From NCBI RefSeq assembly GCF_025602895.1, contig NW_026516233.1, forward strand, positions 434,001 through 498,000: a stretch of 64,000 nucleotides of DNA. The letters are read 5' to 3'. Positions 1-64,000 of the stretch are shown in pieces. The stretch comes from Polychytrium aggregatum. Its lineage: Eukaryota > Chytridiomycota > Chytridiomycetes > Polychytriales. The translations under genes were made by a program, and so were the position numbers. The number at the start of each line of letters is the position of its first letter. The first letter of the stretch is position 1. The notes beneath the pieces are model-generated. The model did not search any database. It was not told where the DNA came from and saw nothing but the letters and a program-made list of their open reading frames with translations.

Positions 1-61
1 GCGCACTCCAGAACGGGGGACATAGCGTGTGTGTCGGTATCGCTGTCGACGGCGGGCTTAC

Positions 62-3000
62 CGGCAACCTCGGTCGGACGAACTGTGGGTGAGATTGAGC
101 GGATGAAAGCGCCAACGAGTGAGCGAGTGAATGGGGCCGTCGGGTGGGAGAGATCGTCGGGTGGGAGAGGCCGTCGGGTAAGTAGAAGGAAAGATATCAG
201 CCCCGTGTTCTGTAGAGTGGATATCATGAACCTGCATCGCACCGATTCGCAAATGCGACAGCCGGATTTGGATGGACGGCAGCCCAAACGACCGCAACTC
301 ACCTTCGTTCGAAATGTCCGCGCATTTGATAATCATTTGAACGAGCTGAGAGATTCACCCAGCCAGATATGAGTTCGTGGCAACGAAACCTCGGATTCGT
401 GCTCTGCCCAGCATTGGTCCTGACAGCGATCGTAGCCCCGGACGCTTTATCGCAATGTGAGCGTGCTCTCCCACGCATAGCTGAACATTCTCACAGCGGT
501 GAGAGCGATCGCCAGCCTTGTATCCTCGACATCCATCACACCCCTTCTTCCCTTCTCTCCCCTCCTCTCTCATTACCAGGTTTCGCTGGTCCTGATCTTC
601 GATGTTGAAGTTGTCCACGTGCTTCTTGAAGGCCGTCATGATCTCGCCATGCTTGGCCATGTCCGTGGCCAGGATGCATCGGATGGTGCCCTTGCGGATC
701 TCGCGGAAGACTGCGTCGGGCACGTTGCTGAGGATGTTGGTCTCGGGGGCTCGCAGGAGCGTGAACAGCACGGCTGGATTGCGCATGGGTGTATGAGTGC
801 ATGTGCGAGGTGAGAGGAGATGAAAAGAGGCAGTTGATCAAAGCCAATCAATGATCAAACAGATGGGTGAATGAACAAACGAGCTCGCTCGCTCGATAAA
901 GGTGTCATGTTCATGTATGTTTAGCCAGCTCGCGTTGTAATCCATTTCCAGCCCAGGCTGAGAATATTGCTCCTCACCCTGAGCCACGGCATCGAGTTAC
1001 AATCCACCGTGTCGTGAGCCGTCGGGGAGCGGAGAGGGGGTCACTTACCCGCATGATGGTTCTCGAGCGGCGAGGTGTCGTTGTAGATGATGGCGAGGTC
1101 GGTTTTCGCTGGTGTGGTCAATGCGCACAAGTGTGCGTGAAACAAAGGCGGTCAGTGCTCAAACCGTGGCCACGGACACCGAGAAGCCTCTTCGTGCTGC
1201 TTGTTCCTACCATTGATTTGGTATGCATTGTTGTAGCCTGGGAGGAGGTGTGGAATGCGAGGTTCAGCATGGCAGTACAGAGTGTCAGCGACGATGGCTT
1301 TGATGTTTCTCGTTTGGTCGACCTGGCCGGCCGGCTCCGAAGTAACCCTTCCCAGTCTCAAAGCGGATGCATTCGCCACCGGCAGCGCAACACATCCCGG
1401 TGTGGTGTTGCATTTTGGTTGCCGAGCGTGGTATCCCCCTCAAGGCATCAAGAACTGTTCGCGCAATCCTTGGTGTGCACACATCGTCCTCCGTAGGCTG
1501 ATTGCGACGCAATGGACATATTACCTGGGTGGTCCAAGTCTAGAGAGCCAGTGGTCGCCATTCACCCCGCCGACACGGAAGAGTCCCACATTTTGCCCGC
1601 CGACACCATCGAAGCAGACAGGCGGATGGCATTCGGCGTCAGTCAAATCGGATCCATATCTACGTGCATTTGAGTAACTGGATTGGAGAGCACAGGGTGA
1701 CGGTCCGGTGCAACTGCAAGGGCCTCACCGTGGCCGATGCAGGAGATCAGGAGCACTAGCTTGTCGATAGGCTTGAGCTTGTGGACAATCTCTGTTGTAT
1801 GAATGATGCCGTACATCTTTGGGCGGGATGGGATAGGATCGAATGTGAGTCGCGGCGTTCGTCAGTTAAGCGTGGAGCGGATATGGATCCAGCGAGGGAT
1901 CAAAATGTGCCATCGGAGCTGTGGGATGGCACTGCGCGGGGGTGCATATATGTAATCGGGAGCAGATCGGGGGACGTGCTGCAGGGGCTGCCGCATCGCA
2001 GGCAACACTCACCATCTGAGTCACACAAAAGCAGTGTTTGAAGTTGTGGAAGGGCTAGAGACAAGATTGTTTGGTGAGCAAGACGCCAGTGAGCAAAACG
2101 CCAGTGAGCGAGGTGGGCGTTGCATGGTCAGAATCGGCGGCTGCTTCACCGACTCGGCACAGACTCGGCGAGGACATTGGTCCTGACCACGTAATGATTC
2201 GGCGAGAATTCTCTCGCAAACTGGAGCAGGAATACTTACATTGGCGTTGTAGTTGTCCTTGATGCCCCTCAGGAAACGCTTCAAGGTCGCGACATCGATC
2301 TTGAACTCCTCGATCAATCCCATGTCGTCAAACATGAGCTCCAGCAGAGCCAGAGCTTCGTTCTCCTCCCATTGCCAGTTGTCGAAGCTGCACTGCTTGA
2401 GGTACTCCTTGGTCTCCTCGGTGAAGACGTATTTGGCTCGGTCGGCGTATCGCGGGTCGATGTTGGGTGCCCGTCGAACCATGGCGTTGGGGCCCTTATG
2501 AGGGTGGGCAAGCTTGGCAACTTGGCTGACGCTCTGGCGGACGATGGGTGCGAATGGCGGATGCGAATGGCGGATGCGAATGGGTTACTCTGGGTTCGAT
2601 GAGCAAACTCTGAACACTGACTGCGATCGAGATGCGATAGGGCGGTGCAAGATGCAGCAAGAAAGACGGATGGCCTTACATCGATCTGGCCCTTGAGCTT
2701 CGCGACCGTATTGACGAGCTCGTCGGGATTGACGGAATCCTCCGCGCCCGACTTTAGCTTCTCTGAGTGTCCAGCGAATAGGCAAGTCGATGGAAAAATA
2801 AAAAAGGGGTCAGCCAGCCTCGTGGACGGTGTGCCGGTCGAGATAGTTCGTTTGGGCGAATGCTGGACGCGGCAACACCCTCCACGACGCCATCGACGGG
2901 CAGCGACACTCACCGGAGACGACTTGCAGGGTGTATCGTGTGTGTGGGGTGTTTGAGGTGAGTTTGGGACCGATGGAGACGAGACATCCGTTTTGCTGCG

Positions 3001-3166
3001 TCAGCTTCAGCACGACGTCCTTGGTGAGGGTCGACGGAACGTCGGCGGCGGTCAGCAGCACCGACTTGATTTCTTCCGTGGTGGACGCTTTCGGCCACTC
3101 GACGGTTTCGTCCCGGTTGTGGACTCGAAGATAAAGCCGCACGATATCGGAGCTGGCTGTCGCCAT
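62..3166 (-). CDS. PDE9-like 3',5'-cyclic nucleotide phosphodiesterase (3' end off window)
   Basis: Hydrolyses cGMP and/or cAMP to the 5'-monophosphate in the cytoplasm. Eleven phase-consistent exons are visible: 2914-3166, 2680-2762, 2240-2512, 2013-2054, 1729-1816, 1525-1539, 1211-1237, 1049-1108, 577-773, 303-345 and 62-82, all flanked by GT..AG. They give 367 codons before the left edge. Residues 1-84 and the short linker match the poorly conserved N-terminus of the PDE9 group. The catalytic domain starts near residue 140 (FDNWQWEENEAL). Class I PDE metal-site motifs are present: NFKHCFCVTQ (H210), GHDLDHPGYNN (H246, D247), YNDTSPLENHH, ILATDMAKH and IIKCADISNEVRP. The expected EPW segment and C-terminus lie beyond position 1. 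Exons of 15, 21 and 27 nt are unusually short. PDE9 rather than PDE1/4 is inferred from motif wording and N-terminal layout. Confidence 0.9.
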
Positions 3167-4183
3167 GGCAGTCAGGATGCAGGCGGTGGCTAGTGGTGGT
3201 GGTGTGCTGTGAGGGTGGTCGGTTAGCAGGGCGGGAAGGGACGGGAGCCGTGAGAAACGAAATCAAAGTCACTCGAGGAACTTGTGGCGGAATCCGGCTC
3301 ACTGGCAGAGCTGTCTCGCGGCGCCTGTGAGAGGCAAGCGCTACCGGGGAAACGAACCAAGTGGATGGGAAGACGAAAGGTGGCAGTAGGCACCCGAGAT
3401 GGCAGTAAATGAGGGGAGCCTTGTAGGTGATGGAGAGGGAGAGGGCGGATACTCTGGAGACTCAGCCGAGACGACGTACACGTCAAAGACAGATACGGTC
3501 GAAAGGGGATGCCCACGGCCAAGGCGCTTGCAGCAACAGCGTCGGCGAAGGCAGCGGCGACGGCGACAGCAAAGGCACTGGGCAGGGGGAGAATAGCGCA
3601 GTATTGGAGTTGACGCAATGGGGGTGCGGCCAGCGGGTGATGCAAGATTGGACGAAACAGGAGGATCGGGCGGGCGATGCACAACCTGATTCCACAGACC
3701 GGCGCTGGAGGAACAATGCCGAACTGGGCGGGGATGGGTTGGGATGGACTGTGTGGGAAGATGTGGGGAATACCAGAATGTGTGGGAGTATCACAATGTG
3801 CGGTGGAGGTGGCAAAGAATAGCGTATGAGGAAGCAGAGCCGAATGTCGCATCCGCTTCCCGAGCGATATCTAGAACGTCTCTCGACAGCCGGAGGGGCC
3901 GATTCGGGAGCCAGAGACGATGGTCTTGCAACTGCGCTGCAGTTCAATAAAATGCGCCGATGTGGATCACACGAGAAGCAACCTTGGCCATGCCGGATGC
4001 CCAGCGCCGGGACATTCGATGCACATGGGGCCTGGCTTGGCGGGGTGTGCAACGCAGCACGGCCCTGGAGGGACTTGTCCAGACGGAGGTGGCGAGCATG
4101 TGAACGCACAAGGGGGAGGAGCGCAGCCGAGTGCGAGGAGCCCGCTGGCATTCCTTGGCGGCGACGATATGCGATGCAGATGG

Positions 4184-4277
4184 GATGCGATGTGAGATAT
4201 GATGTGATGTGAGATGTGATGTGAGATGTGATGTGATGTGAGATGTGATGTGATGTGAGATGTGATGTGAGATATCG
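4184..4277. repeat. Tandem microsatellite, GATGTGATGTGA-type unit
   Basis: Direct reading shows alternating gatgtgatgtgagat blocks with slightly varying spacing. It explains the Ser/His-rich false frames on the minus strand here. Confidence 0.9.
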
Positions 4278-4297
4278 CATCGATGGATGGAGCGATG

Positions 4298-4386
4298 AAC
4301 AGCAACTCATTAACAACTACTCATTAACAGCAACTCGTTAACAGCAACTCGTTAACAGCAACTCGTTAACAGCAACTCGTTAACAA
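4298..4386. repeat. 14-bp tandem repeat (cagcaactcgttaa)
   Basis: Five to six consecutive copies of a 14-bp unit. The leftmost copies are degenerate (actcat instead of actcgt) and the right ones are near perfect. It lies about 370 bp upstream of the RAB5 start codon. Confidence 0.9.
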
Positions 4387-4751
4387 GCAAGTGGCGGATA
4401 CCCCCACCCTTGATGCCGATCTGGACACTCCCCAGCGCTGCGAGCAAAACACACCGGATGCCAACTGTTGATGCATCGCTGTCTTGTGGTATCCGCTCGT
4501 CGTTGCATGGCCATTGCCGGACACCGCCAATGCCGTGCGCTCTCGCTGTGCGCTCTCGCCCCGCTCTCGCCCCGCTCTCGCCTGCCCTCGCCGCGCTCTC
4601 GCTCGCCGAGGCTCTTCTTCTGCCCCGCCGCTCGGCCGCCCCCCGGCCTTCTTCGTCGTCTTCATCTCGGCTGCGGGTCTGCTTTCCATCGCTCGTCTCG
4701 GCCTCCAGCAACGTCCTCTGCTCCATCTCGATATCGCCACCACTCCCAGCC

Positions 4752-6399
4752 ATGTCCACAGCCGCCGCACCAGCCGCCGCCGCCGCCGCCGCTACCGGCG
4801 CCCCCGCAAAGCCCATCCAGGTCAAGCTCGTCCTGCTCGGCGAGGCCGCCGTCGGCAAGTCGTCGTTGGTCCTGCGATTCGTCAACAACGAGTTCCAGGA
4901 AAACAAGGAGCCCACCATCGGCGCCGCCTTCCTGACTCAGAAATGCAAGCTCGACGACAAGATCATCAAGTTTGAGATCTGGGACACTGCCGGCCAGGAG
5001 CGCTTCCACTCGCTCGCGCCCATGTACTATCGCAACGCTCAGGCCGCCATCGTCGTCTATGATATCACCAAAGCCGTAAGTGTTTGCTCCTGCCTGGAGC
5101 CCCGGCCGCGCATTCGGACAGCGAGCCTGCGGCCTGCCTTGTCCTCCCTCCCTCCCTACCCATGGACTTGGCTTTCCTGGCCGAGCATCATCTCTCCTCT
5201 TCCAGGGGACTCGTTGTTGTGTCGATGGCGCCTCGTATTGCACCGCCGGGTGATTCAACGACTGTCAAGCCCGCCACAGGCTGATCAGTCTGCGCACCGA
5301 ATCGCCGGCCGTTGGAGTGCCCCCGTCGTTTCTGCCTTTGCTATGCTTCTGTCCCTCTTCTGGAGCGTCGAGCAACAGCGCCCCGAGCAATGCTGGCTGT
5401 GGCTATGGATTTCGGCGACCACCACGAAGCGGCACCAGCTACTACTCTCCACTTGTGGACAGCAGCGGGCGGCAACGGCGACGACGACGGCAGTAGCGGC
5501 GGTATCGGATTGCAGCACCGCACCGTGCCTGGCTTGTTGTGGCTGGCCTGATTTCCGCTGCTGTGGCGTCTCCTCCCCTGGATGGTGACGAAGGGCCCAA
5601 AGGGACGCCGGCCTGTCTGCCCTTGGATTGGTGCATGCCAATGCCTACGCAGACACAGTCGCCCTACTGGCTGTCGTCGTTGACCATGTCGTCTGCTGTC
5701 TCGCCAGCTGTCGGCATCGGGTCGCTGTTTGCCCAAATGACTGGCATTCTTGCCAGCCTCATTCCTTCGTCCGGCCACATCCCATGCTTCTCCCCGAATG
5801 ACTTGCAGCGTCGCTCCGGCTGACACGGCTTTGCCCTCCGTCTCCACCCTTCCCCCATCCTTCCATCTACCGCTCGTCCACCCTCTCCAGGCATCGCTCG
5901 AAAAGGCAAAGTCATGGGTGAAGGAGCTCCAGCGCCAGGCCAACCCCAACATTGTGATCGCCCTGGTCGGCAACAAGCTCGACCTGGAAGCCAGCCGCAC
6001 CGTCAGCTTCGAGGAGGCCCAAGCCTACGCCGAAGAGTCCGGCCTGCTCTTTGCCGAAGCCAGTGCCAAATCGGGAGACAAGGTCGTCGAAGTCTTCACT
6101 AACATCGGTACGTCGCCTCTCCTGCCCATCTTTCCTACATCTCGCGTCGAAAACCGTGATTGCGACCGCCATGGCACCGATCCCGCTGAACTAATGTGTC
6201 GTCTTCTTACTTGAACGCTTCTGCAACGGTGTCTTTTCCAGCCAAGCAAATCCCTCTCGACCATCTGCTGGCTTCCCGCTCTCGCCCGGGCGGTGCAAGC
6301 TCTGGTGCTCCTGCTGGCGGTAGTGCAAGCGCCTCTGCCGACGGCCGGGTCAATCTCACAAATCCCACCACTCCGCCGGCTGCCGGCTGCAGCTGCTAA
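4752..6399 (+). CDS. RAB5: Rab5-family small GTPase (Ypt5/Vps21-like)
   Basis: Early-endosome GTPase that recruits tethers and the PI3-kinase complex. Join 4752-5075, 5891-6107, 6242-6399, giving 232 aa. Introns are 815 and 134 nt with GT..AG ends, phases 0 and 1. An Ala-rich N-terminus precedes the G domain: G1 GEAAVGKS (30-37), the effector-loop threonine in PTIGAAFLT (about 55), G3 WDTAGQE (77-83), G4 NKLD (136-139) and G5 EASAK (164-168). The AAF effector and YYRNAQAA wording are typical of Rab5 rather than Rab7/11. The tail is Ser/Gly/Ala-rich and ends CSC, a CXC site for double geranylgeranylation. An upstream ATG at 4410 is in frame but would add a Pro/Ser/Arg-rich stretch with no Rab counterpart, so 4752 is preferred. 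The 815-nt first intron is long for this window. Confidence 0.96.
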
Positions 6400-7906
6400 A
6401 GAGCCACACGCAATCATTTTTGTTCCCGCTTTCACCTTCCACCACCCCTTTCCAGCCTCCCTTGTTTGGTCGTAATATATCATAACTGCCAATTGACGAC
6501 TTGCCGAACAGCGAGACCGGCTGCTCGAGTAACCGACTTTGCCTTCGACTTTGAAGCTGCTTCGATGGCGCCTGCTGCTCCATGACTCCTAGTCATCTTG
6601 CTGCTCAGGCTTTGTCGCTTGGGCCGTCTCCTCAGGGAGAGCCTCAGGTCATGCCCCCACACATCCTGCATATCCAATCAGGCCCTGCGGCGTCGCCCGA
6701 ATCAAGTCGGCCCCGCGGCCACGATGTTGCGGCCAGGCCACCAATCACTCCATAAGTGAGCAGTGTGGCTGTCCTGTCCACTGATCCGAGTGGCTGCAGC
6801 ACCCAGCCGGTCTTGCCTCCTGCATCAGTATCGGTCGCACGGCCAGCAGCATCGGCAGTATCAGCAGCATCAGCAGTATCAGCAATGTCAGCGATAGCAG
6901 AACTATCAGCAGTATCAGTACTATCAATGGCGTATATACTGCCAATTCCCACCCAACAAACATGCAGACTTGACCGCCCTCCCTCGCCCCCAACCCGACA
7001 CTTCGTCCTCGTTGGCTTCGCTTTTGCCCCCGTGCCGCCGACCTCTTCTTCACCAGGTGTGCTCTTGCGCCCCTTCGCCTCTCGCTCCTTTCACCGTCTC
7101 CAAACGGACTGTTCCCACGCCGATACTCTCCCGCCTCTCCCGCCTCTCACAGCCGGGTCGCTCCACATCCTCCTCCACCACTGTGAGTATACGCTTCCGT
7201 CACCAGCACATCCGGCCTCTCAAACTTGCCTGTGCTTTCTTTCTTGCCCTCGCGTCAACATTGAATATTTCTCCGAAGCCCGGCCGAAACAATACCACGA
7301 TAGCCGCCCCTCCCCTCTGCTCCTGCTTGCTGCCCATCGCCTCCACCCTGCCCTCCCACGATCCATCAACAAGACGCGTTGCCCGTTGCTTCGATAGAGC
7401 CGCCAGGGGTTGTTTACGAGAGGAAGGAGGATCGCCGTCTTCTTTCGAGCATCGTCCATCACTTTCTCATTGCTGGCCTTGCCCCGACCACCAACAACCA
7501 AAGCTCTCTCTGCCCAACTGTTGCCCAAATAGCGGCATCGTCGCTCCACACGTCCCCACAGCCACAAACACCCGCAACTCTGTCTGTCTCTCCATCTGTC
7601 TGTCTGCCTGCCGGGCTTGGTTCCTTTGGCTTGCCTCTGTTCGCCACCACTGCCCGCTTTCTTCTCGTTGCCATATATTTGCTGGTTTCACTCGATTGGC
7701 TTCTCCCTCGTCACCCTCGCCTTTCCGCACCCAGTAGCCGCATCGGTAGCGTCGTCGTAGTTCTTGATCTGTGTGATGATCCTTGGACGGCATTTCGACA
7801 AGTACTCATCTCGCTGCTTCCTCCCTTACTCCTCCTCCGCTGGACTCTTCCTTTCGCTCGTTTGCAGACTTTACTCATCTTCACTCGACCATCCAACAAC
7901 GAACAA
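6400..7906. other. Intergenic region upstream of PACRG
   Basis: No supported gene. Reading frames are Ser/Pro/Cys-rich and lack domains. A degenerate CAG/TATCAG repeat lies at 6846-6926. Pyrimidine-rich DNA over 7000-7900 is compatible with the promoter and 5' UTR of PACRG, whose first coding exon starts at 7907. Confidence 0.45.
6846..6926. repeat. Imperfect tandem repeat (atcagcagt / atcagtact)
   Basis: Roughly nine-base units built on TATCAGCAG repeat with substitutions across about 80 bp, between RAB5 and PACRG. Confidence 0.75.
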
Positions 7907-10106
7907 ATGGAAGGGTAAGTCGGACTCTCGACAAACGGGTTCAATTGCCTGTTCGATCCATCAGTTGGTCCTCGATCGAGCATATCAACCGATCTAACTG
8001 CTTGATCATCGGTCACCGCCTTGACTCTTGTTTGTTCCTAAATGACACTTTCTTTCTGTTTCCATCCGCTTCGTACCGACTCGCGCTCGACTCTCTCTCG
8101 CTCTCTCGCTCGCTCTTGGATTGCCAACGATTATAAGATTGAGCGGCGCCGGAGGTTACTTTGCTCCGCCTGGATCGTCTCCGCCAAAGGCGGGCGCCTT
8201 TGCACCTCGGAAAACTGCCAGTCGAGCCGAGCCGTCGAGTATGTCGCTCTCCTTGCTTGCTTCGTCTCCCTGTCCGCTTTTCCATCCAAACAGTCTGCCG
8301 TGCTCCGTTGTGCACCGGATCAATCCCCCCCTCCCAAGTCAGACTGCGGCGTTACCAGAATCTACGAATCGCACCAAAGCTTGACGATGGAGGCAATGAC
8401 ATCGGCGCCTGGAACGATTGGCATTGAAGTGGCGCATCTCAGATGATACTGCAGGGCTATAGCTCGCGGAGACTATCTATCTGCCACTCCTTTATGATCA
8501 CCTCTGTCCTCGTTTTTTCTTCGTCTACCGACCGGGCATCCGCCGATTCCTTCACTGTAGAAGACAGATGGCTGGTTGGGTCTGGGGATGGGCGAATACT
8601 GATCCTGTTCGTCGATTGTTTATGTGGGCTGTGATGGTCGTGACATCTACTCCAATGACATCTACCCCAATGACATCTACTCCTGTAACCTCTACTCCAA
8701 TGACATCTACTCCTGTAACCTCTACTCCAATGACATTTACTTCCTTGACATCCACACCGTGGCTTCGTTTTGACTGCAATCGTGGTCGCTGCAACGATTG
8801 CTACTATTTTCTCCGACTTTCTGGCCATGTGGGAACCGCATCGTTGCATCTGAAACGGCATCTGGAACGGCATCAAACTGGACCCATGGCTCGACTCTCT
8901 ACCCCCGCCAACCATATCCACTTCTATTCCATCGATACTCTCTGTTCGACCACAATGCGCTCCCTTTGTGGCGTTTGCTGACTTCAGAGGAAATCTCGTC
9001 TTCAGGCTTCCGAAAGCTCTATGATCGCGGCGACTTTCCGATAAGCGTGAATCACGACGCCAAGGGCAACAAGATCAACTGGAAGGTTAGCACAGCCGGC
9101 ATTTATCGACGCAGTCGACCCAATTCATCATCTTCGTGTGTGTGTGCCCGTGCTTGGAGCATCAAACTAAAATATGGCTGCGGGCACGGTGCCCGCTGGT
9201 TTCTGCAGGTTGACATCGAGAAGCTCGACTACCACCACTACCTCCCGCTGTTCTTCTCGGGCTTGTGTGAGACGGAGGAGCCCTATGCCTTCTTGGCACG
9301 CCAGGGCATCCACGACCTTCTGGACAAGGGCGGCAACAAGATCCTGCCGGTTGTGCCGCAACTCATCATTCCGATCAAGAGTACGTCTCGTTTTCTCGTG
9401 TGTGTCAGGTTCATCGATTGGGGGATATTGGGCTGGCGTCGAGGTTGGTCGACTAGCCGCAGGAATAGAGCGCCCCGTGGTTGGTGGATCTGCTGGGGAG
9501 ACGGATCTCTTTCACCTCTCATCGCACTTGCCGCGCCTGGCTATTGGACACCGCATGCCCTTGCCCATGGTCGCGATGACCAGGTTTTGGCCTCTCGCCC
9601 GCGCTGCTTGGATCGCCGGTTGTGCTCGGACTCATCCCGATCGTCTCTCCATTCAGAGGCCCTCAACACCCGGAACATCCAAGTGATCACCACCACCCTG
9701 AAGGTGTTGCAGCACCTTGTCGAGTCGGCCGACATGGTTGGCGAGGCACTGGTGCCGTACTATCGGCAGATTCTGCCAATCTTCAACCTGTTCAAGAACA
9801 AGAATGGTGAGTCCGGTGGCTCTGCGGGCACTCAATCTCCCTGAGGGACTGACTCTGTTTCGTGTGGGACTGACTCTGTTTCGTGAGGGACTGACTCTGT
9901 TTCGTGTGGGACTGCCATTCTTGCCACCCGCTCCTTTGTCAGTCAATATCGGCGATGGCATTTACTACTCGCAGCAGAAGCGAGAGAACATTGGCGACCT
10001 CATCCAAGAGACCCTGGAAAAGTTCGAGTTGACCGGAGGCGAGGACGCCTTCATCAACATCAAGTACATGGTTCCGACCTACGAGTCTGTGTTGTCGAGA
10101 GTGTGA
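7907..10106 (+). CDS. PACRG: PACRG (Parkin co-regulated gene) homologue, axonemal inner-junction protein
   Basis: PACRG forms the inner junction between A- and B-tubules of ciliary doublet microtubules with FAP20. Join 7907-7914, 8138-8238, 9006-9085, 9209-9380, 9657-9806, 9943-10106; all phases close and give 224 aa. The conserved order is visible: SPPKAGAF then an [12 protein letters not shown] block, [96 protein letters not shown] and [14 protein letters not shown]. The helical repeat domain fills most of the protein. The 8-nt first coding exon (Met-Glu plus two bases) is inferred from ATG next to a GTAAGT donor and correct phase; an alternative start cannot be excluded. Only flagellated fungi are expected to keep this gene. 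Confidence 0.95.
8640..8757. repeat. 15-bp tandem repeat in PACRG intron 2
   Basis: About eight copies of a unit close to gacatctactccaat, some altered to gtaacctctactcca, inside the 767-nt second intron. Confidence 0.9.
9845..9914. repeat. 21-bp tandem repeat in PACRG intron 5
   Basis: Three to four copies of gggactgactctgtttcgtg with a variable last base, within the 136-nt fifth intron. Confidence 0.9.
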
Positions 10107-10949
10107 AGCGGATCTCGCCAGGGAGAGAGGGAGAGGTGTTTTATCCATCGTCGATTGCTTGCACCGCCCGTTCTCTCTCATGAAACCCATGCTTCCTTGG
10201 TCATCCGCTCCCCACTTCCCACTCCCATCATTTTCTCTTCATCTCTCGACTATCACGACTGCTCTTTGTTTTCCTTCCCCTTACTTCACCATCGCCATCC
10301 TTTCGACACCGTTCACAGTCATGTCACTTTCGTATACCAAACATCCCTTCTCCCGTCGCTGTTCCGCCGCGTCTCTCTTGTGCTGAGTCGCCTCCGCTGC
10401 CGGTCGAGATCCGCACACACTGGAGACAGCTTCAAAACCAATATAAGCAGAGCCACACCCATCGATCCAAATGGTCTCGTCGTCATCATTCCGACGATGG
10501 ATCGAGCTAGCGGACACCGCTCCAAAGCTTCCCAATCTCGCGCTGTCGCCCAGGTACTTTGGCGCCTGCTCGGGTTCGTCCTGGGGCAATTGGCTCGGTC
10601 GTGTGCAGGCCGGGATTGATCCTATTCGGTACTCAACGAGGTCAACTGCGTCTCCTCAGCAACTTTATTCCATCGACACTCACAGCTGCGATGCGAGCGC
10701 AGGAACGAGCACACACATACACACATGCGGATAAAAGTGACCACCAGGAAACAGAAACCACCAAGAGAGAGGGGTCAGCAAGTAGGAAGCCTGTCGCTCG
10801 GTGCAAAACGTGCACGTTCGTGTTCGGCCACAGCGGCTGCCGGGGTGAAGCCTCCCGAAAGGCAGTAGCCAGAAGGCACTGCGTCGATTGTGGCTGCCCA
10901 GCAGTGCTTCGCTGTACAGGCATGGTTCATTGCCCGCCAGCACGCTTCG
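10107..10949. other. Convergent intergenic region PACRG / NOT3
   Basis: PACRG (plus) and NOT3 (minus) converge here, so it holds two 3' ends. No domain-bearing frame was seen; nothing else stands out. Confidence 0.45.
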
Positions 10950-13900
10950 CTAAGCCGCCATGCTCACCTCCGAGTCCTCCAGATACTTGTACTCGAACCT
11001 GGTTGTGCATTGCGGCAGCCAGAGCGGGGTGATTAGAGCGCCACCGTCTCCGTCTCAGTCTCAGTCCAAGTCTTCGTCTGGCTCCACCTCCATGTCTGAC
11101 TCGAGTACGATTGCCAGTTCCGGAGAAGCAGCAATCGCGACGCCCCTTGGATCAGCGGCATGCATGCGTGCAGTGCGACACAGACACATTACCTAAACTC
11201 GGCCTTCTTGCGCTGGCACCAGGCTCCCTCGTAGTCAAAGTACACGTACGTTCCCAGCTCGAACTCGCTGGTGATGGTCTTGGGCTCCTCGTGGCGCTGG
11301 AACCATGTCAGATACTTTTTGTGGAACCGCCATGACTGCTTCTTGAGCTCCCGGGCCGCGAGGTATTGCTGGTAGGTGCCTTGCTGGTAGTAAAAGATGA
11401 AGAAGAGCGTGTCGATGTCGAGCTTTTCGAACATGGATGGGTTCTCGAAGACCCCTAGTGGCACTTGCGGATAGTATGCGGGCACAGGATATGGCGTTTT
11501 TGGCACGTAGTATTTTGGCCTGCAGGCGGAGCATGGGGAGGAGCAATCAGCGCAAGGAGAGGAGGAACGAGTGCACGGCACGAGCACAAGATCGCCTCTG
11601 GCGCTGAGGGTGCCGCAACTCAAAAGGTCCACAGATTCGAGTGCGGTCCCAACCTGTCCGAGTCCAGCGCATCCGGCACAAACTGGAAACTTGTCTCGAG
11701 CATGTGCTGCACAAAACTGTTGTTCTCGCGGAGTTGGAGCGCTGTGATAGAGTGATGCAGCATCAGTGAAAAGCGAGCAAAGGGCCTCGATACCGACGTA
11801 CCAGCTTCGCGCTGTTGCGGCATAGCTCGTGCCCGAGGAGGGAGGGAGGGAGGAGCACACAGATGACAGCCAAAGGCACAGCCCAAGCCGGGGAGGCGAG
11901 CCTGGTATCAAAAGCGAGAGCATCCAAGGCAACCTACATCGCTCGCGCGTGGCCTTGAATGACGACACCAGGTCTGCCAAGGAAGGTGGCAGGCGATTGT
12001 CGATCGGCTCCGGGGCTGGCGGCGCTTCCTCTCGCGGAGGCTCCGCGGGAGATGCTGTGGGAACAGGCGCTGGGGAAGGCGCAACTGCAGGAGTTGTCGC
12101 CAATGATGGTGCGGGAGCCGGCGTTGGTGCAGCGGAGGCAGACGGCGTCGGCGTGGGCACCGAAACGGGTGTCGCTGAGGTGGGTGTGGGTGTGACTGCC
12201 GGAGGTTGCGCTGATTTGGGCAGCGGCGTTTGCGCTCGTGACGCCGGGCTCTGTGCGGTCGTTGTCACGGCCGGTGGTGCTGTCCGCAGGTTGGTCGAGG
12301 TCGAAGTTGGCGGTAGCGAGGCCACGTTGACGTCGATTGTCGGCCGTACTGTCGAGGATGCAGTTGGTGAGGCATTGTGCGATATTGGCAACAGCCAGGT
12401 CGCCGTCGGTGGAAATACGCCACCGCACCAGCAGCAACAAGCCAGACGGGACTCGGGTCGGTGGGATGAGGCAGCGACATTCGGCTGGGACGCTTGGGCC
12501 GGCCAGATACATACCTTTGGATTTCTTTTCTTCGGACAGGGCAGTCGCTGCGGCCGCAGCGTATCGTATCGGCGCGGGAGCCGGGACTGGTGTCGGCGCA
12601 TCCGTCAGTTTCGGTGGAATCGGCACCGAGTTTGCCCGGATGGGCACAGGCGTGGTTTTCTGGGACAGGTTCCCCAGGCCACTTGACGACTTGGCTGTTG
12701 AGCTCTTGTCATCCTTGCTATGATGACGCTCTGCGTTGGGGCGGGACACGAAATGCATGCGTGAGCGCGGGGCAGCTACAGCAGCTGCCGTTGGTGGAAT
12801 GGAGTATAATGGAATGGAATGGAATCATACCCGGAATCGGCCGCACTTTTGGCGCAGGCTTGACGGGCGATGTTGGTGCCTAGAAAATGCGGAGGGGTCT
12901 GCTGGTCAGAATCTGGCTGGTAGCGGCATGTGACATATCCTTCCAGAGACTGAAGGCAACCACTGCCACGGCGGCTGCTTGCGGAGTCGCAGAGTTGGTG
13001 AAGGTGTGGCACAAAACTGCAAGAGCGCGAGACTCATACAGACCTCCTTCTCCTTCACCGGGGCATCTGTGGCGAAGCACCGGATCGGCGGCACAGCAAA
13101 GGGCACAGCAAAGGGCACAGCAAAGGGCACAGCAGACGGAAACCACGAAGGCGCAGTGTGAGAACAGGTGTGTGCTCGACTCAAGCTGACGGTTTTGCCA
13201 GCCGCGACCAATATCCCGCACGTCTGCAGACAGCGCTCATACCTTCGACTGATGCTTCTGTGTTGGAGTCATCGTCAATGCCGATGCCCAGCTCGGGGTC
13301 TTCCAGCACCAGATCCTCGTACATGAACTCGTTCTCGACAAAGGTGTCCTCCGCGTTGTCGTTGACGTACGCCTCGATCTCGGACTTGAGATCCAGGTCT
13401 TTCAGCTGCATCGACGCGATTCGGGGAGCAAGTGGTTGCAGAGAGCACAGTTTAGAGCGGCAGCAGCACACGCTGCAGTGGCAAAGTGAGGTTGGCAGGC
13501 TAAACGAGCCGAAGGCCAGGAGACGGCGCAACAGGGTACCTGCTCTAGTGTGAGTCCTCCGTTGCCAAGCATGCGGTTGATGATCTCGAGCTTTCCGATG
13601 TGGAACTTGTGCCGGGCGACACGCCGCTCGAATTTCTGCAGCTGTTCCTGCTTCGCCGAGTCCATCTTCCGTCCCTTCTTGACGTTGTTCTGCAGGACCT
13701 CCATCTCGGCCTCCAGGCTGTCGATCTGGGTGTTGAGGCTGTCGACCTCATCCGCCAGGAACGAGCAAAAGTCTTGCTTCTCCTGCTCCTGCGGGTCGAT
13801 TTTTGTTGCGGCGCTGAGGCCTTCTTTCGAGAAGGCTTTCGTCTTGAGCTCCTTTTCACAGGCCTTGAATTTCTCCATTTGCTGATGGCGGCGAGTCGCG

Positions 13901-14971
13901 CAGACCAAGCATCGTGGCCAGCAGAGGCATTCCATATGGCGCAAATAGGCGTCAGTGGTATTCGGGCCAGAGCCACGTCGAGATGCTCGGTGCAAAGCAG
14001 GGATGGGTGCAGAGGCGGGCTAAGGGCTCGATGGAGCGCCTGGCCGGCTCAGTGGTGCCCAGGGACGGATGCTTCCTCAGGCCGAGCGTACTTGATTTTG
14101 CATCAAGCCCACGCGGAGACGAGCGAGCGGGTGAGCGGGAGAACGGACGCCTCACCTGCTCGATGAGCTTCCTAAAGGACAGCAACTCGGACTTGTCCTT
14201 GATTTCAGGCGAGGAGATCCACTTTTTGATCTCGTCTCGCAGACGCTGGAGCTTTTTGATTTCCTTTTTCAGGTCGCCCTCGAGCTTCTCCTTCTGCGCG
14301 GAATTTGATGTCGACTGGATCTTGCCGTAAATCTCCTCGAAAATCTGGACGCCTTCGGTGACCTTTTTCAGGGTCTTGTCGATCTCGGCTGCGTGGATTG
14401 AGGTTGAGCCGTGCAGATAAGGGGGGAACGCATGTGCGGAGCAAAGTCCCAAGACAACCGGAAGGGAGTCGAGTCAGGCGATTAGAGACGATGCCGATGC
14501 GACAGCTGATCGCGACGCAGCAGCCCCAGCAGGCGAAGAATAAGCGCAAGACGGATTGGATTTGAGGAGAGGCGACCTGCGGAGGGAGGGAGAACGGCCA
14601 CGGACTCGCAAGCGATCGTGGCATGTCCCGCTGCTGTCGCTGTCGCAGGAGACAGACACATGCGAGGGCGATCGAGGATCGACCCCTGCACCCTGGGAAA
14701 GCAATATCGCCGTCTCTCCTCGACGCCAGGTGCAGATGTGTCAGGGGGACGCCGTTCGAGGAGCCTTCGATCCACGCCGCAGTCGACGACAGGTCGCTCC
14801 GCGGGTCAAAGACATCTCCTCCACCACCTCCATGTTGGAGATGCAGCTGTCCGGGAGGGGTTTCGTCTAGCAAGTCATCCAGCGGCTCCGCATATCGCCC
14901 TTGCCCGATCGCCACCACCAAAGACCTGTGGGAAAGCGGCGATCCCTACTCTGCAGCTTTCGGTTTGCCAT
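10950..14971 (-). CDS. NOT3: CCR4-NOT complex subunit NOT3/NOT5
   Basis: Scaffold subunit of the CCR4-NOT deadenylase, acting in mRNA decay and transcription. Eleven exons with closing phases: 14950-14971, 14156-14388, 13540-13881, 13243-13405, 13044-13066, 12831-12879, 12515-12730, 11938-12348, 11654-11741, 11193-11519 and 10950-10998; total 1,923 nt, 640 aa. The start encodes MANRKLQ, then [30 protein letters not shown] and [18 protein letters not shown], the Not3 N-terminal coiled-coil domain (about 1-200). An acidic ENEFMYEDL segment follows. The middle (about 275-490) is Pro/Ala/Ser/Thr-rich low complexity. The C-terminal NOT2/3/5 box (about 515-640) contains [51 protein letters not shown] and, in the last exon, [11 protein letters not shown] single NOT3/5 gene, rather than the yeast pair, is the usual state. 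Exon 5 (23 nt, GTCTGT donor) is the least certain. Confidence 0.93.
13091..13135. repeat. 12-bp tandem repeat (gcacagcaaagg) in a NOT3 intron
   Basis: About four copies in the intron between NOT3 exons 4 and 5, directly upstream (in transcript sense) of the 23-nt exon. Confidence 0.9.
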
Positions 14972-15420
14972 TTCTGCACGGGCTTTGCTGGGATGCTTCG
15001 GGATGGATGTGGGATGTGCTTCTCCTGGGGGGGCAAGCTGGAAAAGATGGACGCACGGCCAAACGGGGCATTTTGTTTTGCACTGGCTCTCGCTGGGCCT
15101 CTCGCCGGGCGAGGGCAGGGCGAGAGCAGAGCGAGAACAGGGCAGTGCTGATGTAAGCATGTCCCTCCCGGTTACGATCAAGCGCGTTCGCGTGACATCA
15201 ACGAACCAACAAGAGCCGCCACTCCCATCATGCTGGCATTGTGAATGCTCACGCTGGGTGCCCCCATGGATCATGCCCTTCCCAGTTGTGCTGGCAACGG
15301 TCAACAGCAAGGCATGTCGAATTCAGCGCGTACAATCATACGTCGCAGGCTGATATATGGTACAGAGCCGATCCTGCCTGGCGGATCCGTCAGAAAGCAG
15401 TGTTGGACCTGGGCCTCAGA
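14972..15420. other. Intergenic region NOT3 start / CEP164-like stop
   Basis: Both neighbours are on the minus strand, so this 449-bp stretch holds the NOT3 promoter and the 3' end of the CEP164-like gene. No coding or repeat signal was seen. Confidence 0.45.
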
Positions 15421-18400
15421 CTACTCTCTCGCAGCCGTTGCGCGCGGATGTTTGGCGAGAAAGTCCTTGAGCCACATGCTGTGCTCTGCCAGGATGGCCT
15501 CGGACCGGGTGTGGCTGGCTTCCCAGCGGCTCTTGCTCTCGGGGCTGCTTGCACGCAGACTGTTCTGGAGGTAGGTTCGTCCGCGGCCAGGAGGAAGAAT
15601 GCCCTCGGAGAAGAGGCGATCCCGAGTCAGCGGTGTTGCGGATCTCTCGTTGTATGGCCGCCTTGGTGAAGCCGTAGCTGTTGAGGGCTCGGATGTGTGG
15701 CTGCGGCTGTTTGGGCCAGGCAAATAAGGCCAGCGCAACAGCGGTCAGTGGGTGCCCCACAGCTCATGTTCCATTTGTGTCCCAGCTCGTTGGCACAAGA
15801 GTCGCCCGCCATAATCGCATCAACTGCGAACAGTGATTTTGGGAACAGATCGAGCGCACAATATCAAGGAGACAAAACCAACGCATGCTTACCTGGCGCC
15901 TCCTGGTTTATGGCGACGATCGAGAACGGGACTGTTGACCTGGGAGGTTTTCAGCATTCCCATCAGCTTCGAGAGCTCATCCTCGATCTCGTCGAGGTCG
16001 TACATGTGTTTGGAGTGCTTCTTTGCTTGCTATGGTCGACAAGAGGTCAGATTCCATGATGGTGAATGGCGCAGCGGTTATGTGGCGCCGAGCGACGATG
16101 GCCAGCCATGGAGTGCATTACGAACCAAGCCACGGATTTTGAGTGAGAATGAGGCACAGATGGTGCAGAGCATGTGGAGCAGGCAAGCGACCATGGGGAA
16201 TCATGATGAAGTGCCCAAACTAAACCCGACTATGTGTCCAACCATCTACCATCCAGTACGGACGCATCTCCAGCCAAAGCGCTTCCTACCTCGATATCTC
16301 GGGCTCGCTCGTACATCTCCCTCTCCATCTCATGAAGATGGCGCTTGTTTTCGTCAATGACGAAGCGGTCGCGCTGCATTTTCTTTTGATCCTGCTGGAT
16401 CTTGAGAGCCTCATCCTCCAGCTGCAGACGCAGATCGGAGAGGTAGTTGAACTCCTCGGTGCGCTTGGACTGCGACCGAAAGCGAGTTTCGCCGAGATGG
16501 CCATGGACTTTCGTTAGCACGCGCTTGAGGAGGACAGAGCGTGGGTATGATAGCCCATGGCACTGGCGTGTATGGCCCCGGCTGGGAAATCCCACCTGCA
16601 TCATGTCGTTGACGCTCTCCTTGAACTGCGCCTTCGAGCGGTCCAGGACATGCCCTCTGCTCGCGATGTTGATGCGCTGATCTCGCAGGTACCGCTTGGC
16701 CTTCCGGAGCTGGCGCTCCTCCTTCCGAAACTGCTTCTGCAATTGGCGAGTGGGACTCCAAGACTCGCCTCTCGAGCGGCTGGGGAGAACGAGTATGGGA
16801 TCAGAATGTGTCGCTGGCGGGAAAGGCGGCTGATGATGAGTCTCCCGAGTTGTACCTCAAAAGATGATGTTCATTCGACTCGCTCTCCGAGCTGCCGCTG
16901 TCGGAGCCACTCGATGCTCCGGCTTGGGTCTGGTATGCTCGTCGAGCGGTGTACTCTGCTACCCGCTTGACCGGAGATGAATGCCGCTTGGCGCGGACTT
17001 CGTTGCGGAGAGCACCGCGGTCTAAGCGAAACAAGGGGACAGTCAGCGAAGGGCACTCCGTAAACCACCTGTCCTGCTGTGGCTCGCACTGCCGGATGAT
17101 GCTCGCAGAGCCTGTGTGGTGCATCTACCTGGCTCGTCGTCGCTGAGCGGCTCAATCTCTCTCAGCGACATTGCATCGGTCGTGCTCTCGTGGGCTTCGG
17201 GATGGCCGCGTGGTGCGCCATCGGTGCGCTCGAATAGCTCAAAGGAAGGCCGCTCAAACGCATGGTCTCTCTGTATGCCAGCGCTTTGGCTGACTGCTGG
17301 GCTGCCAGACTCGGCGATCGCTCGCGGCTGAGCCCATCCGGCCGACTCGGCTTGCCGCTTCTTCTGGAACGTAATCTCTCGCTCTAGATCTGCAAGGGCT
17401 TGCTTCTCGTTCGAGAGTCGCTGCCGGGTGCTGTTGAGATCGCGCTCGGCCATTTCCAGCTTGATTCTCTCATCCTGGAGATGCAGTCGTCGCTTGGCCA
17501 TCTCGTTTTCAAACGATTCAAGCTTGTCCTTCTCTGCATCAAGATCTTGACGCCTTGATTTGAGTGTCTTGATCTGGTCGTCCATATCCCGACTCAGGCC
17601 TTCCGTGGCTGCCGTCTGGCTGGATGTGGTGGCGAGCGACAGGGAGAGGCTCTCGAGCTGCTCGCGCTTGCTCTTGACTTTGGCCTCGAGCTCCGATGCC
17701 TCCCGTTCCAGTTTTTCCTTCTGGACCTGAACCTGGGCCAGATCGCGGCTTTGCTGCTCGTACTCTTGCCGATCGCGGCGAAGGGTCTCTTGGGACCGCT
17801 GAATATCCCGAGCTAACTGTTCAAGCTGTGTCTGGCGCTCGGCGGTAAGCTTTGCCTTTTCGCTGGCTTGAGCAGAAAGCTCAGCCAGCTTTGATTCAAG
17901 CGACTGAGTCCGCTTTGATTGCTCTATCTCGCGACTCTTACAAACACCATCGATCGCTTGGGCACTGGTGTCCCGTGCCCGCGCCAGCTCATCTTCGTGC
18001 TTGACTTTGACGGCATCGAGTCTAGCCTTGAGCTCGGCCTTGAGCTTTGCAAGTTCATCCTGCTCGAGGGCATCAATCTTTTCCTTGGCTGTGCGGCGGA
18101 TGCGCACGGACTCCTGCTCGAATGTCGCCGCCGACGCTTCTTTGAGTTCCTGCAGCTTTCTATGCGATTCAGCTTGGGCGTCCTTCAGGCTGCGCTCCAG
18201 CCTATCAGCCTCATCTTGTAGCGCTCGACTGTAACGCTCCTGGATCTGCGCCAGTTTGGTCTCCAGTTGGCGCTTTTGCTCCTCGTCCATCTGCTTCAGT
18301 ACCTCTGCGTGCTTGGACTTGCTCGTTTCGAGTGCCTTTTGCTCGTCGATCTCGCGGCTGTGGGCTGTCCTTAGGGCATCGAGTCTCTGCTGGAACAGGC

Positions 18401-20338
18401 GCTGCTCTTCTTGTTCGGCTTGCTGTTGCTTGTGCTCGTAGTCAGCGTGGAGACTCTGCTTCCAGACTTCCAGCTTGCGATCTTCGTCCTTTTGGATCTG
18501 GATCCGCTGGCTCTCTGCTGTCGCTCGGACCTGCTCCTTAATTTTCTCGATGTCGGCCAGAGATGCCGTTTTCAGCTCGGCTTCGAGTGACTTGGTCTCG
18601 GCCTGGACTTTGTCGTGAATGCGCTGTCGTGCTTCCTTGGTTTCTCTGGCCCCCTCTTCCTCGAGCTTCTCGATCTCGTCACGGAGTCTCTTTCGAAGCG
18701 CTGTAATCGCAGCTTCGTGTTTCTGTCGCTCTTCGACTTCGTTCTGGTCATACTCTTTCTGGAGATTCGGACGACTCGACGGCGTCGTCTCCGCAGCTTC
18801 TCCAGATTGAGGAGGGCCTCTTTTGCCATGATCGAGTCCGGGGGCTGGCTCTGATGTCTTTGACGCAAAGGAGTCCCTTTCTGGCCCTGGAGGCTGGTGG
18901 TGCATTTCTGGACTCTGCTTCGGGGACGGGTCGACATCGGAATCGTCCGTAAAGTCAAAATCATCGTCGTCATTTCCGAGACGGCTGATGACCTTGCTCT
19001 GAATGTCTTTGGCGCTCAGCTTTGCCGCTGGCGCCTCGGTATTCTGTCGGACGGTGTTCTTGGGCTTGGAATCAAAGGCGCTGGCATAGTTTGGTCTGAC
19101 TGGACTCGAGTCGGGCAGATTGAAGTCGCTGTCGCTTTCCGATGCAGGCTCGCTGTCGGACGCTTTGTGTCCGCCACCATGCTCGCTTTCGTCGTCATCC
19201 AGTCCCTGATCGCTCTCTTCAGTCGTGACAGCGCTGGAACTGGGCTCCTTGTCGGCGTCGCCTGGAGACCACGATGGTTTCGTCAGAGGTGAGCCCAGCT
19301 TTGGGAGAGTGCTGGGCTTTTTGACAAGATCGGGGAGGGGCTGTAGCTTGTTGGCGGTGCTTTGAGATGCAGCAGTCGAGGATTTAGCGGTTGTGCCTTG
19401 AGCAGGGGTCGCCGAGGATTTGCCGGATACAAGTTCCTTGGACTTTGCTGCAGGCCCCTTTTGCTCCTGCAAAGAGTGCGTGGGAATCAAAGGGAGCTCG
19501 ATGAGTACATCTAGGAATAACTCCGTGCATCCGAGACAGTTTGCAGATGCAAGGGGGCGGGCTTGAAACGAGGTGTCGGAAACGGTGGTTGTTGGGATAT
19601 CGAGCTACTAACCGGTGCGCTCTTGGATTCGCTGGGGGTGATGCTGATTGTTGGGTTGGCAAGGCCCTTGGCCTTTTCTCGCTCGTAGAGCTTGCGATAG
19701 TGCTCGTCGCAGGGATGGTCCCAGATGCTCTCGCCAGTGACAAAATTGAAGTAGTAGATGTTGCCGTCTTCTGTTTGGCTGTGGATGGATCATTGAGTGT
19801 CGGAGCGGCGCTGACAGATCCATTTCTCCTTCGGGGCCAGGGTGCTGTCGAGCAAGGGGGTCTTGGACTCTGGGACACTCACCAGGGTTTCCAGTTTGGC
19901 GGCAGCGGTGCCTTGAGCGACTCTCTGGCGATCCAGAAGAGATGGCCCTCCCTCTCGGTGTCCATTCCCAGGAACTTTGCATATTCGATAATCTCTGTGG
20001 GGGGGGGAAGTGGGATGCGTTATGTGCATTGATAAGAATAGTATGCGGTGCGCCACGAGGGTTCTGTAATTGCGCTTCGCTGTCACTGCGGAGACAACAT
20101 ACCTTCTGTCGTGGGCTCGTAGGATTCGTCGAACCTGGATGGTGGCGTTCAAATCGCGGTTATGGCGATATGCGTGATTTGCTCAGGGTTGCAGCATCAA
20201 AACGATCCGATCCTTGGCCCTGCTGCTGGGCGAGCCCTCTCACTCCTTTCGCGAGCCCACCCGACGCGTGCCATTCTCGGCTTGGGACTTACTCTTCTTC
20301 CTGGATACCGTTTGGGCGGTGGTTGACAGGGATGTCAT
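15421..20338 (-). CDS. CEP164: CEP164-like centriolar distal-appendage protein (WW domain, coiled coil)
   Basis: Distal-appendage protein needed to dock basal bodies and start ciliogenesis. Exons, 5' to 3': (20338)-20293, 20103-20134, 19883-19994, 19613-19778, 17129-19466, 16856-17021, 16596-16779, 16290-16523, 15893-16029 and 15421-15706. All phases close from the second exon on, giving about 1,217 residues plus exon 1. The N-terminal CEP164 signature is clear: [20 protein letters not shown], then [18 protein letters not shown] and the WW core [20 protein letters not shown] followed by [10 protein letters not shown]. Exon 5 encodes a Ser/Asp/Glu-rich linker, then over 500 residues of heptad-rich coiled coil (E/K/Q/L/R). 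Further coiled coils follow ([18 protein letters not shown]). In exon 1 the frame ending NGIQEEE has no ATG near the donor, so the true start is unresolved and may lie in an exon further right. Confidence 0.88.
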
Positions 20339-21442
20339 GGAAAGACAACGGGATGTGAAATGCAGAGTGACTACGTGAGAACGAGTCTGGTTTGCGGCCA
20401 TGGCGCTGGGCGACGCGTTGTGGGATCAGGCCCAGGCTCTGCGGCATCGATGTGTTGTGTGCATGGCAAGCCCACCAAGATCGCTGATTTGCTCATTGCT
20501 GCGTGTCTCTGGCCTATGCGAGGCGCTGGCGATGGGGTAGCCGGTGTCCTGTTGTCGGCAAGGTCTTGGCAAGTTGATCGGGCAAGTGGCTGACGGTTGC
20601 ATGGGCGAGGGAGGGGAAACTGGCGCCTTTGAACTGTGGTCGAGTTGGCGGGCAAATCGCAGGGCGAGCCCGAACATACGTCGGCGGCACGATGCATCCA
20701 TTCTCTCTATCTGCTGTTCGGTTTCATCGCTGGACTGTCGCAACTGGAGTCGCTGGACGCGAGGCTGTGCCTCGGAAAACGGATCGATGCGGCCGCAGCG
20801 CTCAAGCAGAGCTTGGATGACAGCGAAACCTTGCTCGCTCTGCCAACACTAAGGAGGCCTGGCGACAAGGACTCGGGTCTGCCCAGGCGGCAGGGGCAGA
20901 CATGCCATCTCCGAAGCAAGGGACAGCGACAACGCCAGACCTCAAAATGTAAATCGCCGTGCCGTGCTGTGCAGCAGCAGGCGAACACAGGTCGCCAGAG
21001 CACGCGCAAGGGGTCTGCTCGCCTCTCCACGACGGGGCATGTGCTCATCGACTCCCCTGCCCAGTGGTGCATCAGCTTCCCACCGTCGGCGGACAAGATC
21101 CGCAGGCGCCAGAGTTCGCGTTCGGTACAAGGCCGGCTTTCCCCTTTCGCCTGCCACAAGGCAGCGGCGGGGCGTCACAAGAACGAGTGCGACCCGTGTG
21201 GGTCGGGAGCTGCCGGCCTTTAAAGGTGCGGCCGCGGTGCAGCAGCAAGCCGCCGCATCCGCCCGCTCCGTCGCCGCGACAAGTAGTTTATCGAACATCA
21301 GCCACTCACCTGCCTCACGTCGGTTGACTTTACCCCTCAGCAAGCTGCCCACGCTCCTGCCAATCCTCCGAACCCGCATCGAATCAGATCTGCTTTTCCC
21401 AGCCAGGAGCTGCCTTCTGCTGCCGATCCGAAGCACCACCCA
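20339..21442. other. Divergent intergenic region CEP164-like / STAND gene
   Basis: It contains the promoters of two divergent genes and probably the missing first exon of the CEP164-like gene. Several 100-200 residue frames overlap here on both strands, but none shows a domain or fits the splice phases of either neighbour. Confidence 0.4.
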
Positions 21443-24400
21443 ATGGCCCAAGCCCTAGGCTCAACCGCCGAAGACTTCCAGCGCGTGGTAGTTCTGTATG
21501 AAGGAGAGTCTGACGCCGCGGCAACGACTAGGACCGTTCGCATCATTGACGAACATGTCGATGATGATGATAATGGCGGCACGTCCAGCAACCAAAGGCA
21601 GGGCACTACCCAAAACGCCAAGCATATCGAGGGGATCAGCAGAACAATGTCCCTCAAGATGGTGCGAGAGTGGATCAATCAGAGGGCAGAGAAGTCGGCA
21701 ATGACTGATGTCGTGCCCAAATACTACTGCTTTAACAGCGGCAGCACCATTTTGCATCCCGACAAAGAATACATGACGCTTGGAGAATACCTGCGTCAGG
21801 AAGCTTGGTATCCCCTTGAGCAGATCGGCGATCTATTCAGCCCAAATCCAACTAAAATAACCGCCGTCATTCGAATCGCTCCGACGATCGTCATTTCGAT
21901 CCCCAACACAATCGAGCTGCGCTCCCCCAGGGATGCCACGGTGAGGGTTCAGCGACTCTGACTGTGACTGTGGTGCGCAGAGGTCTGCTGTTGGTGAGTG
22001 GCGCTGGAACTCATCCACACCTCTCCACCTTAGTGGCCGATTCCTATTATATACGCTTCAAGACACAGCGTCCCTGTCGAGGCAAACGAAGCGATCCAGT
22101 CAGCCACGCCGCTCTCGCAGCACCAGCATTCGTACCGAGACACCAAAGAGCGATTCGTCGATCTCGTTCTGCGAAAGAGCGATACATTCTTTGCATTCAA
22201 AATCGGCCAACGCCGGTCGCTGTTTGTTTTTGATCCCGACGCCACCATCAACCAGATCTGGGATGAGGTCAGTCAATCTCCGCAGCAGGCCATCGAGGAC
22301 ACGATCGCCGCAGTCGACTCACACTTTGCCGTCATGCGCGAACGTGTAGATCCTCAACTTTTACGGCCTTGGTGATCGCGAGCCCAGGTCCATCTGGAAC
22401 GAAATCTTCTATTCCGGAAAACGTACTGATTTTGATAGTGACGAACAGCTCATAGAGGACTTTTTGGCAAAGAAGTACCAGTCGCTGGATCAGCTTCGTT
22501 TCGTCCCCGATCATTCTGACCGTGGCTGGACATTTTCTCAAATACTGGGATTCTCTCCGACCTTCCAAAGCCAAATCGTCGGCAGTGATATCAACATTAG
22601 AAACGGAATCATCCACATGCAGTGGAATTGCGATGAGACACGTCCACCAACCGGCCCCAAGTCACTCACATTACAACTCGAAATCGTCCATGTGGAGCCA
22701 ATCGAGTCCAAAGGTTTGTGTTGCGACTCTGATTGTGGGCAACCGAGATGATAATTAACGCCATGCATCAATGCCTTCATTATAGTCGATGAGGAATTGC
22801 TCCAAAAGCTTGCGGATCAGTTTGAAGACGGTCGACTGAACCAGAGTCAAGGGCGCCTCACAGCAGCCAGTGGGTTTCTCGACAAGGTGTCGGAAAGCCT
22901 GGACGACCTCCAAGGCAAGAAGGAAGGCGTCAGCAACGCTGTTGAAAACTTGGGGAAGCTGTTCTCCAGCAGCAGCATCAAGCAGCTTTCGGATTTTCTC
23001 GATCATCTCGAGATTCTACCATTAATCAACAACGCCATCAAAGTCCTCAGGTATGTCGCAACCCACATCGCAATGATAGCGGAAAACCAAAGCGAGATTC
23101 GCGAACTTGGGGAATCGGTTGAGAATCTGAAGTGTGCCCTTGAGTACCGACACAAGGCATACTTCTCGGAGGCAGCGCGATATGTGATCGAGGATTCTAC
23201 ATACGAAGAGAGAATGAAGGAGGCAGTTAAGAGGGCGGTCTGTACCCTCCAAAACTATGTACGGTTGCAGCTGGAATACAAAAAAGCGCCCAAAATCGAA
23301 AAGGCGGTAAGTGATCATGAGTAACAAGAAAGGCATTCGTCTTGTAGTGAGCAGAATACTATAATTTACCAACTGGTTTGTCTCAGCTTCGGGCCCAGTA
23401 CTTCAAAAATCAAATCGGAAGCCACAAAGGAGAGGTTTTGAATGCCTCCATGGCCCTGCTTCTCAAGGATCCGATCCACATCGCCATCGACATATCCGTG
23501 TTCCTGAACAATCTCCAGAGTGTCGACGGGCAGCGATTCTGGCGAGAGTACAACCTTCGACGCGAGATTGATGTCCGGTTCTTCAAGAGGGCACTCGGAA
23601 AATACCTGGGAGAGTCGGATGTCGATAAAACCAAGCTAGACAAAATAGTCCGAAAGATCGACGAGAGTGCTGACGGGTTGATTTCGATCTCAGAATTCGA
23701 TCGATGGCTGGGCAAGAAGTCAGTTCTGGAGGCATATCAAGGAGTCCAGGCCGCGGCCAAGATGAAGCCATCAGAAGGAGCAGCAAGCGACCGTGAAATC
23801 CAAGACGGAGACTACAGCAAATATTCTATCCTACTTGATCGTCCTCCAAGCATGACCGACGATATTTTGGGCCATCTCAACGCGCGCTTCCAGGATTCAC
23901 GGAGTCCAATTGTCCGGAAGATATGTGAATGGGTCGAGCAGGTAGACCATAATGCTACCAAATCCATTATACTTACGGCGAAGCCTGGGTACGGCAAATC
24001 TATAATGGCAGCGATGGCACATTCGGTCCTCAAAGATAGCGACAAGATCCTCGCATCTTCATTTTTCCTCAGAGCCGACAAGCCAACAAGGGTTGAGGTT
24101 GTCACAAGTTTAATGGAGCAAATGGTCAAGCGGAACTTCATCTTGAGAAAGCACATGGTATTTGTCGTCGCTGTATTCAAAGAGAATGATCGTCAAGTCA
24201 ATTCCAAGCTGGGGGGCACTAAGAGAGAAGCAGCGAAATCGACGGAAAATGATAACAGCGATGGAGAATTTGAGAAGATATACAAGAACTGGATGGAATC
24301 AATTCAGTCATTGGTTCTCCACAGAAGTGGTAAATCATGGAATGAATATTTGAAGAACATCAAGTCTGTGGCAGAGCGATATGGAGGATGGCGATTGTTT

Positions 24401-27400
24401 TTGGACAATTCGACACTTTGGGAACAATATGACCTCCTGATTGGCCTTCCTATACGGCACTTTGATCTCCAAGTTGAACGTATATGTATCATTATTGATT
24501 CCCTGGACGAATGCCCCCCATCGATTCAACAACAGCTCCTCTATTTGATCAAGTCGATCGCATCCGAAGATGACCAAGGCGATGAAGAGTCCTCGCAGGA
24601 CAATACAAGGAAACTGAATGGAGAGAAGAGCACTCAAACGGCCGGAGATCAGTCGGAAGCCAACAAAGCACAGCCAAGCCCCAACAACGAACAGCCAAGT
24701 CTCAAGAATCAATCCACTCCGGCTAAAGAGGATGGAGGCGACAGTGGCGACATCCAGTCCTCAAAGGATACATCTGCCTCAAATCGCACACGGGTCGTGG
24801 TTGTCACAACAACACGCGAAGAGGGATTGATTTACGGAGAATTGAAATCGATTATGCCACTGCAGATGGTGCCGCTTGATTTCAGGAATGAAAATCCGAC
24901 AGGCCTATTGATAGCAAGTGAAAGCGGTGATCAAAAGACGAACCTCCCTTCCCCATTCAAATCCCAAGAAATTCACGATTCCAATCAAAGTGACTTGATC
25001 GCGTACACCAAATATTTGGCTGCCCAGATGGGACTCGATATCGCTTCTGACATTGCCGAGGACCTGGCATCCATGTCAAATGGATTGCTGTTGTGGGTCA
25101 AGCTGGCGATGGCAAAGCTACGCGAGGACATCATTGGCTCGGGGTCGAAGTCCGTATCCGCCGTGGACATCAAAGGCATTCCCCTTCAATTGAGTGATGT
25201 CTATAAGCATCTTCTGGACAGGTCGGTAGCAAGGTTGAAGGATACGACAAAGGTCGACTTTGAGAACACGATAACCACTATATTGATCGCGTACGAGCCA
25301 CTCAGTACACGCGATCTGTTTTACTTGTTTTTCTATGAAATTGGCATCGAAGCCGATGACGGATCGGCTCAATCCTCGAATCATGAGAGCGACTCGACTG
25401 GAAGCGATGCTTCCAAGGTCGACCTTCTTGCATCTCCAGCTAGAGCAAACCAAAAGACTCTCATGAGACTCCAGGTATTCCTTCAAGATCTCAAATGTGC
25501 CATCTCCCGCCGAGGTCCGTTCCAGGAGGTGACCGAAGAGCCTATAACCGACGATGATTTGGAGGAAGTTTTCCGATGGCTTGACGAAACAGCCGACTCT
25601 GGAGCGAGTGGTACGCTCCACGACAAGGGTTGGAGGAGCGACAAGGGACAAGAACGACTGAAGGAATATGTCAAGGCGCAAGAACTATCACGCTCTGATA
25701 TCCGTTACTACTCGAACGAGCGACTTCGCAAGATCGATGACAGGACTGACTACCTCCTGGAGAGAAGCATGATCAGCTCTGTCTTTATAAACGATCCTCA
25801 GGGAGGCTCTTCAACCCAGGGTCGTCAGGACACGGATTTGGAGGAAAACCTCTCGAGGGCCTTTGTCCGCAGCCATAAATCGATATATGATTCAATGGAA
25901 TCAATGTCCGTATCATCTTCCCTGTATTCAAAGAAGCAAACGAGACCCAAGACATCGCATCCAAAGGATTCGACAACATACAGAAATCAAAGCGATGAAA
26001 TATCGTACGATATCGTCCTCCGGCACGCCCAAATGACCCTCATATGTTTGGAGATCATGAGCAGAGATCCTCCAGCGATGTATCAAATCTCCAGGTCATC
26101 AAACCAAGGTGAAGCGTCAGTTGACCATGCGGCAAAGCACCGCTCATCCCACTCTATGGAGCATGTTCAAGAGCGAGTCATCAGTGAAGCAAGCTCATAT
26201 CAAAGCCCCCTTGGTCACCGACATCAATATTCCACATCTGCATTCGATCAGGAACTCGATACGTCCAGCTCCGAAGGCACACAAGCTGATTCGAAGTCGA
26301 AAGCGACTTTTTCGTCCCAAATGGATATCAAATCCGAACAGCGACATGTGCAATACGCGTACAAATATTGGCTGCGCCATTACTGCCAATGGTTAGGGTA
26401 TCAGAATCGCCAAAGGGCAGTAATCTCCGGAGAAAAATCACTCAAACAGTCCAAGCAACAGCGACTACTAAAGATACTCGATGAGAAAATAGATCGGATG
26501 TTTAGCTCAACGGAAACGACCTTGAAATGGATTCGAGCCAACATGGGGCTGAACAATATGGAAAACATAATTCACGATATCGACATTGCAGCCACGATGC
26601 CGGCTTCCTTACAATCTCGCCAAGTAAGGGAAAATCTCGCCAAAATACGCCGCTCGTTGTTGATCTTTGGCTATCCTCTCATATCGAAGGACAGGAAGGA
26701 TGAAACCAATGGCAAATTGAATCAAGACCAGATCAGTCTCATCGCAGATTGTTCATCGTTCCAAATTGAACTGGACCCGGAATTCACGATCGACGATATG
26801 GATACTTCGCAAGATAGAATATTCGGTGACATATGGGTCGACGGAGGGGGCAACTCAATGTCAGTGAAGTATGTACAGCACAAGGATATTGCCAAGGAGG
26901 ATACAGCTGGGGGCACAAAGGATGATGAGTTTGAATCTGCAATGGAAGAAGCTTATCAAGAAGTCACACAACTAGAGCCAAGTTCCAGTGGTATTGCACA
27001 AACACTTTACATATGTAAATGTGAGTTGAAAGAGTTTACATGCAACTCGGATGTTACTTTGGTGAAATCGAATCCACGGTCGCCCCAAAGCTCGAATCCA
27101 GGCGATCATCGAGATCGAGGCACCGAGCTCAGGGTTGCGGTGGTCGATGGAATCAGAACATCCCAGTCCATCGAATCCATCCGATTTTCCGCATCCGGTG
27201 AAAGCATCATCGTATTTCGCAACTACGACATCGTCATGATCAGGAACTTGCCAAATCCGGCTTCTATCCACGATCATTCCTCGAACCCAACTGAGACGAA
27301 ATACTATGAAAGAATGAAAGCTTCGGTATTTGCCTTATCAAATAAGGGAAAGCATTTTGCGTATGCCGACAAGTCCAACTTGGCGATAATGAAATTCAAA

Positions 27401-29854
27401 TCGGCATCCGACTTCCCGAAATACTTCCGAAATGAAAGTTCAGATAAAAATGGGGGGAAATCCAAAGCCTCGAAAGGCTCGAGTATAAGTCAAACCAACG
27501 GGGCCGTCTCAAATATGGACACCACTACCACCACCACCACCACCACCGCCACCACCACCACCACCGACAGCACGAACAATAACAACAGCAACAATGATAT
27601 TGATCACGACGCAATGGACCTCGAGTGCTCGGCGATTGTTGCGATGGAGTTTTCACCGGATGACGTTTTGTTGGCAACTGGCTCAAGAAACGCAGATAGC
27701 GGAAATGCCATTATCACAATATGGGATGTCGGGCTGAAGGTCCCGCTTATGGAACTAGTCGGTCATGTCTCGACCATATCAGTTATTTACTGGGCAACCA
27801 ACTTGAATGAAGATAATCCGGAAGTAAAGGAAGATGGTAACTTAGATAGCGAGTCATCGAAGCTCTACACTAGGAGGAAAATATTGGCATCTGGATCAAA
27901 TGATGGTACAATCATTGTATGGGATATACGAAACGGGAAAGTAATCAAGAAGATAAATGCAGGAAACACTCCAATTGTGTCAATAATGATGCCTAACGAA
28001 TTCCAGGTCATCTCTGTTGCATCCGACCACACAATCAAGATATGGAGTGTCGACTCAGCCCGTTCAATGGTTGCTGGCTTGGTGGATATCCCAATGACAG
28101 ACAGTATGGATCTCAGGCTGATTGGAGAAAATCAACTTCTTCGAGTTATGCCCGATGGTGCAGAGATATGGCGCCACGATCCATGGACTCAAGAGCAAGG
28201 TATCAAGTCCGAGTTGAACAAGCTACCAATCAGAATCGGGCCGAGCGATAATCCTCAATGCAATATTACAGAGGAATTCGACGGATGGAATGTGAGGATT
28301 CTATCATCGAAGACTGATGATCCAAAAGCGAGAAGCTATGTCCTAAAATTGGTGAGTTCTAGTGATATTATGGCATATTTTGATATAAAATTCAATCAAC
28401 TGACATTCGGGCGTCTACATTAGAGCTGGCTCGATACTTCATCAAACTCAAGCGATTCCCCAACAGTGCCACCCAATCCTCTGACATTACTGGACAAGTT
28501 TAAGAAGTGGGAAGAATACAAACCCAAAGCCAATAATCCAGGAGTGACTGAGACACCAGGTTCTGACAAAAACGATCAGCAACCCAATACAAATGAAGAA
28601 GAAGCAGGTTCAAAAAAAGTGGAACAGTTAACAGCTAAACCAAAATCATCCTTAGAACTATGGAAGCAAGGAAAACTCCAGATCTCCGCCAAGTTTAAAG
28701 AAGATGAGAATCAGAAAGCAGATACGACAAGAATGGCCTTTGATATTGAACCTCAAAGAATCTCCAACCTTGTAAAGGCGGCAGATTTAACAACGGCGAT
28801 CGCTGTGGACATCTCAACCGGTGTTCCTGACCTTGTACTTGCGGGAACTAAAGATGGCCAGGTGATCTATTCAACGAAAGACAATCCTAAAAACCCCAAA
28901 TCGATCAAAGTTCATGATGGAATCATCAACTATATTGCCATCTCCTTTGACGGGAATCTTGTGGCAACTTGTGCCGGTGCTCAAGTTCGCTCTCGTGACA
29001 AATCGATCAAGATTCTGATCCGATTAGAAATCCAGACGGGAAAATATAGCGCCATCCTCAAGTGGGAATTCGACTATCCAGCAAGAGTTGTGGAATTCAC
29101 ACCAGATAATGAGCATCTTGCGATCGGCACAAGTGACGGTGTTGTGCGTCTGTGCAATATCAAAACGGGTGAAGTAACAACATTCACTGCACACAGCGGA
29201 GCGGTTACCGCCCTAAGTATCTCTCAAGATGGCGGTATTCTCGCATCGGGCTCCTTGGACAAGACAATCCGATTATGGAGCTTGGATCAAACCCGCAACC
29301 ACCTAACCTTGAAGGGACACAAGAAAGGAATCTCCTCATTGGCCTTCGTCCAAGTGAATAGCAAGGAACTACTGGTTTCGAGATCTAAGGACGGTAACTA
29401 CAAATATTGGGATCCAATAACCGGGCTCAATGTGGAGTCACCAAAAGACTTGAAGGAAAGTGAAGAAAAGTGCATCTTGGTGTCGCGAGGGCAAATCCAG
29501 ATGAATTCCACTATAGTAAACGTCGAGTGTGATATCAAAATACCAGGAAGTGAGCCCGAAGCCTTGGTTGTCAAACTATCGGATATACAAACGTCAAGTG
29601 AAGAAGCTGGATGGGTCATCAAACGCGACGACAACGTGGAAACAAAGCTTGCCTGGATACCATATGTCTACCGAGGTCACAAGACCGAGTATGACGATAA
29701 ATATCTTTACATCTATGGTCTCGGTGAGAGAGTCACGACCATCGATTTGGGATCGGATCAAGTTCAATTTTATCCAACAGGAATGATAAAGGACGAAGAA
29801 TGCTCAACACACACTCTCTCCACACGTGATGATCCTGGCGATTCCACCGAATGA
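21443..29854 (+). CDS. Giant NACHT-type STAND NTPase with EF-hand and two WD40 regions
   Basis: Predicted signal-transducing STAND ATPase, possibly an NLR-like sensor. Join 21443-21940, 22034-22267, 22350-22713, 22786-23306, 23387-28351, 28424-29854; phases close to 2,670 aa. Residues 1-360 are unrecognised. Residues 366-600 are helical and reminiscent of HeLo/MLKL-type N-terminal bundles (inference). A perfect EF-hand loop, DESADGLISISE, lies at 631-642. Walker A AKPGYGKS is at 737-744, Walker B CIIIDSLDEC near 905-915, and a sensor-like RVVVVTTTREE near 1007, with a Gln/Asn/Ser-rich insert between the last two. WD40-like repeats occupy about 1950-2145 (IVWDIRNGKVI, IKIWSVDSA) and 2350-2530 (SLDKTIRLWSLDQ). 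The last exon could be taken for a separate gene, but a 72-nt GT..AG intron joins it in phase 0. The GTCAGT donor at 22268 is weak. Codons are far richer in A/T than in the flanking genes. Confidence 0.85.
27521..27565 (+). repeat. (ACC)n trinucleotide repeat coding poly-Thr
   Basis: In-frame ACC run with one GCC interruption in the linker before the first WD40 region of the STAND protein, followed by an Asn-rich stretch. Length variation would not break the frame. Confidence 0.9.
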
Positions 29855-30190
29855 TTGTTCTCGTGTTCTGATGATCATGTCAAAGTGAAATACAATTTAT
29901 TCGATAGGAGATATCACAGCTTTGGGTCCACCAGGTCGGTGTGACAAGGAAAGGGTATCAAGGGGAACATACAAGTCGTATATTTGCAGATGCAGTCAAT
30001 GCATCCCAACACACGAGCACAGCAGCATTCAGTAGCAAGTACACATTAGCGACAACGGCATAGAAGGTTGGTTCGAAGTGGGAGTCGGGGTGGCGAGAAC
30101 TTGGTGGTCATGGCGTCGAAGCATCATTGTCCGTCAAAGGGCGCAGTCCTCGGGCAGCCACTGGACTGACGGCCAGATGGATGAGGTTTC
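29855..30190. other. Convergent intergenic region STAND gene / C1A protease
   Basis: Holds the 3' ends of two convergent genes. No coding signal was seen. Confidence 0.5.
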
Positions 30191-31475
30191 TCAGTTGCCG
30201 CCAGAGGTGGTGAAGCCATAGGTCTGGTCGGTCGAGCCAATGCCGCACTGGCCGTATGCGATCCAGAAGAAGCCGTCAGTGCCCCAGGTGGTGGTCCAGG
30301 AGTTCTTGCAGAGCCAGGCCTGGTTGCCCTCGTCCCAGCCGACGATCGAGACAGCGTGGCCGCCCTCCTGCTGGTCGGACTGCTGTGTGTAGATCTGGTT
30401 GTTGGAGCAGCAGTTCATAAAGTCTTGGTCTGTTGGGAGCAAGGGAGAGTGTGGTGAGTCGGTGCCATGTCCACCCAGATGCACTGTTGCATGTGCAGGT
30501 ACTTACAGACAGTGAAGGCAGTCACCACGGCGCCGTAGGTCATGATGTGCTGTTTGATCTCGTCGACGCTGCCGAACGAGGCCACCGAGAGCCCGCTGGT
30601 GCGCTGGCAGCTGCTGTCGTCGCACTGCTGATCCTGACCGTCGCCGGCGGTGTAAGGGAAGCAGTCGGCCGAAACGACGCCGTTCTGGGCAATGTCGTTG
30701 GCCGCCTGGCCGGTCTGCCAGCCAGTGCTGCAGGAGGCGCCGTCACCCGAGCCAAGACAGAAGAAGAGATCGGCGGTCGAGACCTCGATGCTGTTGCCGG
30801 TCTGGCTGAGGAAGGTGCTCTCGACGGTGGCAGCCGAGGAGAAGGCAACGCAGCTGCCGCACTGGCCCTGGTCCTTGATGGACGAGACCCAGTTCTTGTT
30901 GCGGGAATCCCACGAGTCGGGGAGCATGGCGGCTCGGACGGCAGCGGTGTGGATATCAGAGGCGTTGCTGCCCTGGGTGGGGAAGACCACAGACGCCGGT
31001 CAGTGCAACGGCAGAGCGATGCAGAGCGGGCCGGTATCGATGTGGAGTGTGCCAAGCATCGATCGACCATCCACCAGGCATCAGCTGAACACTCGCCAGG
31101 CATCGCAGCAGCAACAGCAGCCACTTGCGGCATTGCATCGGACAGACCACCACTTACAAAGACCGTGGTGGCAAGCGACTCGATGTTGTCATCGGTCATG
31201 GTGAAGCTGGCCATGTTCTTCTTGTTGGACTTTGTGTGGGTCTTGACCTTCTTGACGAGCTTCTTGAAGGCGGGGTCCTTGCGCTGGGTGGCATGGGCCT
31301 GGACCAGAGCCTTGGCATCCTTGGACATGCTGGCCGTGTTCTCGGCAGAGCCGATGACCTTGTCGAGCGACTTGCGGTACTTGTCCCACTTGCCGCCCCG
31401 AGGGACAGTGGCAGCCTCGATGGCTCCGGAGAGGGCGAGGAGGGTGGTGAGAGCAAAGCCGAGGTTGACGAGCAT
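30191..31475 (-). CDS. Secreted papain-like (C1A) cysteine protease
   Basis: Thiol endopeptidase of the papain/cathepsin fold, predicted to be secreted or vacuolar. Exons 31158-31475, 30507-30972 and 30191-30429 close in phase to 340 aa. Residues 1-21 form a signal peptide ([17 protein letters not shown] core). A Lys-rich propeptide (about 22-115) lacks an obvious I29 ERFNIN motif. The mature part starts near [19 protein letters not shown]. Catalytic features are present: [13 protein letters not shown] (oxyanion Gln and active Cys; the usual Trp after Cys is Val), [11 protein letters not shown] (His) and [17 protein letters not shown] (Asn). The CCSNNQ wording fits the S2-pocket loop of lysosomal-type enzymes. 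ATG at 31475 is chosen because it opens directly on the signal peptide. The upstream TTG-initiated extension is not credible. Confidence 0.92.
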
Positions 31476-33956
31476 GGTGGAGACTGGGAGCGAGGCCAAA
31501 GACAGAGAGGCGAGAGGCTGGTCTTGCGATGGAGGCTGGTGTGCCGGTGGTGGTGATGGTCCAGGACAGGCGGGAGCGGTGTCCTTTTATCCCCCAGCGC
31601 ACATCGGCGCATCGCCAGAGGGCCTGGGAAAGACCATGAGGCATGGGGGCGCGGATCGAGAAGGCCCGGTCGATGGTAGGATGCGGCTGGAGTGTGATTC
31701 TCGAGCACGGTGGTTGTGGAATCATCGGGCAGGTCATGCAGCAGCAGGTGGCTCGTGAGAATCGGAAGGAAACAGCGAGCCGACGACCGCCGTGACAATG
31801 CCCATGATCCTGCACTTGGATGGGATGCAAAGAAGACGGTGCCTCCGGGACCCAGATGGAGCCGCCACAATGTCCATTCCGCTGGGTGGCTGGGTCTGGT
31901 GATCTGCCTTTCGTTTTCCTTGCTGGTCGAGCCTCGCCGGCAGGATGGCCGGCTGCTGAAGCAATTGGGAGACAGCTGCAGAGGCAATTGAAATGCATCA
32001 GCACTGGTATGCGCTGCCCGATACAGCAGCATCGGCCGTGTGAGATTCGCCTGGGTCGTCTGCATGAACATGCACTTCGTGGCCAACTGAGAAAGGGCTC
32101 GGGGACGGACCGCCTCGGCCCCAGTCTCCATCTGCTGCGGATGGCTGGTCAGCAGCATTGGCACTTTCCGGCGGAGCTGTGGGCTGACTGTGTCGAAGCA
32201 ACCGTGGGGCTGGCATGCAGTTGATGGGAAAGACCAAGGGCCATGGAAACGGGCCGCATGACGACGGGGCCACCGAGCGAGAAAGACACTGGCGCATGAC
32301 CTCGAGCCGATCCAGAGGAAAGCGGCAGGCGAGCCACCGAAAAAGCAAGGCGCATTCGGCTGACATGGCGGAAAGTCGCCAGGACAAGCGGCATCCGGGA
32401 TCCTGTCGATTCGGCATCTGGCCCCATGGGAGTCTGTGTCCCGAGATCATGCATCGCAGCGGCTGGGCATGTTGATGCCGGTGTCGAGCCCCGTCGGCGC
32501 CCCGCACTGGTTCCCATCGTGGAACCAGCCCATCCTCGGATGCCATCGACCTCAGGTGATCAATCTGCCCGTCTGGCGGCTTGCCTGCGGCCTGCCGATG
32601 GATGCTGTCGTTTAGCGAGATGTGGTGCTCGGGCAAGACCTCCTTTGCTGACTCGCTTAGAAGGAAATGGGGCTGGTGCCCAGCTGCATATTGCGTGGGC
32701 CGCAGTGACAGCCGTGACTTGTGCAGAGGGCAGTCATGAGGCAGAGGGCAGTGGGTTGATGGTTGGTCTGTCTCATCTGCCGTCGCATCCGAGGTATCGG
32801 AGCCATTGCATCGGCACCGTGAGTATCGACGAGTCACTTGCTGGCATCGCCCTCGCAAGATCGCTGGTCCGGATTGCACGATGGGCGAATTGTCGACTCG
32901 GTGAGCAATGTGGATGGGCAGTGTGAATGGGCAGTGTGGATGGACAATGCCGAGATAGGCGATGGAATGCGCTGGCTTGGAAGTGCAGAGATGCAACAAT
33001 GGAGGAATCAGCGAGCGTGGCTCATGGCGAGAGACTTTGGTGATCATCAGTTGAGCCTCGATCGTGATGTGCCAGAGGACGACTCTGCTTTGGATTATCT
33101 GATGTTCCCAAGACGGAGACTATCCAAACAACCACAGCTATTGGTTCATAAGAATGGAGCCCAGCCAGTGACTCTAGCCGCGATGTGATGTTCTGTCCTC
33201 AGCATTGAATGAATCGCCAGGTCTCTTAATCTACTCACGATCCTACAGAGTTTGGAGGACGCCACGTAGTGCGGATATGCGTGAGTCAGGCAGACGGCAT
33301 GGCTCGACTGATGCATTTCTGATCTGGATGCATTGGAGTACTGACTCGCTTGGGGATAGAATGTGCACTCAGGTTTGGTTTCAGCTGATGATGGCAATGG
33401 CCATTGGCGACAGCGAGGATGATATTGGAGTGAGAAGATGTATTCACAGACAATCTGGTGGGAAGACACCACCATGAGTTGCTGGACCAGCGAGCCACGA
33501 CTGATGAGACAAAGACCGTCGAGACAAACGACAGGGATCAGACTGGCGTGAAGGAGTGAATGGAATATAACACGAGTGGATAGGATATGGCTTGGAGTGT
33601 GACAACAATCAGACGATGCGAGTGGCAACGGGGACCAGGACAGGGTTGTTCAATCGATTGATGCCTGACAATCTTGGAACATCATGGAATGCCATTCGCC
33701 GTGGCTGTGGATAGTGTCTGTGCAGTGGTGTCGGTGTGGAGAGCCTGGATGAAGTGCAGTGAGATGGATCAAGGCTATGGCAGATGGGAGACACTGGCGT
33801 GAGCGAGTGGATGATGATCGATGAGAGACGGAGGAACGAAGGATTAGGCAGACAACAAGAGTAGGAATGTGAATACAGCAGTGGAGTGAGTGTGGCAATC
33901 AAAATGGATGGGAACATGGATGGAATGGAGTGAAAACAGAGAAGGGAAGCAAAAAA
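31476..33956. other. 2.5-kb region without supported genes
   Basis: Long minus-strand frames occur (for example 31998-33047) but have Cys/His/Pro/Arg-rich, domain-free translations and no plausible splice pattern. A short direct repeat of an AATGGGCAGTGTG-like unit lies near 32912-32950. The left end is the promoter and 5' UTR of the C1A protease; the right end abuts two tRNA genes. Confidence 0.4.
31583..31592 (-). promoter_or_regulatory. TATA-like element upstream of the C1A protease
   Basis: Minus-strand GGATAAAAGG lies about 110 nt upstream of the ATG at 31475. Position and sequence suit a TATA box with a 75-80 nt 5' UTR; this is inference. Confidence 0.4.
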
Positions 33957-34030
33957 TGCTCCGCACAGGGATCGAACCTGTGACCTTGGCGTTATTAGCA
34001 CCACGCTCTAACCAACTGAGCTAGCGGAGC
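33957..34030 (-). tRNA. tRNA-Ile (anticodon AAU)
   Basis: The minus strand folds as a full cloverleaf: acceptor GCTCCGC/GCGGAGC, D arm TAGCTCAGTTGGTTAGAGC, anticodon loop with AAT (read AAU; A34 expected to become inosine), T arm with GGTTCGATCC. Discriminator A is at 33957. No intron. Confidence 0.96.
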
Positions 34031-34037
34031 GAGAGAA

Positions 34038-34111
34038 TGGTTTCGTCCGGGATCGAACCGGAGACCTTGAGTGTGTTAGACTCACGTGATAACCAACTAC
34101 ACCACGAAACC
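34038..34111 (-). tRNA. tRNA-Val (anticodon AAC)
   Basis: The minus strand folds with acceptor GGTTTCG/CGAAACC, anticodon stem TGAGT/ACTCA, loop CTAACAC with anticodon AAC, and T arm GGTTCGATCC. Discriminator A is at 34038. It lies 7 bp from the tRNA-Ile gene on the same strand, suggesting possible co-transcription by RNA polymerase III. Confidence 0.95.
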
Positions 34112-34140
34112 CCGTGACTTTTGATTACACCGTCTCACTC

Positions 34141-34147
34141 TATAAAA
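34141..34147 (+). promoter_or_regulatory. TATAAAA element, shared position between tRNA-Val and small ORF
   Basis: TATAAAA lies 30 nt upstream of the 5' end of tRNA-Val (minus strand), the usual TFIIIB position, and also 27 nt upstream of the ATG of the plus-strand ORF at 34174. Which one it serves is undecided. Confidence 0.35.
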
Positions 34148-34173
34148 CGATACACCTCTGTTTCGATCATCGA

Positions 34174-34689
34174 ATGTTCCATCAACGGGCTCGACCACAG
34201 AGTGACCCAGGATTCCATGCATCCCACGCTCCCACACACGCCGCGGGACTGACCGCACGGATGCCAGTGATATCAGTCGCTCAAGCCCGAAGAATGTTCC
34301 TCTGGCGGGTCGGAGGTTTCCCTCCCAAACCTGACGGAGCGTGCAGAAAGCCCGGACCCAATGGTCCCAAAATTCCCGTGAACAGGAAACATGCGTCGGA
34401 ATGTGTCCGAGCCAAGAACCGTCTCGAGCAGTATGTACATCCTGCGAGGATCCCCGAAGGCATCACGTACATCGACCTTGCAATCGACGCACTCCCCAAA
34501 CTGGCTCGAGTGCCTGCAAGACCAGCCACCATCGACCAGGAAAAGCTGAGCAAATGGCGAGCCAAACGCGAACGAATCCTCAACAACAGACCAGCGATCT
34601 GGCTGGATGTCGTGGCGGTGTTGGATGACAACGCAACTGAATGTCTGTCGTGGACGCCAATCCCTCGGATACGCCACGAACGACAGTAG
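34174..34689 (+). CDS. Hypothetical basic protein, 171 aa
   Basis: Single-exon frame from ATG 34174 to TAG 34689. Not recognised. The product is Arg/Lys/Pro-rich, with a Pro/Gly segment (GGFPPKPDGACRKPGPNGPK), a probable helix around ASECVRAKNRLEQYV, and a second basic helix (EKLSKWRAKRERILNN). No signal peptide, membrane segment or cysteine pattern is visible. It stands alone between the tRNA pair and a broken Sel1-repeat gene, in a decayed neighbourhood, so it may be a gene fragment. The frame also extends upstream to 34114 without an ATG. Confidence 0.35.
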   Translation: MFHQRARPQSDPGFHASHAPTHAAGLTARMPVISVAQARRMFLWRVGGFPPKPDGACRKPGPNGPKIPVNRKHASECVRAKNRLEQYVHPARIPEGITYIDLAIDALPKLARVPARPATIDQEKLSKWRAKRERILNNRPAIWLDVVAVLDDNATECLSWTPIPRIRHERQ

Positions 34690-35256
34690 GAGCCTGAGGA
34701 AGTAATGCCACAGGCATACATCAGCACAAGTCTGGACATGGAAGTCGGAGCTGCAGATTCCAAACTGTCACTGGATGGATGAGTTCGGCAAAACTTGACA
34801 TCGCCGCAGTGACGATTGTAAAATGTCCTGGTTGGCAAAGCCCACACCCAGTGCCAGAGCCCGTTGGAGACGCCTGGAGTCAGAAATGGAAGCTCTTGGA
34901 GGAGTGGAGAGCTGGTGGTTTTCTGCCTGCTTTCTCTGGTACCATGTGGCGAGGGATGCTCTGGATTGTTCTCGTTCTTTCCAACAGTTGCAGTTCCAGA
35001 ACGAGGATCGAGTGTGGTGGTCGAGTTGCTGTTGTCGAGTCATTCTATATTGCTTTCAGTCGATCAACATCAGTGATGGATATGGGACAGCACTGCTTTG
35101 TTTAGTCGATGTAATAGATGTATTTACTGTCGAATATACTGTGGGACACTGGTGGCTGGGACGGATGATGGCAGTGCGGTTTGCTTGGCTGTTCTGCTTC
35201 AATGTTCAGAGTTGCAGCTTGGTTGTTTGGGAGTGGGGCTCGGAGGAACTCGGGGA
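34690..35256. other. Region 3' of the Sel1-repeat pseudogene
   Basis: The Sel1 frame ends at a good donor (GGTAAGTGG on the minus strand, about 35270), so a terminal exon could lie here, but none with Sel1 character was identified. Otherwise nothing supported. Confidence 0.3.
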
Positions 35257-36827
35257 TCAGGGCCACTTACCGAGATCCTCGAGATTGCCGATGGCAAGTT
35301 GGTATCCTTGTTCGGCAGACTTGCGGTACCAGGAAACAGCGGTGTCGATGTCCTCGGGGACACCCCAACCGTTCTTGTAGCAAATGCCGAGATTGGACTG
35401 TCCGTATCGATTGCCCTGTTCGGCCGACTTGCGGAACCACTCGAACGCCTCGGTGTAGGCTTTGGTGACTCCGTATCCATAGAGAATGCACACACCAACC
35501 ATATTCTGCCCATACGAGTTGCCTTGGTCGGCCGACTTGCTGTACCACTCGAATGCCTTCTCGTAGTTCCTCGATACTCCTCTGCCACCAAAGTAGCAAT
35601 CTCCAATCCACAACTGGCTGTCGCTGTGGCCTTCGTTGGCGAGCTGCTCGAGGATTCCTGCTGCCTTTGTTCTGTCTCGTGTGGCTCCGAATCCACAAAA
35701 CAGGCACACGGCCATCAGATGTCTGCATAGCCAGTCACGATCCGATCCCAGCTGGCACAGCTGGAAGAACTTTCGGGCTACGGGTGAGTCGGATGAAGCC
35801 CAATTGCTGCCAGACATTCATCCTCTCCAAGCTTGAACTCATCCGATTTGTTCTCTCGGATGATCCTGACGCCTTCCTGCTGGTCTTGCTGAGTCCCTCG
35901 GCCCAGGTAGTACATCCATCCGATCATATGGGTGGCGATGGGATTGATGACTGGATCGTCGGATTGGGTGCTGACTTCCTGCCAGTGATTGAACGCAGCT
36001 TCGTCGCTCTGCTCGACACCATCACCGATGAACGAGAGCCAGCCACGGAGAAACAAGATGTGGAGTCGACCGTCTTCGCTGCCCTGGTTTTCAGCTTTGG
36101 TATACCACTCGATGGCTGTGTCGTAGTCTTGGTCGACACCATCGCCATTCTCATAGGATCGCCCGAGGGCAACTTGGGCCTGAGGGATTTCAAGCTCTGA
36201 AAGTTCATGGTACAGCTCGAAGGCCATGGTGTGGTCTTGATCGATTCCAAGCCCGTTGCGATAACACTCGGCCAGGTGGAACTGCGCCATTGAATGCTTT
36301 GCTTTGGCCGATGTTTCCAGATGGCGGAAGATTCGCTGACGAATGGCTCGCTGCTCGTACCATTTCATTCCTCCTTGGTCGAGATCGACTTGGAGGATAC
36401 TTGAGAGGAAGTATGAAGCATAGGTGTTTCCTTGGTCCGCCTGAGCGACGAGCTAGGATCGGTCGGCTGAGCTTGGATTCGCGCAGTGCGGCGATAGGGC
36501 AATCTTGTCGATCGGTGTGAGCCCGAACTTCAGCTGTCCATCTGGATGACACAGTCCTGCATTCTGGCACCAGGTGTTGAATCGAGGCAGCTTGGAGCTC
36601 AGGAGAGGACGGGCTCGCTTGCACACTCGAAGGAGGGTCTTGATGGTGTTGTGATCGAGGGCAAGTTGGAAGCTGTCGTTGCAGCAGATGATAGTGAAGA
36701 TGTCTGGGTTGTGTTCGAGTGAGAGCTGGTTGATATTGGGCATCGACGAGGTTGTTCTGGCTTCAGCTTGGGTTTGGTGGGTGGTAGATGATGCTGTGGT
36801 TGAAGCAGGCTCGTCCATGCTGGCCAT
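35257..36827 (-). pseudogene. Sel1-repeat (SLR/TPR-like) protein, disrupted
   Basis: Sel1 repeats form alpha-alpha scaffolds for protein interactions. The gene starts at ATG 36827 with a Ser/Thr-rich head and a short segment resembling the F-box-like heads of fungal Sel1 proteins (ICCNDSFQLALDHNTIKTLL). It then carries repeats such as AQFHLAECYRNGLGIDQDHT, ALGRSYENGDGVDQDYDTA, MIGWMYYLGRGTQQDQQEG, WIGDCYFGGRGVSRNYEKA, GVCILYGYGVTKAYTEAF and LGICYKNGWGVPEDIDTA. Two lesions are visible: an in-frame TAG near 36455 between SADRS and LVAQADQGNTY, where CAG would fit, and a one-base frameshift near 35780-35815. Neither spot looks like an intron. The last frame stops at 35257, just past a possible splice donor. 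Reading it as a pseudogene is inference; a sequencing error would restore it. Confidence 0.75.
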
Positions 36828-37384
36828 GTTGACGGAGACTGGATGGAGACAAGTGGTGACGGAGCTGGACAGGAGTCAGAGGGAAATTGTGGTGAAGCAA
36901 GCCAAACCCTGGCCAGCCAAATACTGGCCATTGAGCACACACAAGCCTGGCTCGATCCGATGGTTTGCTGGCTGGAGTCGTTGTTGTACGTGCACTGCCA
37001 CATGCACTGCCGCATCCATCGAACATGGAATCGATCATGGAATCGAACATCGTGTCGAGTCCTGCATTCTCGCCAAGGCAAGATGTAACAGCCATTCCAT
37101 CCAGTTCCACATCGACTGTGACACCCTGGCTCCAGCTTGCTGCACCGAGCACCACCAGTTCGCCTCCAAGCCTTCATTTCCTCATCGCAACATGCTGACC
37201 GAGGGTATCAAGCAGGCCTTCAGCAAAGATATCTGCCTTTCTCAACGAATGTCACTTCCCACCCATTGCTTCCACATACCTGCCGCTTCAGCGGACTGGT
37301 ATCAGCAACAAAAGTAGCACAGGCAATCGTATTGCATCACAAGGATTGTAATCGTCTCCAAATGGGTGTTTACCAGGGTACACC
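36828..37384. other. Spacer between Sel1 pseudogene and Fanzor-like remnant
   Basis: No supported coding region. Short ATCGAACATGG-type direct repeats occur near 37015-37050. It may contain the decayed 5' end of the Fanzor-like gene, but nothing recognisable remains. Confidence 0.35.
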
Positions 37385-38389
37385 ATGTTCCTACCAAGCA
37401 TCTCCTCGGTGCTTACTCTTCGACAGACTCTATGGTCCCAGATGACCGAGGCGTACACTCCCTACCTGGACGCTCTCAAGCTGGCCCATCCCGGTCTATC
37501 CAAGTCTGACAAGGACCAGTGGAAAGCCTTGGTCGACGCCATCCCGGTCCCGCATCCTGGCAAGTGCCTCTCCTTCTGCCACATTGTCCTGACCCAGCTC
37601 CGTCAGCGCTATGTCAATGCCGGCACCCGGGTCTTCTCCGACAAGCACTGGATCACCACCGATAAGTACGCCTACGACTTCCTCGACGGAATCATCAACG
37701 AGTTTGTCGAGAGCCTGGCTTCCAATCTCGCCAAGTGCGCGGCCATGAAGGCCCGTGGCGAGGAGGTCAAGCACTTCCGCCTCCGCTATCTCAGCAAGAA
37801 GCGATCCACCTCCGAGTCCTGCTACATGAGGAAGCGACTCTGGGCCCCACTCAGTCCACCTCCAGCTTCTGGAACCGAGTCAACATCCGCGAGTTCCTCG
37901 GTGTCGCTCCTCCTGGTGCACAAGACACTCCTGTGCAGCTTCTGCGTCCGCCTCTTCCACAGCCTGTGGATGCTGATGGCGACCCCATGCTGTCCAGAAG
38001 CATGAAGAGTGCCACGAGGCCACTCAAGCACAGTCGGATGGAGAGGAGCTTCCTTCCCCGCCTCCGTGCCGACGGGACCATCGAGGATCGCCGACTGCAG
38101 CTTCCCTTCCTCTGCGAGACTCGCATCATGCGGACCAGGACCGGCAAGTTTTACATTGTGGTCTCGGAGCCACTTGTCCGTCCGGGCGAAAGCCAAGCCC
38201 AGGACACGGGACGAGTACACGAGCAAGACATGCACTCGGTACGGGTACATCAACCGGGACTTGGGAGCAGCCAAGGTGTATCATTGCAGGGAGTGTGGGT
38301 TGTTGATAGATCGCGACATCAATGGGGCTCGTAACATTCTGTTGAAGAATGCGAGCACGGAGGACATTCTTGGCGAGGGCATGGTGTAG
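37385..38389 (+). pseudogene. Fanzor-like (eukaryotic TnpB/OrfB family) RNA-guided nuclease, decayed
   Basis: Fanzors are transposon-encoded, omega-RNA-guided RuvC nucleases. The first frame (37385 to about 37850) reads like the N-terminal half, with DFLDGIINEFVESLASNLAK and RYLSKKRSTSESCYMRKRLW. A one-base shift near 37850 moves the signal to a second frame (FWNRVNIREFL, CETRIMRTRTGKFYIVVSEP). At about 38195 the signal jumps to the first frame at the C-terminal zinc ribbon and RuvC-III: TSKTCTRYG, VYHCRECGLLIDRDINGARN, ILL. The region that should carry RuvC-I and RuvC-II is missing, so an internal deletion is likely. The first zinc-ribbon CxxC reads CTRY, losing one ligand. Stop TAG at 38387-38389. 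A dead gene is the simplest reading. Assignment rests on the DRDxNGARNILL and ribbon pattern. Confidence 0.72.
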
Positions 38390-38573
38390 CCTCGCAAACA
38401 CCCCTTTGAAGCCTATTTCCACTTTGTGCATTACGGTGAGCTGCCTGACTTTGTCTCTATAACCAGTGCGCTGGGGATGCGGGTATGGATGTTGTTATCA
38501 TGAATTCAAACAGGCGTGACTTCGGTTCCAATCTTTGGAGTGTTGAGGTGAATTGGCTGTTCAAGTAGGTGGG

Positions 38574-40608
38574 TTAGATGAGCCGAATAAAGGGATTTCG
38601 ATTGATAGTTAGACCCACCAGAATTATACATGGCCAAGAGTTGATCATAATGGCTCCTTCAGCTTTGGTGAATAAAGTTTTGTTCAAATTACGGAATAGG
38701 GAGAATGGAATTTTGACAGGATGAATGCCATGGCGGATCCACTGGGATTCGCTTCCAATATCAATTTGGATCCAGCCGACTGAAAACAGGGGGCTTGATA
38801 CCGCCGAGCATTTGGCTGGGATATCGTCGGTCCGAATATACTGCCCTTCACGATAAATCCAGAGATATCGAATACCCTTCTCATCCCGAGACAAAATTGA
38901 ATTACCCTCAGGCGGTATTTCCACAGATACGACGATCCTTTTGTGTCCCTTGAGTGTGTAATGTTCTTCGCCCGTGGTCGCATCCCACACTTTGATGGTC
39001 TTGTCATTGAGCCAGAAGCAATCAACCTTCCATCGGATGAGATTGCAACGGAGTTTACTGTCCCTTTGTGCCCTTCGAGGGTGTGTTTCAGCTGGCCCGT
39101 AATGGTATCCCATACCTTGATGGTCTTGTCCCATGAACCAGAGATAATCCACTGGCCATCGTGTGAGATCGCCACGGAGTTCACATCATCTGTGTGCCCT
39201 TTGAGGGGGCGATTGACTCGCTCCATGATGAAATTCCATACCTTGATGGTCTTGTCGCTCGAGCCAGAGACAATCCACTTGCCATCAGGCGAGAACACAA
39301 CCGAGCGTACAGCATCTTTGTGACCCTCGAGAGTGTGGCATAATTCGCCAGTGGTGGCATCGCACACTCTGATGGTTTTGTCCCAAGAGCCAGAGGCAAT
39401 CCACTTGCCATCGGACGAGATTGCAACGGAGTTCACAAAATCTTGGTGCTCCGTGATACTGCGCATGAGCTCGCCAGTGAGGATATCCCATATTCTGATG
39501 GTCAGATCATTAGAGCCAGAGACAATCCACTTGCCATCGGACGAGATGGATATCGAGCGAACTTCTCGTTGGAGGCCTTCAATGGAGTGCTTCAGTTGTC
39601 CCGAAATGGTATCCCATACTTTGATCGATACATCGTGAGAGGCAGAGACAATCCATTGGCAATTCGGTGAGATCGCCACGGAAGTCACTCCGAATTGCGC
39701 GTTATAAGTATACTTCACCTGGCCTGTGGCGGCATCCCACACCTTGATGGTGTAGTCCATGGAGCCAGAGACAATCCACTTGCTATCGGATGAGATTGCC
39801 ACGGAGTTCACGCTGCCCGTGTGTCTTTCGAGGGTGTGCATCACTTGCCCAGTAGTGGAATCCCATAACTTGATGGTCTTGTCCCATGAACCAGAGGCAA
39901 TCCACTTGCCATCAGGTGAGATCGCTACGGAGTTCACGGGACCCATGTGTCCGTTGAATGTGTACTTCATTTGGCCTGTAATAGAATCCCATATCTTGAT
40001 GTTGTTGTCGGTGGAGTTATATGTCGCACCGGATCCGGAAATAATCGATCTGCCATCAGGTGAGATTGCTACGGAGTTCACAAAATCTGCACGCTCCGTG
40101 AGTGTCATCACACACGGATCCCAGGTCGGTGCTGGACCGCAAGTGACCAGGAACGGGATCTTGTCCTCGAGCTGGGTGGCATATGTCTTGTAGATCGCCG
40201 TCTCCTTCGGTGTGAATGCATATCCCGAGTTGTACACCTGTGGTGCACTCTTGATGATCGGATCGGCAAACTCGCGGATGAATCGATACGTGTCCTTGAC
40301 CAGTTCCTTCGTGGTGTCGTCGACGATAGTGCTGGGTGCCTTGTCGATCACTCCTCGAAGCACAGCCAGTTGCTCGATGATCGACTTGACCACATGTGTG
40401 AGCGACCCACACTCGAGCCAGAAGAACACATGTGTCTTGACGAACCGAGTGAGCACCGCTGCCACATCGACCATCTCGGCCGACTGCCACACCGGACTCG
40501 ACTCGGCCGCTCCTTCCACACACCACACAAAGTGTGTGATCCAGTGGGCGACGCTGTATCGCAGCGACGGTGTGATGATTTTGTTAACTCTGTCCTCGAG
40601 GTCGCTGA
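38574..40608 (-). pseudogene. NACHT/WD40 (NLR-like) gene, C-terminal half, truncated by LINE insertion
   Basis: The frame enters at 40608, next to a poly-T run, with SDLEDRVNKIITPSLRYSV and CVEGAAESSPVWQ. This is the wording found after the NTPase domain of fungal NACHT-WD40 proteins, so the N-terminal effector and NACHT domains have been cut away. A helical linker leads into about ten WD40 repeats of roughly 42 residues (consensus VNSVAISSDGKWIASGSWDK then TIKVWDATTGQLKHTLEGH). A one-base deletion near 39,010 (GSWDK expected, SMTRP read) shifts the frame; reading continues in a second frame through repeats nine and ten to a stop at 38574. The 5' half is expected beyond the nested retroelements, right of this window. 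The repeats are nearly identical, as in fast-evolving fungal NLR propellers. Confidence 0.85.
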
Positions 40609-40678
40609 TTTTTTTTTTTTGTTACTATAGTCAACTTTATTTAAGAAGACAAGCCATCAGGTCCAACAGGTTGGTACC
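40609..40678 (-). mobile_element. Short 5'-truncated LINE 3' end
   Basis: Twelve T residues (poly-A on the minus strand) at 40609-40620, then DNA matching the 3' end of the LINE at 47012 onward with one substitution, including AATAAA at 40641-40636. Its last eight bases are at 47004-47011, displaced by the chromovirus. It has no coding capacity. Confidence 0.85.
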
Positions 40679-41259
40679 TGTCATGAACACCCTCTGCCTT
40701 TGCCCTCTTCCTTCCTTTACCCTTGCCCTTTCCTTTCTGTTTGCCTGTCTTAGTGCTTTCCCTTCCTTCTGTTTGTTTGTTTCCCGCGCTGTGCTGCCTT
40801 GTTGTCTTACCGCAAGCACGCGCGCTGCCTGTGTTCCGTTCCCGCTCCCTTGCTGTTGGTCATGGGTTACGCCCACGACGCCGCCTCGACGCCGCCTGAC
40901 GCCTTGGCGCCGCCAAGCCGCCGCCACTGACGCCCGCTGACTCACGGATCCCGAGTCACGGCCGCCACCTGCTTCGCTCGCTGCTTCGCCCTCCCCGCCG
41001 CTGCTTCGCTCCTGCCCCCTCGCTCTGCAGCGTCGATCCTTGGCGCTCGCATAAATAGCCCTCCGACCAGCCTCTGTCTTTTGCCTTCGTCTTGCCACTT
41101 TGTATTTTTAGTATCCTAAGCCTTGGATCTAGAATAAAACTTTGGCTTCACACTTGACACTCTGTGTCCCAGTCCAGTCCCCGCTCCTCTCCCTACGTTC
41201 GAGTCTTGCATTAGGACTCTTGCGCACTTCCCTGCTTGCCCCGTTGTCCAGTCTTGACA
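40679..41259 (+). repeat. Chromovirus A 5' LTR
   Basis: 581 bp. A TATA-like ATAAATAG at 41051 and an AATAAA signal at 41133 suggest promoter and polyadenylation roles. No difference from the right LTR was noticed by eye. Confidence 0.92.
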
Positions 41260-41330
41260 CTTGGCAAGACCTTCAACAACCCCCCACTTGCCCTGCCTTT
41301 GCCCCGTCCCCTTCTCTATCTCTTTTACCA

Positions 41331-42569
41331 ATGGCTTCCCCTTCTGGCCTTTCCGAGCCCGAGCTCCAGGCCATCCGTGCGGTCATTATCCAGTCCGCCG
41401 AGAACGCCCGTTCTCTCCAGGACTTTTCCAAGTTCCTCCACGATCAGGATGATGCGCTCAACCGCATCACCGATCGTATGGACCAGGTCCTGGCTCGCCG
41501 TGAAGAGGATGTCCGCCAAGTTGTCGCCGCCAGTGTCCAGGAGGCCCTCCGCAGCTACCAGGCCCAGCTACCTCCTCCTGCTCCCGCTCCCGCCCCGATC
41601 CGTCGTGCAGGTCGCCCCTACCTCGGCGTTCCTGACGACGTCGATGATCCTGCCCAAGACCCCGAGGACAACCCTGCTGGTCGCAACTCTGCCACCAGGC
41701 AGATAGGTCCCCCTGATCGCTTCTCTGGTAAGGACCCGAGCCGCTGCAATGCCTTCCTCTCGCATTGCAGACTGGCCTTCGTGTCCAACCCTCCCCTCTT
41801 CCAGACTGAAAGGGATAAGGTGTTCTACGCCTTATCCTATCTCGATGGTACTGCTGCAGACTACATGCAGCCGTACATCGATCAGTTGGAGAGAGACCCC
41901 GAGTGCTCTCCCCCTGCCATCCGTGACTTTGCCGGTTTCTCCGAGTGGCTCCGTGCTGCCTTTGGCCAGGTCCAGCCCACCATCGCCGCTGCTCGCGAGA
42001 TGGTCAGGCTTTACCAAGTCACCTCCGCCGCCGCCTATGCCGCCGAGTACCGCCGCCAAGCCGTCCACCTCGTCACTTGGTCCCAAGACCCTCTCATGTT
42101 CCACTTCGAGAGTGGACTCAAGCCCTCGGTTCAAGATGAACTCTCCCGCCGCTCCTTCGACAACCTCGAAGATCTCATGCAAGCGGCGATCGCCATCGAC
42201 AACCGCCAGGAGGACCAACGCTCCCGCCGTCCCAACCACCGCTCCGCTCCTGCTCCTGCTCCTGCTCGTCCGGCTCCTCTCCCTTTCCGTCCGGCTCCTC
42301 GTCCCTTCGCTCCTGCTCCTCCTCCTCGCCCCGCTCAAGCCTTCAACGTTCCGCAGCCCATGGACCTCAGCCAGGCCTCCGCTCGCAGGCTGACCGCCGA
42401 GGACAAGGCCGCCCTCCGTGCTGCCAACCGCTGCTTTTATTGCAAGCAGGAAGGGCACATTGCCCTTCGCTGCCCCAATAAGGCATCCTCCCGCTTGGCT
42501 GCCATCGATGCTTCTTTGGCTGTCGTTGATGTGAATAAACTTGACGACCAGGAAAACTTCTCTGCCTAG
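41331..42569 (+). CDS. gag: Chromovirus A Gag
   Basis: Structural capsid/nucleocapsid protein of the virus-like particle, 412 aa. ATG 41331 is the first in a good context after the LTR; the frame extends upstream into the LTR, but that part is not expected to be translated. The central Ty3-type gag domain contains FSGKDPSRCNAFLSHCRLAF and YRRQAVHLVTWSQDPLMFHF. A Pro/Arg-rich linker precedes a CCHC knuckle, CFYCKQEGHIALRC. It ends at TAG 42567-42569, inside a hairpin. Confidence 0.92.
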   Translation: MASPSGLSEPELQAIRAVIIQSAENARSLQDFSKFLHDQDDALNRITDRMDQVLARREEDVRQVVAASVQEALRSYQAQLPPPAPAPAPIRRAGRPYLGVPDDVDDPAQDPEDNPAGRNSATRQIGPPDRFSGKDPSRCNAFLSHCRLAFVSNPPLFQTERDKVFYALSYLDGTAADYMQPYIDQLERDPECSPPAIRDFAGFSEWLRAAFGQVQPTIAAAREMVRLYQVTSAAAYAAEYRRQAVHLVTWSQDPLMFHFESGLKPSVQDELSRRSFDNLEDLMQAAIAIDNRQEDQRSRRPNHRSAPAPAPARPAPLPFRPAPRPFAPAPPPRPAQAFNVPQPMDLSQASARRLTAEDKAALRAANRCFYCKQEGHIALRCPNKASSRLAAIDASLAVVDVNKLDDQENFSA

Positions 42570-45500
42570 AAAAGGTCGGAGGAGCTTTCCTAGGCGTCAA
42601 TCATGTCATAAATCTTCCTCCTGTAAATGTCTCCACGGTAAATCACTCTTCTGCCTTTTGCCATCTTGCCCCCGTCACCATTGCCACCGTTTCCACTGCT
42701 CTTGCTTCTTCGTCTTCGCCTCCCGAGCCTGACATCCAACGTCAGCCCTCCCTCGCTGTGACTCTGCTGTGCGGTCCAGAGTCCATACGGGCAACCGCCA
42801 TGATCGATACCGGCGCGGTTACTTCGTTTATGGACACTGGATTCGCCGCAACCCACGCTCTCCCCACCTTTGCAACTTCTTTCGTCATCACTCTTGCCGA
42901 TGGTTCTTCGATGGAGTCTAGTCTTGGAGTTTGTGTTTCTATGATCACAGGCATCAGCCACTATGAACAAATCTCGTTCGCGCTGATTCCCTTGGCTTCA
43001 TACCCGATCATCTTGGGTATGGATTGGATCAAGAAACACAAGCCCTACTTTGACTGGCACCATGACTCTATTTTCTTGCCTTGCACCTCTATCCACAGTT
43101 TGGCCTCCCCGTTCTCTCCCGAGCCACAGTCCTCTAGGTCCAGCCCTGCCGAGCCGCCTGCCGAGTCCCCTGCTGAGGTCCCCGCCGAGCCTGCCGTGTC
43201 CCTGCCCGAGTCCAAGATCGTTCCTGCCAAGTCCCCAGCCGAGTCCCCAGCCGAGCCCGAGATCCTCCCTGCCTTGCCTCCTGCCGTCCCAAAGACCAAG
43301 ACCAAGACCCAGTCCCTGCCCAGCGTCAGCCTGATCGGCAGCATCCCCTTCCAGCACGCCGTCCAGAAGGAAGGCCTGGAAGTGTTCCTCTTGGATGCTG
43401 CCCGAGTCCTGTCCCTCTGCTCCGTCGACGCTGGAGCCAAGCCCAAGGCCGAGCCCTCTGTCCCCTCCAAGTACTCGTCCTTTGCCAAGGTGTTTTCCAA
43501 GTCCGAGGCCGACAAGCTCCCCCAGCACCGCCCTTACGACCACACGATCCCGTTGGTCGAAGGTGCGTCCCCGTCGTTTGGGCCCGTCTACAACCTCTCC
43601 AAGCCGGAGATGGACGCCCTCCACACCTACATCCAAGAGAACTTGTCCAAGGGTTTCATCCGCCGTTCCGAGTCCCCTGCCGGTGCCCCAGTCCTGTTCG
43701 TCAAGAAGAAGGATGGCTCCCTCCGTCTCTGCGTCGACTACCGGGCCCTGAACAAGATCACCGTGCCGAACCGTTGTCCCTTGCCCCTGATTGCCGAGAC
43801 GTTCGACAACCTCGGCAAGGCCAAGATCTTCACCAAGCTCGACATGCGAGGCGCATACAACCTCTTGCGCATCGCTGAAGGTGAAGAGTGGAAGACGGCC
43901 TTCCGCTGTCGCTACGGCCACTTCGAGTACAACGTCATGCCGTTCGGCTTGACCAACGCTCCTGCCTCGTTCCAAGCCTTCGTCAACGATGTCCTCCGAG
44001 AATACCTTGACCAGTTCGTGGTCGTCTACCTGGACGACATCCTCATCTACTCCTCCGATCCTGCCGAGCACGAGGCTCATGTCAAGAAAGTCCTGACCAA
44101 GCTCCAAGACGCCGGACTCTCACTTAAGCTTGAAAAGTGTGAGTTCGACCAGTCCTCCGTCGCCTTCCTCGGGTTCATCATCTCGCCCGATGGAATCTCC
44201 ATGGATCCCGACAAGGTCAAGGCCATCCAGGAGTGGGAGATTCCCCGATCTGCCCACGACATCCAAGTCTTCCTCGGCCTGGCGAACTTCTACCGTCGGT
44301 TCGTCAAGGACTACTCCAAGATCGCCACCCCGCTGACGGACCTCCTGAAGAAGGACATCAAGTTCTCCTGGTCTCCCTCGGCTCAAACGTCATTCCTGAA
44401 GCTTAAGGAATGCCTGAGCACCGGTCCTGTCCTCCGCCACTTCGACCCCGAGCGTCAGTGCGTCATCGAAGCCGACGCATCTGACTATGCTCTTGGTGCT
44501 GTTCTCAGTCAGCGCGACGACGAAGGCCTCCTCCACCCCGTGGCCTTCTACTCCCGGAAGCTGCTCGATGCAGAAATGAATTATCAAATCTATGATAAGG
44601 AACTTCTCGCCATCGTCGCAGCCTTCAAACAATGGAGACACTACCTCGAGTTCTCCTCCCAAGCCACCGAGGTCGTCACCGACCACAAGAACCTCGAATA
44701 CTTCCAGACCTCCCGCAACCTCAGCCGTCGCCAAGTCCGTTGGTCCGAGATCCTTGGCGATTACAACTTCGTCATCAGGTATCGACCCGGAACCCTCAAC
44801 AATGCCGCCGACGCCCTCTCCCGCAAGGACAAGTTCCCTAAGGAGGGGGGTGACTCCCGTAGCTCCCCGAACACCCAGACCCTGCTGCCACCAAAACTCT
44901 TCGTTTCCGCCCTCCGAGCTGTTCCTGTTGCCCCCGAGTCCGAGGATATCGCCGTCCTCATCAAGTCAAGCCTCAAGAAGGACTCTACCTTTGGTCCGAT
45001 CCTGTCCCAAGTCCTCAAGAATCCTGCCTCCTGTCCCGGCTACTCCGTCGACAACGACCTTCTGCTCTTTGAAGGTCTCGTCTGCGTCCCCGATGTCCCC
45101 GAGCTCAAGCGCAAGATCCTCGTCGAGTGCCACGACTCGCCGACTGCCGGCCACTTCGGCGTCGCCAAGACCTTCGAGCTCGTCTCCCGGACCTTCCACT
45201 GGCCGACCATGCGTCGTTACATCAAGGAGTATGTCTCCGGATGCGACACCTGCCAGCGGAACAAGCACTCCCGTCACAAGCCCTACGGACTCCTTGCCTC
45301 GCTCCCTGTTCCCGATCGCCCTTGGTCCTCAGTCTCGGTCGACTTCATCACCCAGCTTCCCGAGTCCTCTGGACACACAGCCATCTGTGTGTTTGTCGAC
45401 CGCTTCACCAAGATGGCCCACTTCGTCCCGTCAAGCAACGAGGCCAACGCCGAGGACACTGCTCGGATGTTTGTCGAGCACGTCTTCACCAAGCACGGTC

Positions 45501-46417
45501 TTCCAGACGATATCGTCTCAGACCGAGGATCTACCTTTGCCTCCAAGTTCTTCCAAGCCGTCCTGACCCGCCTCAAGATCAAGCACAAGATGTCGACTGC
45601 CTTCCATCCGCAGACCGACGGCCAGACCGAGCGGGTCAACGCCATCCTCGAGCAGTACCTCCGCTGCTTCATCAACTTCCAGCAAGACGACTGGGCCCAG
45701 CTCCTCCCTCACGCCGAATTCACCTACAACAACACCTCTCAAGCAACCCTCGGCTGCTCCCCCTTCTTTGCCTACACCGGCTACCACCCTCGTTTTTCCG
45801 TCGCCCTTCCCCGCACCACCAAGAATGCCTCCGTCGCCGACGATCAAGCCCGAGCCATTCACTCCCTCCACGATGAACTCAAGTTCAACATCGCCCTCGC
45901 CCAGGACTCCCAAGCCAAGTTCTACGACCCCGGCCACTCCCCTTCCCCTCCGTTCAAGGTTGGAGACCGAGTCTGGCTCTCCGCCAAGAACATCAAGACC
46001 CAGCGACCCACGGCCAAGCTCGACCACACCAAGCTTGGGCCGTTCAAGATCGTCGCTCAAGTCGGTTCCCGCGCTTTCAAGTTGGACTTGTCCTCGTCCA
46101 TGCGCATTCATCCTGTCTTCCACGTCTCCCTGCTCGAGCCTGCCGCCGACGACAAGATCCCAGGTCGAACGATCCCGCCCCCTCCACCCATCCAAGTCGA
46201 CGGCCACGACGAATGGGAAGTCGAACAGATCCTGGACTCCAGGCTGTTCCGAGGTAAGCTCCAGTATCTTGTGCACTGGCGTGGCTACACGGTGATGGAT
46301 TGCACCTGGGAGCCCGCCAGCAATCTTGCACATTGTCCGGAGCCTGTCGCTGCCTACCACTCCTCTCATCCCTCGAAGCCTGGCCCTCTCGGAGCTCGGG
46401 CCTTGAGAGGGGGGTAG
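42545..46417 (+). CDS. pol: Chromovirus A Pol (PR-RT-RNaseH-IN-chromodomain)
   Basis: Replication polyprotein, expressed as a -1 fusion to Gag because no ATG opens it; the frame is open from 42545 and overlaps gag. Domains in order: aspartic protease (MIDTGAVTSF), a long Pro/Ala/Ser/Glu linker, reverse transcriptase ([20 protein letters not shown]; catalytic YLDD near 44030), RNase H (IEADASDYALGAVLS), integrase with an HHCC finger (CDTCQRNKHS), core VDFITQLPESSGH with SDRGSTF and a downstream Glu (QTERVNAILEQYL), a GPY-like module (KLGPFKIV) and a C-terminal chromodomain (EVEQILDSRLFRGKLQYLVH, RGYTVMDCTWEP). The stop TAG abuts the LTR. No internal stops, so potentially active. Confidence 0.93.
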   Translation, partial: RPGKLLCLEKVGGAFLGVNHVINLPPVNVSTVNHSSAFCHLAPVTIATVSTALASSSSPPEPDIQRQPSLAVTLLCGPESIRATAMIDTGAVTSFMDTGFAATHALPTFATSFVITLADGSSMESSLGVCVSMITGISHYEQISFALIPLASYPIILGMDWIKKHKPYFDWHHDSIFLPCTSIHSLASPFSPEPQSSRSSPAEPPAESPAEVPAEPAVSLPESKIVPAKSPAESPAEPEILPALPPAVPKTKTKTQSLPSVSLIGSIPFQHAVQKEGLEVFLLDAARVLSLCSVDAGAKPKAEPSVPSKYSSFAKVFSKSEADKLPQHRPYDHTIPLVEGASPSFGPVYNLSKPEMDALHTYIQENLSKGFIRRSESPAGAPVLFVKKKDGSLRLCVDYRALNKITVPNRCPLPLIAETFDNLGKAKIFTKLDMRGAYNLLRIAEGEEWKTAFRCRYGHFEYNVMPFGLTNAPASFQAFVNDVLREYLDQFVVVYLDDILIYSSDPAEHEAHVKKVLTKLQDAGLSLKLEKCEFDQSSVAFLGFIISPDGISMDPDKVKAIQEWEIPRSAHDIQVFLGLANFYRRFVKDYSKIATPLTDLLKKDIKFSWSPSAQTSFLKLKECLSTGPVLRHFDPERQCVIEADASDYALGAVLSQRDDEGLLHPVAFYSRKLLDAEMNYQIYDKELLAIVAAFKQWRHYLEFSSQATEVVTDHKNLEYFQTSRNLSRRQVRWSEILGDYNFVIRYRPGTLNNAADALSRKDKFPKEGGDSRSSPNTQTLLPPKLFVSALRAVPVAPESEDIAVLIKSSLKKDSTFGPILSQVLKNPASCPGYSVDNDLLLFEGLVCVPDVPELKRKILVECHDSPTAGHFGVAKTFELVSRTFHWPTMRRYIKEYVSGCDTCQRNKHSRHKPYGLLASLPVPDRPWSSVSVDFITQLPESSGHTAICVFVDRFTKMAHFVPSSNEANAEDTARMFVEHVFTKHGLPDDIVSDRGSTFASKFFQAVLTRLKIKHKMSTAFHPQTDGQTERVNAILEQYLRCFINFQQDDWAQLLPHAEFTYNNTSQATLGCSPFFAYTGYHPRFSVALPRTTKNASVADDQARAIHSLHDELKFNIALAQDSQAKFYDPGHSPSPPFKVGDRVWLSAKNIKTQRPTAKLDHTKLGPFKIVAQVGSRAFKLDLSSSMRIHPVFHVSLLEPAADDKIPGRTIPPPPPIQVDGHDEWEVEQILDSRLFRGKLQYLVHWRGYTVMDCTWEPASNLAHCPEPVAAYHSSHPSKPGPLGARALRGG
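42551..42595 (+). promoter_or_regulatory. Candidate -1 frameshift signal of chromovirus A
   Basis: In the gag frame, GGAAAAC (42551-42557) is followed after six bases by a hairpin: GCCTAG (42564-42569) pairs with CTAGGC (42590-42595), extended by AAAG/CTTT. The gag stop lies in the 5' arm. The slippery heptamer is not the strict XXXYYYZ form, so the mechanism is inferred. Confidence 0.5.
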
Positions 46418-46998
46418 TGTCATGAACACCCTCTGCCTTTGCCCTCTTCCTTCCTTTACCCTTGCCCTTTCCTTTCTGTTTGCCTGTCTTAGTGCTTTCC
46501 CTTCCTTCTGTTTGTTTGTTTCCCGCGCTGTGCTGCCTTGTTGTCTTACCGCAAGCACGCGCGCTGCCTGTGTTCCGTTCCCGCTCCCTTGCTGTTGGTC
46601 ATGGGTTACGCCCACGACGCCGCCTCGACGCCGCCTGACGCCTTGGCGCCGCCAAGCCGCCGCCACTGACGCCCGCTGACTCACGGATCCCGAGTCACGG
46701 CCGCCACCTGCTTCGCTCGCTGCTTCGCCCTCCCCGCCGCTGCTTCGCTCCTGCCCCCTCGCTCTGCAGCGTCGATCCTTGGCGCTCGCATAAATAGCCC
46801 TCCGACCAGCCTCTGTCTTTTGCCTTCGTCTTGCCACTTTGTATTTTTAGTATCCTAAGCCTTGGATCTAGAATAAAACTTTGGCTTCACACTTGACACT
46901 CTGTGTCCCAGTCCAGTCCCCGCTCCTCTCCCTACGTTCGAGTCTTGCATTAGGACTCTTGCGCACTTCCCTGCTTGCCCCGTTGTCCAGTCTTGACA
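46418..46998 (+). repeat. Chromovirus A 3' LTR
   Basis: 581 bp, same length and ends as the left LTR, followed by the target duplication GTACC at 46999-47003. Confidence 0.92.
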
Positions 46999-47011
46999 GT
47001 ACCCCGGCACG

Positions 47012-47138
47012 TTTTTTTTTTTTGTTACTATAGTCAACTTTATTCAAGAAGACAAGCCATCAGGTCCAACAGGTTGGTACCCCGGCACGTTGAGTACACA
47101 GGCAAGCCTATTTACTCCTGTTGCAGCCTAGTGCTGCC
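47012..47138 (-). other. LINE 3' UTR and poly-A
   Basis: 127 bp between the ORF2 stop at 47139 and the poly-A end. It contains the AATAAA signal and the sequence repeated in the short tail at 40621-40678. Confidence 0.8.
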
Positions 47139-48331
47139 TCAGCTGCCCACAAGGTCTGAGACCAAGTGGGTGAACACATTTTCAAGCAGTTCCCACAAGG
47201 GAACAGCAGGATCGAGGGGAGGTCGGGGTGGTGGAGTGACAAGTGCTGGCACTATACTACGCTGTGATGGGGGTGCAGGTGGAGACTGCAAGGGTGGGAC
47301 TACACTGAGTGTGGGAGTGGGTGCTGGTGCGGGGTGTGCACCAAGTGCGAATGTTCGGAAGGCATTGCGGGGAGCGGGTACATGAGCAGTAAGCGATCCA
47401 AGTGCGGGAGGGGTGCGACTGCGAGGGGGAGTGCGATCGAAACTGAGCAGGTCCAGCAGCTTGTCCACTGGTCCCACTCCGGCTATACCACTTTCCACCC
47501 AAGTCGGGTGGGCCGTCTTGAGGGCTGCGACCTTGCGGACCAGGACTTGATGCGGATCCACACATTGCTGTGCGTGGGTCCTGGTCAAGTCGATCCCGGA
47601 TCCGTGTCGAGCCAGGTTCTTGCACTTGCGGTAGCCAAATCTGAAGTGGCCTGGGAGAGCACCGAGTCGCCATCGGACCATGAACATGAGCATGACCATG
47701 GATCCTTGGTACCCGCGAGCCTCCCAGAGTCCCGACATCTTGGTCGACGGGGTGCAGGCGGCGGTGAGTTGCTTGGAGCGGTCGAAGCCGTTCTTCATGT
47801 GGTCCTCGAAGATGAGGGTCTTGATCGGGACGGGTTGGGGTCGGGGCGGTCCGGGCGGCGGCGGCTGGTGTCGGGTCTTGCCTCGGTAGATCTCCGTGGC
47901 CGTGAGGGAGTGGTCGGCCTCTTGTCGGCGGACCACCATGGCCCAGTGCGGATCGGCTCGGACTCCTTGGCCGAGGAACTGGTCGGGGTGGTAGGGCGCA
48001 ATGATCTTGTTGCGCAGGATCATCGACAGCATCTTGTCGCCGTCAGAGACTTGGTCGTCCCAGCGGGCCCAGTTCTGGAGGGCCAGCATCTTGACACGGA
48101 CGGACATCTTGGGGAGGCCGCAGTTGAGGTGCATGGCACCGACGGGAGTGCCGGGACCGACGCGGAACATGGTGCGGAGGGCCGTCATCTGGGCGTCGTC
48201 GAGGCGGTCGCGCAGGGCCGGGTCCGGGATGTCCATGGCCATCCCGTATTCGAGGGTCGGCCGCACAAAGGTCTTGTAGACCTGGGTGATGGTCTTGGCC
48301 GAGACCTTGCCGAGGGTGATGCCAAGTCCAA
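47139..48331 (-). pseudogene. LINE ORF2, C-terminal part (post-RT region)
   Basis: About 396 codons continuing the RT protein: LGITLGKVSAKTITQVYKTF, RPTLEYGMAM, then a region with CGLPKMSVRVKMLALQNW and a Pro-rich tail to the stop at 47139. Dropping one TSD copy (48327-48331) makes it continuous and in frame with the part ending at 59271. A Cys/His segment (FGYRKCKNLARHG, HAQQC) resembles the C-terminal finger of such LINEs. It cannot be expressed as part of ORF2 in its present state. Confidence 0.85.
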
Positions 48332-48640
48332 TGTAACGTCCACTACTGGGACGTTGGGGCAAGACGGGGAGGGAGGGGGTACAAGACAAGACAGGACGGG
48401 GCAGAACAGGGCGGTGCTAGGCTACTCTAGCGGACGGGTGAGCTCGGGGAGCACTTACGTTTATTCACGATAAAACCGAACTCCAGACAAACGGGGGGAA
48501 CGGGGGCAACCCGCAGGTATACCCTGCGGTGGCCTGCCTGCGGTGCGTGAAAACGCAAAGCGCAGCACAGGTCACGACCCACTGCGCCGCGCAGTACGCG
48601 CAGTACGCGCAGCACAGCGTCGGAGATACCATCTCCTACA
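48332..48640 (-). repeat. Chromovirus B copy 2, 3' LTR
   Basis: 309 bp, plus-strand ends TGTAACG...TCCTACA. One of four equal-length copies. Contains a short GCAGTACGC direct repeat. Confidence 0.93.
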
Positions 48641-48649
48641 CTCCCACAC

Positions 48650-49098
48650 TTAAGAAGGCTTCCTGCGAGGAGCCCTGCGTGTGCTCTTTATTTGGGGCTC
48701 CTCGAGGTGTTTACCGTATTTACTCAGCTCCTCGGGTGCATGGGACAAGTCCTCCAGTGTTTGCCATGTGTTGCCCGAGTGTGGGTAACCAACCCACTTG
48801 ACATAAAACCGAAGTGACCCATCAGCCACTTTCTTGTGCCTCACGATCCTTTCGACTTCATATTCTTGAGTATAGTATTGTCCGAGGTCGTCTTCCAGTG
48901 GTGCGTCGTCCGGGACACCTTCGTCGGCGTCGGGGAACTGTGCTGGACTGCGGGTCGTGTGGCGACGCAGCTTGGACACATGGAAGACAGGATGGAGCTT
49001 GCTTCCAGGTGGCAAGTCCAACAGGTAGTTGAGGGGACTGGGTCGGGCCGCTATCTTGAACGGTCCTCGGTACTTGGGCAACAACTTCTTTGACTGGG
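48650..49098 (-). pseudogene. pol: Chromovirus B copy 2 Pol, C-terminal fragment
   Basis: Encodes the end of integrase and the chromodomain ([58 protein letters not shown]) to the stop at 48650. It is separated from the rest of its pol by copy 1. 48650-49093 (444 nt) plus 54566-58054 (3,489 nt) equals the 3,933-nt pol of copy 1. Confidence 0.9.
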
Positions 49099-49407
49099 TG
49101 TAACGTCCACTACTGGGACGTTGGGGCAAGACGGGGAGGGAGGGGGTACAAGACAAGACAGGACGGGGCAGAACAGGGCGGTGCTAGGCTACTCTAGCGG
49201 ACGGGTGAGCTCGGGGAGCACTTACGTTTATTCACGATAAAACCGAACTCCAGACAAACGGGGGGAACGGGGGCAACCCGCAGGTATACCCTGCGGTGGC
49301 CTGCCTGCGGTGCGTGAAAACGCAAAGCGCAGCACAGGTCACGACCCACTGCGCCGCGCAGTACGCGCAGTACGCGCAGCACAGCGTCGGAGATACCATC
49401 TCCTACA
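49099..49407 (-). repeat. Chromovirus B copy 1, 3' LTR
   Basis: 309 bp; no difference from the other three copies was noticed by eye. Confidence 0.93.
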
Positions 49408-49416
49408 CTCCCACAC

Positions 49417-52400
49417 TTAAGAAGGCTTCCTGCGAGGAGCCCTGCGTGTGCTCTTTATTTGGGGCTCCTCGAGGTGTTTACCGTATTTACTCAGCTCCTC
49501 GGGTGCATGGGACAAGTCCTCCAGTGTTTGCCATGTGTTGCCCGAGTGTGGGTAACCAACCCACTTGACATAAAACCGAAGTGACCCATCAGCCACTTTC
49601 TTGTGCCTCACGATCCTTTCGACTTCATATTCTTGAGTATAGTATTGTCCGAGGTCGTCTTCCAGTGGTGCGTCGTCCGGGACACCTTCGTCGGCGTCGG
49701 GGAACTGTGCTGGACTGCGGGTCGTGTGGCGACGCAGCTTGGACACATGGAAGACAGGATGGAGCTTGCTTCCAGGTGGCAAGTCCAACAGGTAGTTGAG
49801 GGGACTGGGTCGGGCCGCTATCTTGAACGGTCCTCGGTACTTGGGCAACAACTTCTTTGACTGGGCTTCGGGGACCTTGATGTTGTCGGCGTCCAGGTAG
49901 ACAAGGTCTCCAACTTCAAAGGAGACATCCTGGTGTCGGCGGTCGTAGTACTTCGCCATCACTTGTTGCGCATCCGTGAGCGCGTCGGCGATCATCTTGT
50001 GTCGGACTTGATGATCTTTGACAAAGGCACTTGGTTTGGGAGGCAATCCAGCCGTGGACTCGGTCAGTGTCAAGGAGGTGGGAACATCAGGCTGGAATCC
50101 GTAGAGCGCCTCAAAGGGGCTCAAGCCAGTTGTGCTCGACTTGGCGGTGTTGTATGCAAACTCTGCATGACTCAGCTGTATGTCCCAGTCGTCTTGGCTG
50201 GTCGAGGCGTATGTCCTCAGGTATTGCTCGAGGGTGCGGATCGTCCGCTCGGACTGTCCATCCGTTTGTTGGTGGTGCGAGGTTGACATGTTCAGCTTGG
50301 TGCCGAGATGGTCGAACAGACTTGTCCAAAACAAGGAGGTGAATCGGGGGTCTCGATCACTGACGATGGACTTTGGGAGGCCGTGGTGCTTGAACACATG
50401 CTTGAAGAACAGCAGTGCAAGGTCAGGCGCGGAGCATGTCGTCTGGCACGGCACAAAGTGTGCCATCTTGCTGAACCTGTCGACAAAGACAGCGATTGCA
50501 TCGTGGTCCAACTTGGTCGTCGGTAGATGCGTGATGAGATCCATGGACATGCTGGTCCAGGGGCGGTCGGGAACAGGCAGGGGTTGCAGCAATCCTTGCT
50601 CTCGGGTCGTGCGTGACTTGACCATCTTGCAGGTATGGCAGGACTCGATGTACTTCTCGACGGTGCGCTTCATTCCAGGCCAGTATGCGACTTTGGCCAG
50701 TCGGTCGTATGTCTTCTCGACTCCAAAGTGTCCAGCGAGGGGCGAGTCGTGGACCTCTTGGAGCAACTTGGTCTTCAACGACGGAATGTCCGGCACACAG
50801 ACACGGCTGTCCTTCTTCAGGAGGAGCAGGCCATCACGCACTGTGTACTCGGATGATTCGTCGTCCTTGGGGAGCTTAGACACCTTTCGGAACAGTTCTC
50901 CGAACTGTTTGTCGTTGGCGATGTTGTCTCGGACAACATCCAGCATCGTGTTGTCGACACTGACAGTCGACTCGTACAGTGACGCCAATTGGTAGTCGGG
51001 GCGTCGGGACAGTGCGTCAGGCACCACATTGAGTTTGCCTTTCTGGTATACAACCTCGTAGTTGTACTCGGCGAGGAACTCCATCCATCGCGCTTGGCGT
51101 CGGCTCAGGTTCTTCTTGGTGTCGAGGTAACGCAGTGACTGGTGGTCCGTCACAATCTTGAAGGGCTTGGCGGTACCGTGGAGGTACACTCGGAACTTCT
51201 GCAGCGCGTAGATGATCGCAAGCTGCTCCTTCTCGTGCACGGGATAGTTGATCTCGTGTTGGGACAGTTTGCGCGACTCGAAGGCAACGGGCCTTCCCTC
51301 CTGCATCAAAACAGCTCCCACCGCAAAGTCGGAGGCGTCGGTGTGCACGGAGACATCCGTGTTCGGGTCGAACACAGCGAGGACAGGAGCGTTCGTCAAG
51401 GCGTGCTTGAGGGTCTCGAACGCTTGGCGTTGTGGGTGGTCCCACACGAAGGGGCACTCTTTGCGGAGTAGGTCTGTGAGTGGACCGGCAGTGCGCGCCA
51501 GATCGGGGATGAATCGGCGGTAGTAGTTGACGAGACCGAGAAACGACTGCACGTCAGAGACGCATGCGAGCGGCGGCCACTCGACCACAGACTTGACCTT
51601 GGCGGGGTCGACTTCGATTCCTCTTCCTGAGACAACGTGTCCCAGGAACGGGACTTGATTCTTGAAGAACTCACACTTGGACAGTTTGGCATACAACTTG
51701 TGCTCGCGTAGCTTGGCCAGCACGCGGGCGACATGACCTTCATGGGTCGCTTCATCCTTGCTGTACACAAGGATATCATCCAGGTACACGATGACAGAGT
51801 TGTCGAGCTCTTGGCGGAACACATCGTTCATCAGCTGCATGAACGTGGCAGGTGCGTTCGTCAATCCGAACGGCAGCACTAGGAACTCGTACAGTCCGTA
51901 GCGAGTCCTGAAGGCGGTCTTGTGGACATCATCCTCGTGGATGCGGATCTGATGGTAGCCTGAGCGGAGGTCTATCTTGCTAAAGACCTTTGCTCCACTC
52001 AGACGATCCATCAACTCGTCGATCCTGGGCAACGGGTAGGTGTTCTTGATGGTCTGTTTGTTTAGTGCGCGATAGTCGACGCACATCCTGAGATCACCTT
52101 CTTTCTTCTTGACAAAGAGCACTGGTGCACCATACGGTGACTGGCTCGGGCGGATGAACCCATGGGCGAGGAGGTCATCCAACTGGCGCTTGAGTTCGTC
52201 CATCTCCGTCAGCGACAGTTGGTACGTCGGTCTTGACGGAGGCGACGAGCCTGGTTCGATGTCGATGCGATGATCGACGGTGCGTTGGGGTGGCAGGCAT
52301 TGTGGCAACTGGTCGGGGAATACGTCCTTGTACTCGTCGAGCAGCTTGGTCACCACAGGCGGGGGACCGGGACCGGCTTGGTCGGTGTCGTCGACCTCAC

Positions 52401-53349
52401 GCACGACACAGAGGAACGACGTGTCCTTCTTGATCAGCCTCTTGAATTGCATGGCTGAGAGGAGAGGTGGCATGTTGGGTGAGGCCATGCCCTGCAGGAC
52501 AATGTCAGGGCCAACACGGACAGTGCGGCCTTTCCAGTCGACGACTGGAGTCGGCTCGGCACGAGCAAGCCAGCTCATGCCGAGGATGGCATCGAACTTG
52601 GTGTCGATCACTTGGAACAACAGGACAGGATGGTACTTGGGATGGAGGGCCACTCGCAGGACCACTTGGTGTGTGCACTGCTGCACACGATCGTCTGCAA
52701 GCGCCACACTCATCGGCGACTTCTTCTTGGTTGCATGTATGTTGAGCTCCTGGAGCAAGCGTCTGCTGACAAAGTTGCAGCTTGCTCCAGAGTCCACCAT
52801 CATTCGGACGGTGTGACCTTGGACGGTGGCAGGGAGGTACAGCAGGGACTCTTCATGGTCCTCCTGCACAGCCTCCTGCACCATGACTTGACTTGGGGGA
52901 ACGGGCGACACTTGGTCTTGGTTGGCTTCATCACGGCCACTCGGACATTTTGGATAGGGTTCGGCCATTGCGGGGGCCTGCGGCGTCAGCACGCCATTGC
53001 ACACGACGTCCACGGCTTGCGGACACATGTCGGAAGCATCCGACACACACGACTTGACAGGGGTGAGGGCACAGGCGGTCCTGTCCCTCAAGGGTTCTTG
53101 ATTTTCTTTTTTGTTTTGGTTTTCAATTTTGGTTTTCTCTTCACGTTCGTGGAGAGGCAGGCGGCTTGCGCCACCATGCACCTCTCGCACGACGCACAAC
53201 ACTTGGTTTGTTTCTCCTTCGGGGGAGGGGGCGAGGTGAACTTCCTCTGGAGACGCGTGGACTGCATTGAGCAATCCACGGCGTTGGTCTCCTACTAGGG
53301 CTCCAGAGCCACCTAGTAGGGTCGGCCGTTTCCCGACTTCATGGGGCAC
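49417..53349 (-). CDS. pol: Chromovirus B copy 1 Pol (PR-RT-RNaseH-IN-chromodomain)
   Basis: Open frame of 1,310 codons in the -1 frame relative to gag, overlapping it by 37 nt and opening without an ATG. Order: Cys/Pro-rich linker, aspartic protease ([16 protein letters not shown]), reverse transcriptase ([24 protein letters not shown] in [12 protein letters not shown]), RNase H ([13 protein letters not shown]), integrase HHCC ([15 protein letters not shown] ... CHTCK), catalytic core ([26 protein letters not shown], and Glu in [13 protein letters not shown]), GPF module and chromodomain ([20 protein letters not shown]). The stop TAA is 9 bp from the LTR. The chromodomain suggests targeting to H3K9-methylated chromatin, which would fit insertion into other retroelements; this is inference. 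Confidence 0.94.
53291..53334 (-). promoter_or_regulatory. -1 programmed frameshift signal, chromovirus B copy 1
   Basis: On the minus strand GGGAAAC (53334-53328) is a canonical XXXYYYZ heptamer in the gag frame. Seven bases later CCTACTAG pairs with CTAGTAGG (53320-53313 with 53298-53291), with an inner GGCT/AGCC stem. The gag stop TAG lies in the 5' arm. Confidence 0.8.
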
Positions 53350-54134
53350 TCCTTGGCCTGGTGTCCCGGTCGGTGACAGAAGAAGCAGGAACCATGGCGG
53401 AGGTCCTCCTGCTTCTGTCTGTCCTTGGGGGAGACAGTGGCAGCTTGCTGGAACCGGGAGCGGGGAGGGCCACGAGCCTCCATGGCGTTGACGTCAACGT
53501 CCATGGGCTCAGGCATGGGTCTTGCGGGCGGGGCCGGGCGAGGCGGACGGGCTGGGACGTGATGAGACCGATGGCCGCCTGCCAGCTGCGGGTAGAACTG
53601 GCGGCCATGGTACTGGACGTTGTCGAGGTTCTCGGCAACGTCCATCATCACGTCCAGGGACTTGCGGGCATCAGGGTTGCTGGCGATGTACTCTCTGATC
53701 TTGGGCTTGAGGCCCTTCTGGAAGAGGTACATCGCATCAGCAGAGCCCAGCTCCTCAATCTGGGAGGAGAGGTCTTCAAACTCCTCGATGTAGCGGGTCA
53801 CAGAACCACGCTGCACGAGAGAGTATAGCTTGTCACGGGCAATGAGTTCAGCATTGGGGCTGCCGAAGCGGCGACGGAGGCGGTCCTTGAAGTCGTCAAA
53901 CACACCTTCGCTCTGCTCGTCGAACCCTTGGCGGCGGTACCAACGGTACGCCTGGTCCTTTAAGCAGAGCTTGGCGGCGACGATGTGGTGGGTGGGGGCG
54001 ACTTGGGCAGCATCGAGGTAGTCCTCGAGTTGCTGCAGCCAGTCCTCCACCGAGGAGGAGCGGCTCTTCCCAGTAAACACTGGGGCACGGAAGGTCTTGA
54101 GGAAGGCTTCCGGAAGTGGGCGGGGGTTGCTCAT
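53313..54134 (-). CDS. gag: Chromovirus B copy 1 Gag
   Basis: Capsid/nucleocapsid protein, 273 aa, ATG at 54134. The retrotransposon gag domain (about 15-180) contains [37 protein letters not shown] and [21 protein letters not shown] Pro/Arg-rich linker leads to the CCHC knuckle [14 protein letters not shown] near the C-terminus. It ends GNGRPY at the stop inside the frameshift hairpin. Confidence 0.93.
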
Positions 54135-54256
54135 GGCAGGGGCAGGCTCCAGGGACAGAGAGGAGAGTCGGTCGGCAAGAGAGGCGGGATCCAGCTTGAG
54201 GATCTAGAAAGAGGACAAACAGGACGAAAACAAGACGAGGATTTCCGATGCTACCA

Positions 54257-54565
54257 TGTAACGTCCACTACTGGGACGTTGGGGCAAGACGGGGAGGGAG
54301 GGGGTACAAGACAAGACAGGACGGGGCAGAACAGGGCGGTGCTAGGCTACTCTAGCGGACGGGTGAGCTCGGGGAGCACTTACGTTTATTCACGATAAAA
54401 CCGAACTCCAGACAAACGGGGGGAACGGGGGCAACCCGCAGGTATACCCTGCGGTGGCCTGCCTGCGGTGCGTGAAAACGCAAAGCGCAGCACAGGTCAC
54501 GACCCACTGCGCCGCGCAGTACGCGCAGTACGCGCAGCACAGCGTCGGAGATACCATCTCCTACA
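54257..54565 (-). repeat. Chromovirus B copy 1, 5' LTR
   Basis: 309 bp. Followed on the plus strand by the target duplication CTGGG at 54566-54570. Confidence 0.93.
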
Positions 54566-57500
54566 CTGGGCTTCGGGGACCTTGATGTTGTCGGCGTCCA
54601 GGTAGACAAGGTCTCCAACTTCAAAGGAGACATCCTGGTGTCGGCGGTCGTAGTACTTCGCCATCACTTGTTGCGCATCCGTGAGCGCGTCGGCGATCAT
54701 CTTGTGTCGGACTTGATGATCTTTGACAAAGGCACTTGGTTTGGGAGGCAATCCAGCCGTGGACTCGGTCAGTGTCAAGGAGGTGGGAACATCAGGCTGG
54801 AATCCGTAGAGCGCCTCAAAGGGGCTCAAGCCAGTTGTGCTCGACTTGGCGGTGTTGTATGCAAACTCTGCATGACTCAGCTGTATGTCCCAGTCGTCTT
54901 GGCTGGTCGAGGCGTATGTCCTCAGGTATTGCTCGAGGGTGCGGATCGTCCGCTCGGACTGTCCATCCGTTTGTTGGTGGTGCGAGGTTGACATGTTCAG
55001 CTTGGTGCCGAGATGGTCGAACAGACTTGTCCAAAACAAGGAGGTGAATCGGGGGTCTCGATCACTGACGATGGACTTTGGGAGGCCGTGGTGCTTGAAC
55101 ACATGCTTGAAGAACAGCAGTGCAAGGTCAGGCGCGGAGCATGTCGTCTGGCACGGCACAAAGTGTGCCATCTTGCTGAACCTGTCGACAAAGACAGCGA
55201 TTGCATCGTGGTCCAACTTGGTCGTCGGTAGATGCGTGATGAGATCCATGGACATGCTGGTCCAGGGGCGGTCGGGAACAGGCAGGGGTTGCAGCAATCC
55301 TTGCTCTCGGGTCGTGCGTGACTTGACCATCTTGCAGGTATGGCAGGACTCGATGTACTTCTCGACGGTGCGCTTCATTCCAGGCCAGTATGCGACTTTG
55401 GCCAGTCGGTCGTATGTCTTCTCGACTCCAAAGTGTCCAGCGAGGGGCGAGTCGTGGACCTCTTGGAGCAACTTGGTCTTCAACGACGGAATGTCCGGCA
55501 CACAGACACGGCTGTCCTTCTTCAGGAGGAGCAGGCCATCACGCACTGTGTACTCGGATGATTCGTCGTCCTTGGGGAGCTTAGACACCTTTCGGAACAG
55601 TTCTCCGAACTGTTTGTCGTTGGCGATGTTGTCTCGGACAACATCCAGCATCGTGTTGTCGACACTGACAGTCGACTCGTACAGTGACGCCAATTGGTAG
55701 TCGGGGCGTCGGGACAGTGCGTCAGGCACCACATTGAGTTTGCCTTTCTGGTATACAACCTCGTAGTTGTACTCGGCGAGGAACTCCATCCATCGCGCTT
55801 GGCGTCGGCTCAGGTTCTTCTTGGTGTCGAGGTAACGCAGTGACTGGTGGTCCGTCACAATCTTGAAGGGCTTGGCGGTACCGTGGAGGTACACTCGGAA
55901 CTTCTGCAGCGCGTAGATGATCGCAAGCTGCTCCTTCTCGTGCACGGGATAGTTGATCTCGTGTTGGGACAGTTTGCGCGACTCGAAGGCAACGGGCCTT
56001 CCCTCCTGCATCAAAACAGCTCCCACCGCAAAGTCGGAGGCGTCGGTGTGCACGGAGACATCCGTGTTCGGGTCGAACACAGCGAGGACAGGAGCGTTCG
56101 TCAAGGCGTGCTTGAGGGTCTCGAACGCTTGGCGTTGTGGGTGGTCCCACACGAAGGGGCACTCTTTGCGGAGTAGGTCTGTGAGTGGACCGGCAGTGCG
56201 CGCCAGATCGGGGATGAATCGGCGGTAGTAGTTGACGAGACCGAGAAACGACTGCACGTCAGAGACGCATGCGAGCGGCGGCCACTCGACCACAGACTTG
56301 ACCTTGGCGGGGTCGACTTCGATTCCTCTTCCTGAGACAACGTGTCCCAGGAACGGGACTTGATTCTTGAAGAACTCACACTTGGACAGTTTGGCATACA
56401 ACTTGTGCTCGCGTAGCTTGGCCAGCACGCGGGCGACATGACCTTCATGGGTCGCTTCATCCTTGCTGTACACAAGGATATCATCCAGGTACACGATGAC
56501 AGAGTTGTCGAGCTCTTGGCGGAACACATCGTTCATCAGCTGCATGAACGTGGCAGGTGCGTTCGTCAATCCGAACGGCAGCACTAGGAACTCGTACAGT
56601 CCGTAGCGAGTCCTGAAGGCGGTCTTGTGGACATCATCCTCGTGGATGCGGATCTGATGGTAGCCTGAGCGGAGGTCTATCTTGCTAAAGACCTTTGCTC
56701 CACTCAGACGATCCATCAACTCGTCGATCCTGGGCAACGGGTAGGTGTTCTTGATGGTCTGTTTGTTTAGTGCGCGATAGTCGACGCACATCCTGAGATC
56801 ACCTTCTTTCTTCTTGACAAAGAGCACTGGTGCACCATACGGTGACTGGCTCGGGCGGATGAACCCATGGGCGAGGAGGTCATCCAACTGGCGCTTGAGT
56901 TCGTCCATCTCCGTCAGCGACAGTTGGTACGTCGGTCTTGACGGAGGCGACGAGCCTGGTTCGATGTCGATGCGATGATCGACGGTGCGTTGGGGTGGCA
57001 GGCATTGTGGCAACTGGTCGGGGAATACGTCCTTGTACTCGTCGAGCAGCTTGGTCACCACAGGCGGGGGACCGGGACCGGCTTGGTCGGTGTCGTCGAC
57101 CTCACGCACGACACAGAGGAACGACGTGTCCTTCTTGATCAGCCTCTTGAATTGCATGGCTGAGAGGAGAGGTGGCATGTTGGGTGAGGCCATGCCCTGC
57201 AGGACAATGTCAGGGCCAACACGGACAGTGCGGCCTTTCCAGTCGACGACTGGAGTCGGCTCGGCACGAGCAAGCCAGCTCATGCCGAGGATGGCATCGA
57301 ACTTGGTGTCGATCACTTGGAACAACAGGACAGGATGGTACTTGGGATGGAGGGCCACTCGCAGGACCACTTGGTGTGTGCACTGCTGCACACGATCGTC
57401 TGCAAGCGCCACACTCATCGGCGACTTCTTCTTGGTTGCATGTATGTTGAGCTCCTGGAGCAAGCGTCTGCTGACAAAGTTGCAGCTTGCTCCAGAGTCC

Positions 57501-58054
57501 ACCATCATTCGGACGGTGTGACCTTGGACGGTGGCAGGGAGGTACAGCAGGGACTCTTCATGGTCCTCCTGCACAGCCTCCTGCACCATGACTTGACTTG
57601 GGGGAACGGGCGACACTTGGTCTTGGTTGGCTTCATCACGGCCACTCGGACATTTTGGATAGGGTTCGGCCATTGCGGGGGCCTGCGGCGTCAGCACGCC
57701 ATTGCACACGACGTCCACGGCTTGCGGACACATGTCGGAAGCATCCGACACACACGACTTGACAGGGGTGAGGGCACAGGCGGTCCTGTCCCTCAAGGGT
57801 TCTTGATTTTCTTTTTTGTTTTGGTTTTCAATTTTGGTTTTCTCTTCACGTTCGTGGAGAGGCAGGCGGCTTGCGCCACCATGCACCTCTCGCACGACGC
57901 ACAACACTTGGTTTGTTTCTCCTTCGGGGGAGGGGGCGAGGTGAACTTCCTCTGGAGACGCGTGGACTGCATTGAGCAATCCACGGCGTTGGTCTCCTAC
58001 TAGGGCTCCAGAGCCACCTAGTAGGGTCGGCCGTTTCCCGACTTCATGGGGCAC
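54566..58054 (-). pseudogene. pol: Chromovirus B copy 2 Pol, N-terminal 89% fragment
   Basis: Reads the same as copy 1 Pol through protease, RT, RNase H and the integrase core up to NIKVPEAQ, where copy 1 is inserted. The frame then runs about 20 codons into the inner LTR before a stop at 54497. It lacks the GPF module and chromodomain. If expressed it would give a Pol without a chromodomain. Confidence 0.92.
57996..58039 (-). promoter_or_regulatory. -1 programmed frameshift signal, chromovirus B copy 2
   Basis: Same GGGAAAC (58039-58033), seven-base spacer and hairpin as in copy 1, offset by 4,705 bp. Confidence 0.78.
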
Positions 58055-58839
58055 TCCTTGGCCTGGTGTCCCGGTCGGTGACAGAAGAAGCAGGAACCAT
58101 GGCGGAGGTCCTCCTGCTTCTGTCTGTCCTTGGGGGAGACAGTGGCAGCTTGCTGGAACCGGGAGCGGGGAGGGCCACGAGCCTCCATGGCGTTGACGTC
58201 AACGTCCATGGGCTCAGGCATGGGTCTTGCGGGCGGGGCCGGGCGAGGCGGACGGGCTGGGACGTGATGAGACCGATGGCCGCCTGCCAGCTGCGGGTAG
58301 AACTGGCGGCCATGGTACTGGACGTTGTCGAGGTTCTCGGCAACGTCCATCATCACGTCCAGGGACTTGCGGGCATCAGGGTTGCTGGCGATGTACTCTC
58401 TGATCTTGGGCTTGAGGCCCTTCTGGAAGAGGTACATCGCATCAGCAGAGCCCAGCTCCTCAATCTGGGAGGAGAGGTCTTCAAACTCCTCGATGTAGCG
58501 GGTCACAGAACCACGCTGCACGAGAGAGTATAGCTTGTCACGGGCAATGAGTTCAGCATTGGGGCTGCCGAAGCGGCGACGGAGGCGGTCCTTGAAGTCG
58601 TCAAACACACCTTCGCTCTGCTCGTCGAACCCTTGGCGGCGGTACCAACGGTACGCCTGGTCCTTTAAGCAGAGCTTGGCGGCGACGATGTGGTGGGTGG
58701 GGGCGACTTGGGCAGCATCGAGGTAGTCCTCGAGTTGCTGCAGCCAGTCCTCCACCGAGGAGGAGCGGCTCTTCCCAGTAAACACTGGGGCACGGAAGGT
58801 CTTGAGGAAGGCTTCCGGAAGTGGGCGGGGGTTGCTCAT
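58018..58839 (-). CDS. gag: Chromovirus B copy 2 Gag
   Basis: 273 aa, ATG at 58839; its translation matches the copy 1 Gag throughout, including the CCHC knuckle. Intact, so this copy could still supply Gag although its Pol is broken. Confidence 0.93.
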
Positions 58840-58961
58840 GGCAGGGGCAGGCTCCAGGGACAGAGAGGAGAGTCGGTCGGCAAGAGAGGCGGGATCCAGC
58901 TTGAGGATCTAGAAAGAGGACAAACAGGACGAAAACAAGACGAGGATTTCCGATGCTACCA

Positions 58962-59270
58962 TGTAACGTCCACTACTGGGACGTTGGGGCAAGACGGGGA
59001 GGGAGGGGGTACAAGACAAGACAGGACGGGGCAGAACAGGGCGGTGCTAGGCTACTCTAGCGGACGGGTGAGCTCGGGGAGCACTTACGTTTATTCACGA
59101 TAAAACCGAACTCCAGACAAACGGGGGGAACGGGGGCAACCCGCAGGTATACCCTGCGGTGGCCTGCCTGCGGTGCGTGAAAACGCAAAGCGCAGCACAG
59201 GTCACGACCCACTGCGCCGCGCAGTACGCGCAGTACGCGCAGCACAGCGTCGGAGATACCATCTCCTACA
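58962..59270 (-). repeat. Chromovirus B copy 2, 5' LTR
   Basis: 309 bp; followed on the plus strand by TSD TCCAA (59271-59275), matching 48327-48331. Confidence 0.93.
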
Positions 59271-61757
59271 TCCAACCACGGTGTCGGTGACCATGTGGAC
59301 CTTGCGGAGGAGCTTGTCGAACTGGAGGTCCGGGCGGAATCCGTCAATGTCGACCATGACACCGAGGTAGCGGAACTGGAGGACCTTGGGCAGCTCGGTG
59401 CCGTACAGCTTGGCGGGATGGAGCTGGTCGACGTTGCAGGCCGAGTACAACACCTCGCACTTGGGCGGCGAGAAGCGGTAGCGGTTGTCGATGCTGTGGC
59501 GTTCACAGATATCCAGCATGGCCTGGGTGCGGCCAGCCGGACAGATGAGGACACCGTCATCGGCGAACCAGAGCGAGTTGACCCGGAGACGGTGGTGGCG
59601 ACTCGAGGCAAGCACAAGTCCGTCCTCGGCTCGGAGCAGTCCAGGCAGGTCGTCAATGTGGGCACTGAACAGAAGGGGACTCAGGACCGAGCCTTGGATG
59701 AGACCCTTCTGCAGCCACACAGGCTGCGACGTGCGGCCCTTGCTGGCGACGCGGACAAGAGTGCGGTCGAACATGGCCCTGAGGACCCCGACGGCGACCG
59801 GACCAGCACCTCGGGCGGCGATCTTGTCCCAGAGGCGCTCCCGCCAGACAGTGTCGTAGGCGGCCTTGATGTCGAGGAAGACCAGGCTGTACTCGTCGTC
59901 GCGGATCTTGTTCATGCGGACAAGAGCGTCGAGCGAGTACACCTGGTCGAGGGTGCCTCGGTCCGGGCGGAAGCCTCCCTGGGCAATGTCCATGATGCCG
60001 ATCTCGCGGGTGAGGAACGGCAGCAGGACTCGCTCGGCGATCTTGCGGAGGACCTGGGTCAACCCGATGGGCCGGTACATGGCCGGATCGAGGATCGAAC
60101 CCTTGTTCTTGTAGACCGGGTGGATCAGGACAGTGTTCCACTCGGTCGGGACGACGGAGGCCTTGAGGGCGGCCAGCAGGATGGCCCGGAGCCAGGGAGC
60201 GACCACGGGAGCGACAGGGTGCAGCATCTCGGCCTTGATCTTGTCCGGGCCGGAAGACTTGCGCTTGGGGGACTTGACGATGGCATCGGCCACCTCGTCC
60301 GACGACAAGCGGGGAATGGAGCGGTCCTCGGGGAGCAGGCGCGGAACAGTGTCCAGGGGTCTTGGGCCGACGGTCCGGTCAAAGGCGGCACCGGGGGTGT
60401 CCTGGGAGTGCGACGAGACCTTGCCGTAGTAGACCACAAGTCGCTCGAGGGCCTCGTCCGAGTTGTCGAAGTGGAAGGCGTCGTCGAGCTCCTTGCGCTT
60501 CTTCATGGCGGCCAGGGACTTGGCGACCTCGGAAGCGTTGAGGGAGTGCAGCTTGTTCATGGCCAGGGTCTCGGCTGCTCGGCGGGACTGGACGATGAGG
60601 TTCTTTTCTTGTTTGCGGACAGCGCGGAGTTCGGCGCGCTTGTCCTCGGCGACGCGGAGGGAGAGCCCGGGCAACTTGAGCTGGTAGATGAGATCGCGGC
60701 GCCTCTCGCGAAGCTGCCGCATCTCGGGGATCAGGGCCGGGTCCTTCCAGACGGTCTTGATGGAAGCCTTGCCGATGGTGGAGTCGGCAGCGGTGGTGAT
60801 CAGGGCGATCATGATGGACCAGGCGCGGTCGATGCAGTCCTGGGCCGCACTCTCCGAGATCGGAATGACCGATCCCCTTGAGATTGGCCGCAGTGCAGCC
60901 TGGATGCGCTGCAGACCGCGTTCGCGCTCGTCCAGCAGCGCCAAGAGGTACTGGGCGCGGACGGCGGGATCCTCGAGCTGGGCGATCTTCCACTGCCATT
61001 GGTCGACCTTTGGGTAGTACTTTGGCTGTACCCGCAGAGTCGCCCAGATGGGGAAGTGGTCGGACTGGCCACGGAAGGCACCGGCAGTGTCGACCTGCAG
61101 CAGCGGGTCGTTGTTGGCCTGGCGATGCGACACAAAGATGTAGTCGATCGTTGTCCAGCTGGGACCCCGCTGCCGGGTGTGGGTCGGGATCACAGCTGGC
61201 GGCACAACGCGGAGACCGGCGCGGGAGACAGTGTCCTCGAGGATCTTCTCCCTGCCACGGAGCGGCGTGGGCAGTCCGCTCAGGGCACTGAGGTGGGCAT
61301 TGAAGTCACCCACCACAATGACCTGGGCGTCGGGGAGGGCGGCCTTGGTGTGGATCGACTGGAGGGCCTCGCGGTAGTCGTCCAGCTTGAGGCTCGGGGA
61401 CAGGTAGAAGTTGCCGATGTGGATGACGTGTTTGTATGTCACCCACATGGCGTCGCCCTTGTCGCTGACTTCAATGTTGGTGAAGTCGTGCGGGTCGATC
61501 CTGGCCGGGTTGTAGAGGATGGCGATGCCTCTGCCGGCGCGGCAACGGGGACCAGGGACCTTGGCGGCATAGCCACAGAGAGGGCTGCGGGGTTCGAGGT
61601 CGGCGAGGGTTTCTTGGACACCGACAAAGTCGATGTCGTTGGTGTCGATGAGGTTCTTGAGTTCAACGTCGTTGACGTTGATGCCACAGACATTGAAGGA
61701 AGCGACGGTCAGGGATGCCTGGGCCCTGCCGCCTCCCTGCGAGGGGTGTGGATTCAT
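59271..61757 (-). pseudogene. LINE ORF2, endonuclease and reverse transcriptase part
   Basis: ATG 61757 overlaps the ORF1 stop (ATGA). Residues 1-250 are an APE-type endonuclease (VASFNVCGIN, GVQETLADL, VVGDFNAHLS, WTTIDYIFVS, SDHFPIWATL). The RT follows: YRPIGLTQVLRKIAERVLLP, GGFRPDRGTLDQVYSLD, LVFLDIKAAYDTVWRERLW, GLIQGSVLSPLLFS and the catalytic FADDGVLIC, then LQFRYLGVMVDIDGF and TDTVVG at the break. All catalytic motifs seen look intact; the only visible lesion is the chromovirus insertion. 829 codons lie here; the rest is at 47139-48326. Confidence 0.92.
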
Positions 61758-64000
61758 TGGAGTCGTGCAGCGCTGCTGCTGGCCCGGGGGCCCTCTCCTT
61801 CAGAGTCAGTGTCCATGACGGACAGCGGGACTCTGTAGGCGGGGTGAGGCTTGCTGGGCTTTGACGAGGCACCAGCGGCGGGGGCAGCAGCAGCAGCGAC
61901 AGCAACGACAACGGCAGGGGCAGCGGTAGCGGCAGCGGCAGAGGCAGACGACGAGGCAGCGGCAGCGGCAGAACCAGGGACCTTGGGGACGGCGGTGATG
62001 TCCGCCCGCTTGACCTCCTTGCCGGATAGGGCCTTCTTGAGGAGCGAGTCGTACTCGTCGCGGTACTCCTCGGGGATGCGCATCTGGATGCAGCGGCGGA
62101 CAGGGGCGGTCTTGGCCTTGGCTGCCTGGCGGAGGGACTTTGCCATAAAGTTCTTGATGGCATCGGATCGGGACAGGGCCAGTCCATGGTGCTTGAGACC
62201 ATGGATGACGTCGTAGGCCGGTACGACCCTGACCCTGCCATGTGCGGACGACAGCGACTCCAGACGGGCACCAAGGTCGGCCTTGTTGGCCTTGTCGCGG
62301 ACAAGGACCTCCATGACCGTGGCCTCAGGGAAGTTGATCTCGGCCAACTCCCTGGTGTCGATGCCGCATCGCTTGAGGTTGCGGCGGACACTGCCGAGGT
62401 CGCCACAGCGGATGCCCTCGACGTACAGCCAGTCCATGTTGGTGACGGCCTCCCTGAACTTGTCGTTCCGGAGCTCAGAGTTGGCGACCGTCCCGGGGAC
62501 AAGGACTGGCTGGCGGTGCTGGTTGGGCTGGATCGGCTTGGAGGAGCCTGGCATTCGGCCGGTGGTCAGCATCCTCTTCCATTCGTCGAGCTGGCTGGCC
62601 TCGGACATGCGGCCGACACGGCTCTCGGCCTCCCGAACGTTCTTCAAGAGAGCGGCCTTGTACGAGGGAGACGGGGCGGAAACAGGGGCAGAGCCAGGGA
62701 GGGAGCCGGAGGACTGGGTCTTGGAACCGGGGGACTGGGTCTTGGGGGTGGCAGTCTTGTTGGCAACAGACTTGCGGAGCTGCTCCGTGGCACGGCTGAT
62801 TGCCACATTGGACTTGGCGATCTTCTGGACCATGGCCTTGGTGGCAGCATCCATGTTGTCGGCCACGAGTGCCTCGAACAGGATGGACTGCACCCGGTCA
62901 GCCTCTCGCTTGAGGACAGCGAGGGTCTCCTCGGGTTTCATCGCAGGGACGGCAGCCTGGGACGGAGGAGGGGTCTTGGCCTTGACGACGGGTCGGGGCG
63001 GAAGGGCGGGCCTGGCCTTGGGGACAGGGGACGCAGTGCCAGCAGCATCAACAGCTCGACGAGCTGGATCGACGGGGTCAGCAGTGGAAGCAGGGGCTGC
63101 TCGAGGGGCACCTTCAGAGGCACCACGGGGGACGGCGCGCTGCTTGTCCATGGTCTTGAGGCCGCACTTGGTGTGGAAGTTCTCCTTGAACTTGTCCGAG
63201 AACGCATCCACAAACAGCTTGCGGGACTCCTTGGTGGTGCGGCTCATGTGGGCCCAGAACTGGAAGGCCGACATCTGGCCGGGGCAGGGTCCGTCCTCGA
63301 GGGCCTGGGGACACTTGAGCTGGAACTCGTCCTTGCCGTGCTTGACGACGATCCAGGGATCGGCCGAGGCGAGCTTGCACTTGCGGCACAGGACAGTGCA
63401 CTGCAGCTTGGCGGTCACGGCCATCCACAGCTGGTTGTTCATCTTGGTGACGTCGATGATCTGGGTTGCAGCCTTCTGATCATCGACGTCGGACGAGGCG
63501 TGCCACTTGCGCCAGAACTCGTCGCGCCAAGGAACCGAGACGACGTCGGCACTGGGCTGGACAACAATGTCCATGGCACAGTGGTCTTGGTGGGGAGCGG
63601 CGGAGGAGGACACGGGAGCCAGGGACTCGGCAGGGTGGTCTTGGTCGGCACAGGAGGACGAGGGCTCAGCGTCAGGCTCTTGGTCCGGGCTGAGGTCTTC
63701 TTCGACATTGATGTCCTCCAGTTCATCAATGTCGACGGCGGCACGGGCGGCAGCGCGGTCCAAGGGCGGGAACGAAAAGTCGGGTTCGGCCGGGAACCTG
63801 AACTCGGGCGGGGCCGGGAGCCTGGACTCGGGGAAGGACGGGAACTCGGACACGGGCGGACGCTCGTCATGCTCCGGCCTGGGGAGCATGGTCATTGCGT
63901 CGGGCAAGGACAGGCGACGCTTGGCGGGGGAGGAAGGGGTGGCCACGGGTCGCTCCTTGCGCTTGAAGATCAAGCTGCCGACAGCGATGGTCGAGGCCGG
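61754..64000 (-). CDS. LINE ORF1 protein (5' end may be off window)
   Basis: Probable RNA-binding chaperone-like ORF1 protein. The frame is open to the window edge; within it about 740 residues are visible, with the first clear ATG near 63895. The N-terminus is Pro/Ser/Glu/Asp-rich. A Cys/His region (CTVLCRKCKL, CPQALEDGPCPGQM) may bind zinc, followed by a conserved-looking helix (FWAHMSRTTKESRKLFVDAF). The C-terminal part, WLYVEGIRCGDLGSVRRNLK then RCGIDTRELAEINF, resembles an RRM-like ORF1 module. The tail is an Ala/Ser/Val low-complexity stretch. Ends at a TGA overlapping the ORF2 start by one base. Confidence 0.82.
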   Translation of the reverse strand, partial: PASTIAVGSLIFKRKERPVATPSSPAKRRLSLPDAMTMLPRPEHDERPPVSEFPSFPESRLPAPPEFRFPAEPDFSFPPLDRAAARAAVDIDELEDINVEEDLSPDQEPDAEPSSSCADQDHPAESLAPVSSSAAPHQDHCAMDIVVQPSADVVSVPWRDEFWRKWHASSDVDDQKAATQIIDVTKMNNQLWMAVTAKLQCTVLCRKCKLASADPWIVVKHGKDEFQLKCPQALEDGPCPGQMSAFQFWAHMSRTTKESRKLFVDAFSDKFKENFHTKCGLKTMDKQRAVPRGASEGAPRAAPASTADPVDPARRAVDAAGTASPVPKARPALPPRPVVKAKTPPPSQAAVPAMKPEETLAVLKREADRVQSILFEALVADNMDAATKAMVQKIAKSNVAISRATEQLRKSVANKTATPKTQSPGSKTQSSGSLPGSAPVSAPSPSYKAALLKNVREAESRVGRMSEASQLDEWKRMLTTGRMPGSSKPIQPNQHRQPVLVPGTVANSELRNDKFREAVTNMDWLYVEGIRCGDLGSVRRNLKRCGIDTRELAEINFPEATVMEVLVRDKANKADLGARLESLSSAHGRVRVVPAYDVIHGLKHHGLALSRSDAIKNFMAKSLRQAAKAKTAPVRRCIQMRIPEEYRDEYDSLLKKALSGKEVKRADITAVPKVPGSAAAAASSSASAAAATAAPAVVVAVAAAAAPAAGASSKPSKPHPAYRVPLSVMDTDSEGEGPRASSSAARLQ

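Follow-up and report, generated by a model that had tools for sequence, protein, structure and literature searches.

Within the analyzed window, a 64,000-nucleotide stretch of the Polychytrium aggregatum genome, the + strand carries a gene whose six joined exons encode exactly 2,670 aa, in phase and without an internal stop. This agrees with the earlier note, which had proposed six phase-consistent exons and about 2,670 residues. Exon 1 (21443..21940; residues 1-166) encodes an N-terminal region of no known family and is followed by exon 2 (22034..22267; residues 167-244), exon 3 (22350..22713; residues 245-366, the last codon being split) and exon 4 (22786..23306; residues 366-539), which is mostly helical in a low-confidence model. 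The large exon 5 (23387..28351; residues 540-2194) holds a predicted EF-hand pair, a NACHT NTPase, a linker and a first WD40 region, and exon 6 (28424..29854; residues 2195-2670 plus the stop) holds a second WD40 region and a C-terminal cap. Exons 1 to 3 are all present in the GenBank model BJ171DRAFT_584160 (P0001), which agrees on introns 1-4 and shows no difference from the joined model across residues 1-796; these four introns are thus independently predicted. An alternative intron 2 at 22346-22382 was rejected in favor of 22268-22349, in line with the GenBank model and the length of 2,670 aa. Intron 5 (28352..28423, + strand; 72 nt, GTGAGT...TTAG) is predicted from frame, splice signals and homology only.

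Further downstream, P0001 omits residues 797-922 as an in-frame 378 nt "intron" (24158-24535) that contains the Walker B motif, and its identity to the joined model stops at residue 1366. We rejected both the excision and the early end, which are probably annotation errors, because a paralog (BJ171DRAFT_585147; P0002, contig C323) keeps Walker B in place and reads on in frame. This sister gene encodes a helical exon, an EF-hand-like pair, NACHT, linker and WD40 in the same order, at 27-33% identity by stretch (~30%; 27% in exon 4, and 24% in one linker stretch). Since it spans EF-hand to WD40 in a single 1,547-codon frame, the WD40 half can be assigned to the present gene as well. The end of exon 6 also resembles two other NACHT-WD40 genes. 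A split into two genes near 28,351, which the earlier note had named as a refuting result, is thus unlikely and was rejected.

The NTPase scores 39.9 bits with PF24883 NPHP3_N, a NACHT-type family whose cut-off is 24.8, with its best stretch at 23924..24160 (residues 719-797). Both motifs of a STAND NTPase are present: Walker A, AKPGYGKS, at 23978..24001 (residues 737-744), found at the same place in the paralog, and Walker B, IIIDSLDEC, at 24488..24514 (residues 907-915). The gene is absent from the 15 matches of PF05729 (NACHT) in the genome, and the P-loop part gave weak RtcR matches. C-terminal repeats follow in the same polypeptide, with WD40 profile matches at 27485..28069 in exon 5 (residues ~1906-2100) and 28796..29467 in exon 6 (residues ~2319-2542), here joined across the predicted intron 5. 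WD40 scores are much higher in the paralog. The G+C content is 47.5% over the coding sequence and 45% in exon 6, against 56-61% in flanking 2-kb windows (18001-21000 and 30001-34000), in line with the remark that the base composition differs from that of the neighbors. Because the large exon of the paralog is likewise low (47.8%, GC3 0.53), the low G+C goes with the gene pair and not with the site, and horizontal transfer was for that reason set aside as its explanation.

No known effector family matched the head of the protein, which had been described as an unfamiliar N-terminus followed by a helical region: none of the HeLo, HELL, Goodbye, TIR, HET or enzymatic families came out above cut-off. 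A head without annotation may belong to a class not yet recognized. For exon 1 the Pfam search listed nothing at E<=10 and there is no second copy in its own genome at E<=1; at the same threshold, a 110-residue piece of exon 3 likewise had no second copy there. The N-terminal region is nearly unalignable between gene and paralog, and the exon 4 region has a single relative in the genome, that same paralog. AlphaFold places helices in exon 4 at low confidence (mean pLDDT 42.9 for helices plus EF-hand pair). We rejected a HeLo-like exon 4, as HeLo, HELL and Goodbye are absent at E<=10 from the 4 families listed for it and the 17 listed for the paralog, in a search whose HMMER filters discard most matches above ~0.1. 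The nine PDB matches to exon 4 are a mixture of repeat, coiled, designed and other proteins; the top one, at E 0.00023, arises from four sub-threshold repeats. Two further candidates were dropped: a tandem repeat in the N-terminus gave no signal, and an ADP-ribosyltransferase in exon 3 (PF15634) scored 14.8 bits against a cut-off of 25.

Between the helical exon and the NTPase lies the predicted EF-hand pair (23522..23710, + strand; residues ~585-647), a degenerate hand followed by a canonical one. A canonical EF-hand loop comprises 12 residues, with D at position 1, ligands at 3, 5 and 9, and D or E at 12. The loop DESADGLISISE (23660..23695; residues 631-642) satisfies the full PS00018-type pattern with D1, S3, D5, G6, I8, S9 and E12 and is the sole match in the protein; such a loop arose by chance in 2.2% of 2,000 residue-shuffled proteins. 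Pfam models recognize the pair below their cut-offs, with EF-hand_7 at 21.7 of 30 bits (E 0.00026), EF-hand_1 at 17.0 of 25.4 (E 0.0041) and EF-hand_8 at 15.3 of 28, and the paralog pair gives EF-hand_6 (E 0.0055), EF-hand_1 (E 0.012) and Cbl_N2 (E 0.02); no EF-hand model reaches its curated cut-off in either gene. That the loop is a chance match in a helical linker, with no EF-hand at all, would fit these scores and the poor structure models (mean pLDDT 44.9 for the pair), but several EF-hand models weakly and independently match both paralogs at the same place. The region also aligns to solved EF-hand proteins; the two-gene profile matched 17 PDB sequences, with S100-A16 aligned over both hands (E 0.012). 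The low-confidence AlphaFold model of the pair shows an EF-like helix and strand order, H-E-H-H-E-H, and EF-hand proteins make up most of the 50 Foldseek matches listed for it, all of them with E above 0.001. We consider a chance loop very improbable. By its sequence signature, that is, the pattern fit together with an EF-hand-like pair in place in a ~30%-identical paralog, the EF-hand is real, and the canonical loop that had been called at residues 631-642 ahead of the NTPase is borne out.

Calcium binding by the pair, and the calcium-gated oligomerization suggested in the earlier note, are hypotheses that go beyond this signature. By eye, the first hand is degenerate in both copies and has no usable loop, and the second loop of the paralog, NDNHDQYISVDE, has N instead of D at position 1 and Q at position 6, so that it fails the strict PS00018-type pattern. 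Degenerate EF-hands serve as structural spacers in several signaling proteins, and the EF-hand of Cbl, which the pair resembles by eye and in weak scores, is built into a larger helical module. It is quite possible that the protein is an NLR-like switch whose EF-hand pair has lost its response to calcium and serves as a structural spacer. In the present copy, however, the second loop has its ligand positions intact, which a loop of purely structural use would not require.

We then compared the other NACHT genes of the genome. EF-hand_1 matches 2 of 59 frames upstream of NACHT, evidently this gene and its paralog. This control is limited: in this gene the loop lies 106 aa and the pair 152 aa upstream of Walker A, but 42 of the 57 other frames do not extend as far as 152 aa ahead of that motif, and 19 do not extend even 106 aa. 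An additional set of 148 frames lying ahead of other NACHT genes, out of 220 non-redundant ones, gave no match to any EF-hand model at E<=0.02. A PS00018-type loop was found in no same-strand frame of at least 40 aa within 1,300 nt upstream of 57 loci, two of which have less than 900 nt upstream, with a pattern that also misses the paralog loop. When an EF-pair profile was run over six frames at 67 loci, this gene and its paralog were the only matches. Judged from these sequence scans, a calcium-type loop ahead of the NTPase is a feature of this gene and, less perfectly, of one sister, and of none of the other sampled receptor genes.

The same comparison bears on what kind of protein this is. 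NWD1, TEP1 and nephrocystin-3 are models for NACHT-WD40 proteins that act as scaffold or cytoskeletal components rather than as self/non-self receptors, and calcium could act on the assembly of such a scaffold. The gene does stand apart from the expanded NPHP3_N-WD40 repertoire of the genome: its stretch scores 27.5 bits with NPHP3_N, where 90 of 110 matches reach at least 86.8 bits; its G+C is below that of the two repertoire members measured; and it has no TIR-like head that we could find, whereas the upstream frames of the repertoire partly carry TIR-like or SAM domains (TIR_2 in 7 and SAM_2 in 2 of the 148) and gave no EF-hand match in those scanned. On the other hand, the order of NTPase, linker and WD40 is shared with the repertoire, the C-terminal end is similar in the two members compared, and the N-terminal region barely aligns with that of the paralog, as fast-changing receptor heads might. 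The NPHP3_N match itself is not evidence for a scaffold, since this family also fits the main repertoire. A scaffold function appears improbable.

Our preferred reading, to which we give a probability of roughly 45%, is a full-length NLR-like STAND switch in which the second EF-hand binds calcium as a hinge. The WD40 propellers would probably sense, the NACHT-type NTPase would switch and self-associate, and the N-terminal and helical parts would signal. Lying behind the helical part and ahead of the NTPase, the pair would probably bind calcium through the second hand of this copy, setting how the helical part is held against the NTPase or released from it; a role in immunity or self-recognition is likewise a proposal. 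Against it stand the sub-threshold Pfam scores, the low pLDDT of both models, the missing D1 in the paralog loop and a first hand without a usable loop in either copy. A stronger version is a calcium-gated NLR, in which the pair is wedged between signaling helices and NACHT and senses cytosolic calcium itself; assembly would then depend on a rise in calcium as well as on a ligand sensed by the WD40 part, or else calcium would prevent it. This version seems unlikely to us. In plants and animals, cell death driven by NLRs goes along with calcium flux, which is either a consequence or a trigger that works upstream through other proteins. If the hinge reading is true, a receptor would carry its own calcium hand beside its NTPase, and direct calcium control of NLR assembly would become testable in a small expressible fragment.

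Among known systems, one with a comparable order is Cbl, whose tyrosine-kinase-binding module consists of a four-helix bundle, an EF-hand and an SH2 domain; here too a helical region precedes an EF-hand pair. The Cbl EF region aligned over both hands, with z 6.5 for the paralog and 4.6 for this gene against shuffles. Cbl_N2 gave 15.9 bits in the paralog against a cut-off of 22, and this gene is not among the Cbl_N2 matches listed. At E<=0.5, P0001 gave 5 listed families with neither SH2 nor Cbl_N3 among them, and in contrast to Cbl an NTPase comes after the EF-hand. For the helices-plus-pair model, long helical proteins, BAR and F-BAR among them, made up most of the 50 structure matches listed (E >=0.35), and Cbl is not among the 50 listed in either structure comparison of the EF pair. 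With such weak scores, and with Cbl absent from the 17 PDB sequences of the two-gene profile, we did not adopt a Cbl-type module; a four-helix Cbl bundle is at most a candidate identity for the helical part.

Relatives carrying the EF-hand pair amount to one paralog and no orthologue. Three protein searches returned none outside P. aggregatum. In two of them the empty result is weak: one missed P0001, although this gene forms a row of its query, and another missed the paralog, although the region used includes exon 4; both scored only the candidates that share most words. No fusion of EF-hand and NACHT appears in the titles and abstract openings of the literature matches listed, and a 2014 survey reports, in the portion consulted, that none of the chytrids analyzed gave an NLR hit (PMC4986451). 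Fungal NLR-like proteins carry HeLo, HELL, Goodbye-like, patatin, HET/TIR or PNP_UDP heads, according to the parts consulted of two surveys (PMC9815663, PMC10197012). Like the HET-E/NWD2 type of these STAND proteins, the gene encodes WD40 repeats behind a NACHT-type NTPase that carries both Walker motifs. It differs from them in matching none of the heads named in those parts, in its length of 2,670 aa and in the EF-hand pair directly upstream of the NTPase, an arrangement that the earlier note had singled out and that one paralog retains, with a canonical D1 loop in this gene and an N1 loop in the sister. If the protein does carry its own calcium hand beside the NTPase, it would also represent a new type of head in early-diverging fungi.

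Joining the six exons of the NACHT gene (21443-21940, 22034-22267, 22350-22713, 22786-23306, 23387-28351 and 28424-29854, forward strand) gives a protein of 2,670 aa with the EF-hand loop DESADGLISISE at residues 631-642, exactly as the earlier note had read them. The NACHT-type NTPase claimed there scores 39.9 bits with NPHP3_N (PF24883; cut-off 24.8), an EF-hand pair directly precedes this match, and the two proposed WD40 regions are recovered as WD40 matches in exons 5 and 6. Domain order and the EF loop are what the analysis establishes. No family match above cut-off was found in the N-terminal 365 residues or in the helical exon 4.

A protein search traced the gene to the deposited entry BJ171DRAFT_584160 from the chytrid Polychytrium aggregatum, whose 64.7-Mb assembly contains the window as contig C235:434001-498000. 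The deposited protein (P0001, 1,244 aa) is identical to the joined model over residues 1-796, and therefore supports introns 1-4. It leaves out residues 797-922, which contain Walker B, and its identity to the joined protein stops at residue 1366. We prefer the longer reading of the gene because P0002, the deposited model of a paralog (BJ171DRAFT_585147), has Walker B and the downstream sequence at equivalent places. The BJ171DRAFT_584160 model seems incomplete, without Walker B and the WD40 half; that of BJ171DRAFT_585147 also seems incomplete, skipping N-terminal exons visible by eye at its locus, L015. Could the gene instead be two, split near 28,351, the outcome named in the earlier note as counting against its model? 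The paralog, on contig C323, runs in one 1,547-codon frame from the pre-EF-hand region through NTPase and linker to the WD40 end, and the window gene's protein is collinear with it over its residues 368-930 and 993-1438 and over a number of WD40 stretches that overlap. In a database of four sequences, its C-terminal 180 residues, which lie within exon 6, matched two other NACHT-WD40 genes of the genome (E values of 5e-5 and 0.004) and, less well, the paralog (E 0.27). Together, the paralog frame, the collinearity and the C-terminal matches favor a single gene.

Relatives of this protein were sought within and beyond the genome. Exon 4 has one further genomic copy, in the C323 paralog (27% identity), while neither exon 1 nor a 110-residue piece of exon 3 found a second copy in the P. 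aggregatum genome at E≤1. At their N-termini the two paralogs are barely alignable: the first part gave z 2.2 (83 of 2,000 shuffles equally good) and the second no signal. Residues 1-420 of exon 5, searched against 5.8 billion proteins, found 2 among 5,463 candidates, both from P. aggregatum. Two other searches were limited in reach: an alignment query returned the paralog alone (7,995 proteins scored) and missed P0001, and P0001 residues 1-560 returned P0001 alone (7,992 scored) and missed the paralog.

The EF-hand sets the two genes apart from the other genes sampled in a large NACHT repertoire. With haplotype copies included, NPHP3_N matched the genome 110 times, and 90 of these matches reached at least 86.8 bits; in this listing the window gene's stretch scored only 27.5 bits, and the paralog was represented by two pieces of 31.1 and 26.0 bits. 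The controls were 58 loci, haplotype copies again included, that carry other NACHT-type matches; an NTPase frame was placed in 57 of them (all but L008). Pfam was run on the frames upstream of Walker A from these 57 and the two EF-hand genes. EF-hand_1 matched 2 of the 59 members, unnamed in that table, both EF-hand genes having separately matched this family; EF-hand_6, EF-hand_7 and EF-hand_8 matched one member each, and NPHP3_N matched 57 of 59. Because most control frames extend only a little way upstream of Walker A (42 of 57 reach less than 152 aa), two further upstream checks were added. Same-strand frames of at least 40 aa in the 1,300 nt preceding Walker A contained no PS00018-type loop at any of the 57 loci (L007 and L059 contain less than 900 nt). 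These stretches hold 220 non-redundant same-strand frames; 148 were scanned, and none matched an EF-hand family at E≤0.02, a limit both EF-hand genes would clear. Both checks agree with the 59-frame control and support it. A profile of the EF-hand pair, run against all six reading frames of 67 loci, matched the two EF-hand genes only.

The genome holds a large NPHP3_N-WD40 repertoire (loci L002, L017 and L018-L067). Some of it, at least, resembles TIR-NACHT-WD40, since upstream frames match TIR_2 (7 of the 148 scanned, best 2.1e-11) and SAM_2 (2 of 148). G+C is low in both EF-hand genes (21443-29854 in the window, 2197-6840 in L015), at about 0.475-0.478, and their GC3 is 0.53, compared with 0.72 and 0.75 in two other NACHT-WD40 genes. 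PMC4986451 reports no NLR hits in chytrids, and PMC9815663 states that TIR domains were reported in Chytridiomycota NLRs. The titles and abstract openings listed from open-licence literature yielded no EF-hand and NACHT fusion in fungi or NLRs. PMC9334734, on the Aplysia immunome, contains both terms, and the EF-hand passages of PMC4083563 concern dinoflagellates, not NACHT proteins. A term search found no "EF-hand" in the main text of either PMC9815663 or PMC10197012, and neither "EF hand" nor "calcium" in that of PMC4986451.

Around the gene, a papain-family cysteine protease gene lies directly downstream and convergent (30191-31586, minus strand; Peptidase_C1, E 9e-13, over 30191-30499), and tRNA-Ile(AAT) and tRNA-Val(AAC) follow 7 bases apart (33957-34111, minus). 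On the same strand, a coiled-coil frame (17043-19790) has next to it, in an adjacent frame, a WW-like piece reminiscent of the ciliary protein CEP164; the large frame had no Pfam match at E≤1e-5. A 645-codon minus-strand frame (38684-40621) of helical linker and WD40 repeats resembles the C-terminal half of a NACHT-WD40 gene, with no NPHP3_N match beside it in the window, and may be a truncated receptor gene. About 500 bases upstream of it begins a Ty3/Gypsy-like frame, the first of four retroelement-like frames recognized by eye (41133-46417, 49417-54203, 54497-58908 and 59202-61799), which include LTR-type gag/pol and non-LTR-type endonuclease-reverse transcriptase. The translations of 49417-54203 and 54497-58908 are largely identical, suggesting that insertion or duplication was recent.

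If the protein works as STAND proteins generally do, a ligand bound by the WD40 part would release the NTPase for nucleotide exchange and self-association, and the N-terminal parts would become exposed; the EF-hand pair sits at a point where the movement of such a switch would be passed on. With its loop ligands intact, the window copy probably binds calcium, while binding by the paralog is doubtful because of an N at loop position 1. We put the probability that calcium regulates the window protein directly at roughly 45%. That the EF-hand is instead a structural hand is a serious possibility too, if a somewhat less likely one. The boldest version of direct regulation, a strictly calcium-gated assembly, appears unlikely.

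Among known systems, the EF-hand region, with its pattern FWRK...F..AL...I...YIS..EF, is reminiscent of the Cbl EF-hand. In Cbl a helical bundle precedes the EF-hand, the same order as in the window protein. No SH2 match followed the EF-hand, as one does in Cbl, and Cbl_N2 scored 15.9 bits in the paralog, below its 22-bit cut-off. Aligned with human Cbl and compared with shuffles, the paralog reached z 6.5 (0 of 3,000) and the window copy z 4.6 (6 of 3,000), a lead that points to likeness to Cbl rather than membership of its family.
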